From a virus, in IMG/VR virus record IMGVR_UViG_3300021197_001250, positions 1 to 20,625 of that record: DNA of 20,625 bases, one strand, 5' to 3'. The translations under genes were made by a program, and so were the position numbers. Under the pieces are notes generated by a model. That model was not told where the DNA came from, searched no databases, and worked only from the letters and a program-made list of their open reading frames with translations. Every line of letters starts with the position of its first letter. Position 1 is the stretch's first letter. Of this stretch, positions 1 through 20,625 are shown piece by piece.

Positions 1-2630
1 CCAAACTCGTTGTTAGGTCCAACTATATCTATTATTTTATAGTACTTAGTTCTGCTACCGGTTATAGTTTGAAACTTTAAACTACACTCTGAAGCTCTAG
101 AAATTACGTTAGCAGCAGATTCTACATCAAACGTTGAGTTAAATTCATTTGCTCTAACCGTAACAAAATTACCATCTGACACAGGAAATCCTTGACCAGT
201 AGTTCCAAAGAAAGCGTTTAAAGTAGTATCGAAAGTTCCGTTAGTTAAAGTTCCTTGTGTATCTCTATCTAACTTTATATCTTGTGGAGCTTCGTTTTCT
301 ATAGCTAGTATTTTATATCTAGCGGGCTCTGTTACAGGTATAGGGCTGTCGTGACCTTTTTTTAATTCTAAAAAAGTTTCTTCGTCTACTTTATTTCTAT
401 CAGATGATGCAAATGAAATCCATATATTACCATCTTCAGCGTTATACCAGCGATCCATTGCCATGTTGTAGTACTCGTTAGAAGTTTCTTTTATAAAAAA
501 CTTAAACGACTTAGCCCAAGCTGGAGCATTATTTTTAATAGAAGAAACAAAAGAAGTAGAGTCGTTACAAAACTCTTTAGCTATGGATATTGATCCACCT
601 TCTTTGTCCGCGAGGACAGGTGTTTCTCTACCAAACTCATCTTTATAAACAACACCTAGCTGATAAGTTCTTTGGCTTTTTATAGACTTAGTAGGTGTTT
701 CTATTTGAGTTCCTAAATCTGCATAGCTAGATACGTTTAAACTTAACCCAAGCTCAGGCGTTACTATGTTATTGCTAATATCTACAACATTGTAGTTTTG
801 TATGTAGTTACCATATATTAATCTATTAGCAGAAACTTCTTGAGCTAGCGCTTTTCTTGGAACATTATCCCAAGGTCTTAGCAATTGATTGGCAGGAACT
901 ACAGCGTGTATTAACTCTGACTCTATTTTTAAACTACCTCTAAATGGTAGCCCATTGTTAACTGCACTTCCTGCGCTAACACTATAACCAGCTAAGCCCA
1001 GCTCTAAAGGCCAAAGAGGTTGTCCGTCAGACTGCTTTATTGTCTTTACTGTATATACAGTTGTAGACTTGTCTTCTTTGTATAATACGTCTATTTCAGT
1101 TATATCTTTAGGTCTTTCACTAGGGTGTGGAGCATAGTTTTCTACTCTAAGACTTCTAAGTCTATTAACCATACCTAAGTTGTAACCTTCTTTAGGATAA
1201 TGATCAAACGGACCTGGTAAAAATGCTATCTCAGAAAATGGAGCAAACGGCGAATATTGACCGTCTACATATTTATATCTATAAGAAAATCTTGGAAACT
1301 TAAATTCAAACAAAGAATTGCTTTGCTCTAGTATAACAAAGAAGCTAGCAGAGTTACCTAAGTCAGGGTTTATAGTTGTTATTTGTATAGTGTAAATGCT
1401 TGCGTCATTAGGATCTACAGATAATACTTGAGCTCTAATATCAAAGTCTGTAAAAGAAAGAGGGTTTTGAGAAGTATCCGAAGTTATTAATATAAAGTCT
1501 CCTGCTTCAAATGAAACTTCTTCTTGTAAAACTAATTCTATAGTAGCTCCAGTTCCAACCACGCTGGTAGGAAACTGCGTTGAACCTTCTCCAAATGGCC
1601 CAATTAATTGTATAAAAGGATTGTTTAAAGTAACACTTCCACCATCTGGACCTCCAGGAGTTTCAGTAATACTTGCTGGATTATATGGTGAATCAACTCT
1701 TAGACTTCTATTATCAGAGCTTGCTGACATCCTTAAAGTAGGTGGAGCTAAAGGACTTTTTCTTATTGTAGTATTGTTTTCTAGCTCAGAGTATACTGGA
1801 ACGTCAGAGTCTAAAATACTAAAGTTTGTAACTACCTCAAACCCGTCGTTAACAAAGCTACCATCTTTTCTTCTGCTAACAAGTCTTGTGTGGTACTCTC
1901 CAGAGTTATTAGCACCAATATTTAAAGCGTCGTTGTCAGATCCCGTACCTAATATAGATCTTTTTATGTTTACGGTCTTAGGCTCATTAACATTGTCCGT
2001 ATACATTAATAAGTCTTCAACTATGTTTATAGCTGTTATATCTGTGTTTCTATTAAAGCCTAAAACAGATCTTGATGTAAATGTTATTGGCCCTGCTGCA
2101 GCTGCGAAAGATTCGTTATCGTGAAGCAAGCTATTTCCTTCGCCAATATCTACAGCTTGAACTTCAATGCCTGAAGAGCTCATTCCTTTTCTTATGCCAA
2201 ACGAGCTAGAAACTTTTGCTTGAGGAAGTCCAAGTCCTTCAAGTAATCCAAAGCTAATTAAATTTGTTGTGACCCTGTAAATATCTACAAAAACAAACGT
2301 AAAATTGTTTTCGTCTATATTGTATTTTATTATATAGTTTTTTTGCAAGACATTTCCATCTGCGTGCTCAAACTCATTTCCTGCTACTAGATAGTATATG
2401 CAGTTAACTTCGTTGTCGACTATTGACCCTACGCAATATCCACCTTCAGATATAATATTTACGGAAACCTCTGTGTTACCAAGAATATTTTCCAAAGAAC
2501 CTACATTACTACCATCAGAAGTAGAAACCTGTACGTTTAATGCATCTCTATATTGACCCGCAGGAACAAGACGCTCATCAAGATCTTTGTTCATCTTGCC
2601 CTTAGCAAAATTTCTATTAAATTCTGGCAT
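1..2630 (-). CDS. large phage tail protein, C-terminus beyond the window
   Basis: An open frame runs without a stop from the ATG at 2630 to the left edge, giving 876 residues of an incomplete protein. It begins MPEFNRNFAKGKMNKDLDER and is rich in beta-type sequence with many Asn, Gly, Ser and Thr and few Cys, as in extended virion proteins. I see no signal peptide or catalytic motif. Its place directly after two connector/ring-type proteins suggests the large tail-tube or muzzle protein that hangs below the portal in short-tailed crAss-like virions; this role is inferred from synteny. The segment around residues 410-470 (FSYRYKYVDG, PFSEIAFLPG) is the kind of motif common in podovirus tail-tube B-type proteins. 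The leader before the ATG is AT-only (AAAATAAAAT) with no Shine-Dalgarno. The gene starts 4 bases after the stop of the 309-residue gene, so the two are probably translated from one transcript. Confidence 0.8.
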   Translation of the reverse strand, partial: MPEFNRNFAKGKMNKDLDERLVPAGQYRDALNVQVSTSDGSNVGSLENILGNTEVSVNIISEGGYCVGSIVDNEVNCIYYLVAGNEFEHADGNVLQKNYIIKYNIDENNFTFVFVDIYRVTTNLISFGLLEGLGLPQAKVSSSFGIRKGMSSSGIEVQAVDIGEGNSLLHDNESFAAAAGPITFTSRSVLGFNRNTDITAINIVEDLLMYTDNVNEPKTVNIKRSILGTGSDNDALNIGANNSGEYHTRLVSRRKDGSFVNDGFEVVTNFSILDSDVPVYSELENNTTIRKSPLAPPTLRMSASSDNRSLRVDSPYNPASITETPGGPDGGSVTLNNPFIQLIGPFGEGSTQFPTSVVGTGATIELVLQEEVSFEAGDFILITSDTSQNPLSFTDFDIRAQVLSVDPNDASIYTIQITTINPDLGNSASFFVILEQSNSLFEFKFPRFSYRYKYVDGQYSPFAPFSEIAFLPGPFDHYPKEGYNLGMVNRLRSLRVENYAPHPSERPKDITEIDVLYKEDKSTTVYTVKTIKQSDGQPLWPLELGLAGYSVSAGSAVNNGLPFRGSLKIESELIHAVVPANQLLRPWDNVPRKALAQEVSANRLIYGNYIQNYNVVDISNNIVTPELGLSLNVSSYADLGTQIETPTKSIKSQRTYQLGVVYKDEFGRETPVLADKEGGSISIAKEFCNDSTSFVSSIKNNAPAWAKSFKFFIKETSNEYYNMAMDRWYNAEDGNIWISFASSDRNKVDEETFLELKKGHDSPIPVTEPARYKILAIENEAPQDIKLDRDTQGTLTNGTFDTTLNAFFGTTGQGFPVSDGNFVTVRANEFNSTFDVESAANVISRASECSLKFQTITGSRTKYYKIIDIVGPNNEF

Positions 2631-2633
2631 ATT

Positions 2634-3563
2634 TTATTTTATCCATTTAGACTTACCTCTCATAATTTGAGTAAGTTCTTGAGTTTTGTAATTTGATAAT
2701 CTAAGCTTTGCTTTTCTTAGCTCAGCGAATCTTTCTTTCTTTAGCATTTGAATTGTAGCTGGACTATAGTTTGATCCTGTAGATACTATGCTGTAAGAAA
2801 CGCATTTGTAAAAAGCTTCTTCAGCTAGCTTAGGTACTAGCGCATCTCCATCATCAGCTAAGCCGTCTGTTATGTAATCAATAACTATTGTTTTACCAAC
2901 TAGACCTGGGCTAAAGTATATGTGACCGTTAGCATAGTCAAAGTAATAACTACCATTTGTTTGAGCATGCTCTGGTTCTATTCCAAATCTTTGCCCTAAA
3001 GCAAATTCAGCGTGCCCGTCATTGTAGTTAAAGTCAGCAACTTGATCTTCGTTGCTAGAAGTATTTTGAAAGTTTTTTGTAGTAACAGAGTCTTCTTGAA
3101 TTAAACCTGTAACAACTACATCTCCTACGGCTGGATCGTTAACAGTTTCCCACCACTCGTCTGTATCTCTTTCAGTAGCTTTTTCGTTTTGTTTTACTTG
3201 AGGCCTAAAAGTATTTTGAGTATCTCTAGCTGGATATAAAGGATGCTTTATACCAGATCCGTCTACGCAAAAAATATCTGTATGATTAACAAAATCGTGC
3301 GGCATTGGTATATACATCCTGTTGTCAAGATCAAACTCCCAAGTCTTTTTAGATCGTAAAACATCGTAGTTCATTTCTTGTAAAGCTCTACGGCCAAAAA
3401 AGAAAACATCTTGCCTGTTAGCTTTTGATATTATTTTGTTTTCACCTACGTATATCATTAAAAACGTACTTACTAAAGCGTCTAAAGTTTGGTATTGATA
3501 AGAACCGTGATTAGAAGAAATATTATAGTAATTGCTTATTGTTGAGTCGCTATATTGTCCCAT
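2634..3563 (-). CDS. head-tail connector/stabilisation protein (P22 gp4-like, crAss-like ring protein)
   Basis: This 309-residue protein has the signature of the tail-stabilisation or ring protein that docks below the portal in crAss-like and P22-like virions. Visible pieces are a helical N-terminus (about residues 24-70, YVGENKIISKANRQDVFFFG then RRALQEMNYDVLRS), a beta segment with IPMPHDFVN near residue 85, a beta-hairpin YFDYANGHIYFSPGL and VIDYITDG around residues 206-233, then a C-terminal helix ending MRGKSKWIK. The order of helices, beta insert, G-x-I-x-F-S hairpin and helices is typical of gp4-type adaptors, which bind the portal and close the DNA channel after packaging. Its ATG shares one base with the stop of the preceding 254-residue gene (TAATG), so translational coupling is likely. 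The family call is from memory of sequence patterns; the exact ring position is not known. Confidence 0.75.
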   Translation of the reverse strand: MGQYSDSTISNYYNISSNHGSYQYQTLDALVSTFLMIYVGENKIISKANRQDVFFFGRRALQEMNYDVLRSKKTWEFDLDNRMYIPMPHDFVNHTDIFCVDGSGIKHPLYPARDTQNTFRPQVKQNEKATERDTDEWWETVNDPAVGDVVVTGLIQEDSVTTKNFQNTSSNEDQVADFNYNDGHAEFALGQRFGIEPEHAQTNGSYYFDYANGHIYFSPGLVGKTIVIDYITDGLADDGDALVPKLAEEAFYKCVSYSIVSTGSNYSPATIQMLKKERFAELRKAKLRLSNYKTQELTQIMRGKSKWIK

Positions 3564-4327
3564 TATGATTTTTCATTATTGCTTTGCTCTGCCACTTCAG
3601 CTTTAGCTAAAGAAGCAAGACCAGGCTTATTAATAGTTATACCACTTAACATAAGTATTCTATATACTAAATTAGTTTCTTCAGATGGATGCAAATCAAA
3701 ATTTGAAGCTCCGTTGGCATTATATAAGGCTTTTTCGTTTACTACAACGTAGTCCCAGTTAACCTTGTTAGGCACTCGTATGTACCCTATTGATATAGTG
3801 CCTGTAAATTGTTGACTAGAATTAATATAAACCTTTATTAGATTTACATTGTCATCAGTGAACGCTGGTCCTCCTGCGCTATCGTTAAACATACGAACAT
3901 ATATAGGTGAGTTGTCGTGCGCTTGCGCGGCATAGACTGCTCTAGCTTGATTTTTAAAATCTTTAAAAGTAACTTGCTGGGCCGTAGGACTAAGAACATC
4001 CGTGCCAGCACTAACTCTAGTTAGCCTATACATAAGACTACTGTTTGGCAATACGTGCCCGTTAGTCTTTGCTTCAGTAAAGTTTATTGTATCTGAATCA
4101 ACTAAAAACCTAGATATTTTATCTTGAATGTAGTCAACAGAGTCTGAGTAACTCGAATCGTTACCAGGGTTTCTAAGATATTGATTTAAGTGGTGAAAAT
4201 ACTCTTCGAATATTTCCATCTGCGATTGATTCGCTAGAAGGTTAAACTCTTGCGGAGTTATATAACCTCTTTGTTCTTTATTTGCTAACGCCAGTACACG
4301 TTGGTATACTGTATCTACACTTACCAT
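3563..4327 (-). CDS. conserved head-tail junction structural protein (crAss-like type)
   Basis: The 254-residue product opens with a helical segment, VDTVYQRVLALANKEQRGYI then TPQEFNLLANQSQMEIFEEY, that I recognise as the conserved N-terminus of a structural protein encoded next to the gp4-like protein in crAss-like and related marine phages. The rest is mixed beta sequence (TGTISIGYIRVPNKVNWDYV near residues 178-197) and ends in a short helix of ALASLAKAEVAEQ type. No enzyme motif is visible. Its place between the capsid and tail genes, and the 1-base TAATG overlap with the downstream connector gene, suggest a second ring or adaptor protein that assembles with it. The start at 4327 follows an AT-rich leader, with a hairpin just upstream. 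Structural role likely; precise function not established here. Confidence 0.7.
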   Translation of the reverse strand: MVSVDTVYQRVLALANKEQRGYITPQEFNLLANQSQMEIFEEYFHHLNQYLRNPGNDSSYSDSVDYIQDKISRFLVDSDTINFTEAKTNGHVLPNSSLMYRLTRVSAGTDVLSPTAQQVTFKDFKNQARAVYAAQAHDNSPIYVRMFNDSAGGPAFTDDNVNLIKVYINSSQQFTGTISIGYIRVPNKVNWDYVVVNEKALYNANGASNFDLHPSEETNLVYRILMLSGITINKPGLASLAKAEVAEQSNNEKS

Positions 4328-4347
4328 ATAATTATCTTTTATAGTTA

Positions 4348-4375
4348 AGTAGCCACCCTATAAAGAGTGGCTACT
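4348..4375 (-). terminator. hairpin between two structural genes, possible weak terminator or processing site
   Basis: The minus strand can form a 9-base-pair stem (GTAGCCAC paired with GTGGCTAC plus one A-T pair) around a 10-base loop. It is followed by TTAACTAT, which is only partly T-rich. It sits in the 62-base gap after the 273-residue gene. It could be a partial terminator, an RNA-processing site or a 5' stabilising hairpin for the connector and tail message. Confidence 0.5.
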
Positions 4376-4389
4376 CTCCTATAAAGTAA

Positions 4390-5211
4390 TTACATACTTA
4401 GTTGCTTTTCTATGTTAGAGTATATATCCATACCTTCGTCTGTTTTAAACCAAGCGGCTAAAGCAGAATATGGGTGCTCGTCAAAAGGAACTGTCATGAT
4501 TTTTCTATCATTTGATCCCCACATAAAGTATCGTTGATCTTTAGATAATTTTAGTATTCCAGCCTCAACAGCTTTAATACCAAAGTTTCTAAGCTCTACG
4601 TTTTCATCTTGAACAAGCTCTAAGAATAAAAGAGGGTTTCTCTTTGCAAACACTAGACAATCTCGCTTAAGCTCCTTAGAACTCATGTCTGATACCTTAG
4701 ATCCTAACTCTACCCTCATTATAGCTTCCATCTTATCTATATCTAAAGTTCTAGCTAATACTAGCGCGTCAGCTTCTAGCTCTAAGTAATCTAATTCTTC
4801 AGCAGCTCTTACTTGAGGCTTGTGTTCGCTGTAGAGCTTGTCTCTCATTGGATGATACAAAGATAATAGCTTTTGCAGAGTTACTTTCTCTCTTGGAACA
4901 AACAAAGCTCCATTTCTAAACATAATATGAGCCAGCCTTTGGTCGCCTTGCATTTCATCAACAAATGAAGTTCTTTGATTTTCACAATACTTTAACTCTC
5001 TTTCGTAACCTTTGTTTTCGTCAAAGTAATATATACCTGAAGACTTCATCGAATAAGACAAAGCGCTTCTATTTTGATTTAAGTAATAAATCCTATCTTT
5101 AACTTCCCAAGAAGGTTTTATAGGTTCAACTTTTTTAGGTTTTGGTGTTTCAACAACCGGTGTTTCAACAACAGGTGCCTCCACCTCTTTTTGTGTTTGT
5201 TTTTTTGCCAT
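4390..5211 (-). CDS. conserved phage protein of unknown function, probably virion-associated
   Basis: I do not recognise a characterised family for this 273-residue protein. The first 35 residues are a low-complexity Lys/Pro/Glu/Val linker containing two copies of VVETP, then a mixed alpha/beta body. Residues near 75-130 contain a YCENQRTSFVDEMQGD motif and a VPREKVTLQKLLSLYHP segment that resemble a compact folded domain. The C-terminal half is largely helical (LELEADALVLARTLDIDKME and ELKRDCLVFAKRNPLLFLEL) and ends MDIYSNIEKQLSM. The gene lies alone between a strong terminator after the capsid gene and a hairpin, so its expression may differ from that of its neighbours. Its position between capsid and connector genes suggests a head or portal-proximal role, or a virion cargo protein. 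That is inference only. Confidence 0.7.
   Translation of the reverse strand: MAKKQTQKEVEAPVVETPVVETPKPKKVEPIKPSWEVKDRIYYLNQNRSALSYSMKSSGIYYFDENKGYERELKYCENQRTSFVDEMQGDQRLAHIMFRNGALFVPREKVTLQKLLSLYHPMRDKLYSEHKPQVRAAEELDYLELEADALVLARTLDIDKMEAIMRVELGSKVSDMSSKELKRDCLVFAKRNPLLFLELVQDENVELRNFGIKAVEAGILKLSKDQRYFMWGSNDRKIMTVPFDEHPYSALAAWFKTDEGMDIYSNIEKQLSM
5144..5172. repeat. 15-base tandem duplication inside a gene
   Basis: The sequence GGTGTTTCAACAAC occurs twice with a 15-base period. It encodes the doubled VVETP units in the N-terminal linker of the 273-residue protein and looks like a recent in-frame duplication in a flexible linker. Confidence 0.8.
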
Positions 5212-5230
5212 GATATAATATAATAAAAAA

Positions 5231-5260
5231 TTAAAAAAAAGATCGGGGCCGAAGCCCCGA
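5231..5260 (-). terminator. strong rho-independent terminator after the major capsid gene
   Basis: On the minus strand a perfect 7-base-pair GC-rich stem (TCGGGGC, loop TTCG, GCCCCGA) is followed at once by eight T residues. The UUCG tetraloop is unusually stable. It starts 15 bases after the major capsid protein stop codon, in the direction of transcription. It should end or reduce transcription after the capsid gene and help keep capsid messages more abundant than the downstream connector and tail messages. Confidence 0.92.
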
Positions 5261-5274
5261 CCTAATAATTATGC

Positions 5275-6771
5275 TTACTTCATTAACATGAAGTTGTTAG
5301 CACCTTGAGTAACCAAACATCTTTCAGATAAATAGTTTACTTGCATTGCATCTAGATCAGATGTGATGTTTCCACCAACAGATCCAGTGATCCAAGTTTT
5401 CATTTTTCTATCGTCCATTTGAGAAGCTCTATAACGTACGTGTAAGAACGGACGCTTTAAGTTTCTACCTAACGTTTGATCGTATACAGTTGATACACCA
5501 GCTGGTATTACAACACCACGGATACCAAATCCTACAGCTCTATCGTTGATAGATCCACGAGTAGCTTTATCGTTTAAGTATCTCATGTCAGACTTATAGA
5601 AGTCGTAAGATCCTCTACGGAATCCAGAGAAACCTAAGTTAAGCGCCATGTCTTCGTCATTGTTGAATACTCCGTAAGAAGTACCACCAGCACCGTAAGA
5701 ATTCATAGAAGCTAACATGTCATCAATTGCTAGAGACGTAGCTCTGTTTACAAACATCATGTTTTCTTCAATAGCACCTTGCTTATCAAACTCTGCTAAG
5801 ATAGCGTCAAACTCAGCTAAATCAGTAGCAGCGTTAACACCAGTAACACCAGTAGTAATATTACCACGGTTTTCAATAGCAGCGAATAAACCTTCAGTAC
5901 CGAAGCTATCGCCTGATGCAGATAAAAACTCGTCAAGATCAGAGTCAGCAGTACCAGTTGCAGCAGCTGCTCCTGGAACACCTTTAACAGCTTCTAGCAT
6001 AGTCATCTCTAAGTAGTCAGTGAAACGAGAGCGAGTATCGCCTTCAGCTTTCAAGTACCATAAGTAACCATTCTGTCCGTCTTCACCAGCTATTTCTACC
6101 CAACCAATTTGAGACACATCAGATCCGTTGATCTCATAGTAGTCTTTCATTATGATTGGCTTGTTGCTGAATGATTTGTGCTGTGGCTTAACAGACTTAG
6201 CACCCTCTGCAGCTGATCCTTGACCTACTGCTCCTTTACCAAATTCAGAACCAACAACTAATACTGTGCATGCTACTGTTCCTGTTGAGAACGAAGCTGA
6301 GTCATCAATTTCGTCATGCTCGTAAGGCTTAACAGTAACTACATCAGCTGTACCAACTAAAGCGTCTGTACATAAACATTTGATCACACCTTCAGAAGTA
6401 GCTACTACAACTTGGTCGTTTAATCTAATACCGTGAGTAGTAGTTAAAGCGTTTCCGTCAATATCTTTTTGGATAGTTAATTCACCAGTCGCAGTGTTAA
6501 TTGTACCCGTGTAAGATAAGTGAAGTCTACCTTGCTCTGTCCAAATTACTTGATCAGAAGTCATAGACTCTTCAGCACCTACTTGAGATAAGAAACCTGC
6601 AATAGTTCTCGGTCCGAAAACTTCAGCTTCAGCCTCAATTAGGTCTGGTAAATATTGCTGTGCCCAGTCATTACCTGCACCGCTTGTAAAATCGATGTAG
6701 TTCGAAGATAACGTAGCTCTCACTGGAGCAGCTACACTATTCAGACCTCCACCGGGATTTGAAATTGCCAT
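5275..6771 (-). CDS. major capsid protein, HK97 fold, crAss-like type
   Basis: The 498-residue protein is the expected size and position for the shell protein: after portal and scaffold genes and before connector genes. Features are an N-terminal arm (about 1-60), a beta-rich insert around residues 95-175, a long helix-turn region with SRFTDYLEMTMLEAVKGVPG near 240-260, an Ala/Gly-rich middle, and a conserved C-terminal tail with WITGSVGGNITS and LSERCLVTQGANNF. The last motif closely matches the C-terminus I associate with crAss-like capsid proteins. The protein would assemble as hexamers and pentamers on the scaffold. The start has an AT-only leader (CATATTTATT before ATG), the codons are regular, and a strong terminator follows, all fitting a highly expressed gene. 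No cleavable prohead peptide is obvious. Confidence 0.9.
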   Translation of the reverse strand: MAISNPGGGLNSVAAPVRATLSSNYIDFTSGAGNDWAQQYLPDLIEAEAEVFGPRTIAGFLSQVGAEESMTSDQVIWTEQGRLHLSYTGTINTATGELTIQKDIDGNALTTTHGIRLNDQVVVATSEGVIKCLCTDALVGTADVVTVKPYEHDEIDDSASFSTGTVACTVLVVGSEFGKGAVGQGSAAEGAKSVKPQHKSFSNKPIIMKDYYEINGSDVSQIGWVEIAGEDGQNGYLWYLKAEGDTRSRFTDYLEMTMLEAVKGVPGAAAATGTADSDLDEFLSASGDSFGTEGLFAAIENRGNITTGVTGVNAATDLAEFDAILAEFDKQGAIEENMMFVNRATSLAIDDMLASMNSYGAGGTSYGVFNNDEDMALNLGFSGFRRGSYDFYKSDMRYLNDKATRGSINDRAVGFGIRGVVIPAGVSTVYDQTLGRNLKRPFLHVRYRASQMDDRKMKTWITGSVGGNITSDLDAMQVNYLSERCLVTQGANNFMLMK

Positions 6772-6802
6772 AATAAATATGTTTTTAAGTTATGGAAGAA
6801 AA

Positions 6803-7927
6803 CTATTTCCTTCCTTTTTTTATTCTAACTTTAAAATCTGAAGAAGAATCGCCGCTCAATACCCTGTACTTAGTTCCACCAACTATAACTTCTTTGTTTG
6901 TTTGCCTAGGATCCATGTTAATGTTCTTAGACTTTTCAACAGAAGTTTTTAAAGCGTCAGCTTTACCTTGTTCATAGAAGTGATTAGCTATAGCATCAGC
7001 GTTCATAGCGGTATATAAACCTTTATGATAACCCGCTGCATCTTCTATTGATCCTTCTTTATTCAAAAACTTTTTGATAAAGTTACCAATATCGCTCTGG
7101 GTTTCTTTAACGCCATCAACGTCTTTAACATTAAACCTGTATTTCTTTTCCCCAACATTATATTCAAAACCTTTGAATTTTTCAGAAAATAATTTTTCAG
7201 TTTTACTATTAAACACGCTTTGAATCTTTTCGTTTTTTTGCTTGCTTACTTCAGACTCTTTGTTATATCGATTAAAAAAGTCCATAGCTTTCTTCGCCTC
7301 TGGCGGAAGCTTTGAACCAGCTTTAATCTCCTCGTAATATTTAGACTTTTGCCCGTCTAAGTAGGCTTTAGCCTCGGCAACTTGCTCTTTTAAGGCTATT
7401 TTTTTTCTTCTAATATCTTTTTCATCATCTAATTCTTCATCAAAAGAAAAGCTTTCATCCATTAAAAACTTTCTTTCTTCAGCGTCAAGATGAGGTTTTT
7501 TAACTTTGTAGTACTCTTCTAAGGCTGTTAGATTGTCCATCTCGCTGTAATCTTGATTTAGCTTAACGTAATCCTCAACTGTGCCACCTGTTTCTTTCAT
7601 AAACTCTACTAGCTTTTCTACGTTGTCTGGTAGACTTAGCTCTGGCACTTCTTCAATTGCAACCTCTTCAACTTGCTCTTGTTCTTCTTCTTCAGTAACT
7701 TCTTCTAGTACTGGCTGCTCTTGTGTTTCGTTTTCCGCCTGTACTTCTTCTTGTTCCGGTGCGGAGTCGGTAGCTTCATCGCCTCCAGCCACTCCTGCCT
7801 CGTCAACTCCACTTTCTTCAACATCTTCTTTTTTGTTTAAGTCCACCTTATGAACTGTTTCTTCTGGTTTCTTTTTCAAGCTTACCTTAGTTACGTTTTC
7901 TTCTTGTACTTCTTTTGTTTCTTCCAT
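6803..7927 (-). CDS. probable capsid scaffolding protein
   Basis: This 374-residue protein lies between the portal and major capsid genes, the usual place for a scaffold. It has an extremely acidic N-terminal third (about residues 35-100, with long Glu/Val/Gln runs), a central region of charged helices likely to form coiled coils (DDEKDIRRKKIALKEQVAEA and KKAMDFFNRYNKESEVSKQK), a small globular part near 245-330, and a basic C-terminus ending KVRIKKGRK. A basic C-terminal patch on an otherwise acidic helical protein is typical of scaffolds that bind the inside of capsid subunits. No protease motif is visible, so it is not evidently a protease-scaffold fusion. Role inferred from composition and position. 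Confidence 0.72.
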   Translation of the reverse strand: MEETKEVQEENVTKVSLKKKPEETVHKVDLNKKEDVEESGVDEAGVAGGDEATDSAPEQEEVQAENETQEQPVLEEVTEEEEQEQVEEVAIEEVPELSLPDNVEKLVEFMKETGGTVEDYVKLNQDYSEMDNLTALEEYYKVKKPHLDAEERKFLMDESFSFDEELDDEKDIRRKKIALKEQVAEAKAYLDGQKSKYYEEIKAGSKLPPEAKKAMDFFNRYNKESEVSKQKNEKIQSVFNSKTEKLFSEKFKGFEYNVGEKKYRFNVKDVDGVKETQSDIGNFIKKFLNKEGSIEDAAGYHKGLYTAMNADAIANHFYEQGKADALKTSVEKSKNINMDPRQTNKEVIVGGTKYRVLSGDSSSDFKVRIKKGRK

Positions 7928-7944
7928 AATATAAAATATAATAA

Positions 7945-10299
7945 TTAAAACTGATTCATATTCAAGCCAGTCCCTAATTCATCATTACCTGCTGACTCAA
8001 ACTTTTTACTCGCTGCTTGTTTTTGCTTTTTATCTTCAACCATACCCTTGCCTTCTGCCTCTAACGCTCTTAGTTTCATATTGTACTGAAACTCTGCTTC
8101 CATTAAGTCTTTCTTTATTTGAGCTTCTTGCTGTAGCGTCTTTGCTCTAAATTCTGCTTTAGCTTGCTCTAACTGTATTTGCGACTGAGTTAATGCTTGT
8201 TGCTTTTGTGTTTCAGCCTGTGCTTGAGCTTGTGCAGTTTGTTGTTGAGCTTGTTGTTGTGCTTGAATATTTTGTTGCTGCATCGCTTGGTCTTCTTTTA
8301 CTTTTTTCTTTTCTTTTATTTTAAGAAGTTCGTTAGCAAGCTTTACATTTTTAGTATTCCTTATGTCAATAGCGTCTGATAACTTTATTATCTTTTGAGC
8401 TAAAGCCATTTGAATATTGTTTTCTAGTAGTTGTCTTTCTTCTTCGTCAGGAGCTAGTTCAATGAATATACCAAAGTCATACAGATGTAGCTCTGACATT
8501 TCTTCTAATGTAGCCACGTTGTGAACACCGATCTGTTGTAGAAAAGCATCTCTTGTTGGCGAGTACTCTAGTACATCAGATATTCTTAGTGATAATTGTT
8601 CTGCTATATCAGCAGTTAAAAACAAACCAGCTTGTAGTATATGTCTTGTCGCGGTGTTACTATTAGCTGCTGCTAGTTTTTGAACACCTACCAAAGCGTT
8701 TCTATCAGGCGTGCTACCATCTCTAGCTTCGTTCAAACCGGTTACGTCACGGATCATCTGCATGTAGTAGTTGTAGTTTGCAATAAGAGTTTGCATCTTA
8801 CCACCAGCACCTTTACCGTTTGATATTTCTTGTATAGGTACCTTACCTGGGTTTGGATCACCATCTGCAGTATATGATCTACCAATAACAGAACCTGTTT
8901 GGAAGAACATGTTTAAAGCTTCCTGAGGATTATAGTTTGTACCATTGCCCAAATCTATTTCAGCCAAACCATCAGCGTCTAAGTATACGCCATCAGGAAC
9001 CATACGAGCCATAACTTGTTGTAGCTTCAAATGTGTAAGCTGTATCATATCAGCAAAGCCGGTAATACGACTTACTATGCTTTCTATTCTACCTTGGTAC
9101 ATACGCGGAGCAACAATACTATAGTTCATTTTAACTTTAGTCATGTCACTTTTAGATCGCATCATGTTCTCTGCCATCTCCCACTTAAGTAGTTTGTCAG
9201 AGCCAATTATTGTAGCTCCTTCATACAATACTTCAACCTGTCTTGATAGCTTAGCAAAGCCACCTTGCATATCTGTAGGTGGATCAAACTGATCGTCTTT
9301 TTCTATAGCTTTTTCTCCGCCACTACCAGTTTCTTTAAGCTTGTAAACTTCGTTCATGTAAGTCTTCCAGTTAAAGTATAAAACCTCAACTTGGTTTATA
9401 TCTTGATCTCTTCTACCTTTATTGTATTCGTAAGTTCTACTATTGTTGTATTGTTGTATTTCTTCTAAATCTTCGTTTGATAAATGAGGAAACTCTTTTA
9501 CAAGCTCATTTATAGGTACTGTTTTAACTTCTCCAATATAATAGACATCGTCAAAATAAGGAGACTCTGTGTAAGAATGTACCATCCTATCAGGATCAAC
9601 GTACTCTACTTTAACACCTTCAGATGTACTAAACGTTGTTTTTACAGAGGCCATACCTAAAACAGCTAGATCATAATAAAGTCTTTTTCTAGTTAGTTCG
9701 TAGTTATTTCCTTGTAGTAATACACTTATAGCTTGCTCTTCTGCTAACTCAGTAGCTTGCTTATATGTAAGTTGCATGTGAAGTTCTAGCTCTTGCTCTG
9801 TCTCTGGTAAAGTTTCAGGATCGTTTTCTGCTAGATCCATATTGAGTTGAGCTTTAGCCACGGCGTCAAACTCTTTCATTTTCATGTCTCTAAGTACACT
9901 CTCCATATACTCAGTTCTTTTTGCCACGCCGTATGGATCTTGAGAAAATACTTTTATGTCGTAGTTTCTTTCTGTCATACCGTTAACTACAATGTCTACA
10001 AACTTAGGTATAACAGGAACTGGTTTCCAGTCTAAGTTTAAGTAGCTCAAGTCACCATTTATAGAAAGCTCGTTTTTATATTTTTGCACAGACTGCTCGC
10101 CTCTAGCGTAAAGTCTTAGGTTATGAAAGTTGTTTTTATTGCTGTAAAATCTTCCGTTACCTCTTATGTTTCCGTCTTCGTTTCTATCAAACCATTCACC
10201 TTCAATAGCAAGCGCAACTTTTAAACCATAATCGTAGCTTATTTTTTCTACATCAGGTACTACCTGACTTGGAAAATTGTTTGTGTTTCTGTAAGCCAT
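7945..10299 (-). CDS. portal protein, crAss-like type
   Basis: The 784-residue product matches the size and gene order of crAss-like portals and follows the terminase large subunit with a 2-base gap. Portals form a twelve-fold ring at one capsid vertex and serve as the DNA channel and terminase docking site. Visible parts are an N-terminal wing region (LRLYARGEQS and VPVIPKFVDIVVNGM near residues 60-110), a central stem and clip region, a long helix-rich segment MIQLTHLKLQQVMARMVPDG near 430, and a conserved patch around residue 520 with RDVTGLNEARDGSTPDRNAL, common in these portals. The last 130 residues are a Gln/Ala-rich coiled coil (many QQQ and AQA units) that could form an extended barrel into the head, as in P22. 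The ATG follows AATTAAAT, an AT-only leader within the end of the terminase gene. Confidence 0.9.
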   Translation of the reverse strand: MAYRNTNNFPSQVVPDVEKISYDYGLKVALAIEGEWFDRNEDGNIRGNGRFYSNKNNFHNLRLYARGEQSVQKYKNELSINGDLSYLNLDWKPVPVIPKFVDIVVNGMTERNYDIKVFSQDPYGVAKRTEYMESVLRDMKMKEFDAVAKAQLNMDLAENDPETLPETEQELELHMQLTYKQATELAEEQAISVLLQGNNYELTRKRLYYDLAVLGMASVKTTFSTSEGVKVEYVDPDRMVHSYTESPYFDDVYYIGEVKTVPINELVKEFPHLSNEDLEEIQQYNNSRTYEYNKGRRDQDINQVEVLYFNWKTYMNEVYKLKETGSGGEKAIEKDDQFDPPTDMQGGFAKLSRQVEVLYEGATIIGSDKLLKWEMAENMMRSKSDMTKVKMNYSIVAPRMYQGRIESIVSRITGFADMIQLTHLKLQQVMARMVPDGVYLDADGLAEIDLGNGTNYNPQEALNMFFQTGSVIGRSYTADGDPNPGKVPIQEISNGKGAGGKMQTLIANYNYYMQMIRDVTGLNEARDGSTPDRNALVGVQKLAAANSNTATRHILQAGLFLTADIAEQLSLRISDVLEYSPTRDAFLQQIGVHNVATLEEMSELHLYDFGIFIELAPDEEERQLLENNIQMALAQKIIKLSDAIDIRNTKNVKLANELLKIKEKKKVKEDQAMQQQNIQAQQQAQQQTAQAQAQAETQKQQALTQSQIQLEQAKAEFRAKTLQQEAQIKKDLMEAEFQYNMKLRALEAEGKGMVEDKKQKQAASKKFESAGNDELGTGLNMNQF

Positions 10300-10301
10300 A
10301 T

Positions 10302-12521
10302 TTAATTTTTAATTATTTTAGAGGTTACACCATCGTTACTATATTTAGATAGCGAAAAGTTTAGTGGTTTTTTTTCTTTTACGTTAACAGGTCTATACAA
10401 ATGCCTATTGCAAGCCATTATTGCTAATCCAGAACTTATAGCAGCATCAAACTTAGTTCTTTTGTTTATATCAAACTTAGCCCAGTCGTTTAACGTTTCG
10501 TTAAAATACATTGTGCCAAAGCTACCATCACTCATCAAGCCAACGTGATCGTTGATGTACATCTCAATAGCGGCAGCGTGAGCTTGCTTAATGTCTTCAC
10601 TAGAGTTTGGAATACCACCAACTTCTTTTTCAGCCACAGAAAGCTTGTTCCAAATTTTGTCTGGCCTATTCATGCTAAATCCTCTATAGCCTCTTCGCTT
10701 GAGATGATAAAGTAATCTTGGTTTATTGTTCTCTGCTAATAACGGCATGCCATAAAAAACCAATGCCATTAGTATGTCTTCAAAAAATATTTCAGCGGTT
10801 TGTGGTCTTGCAATATATTCTAAAAAAAATGTATTAGCAGGAGCAGACTCCATGCTAAATTTAGTTAATCCATGAAGAGATCCGTTGGATCCTCTACCAT
10901 CCACTGTACCACTAATATCATAGCTATCGCAGCCAAAGGCGCCCATGTGTTCATTACCTGGATACTTAACTCCATTTTTTATTATTACATTGTTTTGTAA
11001 ATTAAAATCTGGAACCCAACTAAGCTTAAATCTACCGTTAGGATCTGGATTAAAAGTTACTACTGTATCTTTAACTCCATTGGCCCATTGAAAGTTTCCT
11101 GTGTTCAACACAGCAGAGCTACCTAAGCCATCATTATAATCTATTTGTTCGTACAATTTAACTAAGTTAAATATACTATTTTTTGTTTCATCTCTAAATG
11201 CATGCTCTTCAGTTCTTGGAAACTGACGATAAAATTCGTTCAAAGCATCTTGATCTCCTTTCAAACCTTCAACCTCATTTTCCCAATGCGAGACGACACC
11301 TACGTCTATTAGTTCGCCCTGTGGCCCTCGTACATCATGACTTGGGCTATCAAAAACAGGTTGTCCGTATTCGTCAATAAATCCTTCAAAGTTCCATTCC
11401 ATTGGGATAAACAAAGAATATAAACCAGACTTTGTTTGTCCATTACGGTTTCTGCTTGTAGCATCTGAATCATTGTAAAGCTTTTTAAAATTATCACCAC
11501 CTTTGTCTAACGAATTAGACGTTGACCCCATCATGCATTTACCAACTATACGAGCACCTAGCCTTAAACAAGTTTTAGTTACTCTCCAGTTGTTTAGAAT
11601 ATTATCAGGCCTTTCCCACTTACCACTTTCATCGTGTACTAGTAGATTAAGCTTTTCTCCATCATAGCTGTTATCGCCTGTGTTTTTCCAATCAATAGTA
11701 GTATCAAGTCCAACCAGCTCTTCCTGCTTTTCGTTTGCAGTAATTTTTTTACGCGTAAACTTACTTGCAGGAACCCTATAAGCAAGTTCACTCTTAGGTC
11801 TGTCCATACCGTCTTGTATCGGTTTAAAGAAAAACGGATAGTTGACAGATATTGGTACAACTTTATCGGTAAACATTTTTTTAGCATCAGCACCACTTTT
11901 TGATAGTATTCCATATCTAGCATCACTCGATATAGTAGCTAAGTTAACAGTCTCAGCCGAGCTCATAAAAGAAAAACCACTACGCCTATTCTTTAGATAA
12001 CACATGCCATAACACCTGCTGTCAGCTTTGCAAGCTTCCCAGAATATAAAGAACAGTCTGTTAGCCTCGCGAAAGTCTGGAGCTCCAACGTCTATTTTTG
12101 ACCATTGAAGATACATATAGTGGCTACCTGTTATATATGTAGATACACCGTTATTACTAAACCAAAAGCCTTGTTCACGATTTTTAAATTCATCATCAAT
12201 AAAATCGTACCACTTTTCTTTTGATTCTTCAGGGTAGCTTCTCCAGTCAAATATACTTTTTAATTTACCTAACTCTTTAGGGTACTCAAGCCTTTTCCAC
12301 TTGTTTAATTCATTGGAGTGCACTTGCACTGGTTCCAACGGCAAAGCAACTTGCAACCCTTGTATCTCAATGATCTCACCGATTTTACCAGTTTTTGATA
12401 TAACAATGATGTCATTTTCTTTATTGTATCCATATTCCCATTTACGTTTTTTGTTAAGTCGACTTATAGTAGTTCTCTTAACTGGTTCAATAATTTTATA
12501 TAGTGTTTGATTGTAACTCAT
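10302..12521 (-). CDS. terminase large subunit (packaging ATPase and nuclease)
   Basis: This 739-residue protein is the DNA-packaging motor. An N-terminal domain holds the ATPase: a lambda-like deviant Walker A, KNRRSGFS (residues 177-184), where the conserved Lys precedes the loop and the usual GK is GF; a Walker B LLVHDE (293-298, with catalytic Glu298); and a coupling motif MGSTS (331-335). A C-terminal RNase H-like nuclease follows, with metal-ligand candidates Asp532 in GAFGCDSYD, Glu568 in FFLEYIARP and Asp692 in KFDAAISSG. The protein would bind the portal, pump DNA into the prohead with ATP and cut the concatemer. Its start overlaps the stop of the 92-residue gene by four bases (ATGA), pointing to coupled translation. 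The length fits crAss-like terminases. Confidence 0.93.
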   Translation of the reverse strand: MSYNQTLYKIIEPVKRTTISRLNKKRKWEYGYNKENDIIVISKTGKIGEIIEIQGLQVALPLEPVQVHSNELNKWKRLEYPKELGKLKSIFDWRSYPEESKEKWYDFIDDEFKNREQGFWFSNNGVSTYITGSHYMYLQWSKIDVGAPDFREANRLFFIFWEACKADSRCYGMCYLKNRRSGFSFMSSAETVNLATISSDARYGILSKSGADAKKMFTDKVVPISVNYPFFFKPIQDGMDRPKSELAYRVPASKFTRKKITANEKQEELVGLDTTIDWKNTGDNSYDGEKLNLLVHDESGKWERPDNILNNWRVTKTCLRLGARIVGKCMMGSTSNSLDKGGDNFKKLYNDSDATSRNRNGQTKSGLYSLFIPMEWNFEGFIDEYGQPVFDSPSHDVRGPQGELIDVGVVSHWENEVEGLKGDQDALNEFYRQFPRTEEHAFRDETKNSIFNLVKLYEQIDYNDGLGSSAVLNTGNFQWANGVKDTVVTFNPDPNGRFKLSWVPDFNLQNNVIIKNGVKYPGNEHMGAFGCDSYDISGTVDGRGSNGSLHGLTKFSMESAPANTFFLEYIARPQTAEIFFEDILMALVFYGMPLLAENNKPRLLYHLKRRGYRGFSMNRPDKIWNKLSVAEKEVGGIPNSSEDIKQAHAAAIEMYINDHVGLMSDGSFGTMYFNETLNDWAKFDINKRTKFDAAISSGLAIMACNRHLYRPVNVKEKKPLNFSLSKYSNDGVTSKIIKN

Positions 12522-12796
12522 TTCGATCTGCCTTCCGCGAAGCCTTTGAATGCTCTGTTTTCTTTTTCTTCTTGTGTCTTTCCTTCCAGAATATTCTCTT
12601 CCTCTTGTATGCGGTTGAGTATTTCGAATGCATCAAATATAGCTAACTTTTTAGTAGCAGCAGCGTTCTTCAATCGATCAGTAGACACATCGTCCTCTGT
12701 GTTAGTTATAATTTGCTCTTGAGCAACTTTTATTAACTCATCAACAGCTTTACGCCCAGCTAGGATTATACGTTTCTTCGTTTCCTTTATGCTCAT
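12518..12796 (-). CDS. candidate terminase small subunit or small conserved phage protein
   Basis: The 92-residue, mainly helical protein (KKRIILAGRKAVDELIKVAQ, then a stretch with LKNAAATKKLAIFDAFEILN) lies just before the terminase large subunit and overlaps its start by four bases. Small terminase subunits are short helical DNA-binding proteins in this position, so that is the best guess. I do not see an unmistakable helix-turn-helix, and the family is not certain. The ATG at 12796 follows ACAATTAAAT, the typical AT-only leader of this genome, which supports this start although it lies 47 bases inside the upstream 189-residue gene in another frame. A short helical DNA-mimic or accessory protein is an alternative. 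Confidence 0.6.
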   Translation of the reverse strand: MSIKETKKRIILAGRKAVDELIKVAQEQIITNTEDDVSTDRLKNAAATKKLAIFDAFEILNRIQEEENILEGKTQEEKENRAFKGFAEGRSK

Positions 12797-13319
12797 ATTT
12801 AATTGTAATAAATTTATTCATGACCCTATAAAGCCTTTTACCTTCTACTATAAATTCGTATTGAGAAAAAGGAGTGTATCCTACTACTTCTCCAGGTTTA
12901 TAAGTACCATCACTATATACTATCACACCTTTTGATTGGTGTTCTTTGCTTTCGTCGTAATTATCTTCACTAGTCAAAGGCTGGACAAACGAGTACCCAG
13001 GCATAGCCTTGTCTTTACATAAGAATACTTGATCAGGTGAAACTATATATTTTCCTTCTTTGAAGTAAGCTCTGCTGTTTTTTTCTTCTCCGTGCACGTT
13101 GTGCCATCTTCTGAATACGTTGTGGTGGACGATGACTTCGTCTCCAGGTGATATATCGTAATCCCCAACAATAGGGCAAGAGATAACAGTAGCTCTACGG
13201 TTAACATACTCATGGTTATACACTTCAGTGTTTAGTATTAGCTTTTTATCACCTAAAGATTTAGAGTTGTTGTATCTTTCTCCCGCTGGAGACACTACAA
13301 AACAATAAGGACTTTTCAT
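12750..13319 (-). CDS. divergent Cpn10/GroES-like protein with duplicated C-terminal half
   Basis: I read this 189-residue protein as a distant co-chaperonin. Residues 5-100 follow the GroES plan: an opening strand, a loop with a hydrophobic tripeptide GDKKLIL (23-29) where the mobile loop should be, a strand RRATVISCP, then SPGDEVIVHHN (57-67) matching the conserved VGDIVIF region, and DQVFL matching the closing strand. An insert (about 68-90) is longer than in GroES. Residues 129-175 (SKGVIVYSDG, KPGEVVGYTP, YEFIVEGKRLYRVMNKFITI) look like a second copy of the C-terminal GroES strands. The fold call is from pattern reading and could be wrong; a plain phage beta-barrel protein is the alternative. 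The start shares one base with the upstream stop (TAATG), and the 3' end overlaps the next gene by 47 bases. Confidence 0.6.
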   Translation of the reverse strand: MKSPYCFVVSPAGERYNNSKSLGDKKLILNTEVYNHEYVNRRATVISCPIVGDYDISPGDEVIVHHNVFRRWHNVHGEEKNSRAYFKEGKYIVSPDQVFLCKDKAMPGYSFVQPLTSEDNYDESKEHQSKGVIVYSDGTYKPGEVVGYTPFSQYEFIVEGKRLYRVMNKFITIKYEHKGNEETYNPSWA

Positions 13320-13549
13320 TAATACTCTAGATTATATTCAATAGATATAGCCATGTTCTTATTGAAGTCTTTCCAAGGTAAAACTGTTTTACCTTTTCTA
13401 ATGTATATAGAATACTTTTCGTCTTCTTCTAGAATATCGCAGATAGTATGCCCTCCATAGACCTCTTGGCCTACGGAGTAATGCATAGCATCTATTTTGT
13501 AGTCTTTACCTATCGTTATTTTTCTTATCAGCTTCGTTGTTATCATCAT
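13319..13549 (-). CDS. small conserved phage protein, unknown function
   Basis: The protein is small (76 residues from the ATG at 13549; 75 from the adjacent ATG at 13546) and I do not recognise its family. It is beta-rich, with MHYSVGQEVYGGHTICDILE and a lysine-rich turn before KTVLPWKDFNKNMAISIEYN. The frame is open further upstream to a TTG at 13573, but the ATG pair follows ACAATTAAATACA, the same AT-only leader seen before other genes, so I favour an ATG start. It overlaps the 3' end of the coiled-coil gene by 44 bases in another frame and hands over to the 189-residue gene with a 1-base TAATG overlap. The tight packing implies co-translation with the chaperonin-like gene. Confidence 0.6.
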   Translation of the reverse strand: MMITTKLIRKITIGKDYKIDAMHYSVGQEVYGGHTICDILEEDEKYSIYIRKGKTVLPWKDFNKNMAISIEYNLEY

Positions 13550-13811
13550 TGTATTTAATTGTACCGTCAGCAATATTTACATCGTCTGTACCGTATTGTT
13601 TTTTAAATTCTTTTTGAAGTTCTTGAATGACTTGCTGCATTTGGATTATAGCATGAAGAGCCTCGTGCTTTCGAGTTTCTATTGCACCTATATCCATTTG
13701 AGCTTTGTTTATTGAAGTGACTACCTCTCTCATCCTAGAGAGTTGTTCGTCTGTAATTTTTTCTGCACGAGCTTTTAGCTCCACAGTTTTTGGAGTTTTT
13801 CTTTTTGCCAT
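13506..13811 (-). CDS. coiled-coil protein, unknown function
   Basis: The 101-residue product starts with a basic stretch (MAKRKTPKTVELKARAEKIT) and then forms a long amphipathic helix (about residues 20-72) with heptad-like spacing of Ile, Leu, Met and Val, suggesting a coiled coil or helical hairpin. The C-terminus is hydrophilic (NDDNNEADKKNNDR) and is probably disordered; it coincides with the overlap with the next gene. No known motif is visible. The leader is three AAATT units running straight into ATGGC, with no Shine-Dalgarno. Its place between virion and chaperonin-like genes suggests an assembly role, but nothing specific can be claimed. Confidence 0.65.
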   Translation of the reverse strand: MAKRKTPKTVELKARAEKITDEQLSRMREVVTSINKAQMDIGAIETRKHEALHAIIQMQQVIQELQKEFKKQYGTDDVNIADGTIKYNDDNNEADKKNNDR

Positions 13812-13826
13812 AATTTAATTTAATTT
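13812..13826. repeat. tandem AATTT repeat in a gene leader
   Basis: Three perfect AATTT units lie immediately before the start of the 101-residue gene. A related three-unit AAATT tract lies before groEL (18387-18401). These are AT-only leaders that may keep the start codon unpaired. Confidence 0.7.
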
Positions 13827-13839
13827 AAGTTAATTGTTT

Positions 13840-14598
13840 TTATTTTTCCCAGCTAAATATACATTTAATGGGGCTTAAGTGTACTATTTCATCGCCCGAA
13901 GCAATAGCACCTACGTTGTTGGACTCTAGGACAATCGCCGAATCCGTCACGCTTAACACGGTGCCTATAGCTGTGTTAACATCGTGTATGTGTACTATGT
14001 CTCCTTTTACAAAAAACTTGTTAGGAGCCACGCCAGACGTACCTATTGACGCTGTAGTGTCGTCACTGTGCGCACCTGAGGCTGTTGTGTTCGTAGAAAA
14101 GTTATACGCAAAGTTTTGATGACCAACACAACAAACGTAAATCTTATCGTACCCAACGTTTTGTCCGTACTGAGGGCTGCTTTCCACTACGATGCTAGCC
14201 ATTTGATCCGCGGAAGCACCAGCACCCATGCTGTATACGTCCATGAAGTCTAATCTGTTTTTCACAGCTGTATCATCTAATACAACAGCGCCTATTACAT
14301 TTTCGAAATATCCAACTCCATCTGCCGTAGCGTTAGGCGTTCCTATAGAAGAAGGAGCTGTACCGTCAGCATTAGGCTTAGCAAAAAATAACTGCATAGC
14401 CCCAGCTGTGTGTGTACCTCTTAGCATAACGTTAATATCAGTAAGTTTAGCCGCGCCCCTTGGTAACTGCATCTCTTGCCAATCAAATAGTACGTCTCCT
14501 GCTGCGAAAGCTAAATCAGTTTTGTTAGATTGTATAATTTGCGCTACGTCTGTAAACGCTGGTTTAATTTCTGTTGTAAAAAATTTACTAACTGCCAT
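13840..14598 (-). CDS. probable virion (capsid-surface or decoration type) protein
   Basis: The 252-residue protein resembles a family of beta-rich proteins found in many marine phage structural clusters. It shows LPRGAAKLTDINVMLRGTHT, a segment LQ or FAKPNADGTAPSSIG around residues 70-85, YFENVIGAVVLDDTAVKNRL, and VGYDKIYVCCVGHQNFAYNF near residues 148-167. A C-terminal domain (about 190-250) contains FVKGDIVHIHDV and IVLESN, typical of small beta-barrel domains that bind virion surfaces. I infer a head decoration or head-fibre-like role; the sequence does not prove it. Its start lies one base past the holin stop codon, so the two are likely co-translated. The AT-rich leader lacks a Shine-Dalgarno. 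Confidence 0.6.
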   Translation of the reverse strand: MAVSKFFTTEIKPAFTDVAQIIQSNKTDLAFAAGDVLFDWQEMQLPRGAAKLTDINVMLRGTHTAGAMQLFFAKPNADGTAPSSIGTPNATADGVGYFENVIGAVVLDDTAVKNRLDFMDVYSMGAGASADQMASIVVESSPQYGQNVGYDKIYVCCVGHQNFAYNFSTNTTASGAHSDDTTASIGTSGVAPNKFFVKGDIVHIHDVNTAIGTVLSVTDSAIVLESNNVGAIASGDEIVHLSPIKCIFSWEK

Positions 14599-14599
14599 T

Positions 14600-15022
14600 T
14601 TATTTTTCTTTTACTTGTTCGTTTTTCTTTGAACTTCCACCGAAGAAGAAGTCTATTATTGTATTTACCTTAGCACTCATGGCGCCAAATATAGTCGATA
14701 TAAAGCTTATTTCAAATTCACCCAAGTCTATTGACTTTGTAACAAAATAATTAAACATTACAAATGTAATACCAAAATAAGCTACAGTAAATAACGTTGC
14801 TAGAACCTTTTGAATAATAGCATCGTCTTTATACATATCACGTGCAGACTTGCGATCTTCAACTTCTTTCGCAAAAGCTTCACGCTCTGCTTCAAGCATT
14901 ATTGATTTTAACGCTAGCTTAGCTTCATCTCTCTCTTTGTCAGTTGTAATTACTTTATCAAGTATTCCTTCCGCGTTATCTAATACTTTACCGAATAAAC
15001 CTCCTACTAAGTTACTTATCAT
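14600..15022 (-). CDS. holin, GTA-type 3TM family
   Basis: This 140-residue protein has the layout of the 3TM holins first described in gene transfer agents (PF11351 type). An N-terminal amphipathic segment (MISNLVGGLFGKVL) is followed by a long charged helix (about 28-62), a first clear membrane segment at residues 72-95 (VLATLFTVAYFGITFVMFNY), a second hydrophobic segment at about 104-118 (ISFISTIFGAMSA), and a final short FFFGGSSKK motif near the C-terminus, characteristic of the family. Holins open the inner membrane to release the lysis enzyme at the end of infection. No endolysin gene is recognisable nearby except possibly the small metallopeptidase-like protein two genes upstream. The start overlaps the preceding stop by one base (TAATG). 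Confidence 0.8.
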   Translation of the reverse strand: MISNLVGGLFGKVLDNAEGILDKVITTDKERDEAKLALKSIMLEAEREAFAKEVEDRKSARDMYKDDAIIQKVLATLFTVAYFGITFVMFNYFVTKSIDLGEFEISFISTIFGAMSAKVNTIIDFFFGGSSKKNEQVKEK

Positions 15023-15318
15023 TACCTACCGGTTTTTAAATTCTTTAGCTTACTTCGAAGTTGCTCTACCTTTTTTTTACCTTCAGCTTCAGATATTCTC
15101 TCATTCTCTATGTCAAAACTAGTTTCTTCAATCATAGACTCAAGTTGATTTTCTTGCTCTATACTTTTATGTTTTTGTTGCGTACTAACAGGGCCTATAT
15201 CTCCTTTTGCTACAGGTCCAGCAACTTGATCTTCCATATCTTTTTCGTGATCAACGTGTTTTTTCTTTAAAGCCGGGGCAACTGTGTCGTTACCCGGTCT
15301 TTCCATTTTAAATGCCAT
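15022..15318 (-). CDS. small charged helical protein, unknown function
   Basis: The 98-residue protein begins MAFKMERPGN and is very hydrophilic, with a likely long C-terminal helix (ENQLESMIEETSFDIENERI, then EAEGKKKVEQLRSKLKNL) that may coil. A TTG five codons further upstream extends the frame, but I chose the ATG at 15318, four bases after the stop of the metallopeptidase-like gene, because it begins MAFK like that upstream protein (MAFKL) and follows a compact gap. It overlaps the holin start by one base. It has no recognisable family. Position before the holin suggests a late, perhaps virion-linked role, as inference. Confidence 0.6.
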   Translation of the reverse strand: MAFKMERPGNDTVAPALKKKHVDHEKDMEDQVAGPVAKGDIGPVSTQQKHKSIEQENQLESMIEETSFDIENERISEAEGKKKVEQLRSKLKNLKTGR

Positions 15319-15322
15319 AGTT

Positions 15323-15691
15323 TTAGTCTTCAAATTCCCAAGGTAATTCTATATCTCCTTCTGGATACATCTCACCTTCGTAGTTAATATAACCGTCTTT
15401 TCTTTCGTACTTACCACCATCCCAATAAACATAGTCATCGTCATAATCTACTCTACCGAGTTTCATGTGGACTATATGTTTCATCTCATGCTGTAGTACT
15501 CTGTTGTATTGCTCACTATCTTTTTCTATATCACTGCTGATATATATAAGACCTTCTTTGTGAGCTTCACCCATAACTCCTTCGTCTAAGTCTTTGAACT
15601 CAACTCTAATACCACCAACCATATTTTTGTTACCACCTATGGTTAGCTTGTTATCAGTATTACCTCTTCTACTACCTAGTTTAAAAGCCAT
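15323..15691 (-). CDS. small HExxH metallopeptidase-like protein
   Basis: The 122-residue protein carries HEMKH (residues 68-72), a match to the HExxH zinc-binding and catalytic motif, preceded by a helix (SEQYNRVLQ). A third metal ligand is not certain; His75 or an Asp in the following DYDDDY stretch could serve. The C-terminal part repeats beta-hairpin units with YWDGGKYER and YINYEGEMYPEGD, suggesting a small zincin-like or anti-parallel fold. It could be a peptidase that processes virion proteins or cell-wall peptides, or a domain that only binds zinc. It starts MAFKL, shared with the next gene. Its start shares one base with the stop of the winged-helix gene, so they are coupled. Confidence 0.6.
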   Translation of the reverse strand: MAFKLGSRRGNTDNKLTIGGNKNMVGGIRVEFKDLDEGVMGEAHKEGLIYISSDIEKDSEQYNRVLQHEMKHIVHMKLGRVDYDDDYVYWDGGKYERKDGYINYEGEMYPEGDIELPWEFED

Positions 15692-16131
15692 TATCTGTTT
15701 GGGTCTTTTATCATATCGTCAATAGCTTTATTGTAAACTTTATCAGTATATGATTTGTTATTATAGAATACGCTTCGATCTGATACTGGTAAATCTTCTT
15801 CTCCGAGTAAGATGCGATATATTCTACTTATAAGTTGGCTGCATTTAAAAGAGGTTTTGAAGACGCTGTATTTAATCGTTGTTCGATTTCGATGACGCCA
15901 GACCTCTATCCAGCCTAGTTTTCTTAGTTTATCCCACCGAGTTTTATCCCAGCTCATGGTATAAGTACCATCAATAAATTCTTGTCTTGTAAACCGTTTT
16001 TGACAATCTAAAAATATTAGAAGTTCAAGATCGGCATCTGTTAACCCGTAAGTCTTACAAGCCCACTTTCTAGTGAGCCTGTAATACTTTAGGATTTGTA
16101 ATTCACGTAAATCGTGACTAGTTAGTCGCAC
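15691..16131 (-). CDS. winged-helix (MarR-like) DNA-binding protein, candidate late-gene regulator
   Basis: The 146-residue protein follows the MarR winged-helix plan: an N-terminal helix (LRELQILKYYRLTRKW), TDADLELLIFLDCQKRFTRQ as the helix before the reader helix, SWDKTRWDKLRKLGWIEVWR as the recognition helix, and a basic wing WRHRNRTTIKYSVF, then a helix (CSQLISRIYRILLGEEDLP) that could dimerise. No ligand pocket can be identified. It is the only transcription-factor-like protein in the window and may modulate late transcription, or bind DNA ends in packaging. The start is a GTG at 16131, directly after two stop codons (TAATAAG) of the upstream gene; an alternative ATG start is not available nearby. 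Function is inferred from the fold. Confidence 0.6.
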   Translation of the reverse strand: MRLTSHDLRELQILKYYRLTRKWACKTYGLTDADLELLIFLDCQKRFTRQEFIDGTYTMSWDKTRWDKLRKLGWIEVWRHRNRTTIKYSVFKTSFKCSQLISRIYRILLGEEDLPVSDRSVFYNNKSYTDKVYNKAIDDMIKDPNR

Positions 16132-16134
16132 TTA

Positions 16135-16494
16135 TTACGATGCGTCAACTACTGCTAATGAAGCACAAGCTGTAATATCCGCGTGTAAAAACTTAGAGTT
16201 TTCACTGTCAGCCACAACGATAAACGGAGTGTTGATAGCGCTAGCAGCAGCGCAAGCTCCAGTTATAGCTTCCATAACTTCTTTATGCTTACCAGTGTTT
16301 ACAGTAAGAACTACAACCGGTAAATCTATACCTGAGTCATCATCCGCTTCTTGGCCAGAGTTAAAGTAAGCTCTAAGCGTAGTCGCGTTGTGCATCTCAA
16401 GGTGAGATAGTTTGTCAGTAGGAAAGCAAGCTACTTGCTCGGTGCTTGTTGTTGCATCAGGAGCGCCGGATGCAAAATACAAAAATTTTTTCAT
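16135..16494 (-). CDS. small virion-type protein (candidate head decoration protein)
   Basis: This 119-residue protein starts MKKFLYFASGAPDATTST and contains HNATTLRAYFNSGQEADDDS, LPVVVLTVNTGKHKEVMEAI and a C-terminal HADITACASLAV. I recognise this as a type found repeatedly in marine phage structural regions, where the first strand, alternating strands with an acidic loop and final helix resemble small virion-surface proteins. A function is not known to me; capsid decoration is the leading guess. It follows groES across an AT-only 76-base gap, the largest untranslated gap in the window, which may carry its own promoter, consistent with strong late expression. Its start follows AAATTTAAAA. 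Confidence 0.55.
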   Translation of the reverse strand: MKKFLYFASGAPDATTSTEQVACFPTDKLSHLEMHNATTLRAYFNSGQEADDDSGIDLPVVVLTVNTGKHKEVMEAITGACAAASAINTPFIVVADSENSKFLHADITACASLAVVDAS

Positions 16495-16570
16495 TTTTAA
16501 ATTTTTTTAATGATTAATAATTAATTTGTTTTAGATTTTTTGTTTGTGGGTTTTGGTTTATAGTTTACGT
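16495..16570 (-). promoter_or_regulatory. AT-only leader between groES and the 119-residue gene
   Basis: This is the largest gap between genes in the window. It holds no GC stem. It contains the near-palindrome TTAATTATTAA and A-rich stretches, which could be a promoter or an unstructured leader. I see no -35/-10 pair or Bacteroidota TAnnTTTG box, so assignment to a promoter is weak. Confidence 0.3.
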
Positions 16571-16828
16571 TTAATCTACTAGTACAATATCACTTGACTT
16601 TATAACAAAATAAAACTTATCTTCAAATTCTATTCCGTGGCCAGCGTGGCGATCATACCATACGATATCGTTTTCTTTTATTACTTCAACTAAATTACCT
16701 GCAGATATGATCTTACCTTTGAAGTACCTTATCTCTTCGTCTTTAGTTTCGTCTAATATTAAACCGCTTTTTGTTTTCTTGTTTTCTTTTATTCTATCTA
16801 CTACTACGTAGTGGTTAACTGCTTTCAT
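16571..16828 (-). CDS. groES: GroES-type co-chaperonin (phage-encoded)
   Basis: The 85-residue product matches Cpn10: a first strand [10 protein letters not shown], a mobile loop KKTKSGLILDETKD with the hydrophobic LIL triplet (23-25) that binds the GroEL apical domain, the strand FKGKIISAGN, the conserved END IVWYD (52-59) for GroES GDIVIF, an HGIEFED stretch (64-70) and the closing strand KSSDIVLVD. The roof loop is shortened: about 15 residues run from FKG to the IVWY strand where E. coli has many more, so the dome is likely open or reduced. It overlaps groEL by 14 bases and is translated right after it. It probably caps the co-encoded GroEL or the host chaperonin during capsid or tail folding. 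Confidence 0.88.
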   Translation of the reverse strand: MKAVNHYVVVDRIKENKKTKSGLILDETKDEEIRYFKGKIISAGNLVEVIKENDIVWYDRHAGHGIEFEDKFYFVIKSSDIVLVD

Positions 16829-18380
16829 TTACACGTATGTTTGAGATTACACAATCAGCTGATATAATAGTTGATACTACACTAACAGCATTTTTCAGCG
16901 CCGATTTTGTAACCAAAACCGGATCTATAATACCTGACTCAACCATATTAACTTCTTCGCCAGTAACTACGTTCACGCCCACGCCAGTATCTTCAGGGTA
17001 GCCTGATGCTTCGAACCCAGCGTTAGACATTATTACATTGAAAGGAGACTTAATAGCGTTAAGCATTATCTCTTCACCCACGTTAGTGGGTTCGATTTTT
17101 TGAGAAGCGTTAAGCAATGCTATACCTCCACCTGGTACTATACCTTCTTTGAGGGCAGCTTTTGTAGCGTATATCGCATCTTCGACCCTGTCTTTCTTTT
17201 CTTTAAGCTCAACCTTAGAGTTTGCCCCAACACGGATAATTCCAACACTACCAGATAACATAGACAGTCTTTGTTCCAACTTCTTTTTAAGGAAAGTATT
17301 TTTTTCATCTGCAACTAATTTAGCAACTTGATCTATTCTTTCACCTACAGCCTCTGTGTCTGACTCTAGAGTTATAACAGTGTTCTTGTCGTCAGTCTCA
17401 GCGTACTCTGCTTCACCTAAATCTTCAGGCGTCATGACATCTAAGTCATCTCCTAGTTCTTCATTGAATAGCGTAGCGCCTGTTAGTATAGCTAAGTCTT
17501 CACAAGAGTCTAGCTTAGTAGGTCCAAAGCCAGGTAGGTCTACAATGTTTATTTTTATATTGCCTTTGACCTTGTTCATTAACAACGCAGACCTTACTTG
17601 TTGAGATACTGGAGCTACTATAAGTAAAGATCTGTTTTGCTTTATAACATGTTCTAGTATACCTTGTATTTTTCTTACGTTAGGTATTTCAGATGTACAT
17701 ATCAATACCAAAGGATTATCAAGTTCTGCTTTTTGTTTATCAGTGTTAGTAACAAAGTGAGGTGAAGTTAGTCCACAGTCAAATTGTATACCATCTACAG
17801 TCTCAACATAAGTCTCGTCTGTCTCTGATCCTTCCATAAGTACAACTCCGTCCTTACCTACTACAGTATAAGCTTCAGATATAATAGATCCTAAGGATTT
17901 ATCGTTGTTACAGCTTATAGAAGCTACGTGAGAAAGCATGTCGTCACTAACGTCTATCTTTATGGATTCTAAATAATCTACAACTTTGGTAAGACCTGAC
18001 TGTAAACCTTGCTTAAGTTCTCTTATAGTAGCTTTGTCCATAGAATTATAGACATGTGTAAGCAATGATTCAGCTAAAACAGTCGCTGTTGTAGTACCAT
18101 CACCCGCTTCTCGCACTGTATTGCTTGCAGCTTCTTTGATAAGCGTAGCTCCAATGTTTTCCACAGGGTCAAATAACACTACAGACTGCGCTACAGTAAC
18201 GCCGTCTTTAGTAATAACAGGGTTTCCTCGTGCATCTTCGTAAATTACACATTTACCAGAGGCACCAAGGGTAGATTTTACTGCTTTTGCCAGTTTGTTC
18301 ACGCCAGATATGACGCGATTTTTTGCTTCATCGCCAAAATTTAAGTCTTTGACGATCTCGCTAGGGAGATTGTATTCCAT
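16815..18380 (-). CDS. groEL: GroEL-type chaperonin (phage-encoded)
   Basis: This 521-residue Cpn60 keeps the ATPase core: TKDG (57-60), [10 protein letters not shown] (93-102, with Asp94 for E. coli Asp87), [17 protein letters not shown] (398-414, with Asp401 for Asp398) and PGGG (416-419). The apical domain is full-length and ends with PGFGPTK. It differs from E. coli at peptide and GroES-binding positions: Tyr199 is Leu, Tyr203 is His, Leu234 is Gln, Leu259 is Arg, Val263 is Leu and Val264 is Met, while Phe204 and Leu237 are kept. It ends near NIRVNESS and lacks the GGM-repeat tail. It is expected to fold phage virion proteins with GroES. The gene precedes groES, the reverse of the bacterial order, and has a leader of three AATTT units. 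Confidence 0.95.
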
Positions 18381-18386
18381 TATAGT

Positions 18387-18401
18387 AAATTAAATTAAAT
18401 T
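18387..18401. repeat. tandem AAATT repeat in the groEL leader
   Basis: Three AAATT units (AATTT on the coding strand) lie just upstream of the groEL start, between it and the 98-residue gene. Its AT-only composition fits the Shine-Dalgarno-less starts elsewhere in the window. Confidence 0.7.
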
Positions 18402-18406
18402 ATTGC

Positions 18407-18703
18407 TTATTTGTCGAAAGTTTTTACAACTGTAGGGCCTTTCGTTGCCTCTAATTTCTTAGTAAAGTGCTCAACGCTGCCGTCAACGGCTTGTTCTGCG
18501 CCTTCTAAAGTTTCTCTACGCGTAACGTCAGACCATTTTTCTGCGTCATCAGGGTTATTAACCTCTGTTTGGTAGTAACCGTTAGGTAATTGGGTTATTC
18601 GCCAGTTTCTTTTGTCTGCAAGGTGTTCCCATTGGCCCTTGGTTTTTTCGTTTACTTGTGGATCGTTGGTCCACGTGCTTGTTTTGTAATACAAATACGT
18701 CAT
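18407..18703 (-). CDS. small conserved phage protein, unknown function
   Basis: The 98-residue product (MTYLYYKTSTWTNDPQVNEK, WEHLADKRNWRITQLPNGYY, QTEVNNPDDAEKWSDV, then a helical C-terminus with LEGAEQAVDGSVEHFTKKLE) has no family I can name with confidence. It has several Trp and Tyr in the first half and a likely small beta sheet, followed by helix. It lies 26 bases before groEL and 48 bases after the 62-residue gene. A phage virion-linked or host-takeover role is equally possible. Confidence 0.6.
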   Translation of the reverse strand: MTYLYYKTSTWTNDPQVNEKTKGQWEHLADKRNWRITQLPNGYYQTEVNNPDDAEKWSDVTRRETLEGAEQAVDGSVEHFTKKLEATKGPTVVKTFDK

Positions 18704-18751
18704 TTTGGTTTATGTATTGGTTAATAATTAGTTTATGGTAGTATAGTCACC
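18704..18751 (-). promoter_or_regulatory. AT-rich gap upstream of the 98-residue gene and groEL
   Basis: A 48-base AT-rich gap precedes the 98-residue gene and, after it, groEL. I see no clear promoter boxes and no hairpin. It is one of only a few gaps wide enough for a promoter. Confidence 0.25.
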
Positions 18752-18940
18752 TTAAATTCCCATGAATTTACCAAGCATACCGCCAAGTTTAGTGTTTTTC
18801 ATCTTATCTACCGCTCCAGGAGCTATAGCTTGTGCTGCTTTACCTACTAATCCCATGCCTGGCATAAATTTAGTTGGCGTTTTACCGTGATCTACTCCAG
18901 GTAGTGTGCTGTATCTTTTCTTAATGTTCTTTAATCCCAT
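18752..18940 (-). CDS. small Gly/Lys-rich basic protein, unknown function
   Basis: A 62-residue basic protein with MGLKNIKKRYSTLPGVDHGK at the N-terminus and a C-terminus with GMGLVGKAAQAIAPGAVDKM and LGGMLGKFMGI that looks like an amphipathic, glycine-rich, possibly membrane-active or DNA-binding segment. I recognise no family. It follows the 71-residue gene with a four-base gap and ends just before an AT-rich gap. Candidate roles are an internal virion protein or membrane-acting peptide; these are guesses. Confidence 0.55.
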   Translation of the reverse strand: MGLKNIKKRYSTLPGVDHGKTPTKFMPGMGLVGKAAQAIAPGAVDKMKNTKLGGMLGKFMGI

Positions 18941-18944
18941 AGTT

Positions 18945-19160
18945 TTATGATTTATCTCGTTCTATATTCATGTCTTTATCCTCTAATCGATTAGCTGCTT
19001 GATCCATTGGATTATATTTTTCACTTTCCGTAGGAGCATAGTTCTGTGTTGGTGCAGGTTTTATATCTCCACCAAAATAACCATCAATTACTTGCCTTGT
19101 TTTTTTTAAGCAGCTAGAGCGCTTACGCCTTTTGCCATGCATTGTTCTTCTACTTTTCAT
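18945..19160 (-). CDS. small protein with highly basic N-terminus, unknown function
   Basis: The 71-residue product starts with an Arg/Lys-rich stretch (MKSRRTMHGKRRKRSSCLKK) and continues as a hydrophilic, likely disordered tail (PTQNYAPTESEKYNPMDQAA). It may bind nucleic acid through the basic N-terminus. Its ATG shares one base with the stop of the 400-residue gene (TAATG), so translation is coupled. No family is recognised. Confidence 0.6.
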   Translation of the reverse strand: MKSRRTMHGKRRKRSSCLKKTRQVIDGYFGGDIKPAPTQNYAPTESEKYNPMDQAANRLEDKDMNIERDKS

Positions 19161-20362
19161 TATCTATTTTTTCTAAATGACATTGGCTTACCAAAGTTCT
19201 TTATCATGCTAGATTGTCCTTTTGAAGATTTAAACTGAGTTACTGTCTCTGGACTTTCTTCTTGACTAGCCTCAACTTCGGGTTTTGGCAGCTGGAAACG
19301 TTGTATTGAATTATCACCACCACCTTTGTAACTTCCAAACTGTCCGAAGTCTTGACCTACAAAATTACCATCAGGGTCTAAATTCATCATCTTATTGCTT
19401 TCTCCGCCAGCTCCTCCAACCTTGCCTTGCGTTGGATCAGCATCTTGCATCTTGCTGTAATCCTGTTGAAGATTTACAGCTTGAAGCGTACCTTTTTGAT
19501 CACCAATACCATACATAGACATAGAATCTGGATTAGCATCAGCAAATTGGCTAACAGTCATATTATTGTACTGCACTTCGTTGTCGTCTGTCATTCCTAC
19601 AGGAACCTGTATAGCTTGATTTAAAGATGGTTCTGTGTAGCCCATACCTTGAATCATAGCTTTCCTATTTTTAAATTCTCCCATATAAGCGCTATTGCTA
19701 TTTGGGTTGAACTGTTTACCTTTCCCAAGCGTAAAACCTGATGATTCACTTCCTTTTAGCTCAGGTGCAAATTTAGCAATAGGTTGACCGTAGTAAGGCT
19801 GTCCACTTTCGTTTACTAAAAGACCGTCTTCATTTTTTTGTGCGTTCTGCATTAAAGAACTATAAGGAATCAAGTCTTTAGTTTCAGGGTCAATAACATT
19901 AAAATCACCTCGTACACCAGTAGCTGTGCTTATGTCAACTTTTCTTGGCATCTGTAGATTAGCTTTCTGGGTTTTTTTCTCAGTTTCTATTTCCGTCTCT
20001 ACAGTTTCATCTGGCGTTGTGTTTTTATCATGCCACGCTTCTGCTTCTTTTTTAAAGTTGTCAATGCTGCCGAACTTTGCCTTTTCTTTTTCAGATAAAT
20101 TATCCCAAGCATCTTCGTACCCAGGACCTTTACCTCTAGTGGTTTCACCTGGTTTAGTACTTGTTGCGGTAGACTTTATTATTTCTGTTAGAGTTCTAAC
20201 GCCTTTCACTTTGTCGCTACCCACACCTCTTCTTCTTCTTGTAGTTGTAGCTTCATTATCGTTTTTAAGAGCTGACATACGTAAAGCAACAGCATCTTCT
20301 ATCATTTTATTAAGCGGTCCACTATACATGGACATGCTTCTATTCTTTAGTCTTTTTGCCAT
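19160..20362 (-). CDS. large low-complexity phage protein, possible internal virion protein
   Basis: This 400-residue protein is rich in Gly, Asn, Gln, Ser, Lys and Met. The N-terminus is basic (MAKRLKNRSMSMYSGPLNKM, then TTTRRRRGVGSDKVKG). A central part is charged and predicted helical (KEKAKFGSIDNFKKEAEAWH, VETEIETEKKTQKANLQMPR), followed by a long Asn/Gln/Ser/Gly-rich region and a basic C-terminus (MIKNFGKPMSFRKNR). I recognise no domain. The composition, with basic ends and a disordered middle, fits a DNA-associated or ejected virion protein, but this is inferred from composition alone. The start is 3 bases from the upstream gene's stop. Confidence 0.6.
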   Translation of the reverse strand: MAKRLKNRSMSMYSGPLNKMIEDAVALRMSALKNDNEATTTRRRRGVGSDKVKGVRTLTEIIKSTATSTKPGETTRGKGPGYEDAWDNLSEKEKAKFGSIDNFKKEAEAWHDKNTTPDETVETEIETEKKTQKANLQMPRKVDISTATGVRGDFNVIDPETKDLIPYSSLMQNAQKNEDGLLVNESGQPYYGQPIAKFAPELKGSESSGFTLGKGKQFNPNSNSAYMGEFKNRKAMIQGMGYTEPSLNQAIQVPVGMTDDNEVQYNNMTVSQFADANPDSMSMYGIGDQKGTLQAVNLQQDYSKMQDADPTQGKVGGAGGESNKMMNLDPDGNFVGQDFGQFGSYKGGGDNSIQRFQLPKPEVEASQEESPETVTQFKSSKGQSSMIKNFGKPMSFRKNR

Positions 20363-20364
20363 AT

Positions 20365-20553
20365 TTATTTTTCGTTAGGAAAAGGATTGTAAACTTTTTC
20401 TTTTAGCTTAGCGTATCTTTTAGTATCAGTCTTACCTTTAGCCTCAAGCCTTCTTAAACGCTTTAGCTTTTTCATTTGTTTTTTCTCTCTACGTTCTTCT
20501 TTCTTGTTATCAGGATCGTTGAAGAATAAAGGACCATTCATTTTATATGTCAT
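20365..20553 (-). CDS. very basic small protein, unknown function
   Basis: A 62-residue protein with MTYKMNGPLFFNDPDNKKEE followed by a Lys/Arg/Glu-rich, helical central part (KKLKRLRRLEAKGK) and a short ending VYNPFPNEK. Charge is strongly positive. It could be a DNA-binding or virion-linked peptide. It is the first gene of the transcription unit in the window, 72 bases from the right edge. Its N-terminus (MTYKM, then a Pro) resembles the MAFKM and MAFKL starts of two other small proteins here. No family recognised. Confidence 0.55.
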   Translation of the reverse strand: MTYKMNGPLFFNDPDNKKEERREKKQMKKLKRLRRLEAKGKTDTKRYAKLKEKVYNPFPNEK

Positions 20554-20625
20554 GACTATAGTATCACTTAAAAAAGTACATTATAAATATAGGGGTAAAG
20601 TGTTGCCCCCCTACCCCCCTCCCCT
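20554..20625 (-). promoter_or_regulatory. leader of the transcription unit with G-rich tract and TATAAT-like box
   Basis: This 72-base gap lies before the first gene and is cut by the window edge. On the coding strand it reads a G4-A-G6-TA-G6 tract (20606-20624), then CAACACTTTACCCC, then TATATTTATAATG, which contains an exact TATAAT and a near match (TATATTTA) to the Bacteroidota TAnnTTTG box. No convincing -33/-35 partner is present. Plus-strand bases 20592-20609 can pair GGGGTAA with TTGCCCC. It may hold a promoter or the terminator of an upstream gene. Confidence 0.35.

Follow-up and report, generated by a model that had tools for sequence, protein, structure and literature searches.

To our knowledge, promoter codes are known for few Bacteroidetes phages. 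Some phages encode a sigma factor for their late promoters, for example T4, with gp55 and TATAAATA. On the side of the hosts, the promoters of Bacteroidetes differ from those of E. coli (PMC6847099). Those served by the primary sigma factor are described in PMC6847099 and PMC9723704 by a -33 TTTG and a -7 TANNTTTG, refined to TAHHTTTG (PMC9723704 also gives the -7 box), with 4-5 nt from TAHHTTTG to the start (PMC6847099). Quadruplex motifs have been surveyed in viruses (PMC8036883). We recognised no description of the element reported below in the open-licence literature on G-quadruplexes and other G-rich elements, on late promoters and sigma factors, or on phages of Bacteroidetes, as judged by titles and the openings of abstracts.

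The DNA analysed here (hereafter the window) is a stretch of 20,625 nucleotides from a virus, IMG/VR record IMGVR_UViG_3300021197_001250. A comparison of eight of its proteins with PHROGs identifies it as the late arm of a tailed phage, with terminase, portal, virion proteins, and GroEL; it covers late genes only. These genes form a late (structural) operon that lies entirely on one strand (3..20553, minus). The operon opens with an ORF of 62 aa (20365..20553, minus), 26 nt after the predicted transcription start described below, and continues with an ORF of 400 aa that has no match in PHROGs (19160..20362, minus). The terminase matches 87 named phage records (68 of Flavobacterium, 15 of Cellulophaga, 2 of Tenacibaculum, 1 of Maribacter, and 1 unassigned), the nearest at 64% (MW202828.1, from a spring metagenome) and 45% (Elemovirus), and the host probably belongs to the Flavobacteriia. 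A near-identity search of named phages with the last 8.6 kb of the window returned none. The last 261 bases, searched in distant mode, matched 26 records, the lowest E-value among the 20 listed being 0.3, which is at the level of chance.

The earlier note on this DNA had singled out a striking coding-strand G tract, beside a TATAAT-like box, at the head of the transcription unit, and this description was borne out. The tract (G4-A-G6-TA-G6, 20606..20624) is exact in composition and position on the minus strand, where 20606-20625 reads A-G4-A-G6-TA-G6, followed by CAACACTTTACCCCTATATTTATAATG. The three overlapping occurrences of GGGGNNNGGGG in the window are all within the tract, against a mean of 0.09 and a maximum of 1 in 100 dinucleotide shuffles. 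The record is exactly 20,625 bases long, so the tract is the literal end of the contig and is cut by it. This position, together with a final base that differs from that of a relative (A instead of G on the minus strand), had made an assembly artefact conceivable. However, the related record IMGVR_UViG_3300017720_000024 (35,002 bp, L004/L005), whose GroEL is 99% identical and whose DNA is 96-97% identical across the alignable parts of the last 2.6 kb, carries the tract internally, as GTGGGAGGTGGGGGAGGGGGGTAGGGGGGCAACACTTTACCCC, and continues upstream with further G runs; related tracts are found in many other records. Because this record runs through it, the tract is real and only its last base is doubtful. 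The artefact reading, to which we give practically no credence, is thus refuted for everything but that base, which should not be trusted. A second contig (9,002 bp, L002/L123) stops right at the tract, and a search of the viral contig collection for the exact tract gave no matches. Run lengths obtained from short reads may be off by one.

The relatives of the tract define a conserved element. We studied 80 GroEL-related loci, the best 80 of at least 598, with an nhmmer profile seeded with 11 elements, and found one copy in each of 54 loci (searched strand, E up to 1); with both strands and E up to 10, there were matches in 55 loci and a weak second match in L015. The alignment comprises 40 of the 54 loci, and all counts out of 40 given here are flattered by the 14 loci left out of it, namely five near-identical copies (L007, L009, L034, L037, L053) and nine short or weak matches (L002, L014, L016, L017, L051, L061, L062, L063, L081). 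The conserved part is an ungapped core of about 30 nt, GGGGCWACACT-N-TACYCC-WATATTTATAAY, which ends in a pyrimidine-purine step and has a G-biased flank upstream. From GGGG to the predicted start, all 40 sequences align without a gap. The GGGG of the window (20606..20609, minus) occupies predicted positions -30 to -27, where G is found in 40, 40, 37, and 39 of the 40 aligned relatives. The six columns that follow are C in 34, A or T in 40, A in 32, C in 39, A in 33, and C in 39. Further on, ATATTT is matched in 39, 33, 40, 38, 38, and 40 sequences, the next two A in 39 each, and the terminal pyrimidine and purine in 40 each. The window has here a -7-like box, TATATTTA (20584..20591, minus), which is the host consensus TAHHTTTG with its last G replaced, and the predicted transcription start (20579..20579, minus), which coincides with the pyrimidine-purine step in 40/40 relatives. 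The first ATG lies 14-175 nt downstream of this start across the alignment. Some relatives outside the alignment lack the GGGG (L014, L017, L046) and others have a different -7 box (L061, L063, L081). A second block, GG-GGGG-CTGGGT-A-rich-TTTTG, is found about 50 nt further upstream of the element.

This core is specific in sequence and position. The putative late-promoter core of the window, GGGGGCAACACTTTACCCCTATATTTATAATG (20579..20610, minus), has a profile score of 50.1 bits, the next best in the window being -5.3. When each genome was left out of its own profile, the scores were 44.2, 43.0, 41.3, and 50.1 bits for G002, G004, G009, and the window, and the next-best scores were 2.8, -5.5, -0.8, and -5.3. 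The profile exceeds 20 bits in 48 of 79 loci, many of the others ending before the element. In 31 loci the sequence reaches 4 kb or more beyond GroEL on the upstream side; 27 of these exceed this score, in every case on the GroEL strand and upstream of the gene. Scans of whole contigs gave exactly one copy in 14 of 15. The remaining one (G010, 68 kb) encodes the sigma factor described below and had no element in the scan; it ends 1.3 kb upstream of GroEL, which is within the range of element-to-GroEL distances (663-3850 bp), and its element may therefore simply have been cut off. RNAalifold found no conserved pairs over the element, a search of four loci against Rfam gave no match, and single-strand DNA folds were unremarkable (-5.3 kcal/mol at the window end, with 12 of 200 shuffles as good; z of 0.27 in L004 and -1.41 in L008). 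With no conserved fold, and with the tract upstream of the predicted start, the terminator considered in the earlier note is unlikely. The strict late-core pattern had no exact match in the genome contigs collection, so this pattern gave no sign of prophages, and with two mismatches allowed, the numbers of matches outside the element were like those of a reversed control. In the available stretches of two named relatives, the best late score was 6.3 bits and the early pattern described below had no match.

The position of the element in the genome is best seen in three contigs whose ends overlap, by 98 bp at 100% (G004), 134 bp at 97.8% (G009), and 2054 bp at 91.5% (G002), and which are therefore near-complete genomes, permuted or circular, of about 64-67 kb. 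The ORFs of at least 60 aa in G004 form two opposed arms, a late one of about 47 kb and an early one of about 17 kb, with the element at the sole point of divergence. The same layout is seen in G002 and G009, except for isolated short ORFs and, close to one contig end, a run of small ORFs that the ORF list does not assign clearly to a strand. The element lies between the late and the early arm in all three. Ten proteins of G002 were examined, and those from the early arm include a DNA ligase, a sigma-70-family factor, an exonuclease, a primase-helicase, a thymidylate synthase, MazG, and a ribonucleotide reductase. No tRNAs were found in four pieces of this genome.

A second motif family, TACGR-N9-GATAATA..TATG, faces the late element on the opposite strand. 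Its form TACGR-N9-GATAATATATATG is present in 27 of the 36 loci with enough sequence, with a spacing of 9 in each, and has no copy on the other strand of that stretch. Since we derived the motif by visual inspection of the best matches, its test lies in the genome counts. G002, G004, and G009 have seven spacing-9 copies each, every one within the early arm and on that arm's strand, whereas 20 dinucleotide shuffles of each gave means of 0.1, 0, and 0. Other spacings from 5 to 14 gave 2, 2, and 1 matches, one of these in the early arm. Of the 80 GroEL loci, near-identical ones included, 38 have the spacing-9 motif, with 134 copies on the early strand against a single one on the late strand. The nearest early copy points away from the late operon, its GATA box being 129-244 bp from the predicted late start. 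When counted from the similar AT-rich -7 box, TACGR is at -31..-27 and the late GGGG at -30..-27. The -7 boxes of the two families differ at -5, with G in 24/27 early and 8/40 late copies. The strict host -7 consensus was found on the early side of 6 out of 36 loci, with 2.9 expected. The early motif often reads AATACGACT (L004:5640-5660 region and the early arms of G002, G004, and G009). This resembles the start of the T7 promoter, a likeness that is probably a coincidence.

The late element lies directly upstream of the late genes in the right orientation, has two boxes at fixed spacing that are unlike those of the early family, and occurs in relatives whose genomes encode a sigma factor. 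It has G at -5 in only 8/40 sequences, where the host primary sigma factor would expect TAHHTTTG. From these comparisons, we consider it quite probable, if not highly so, that the element is a promoter. We read the GGGG as a promoter box mainly because the two motif families of one genome set different boxes, TACGR and GGGG, at the same place. The tract itself is likely to be the class-specific upstream box, with its flank, of the single late promoter of the phage, facing the early promoters across the divergence point. Promoter control, one of several functions suggested in the earlier note, is thus the best reading of the tract.

The sigma gene is found in all nine virus contigs above 60 kb, in none of the six shorter contigs, and in neither of the two named relatives. 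The phage protein, of the sigma-70 family, has regions 2 and 4, and its region 2 is closest to sigma-28 (FliA; E 1e-11). That this factor reads the GGGG element seems to us an evenly balanced proposition. In the mechanism that we propose, both motif families would act as promoters, and the host RNA polymerase, carrying its primary sigma factor, would read the early one. The sigma-70-family protein would then be made from the early arm and would redirect the host polymerase to the lone GGGG promoter, so starting the late operon of about 47 kb. Further upstream (about -55 to -31), the additional G runs would be a G-biased flank, which in some lineages might fold into a quadruplex within the supercoiled stretch that separates the divergent promoters. 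The CTGGnnnCCAG-like palindrome at the flank position in other lineages would be as expected of a protein-binding site.

Other sequences near these genes may also be regulatory. A dispersed dyad of about 45 bp, GTGACAnTAGCCTATTA-N-TAGTAACAGGCTAnTGTCAC, occurs at L042:802-846, L019:1558-1602, L004:5024-5069, L134:840-882, and elsewhere, none of these copies being in the window. With a strict pattern, 20 of 40 loci have a copy that begins 10-46 nt past the predicted late start, and with a looser one 26; the dyad is also upstream of the sigma gene in 9/9 sigma loci. The inner positions of its arms are often unpaired, which suggests an operator in DNA and not a hairpin in RNA. Directly upstream of the sigma gene, an ORF of 212 aa (L132:3584-4222) has a weak match to HTH_11, below the cut-off of Pfam, and a copy of the dyad (L132:3547-3590) overlaps its start; its product is a candidate autoregulated switch protein.

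How far do other readings account for these observations? The earlier note had pointed to a possible G-quadruplex, and a DNA quadruplex controlling the late promoter could be the conserved function of the element. Motifs with four runs of at least three G and loops of 1-7 are strongly enriched, being present in 13 of the 40 elements, including that of the closest relative (L004), and only twice in the remaining 543,018 bp of the same loci (both strands), both times in L072. The 25 nt or so upstream of the core, a stretch that starts at -54 to -58 in bases depending on the row, have 46% G and 11% C, with G exceeding C in 38/40. However, 27 of the 40 elements lack the motif and near-invariance is limited to the GGGG, such that, of the conservation that the earlier note had proposed to check in related phages, the core of about 30 nt with its GGGG is kept and the four-run motif is not. 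At the position of the G runs, some loci (e.g., L042, L073, L078, L084) show by eye a palindrome like CTGG-nnn-CCAG. Pairing with the TACCCC downstream could also give a hairpin in a single strand, but this was no better than shuffles. The quadruplex potential therefore stands for this lineage and 13 of the aligned relatives and falls as a general function: it is possible as a lineage-specific trait, the G runs having apparently been gained repeatedly or kept in divergent lineages, and very unlikely as the conserved role of the element. Neither promoter transcribes the tract in our model, and any quadruplex would therefore act in DNA. The two motifs outside the elements, found in locus L072 alone (L072:5958 and L072:6044), are like GGGATAGGG and lie on the upstream side of its element, at a distance of a few hundred bases. 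The fullest version of the scheme can be advanced only as a long shot: phages of an uncultured lineage that probably infect Flavobacteriia would use a code of two promoter classes, in which the phage sigma would read a GGGG box unlike the known Bacteroidetes -33 element, and in which recurrently expanded upstream G runs, placed between the divergent early and late promoters, would act as a quadruplex switch sensitive to supercoiling.

The strongest competitor accepts the late promoter and assigns it to other proteins: another phage activator would bind GGGG-CWACACT, the host primary sigma factor would read the degenerate -7 box, and the phage sigma factor would serve other promoters, such as the TACGR-GATAATA family. 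The host TAHHTTTG is nearly matched by the late -7 box, and the palindrome that replaces the G runs in some loci also favours such an activator. The phage sigma factor might read the early family instead, because its region 2 is nearest to sigma-28 and the GATAA of the early motif resembles the sigma-28 -10 box. This is less likely because the factor would then be needed at the start of infection, before its own synthesis. Moreover, 32/40 late elements lack the G at -5, which hardly varies in the host, and the fixed spacing from the box to -7 fits a contact with sigma. We regard this arrangement as possible and somewhat doubtful. The divergent intergenic region, G tract included, could also be a replication origin, opened at the G-rich strand or bound by an initiator, with promoter activity in addition. 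The single copy per genome at the junction of the arms suits an origin, as does the GC skew of G002, which changes sign at the element and at the point of convergence. Yet the two arms are unequal (about 47 and 17 kb) and the skew tracks their coding strand; this accounts for the sign changes, which therefore require no role of replication. The intergenic regions of L004 and L008 have no iteron array, and the fixed spacing and start-like step are those of a promoter. An origin is, in our view, unlikely. Least plausible of these, with only a slight chance of being right, is the packaging site or physical genome end suggested by the window and L123 stopping inside or at the tract, and by the many contigs that end within about 4 kb upstream of GroEL. 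Of the 15 contigs scanned, 14 contain the element internally, the self-overlaps of G002, G004, and G009 (2054, 98, and 134 bp) are far from it, and L123 is the only one of 40 contigs found by motif that ends at the tract. The packaging or end-type site of the earlier note is thus not supported. Among the 80 GroEL loci, more than half of the contigs stop in the 5 kb that precede GroEL, and hardly any stop downstream of it. This clustering was rejected as a packaging signal, the ends being scattered over kilobases, and it is probably due to a bias in the recognition of virus contigs combined with a variable region of small genes.

We thus return to the late promoter. An oddity at the end of a contig has become a testable regulatory map of diverse uncultured phages, with one putative late promoter and, in three genomes, seven early ones per genome, and a candidate sigma factor. 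An orthogonal pair of sigma factor and promoter would be useful in Bacteroidetes hosts. The elements also suggest that quadruplex-prone DNA can arise by the elaboration of a short protein-contact box. In terms of what is known, the comparison made from sequence points to a new sequence class of putative phage late promoter, whose G-rich flank is unusual. It shares with promoter G-quadruplex elements the short-loop G runs beside a promoter in 13/40 members, but the motif is not family-wide and the tract is transcribed by neither predicted promoter. As for the late promoters of the T4 gp55 type, there is a sigma gene in the early arm and a distinct putative promoter for the late genes; in contrast, there is one per genome rather than many, the upstream G-box is at a fixed spacing, and the link between sigma factor and promoter is a predicted one. 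Finally, relative to the primary-sigma promoters of Bacteroidetes, the late element has an AT-rich -7 box of like shape and a predicted start 4 nt beyond it, as in many host promoters, whereas it has GGGGCWACAC in place of the -33 TTTG and G at -5 in only 8 of 40 members.
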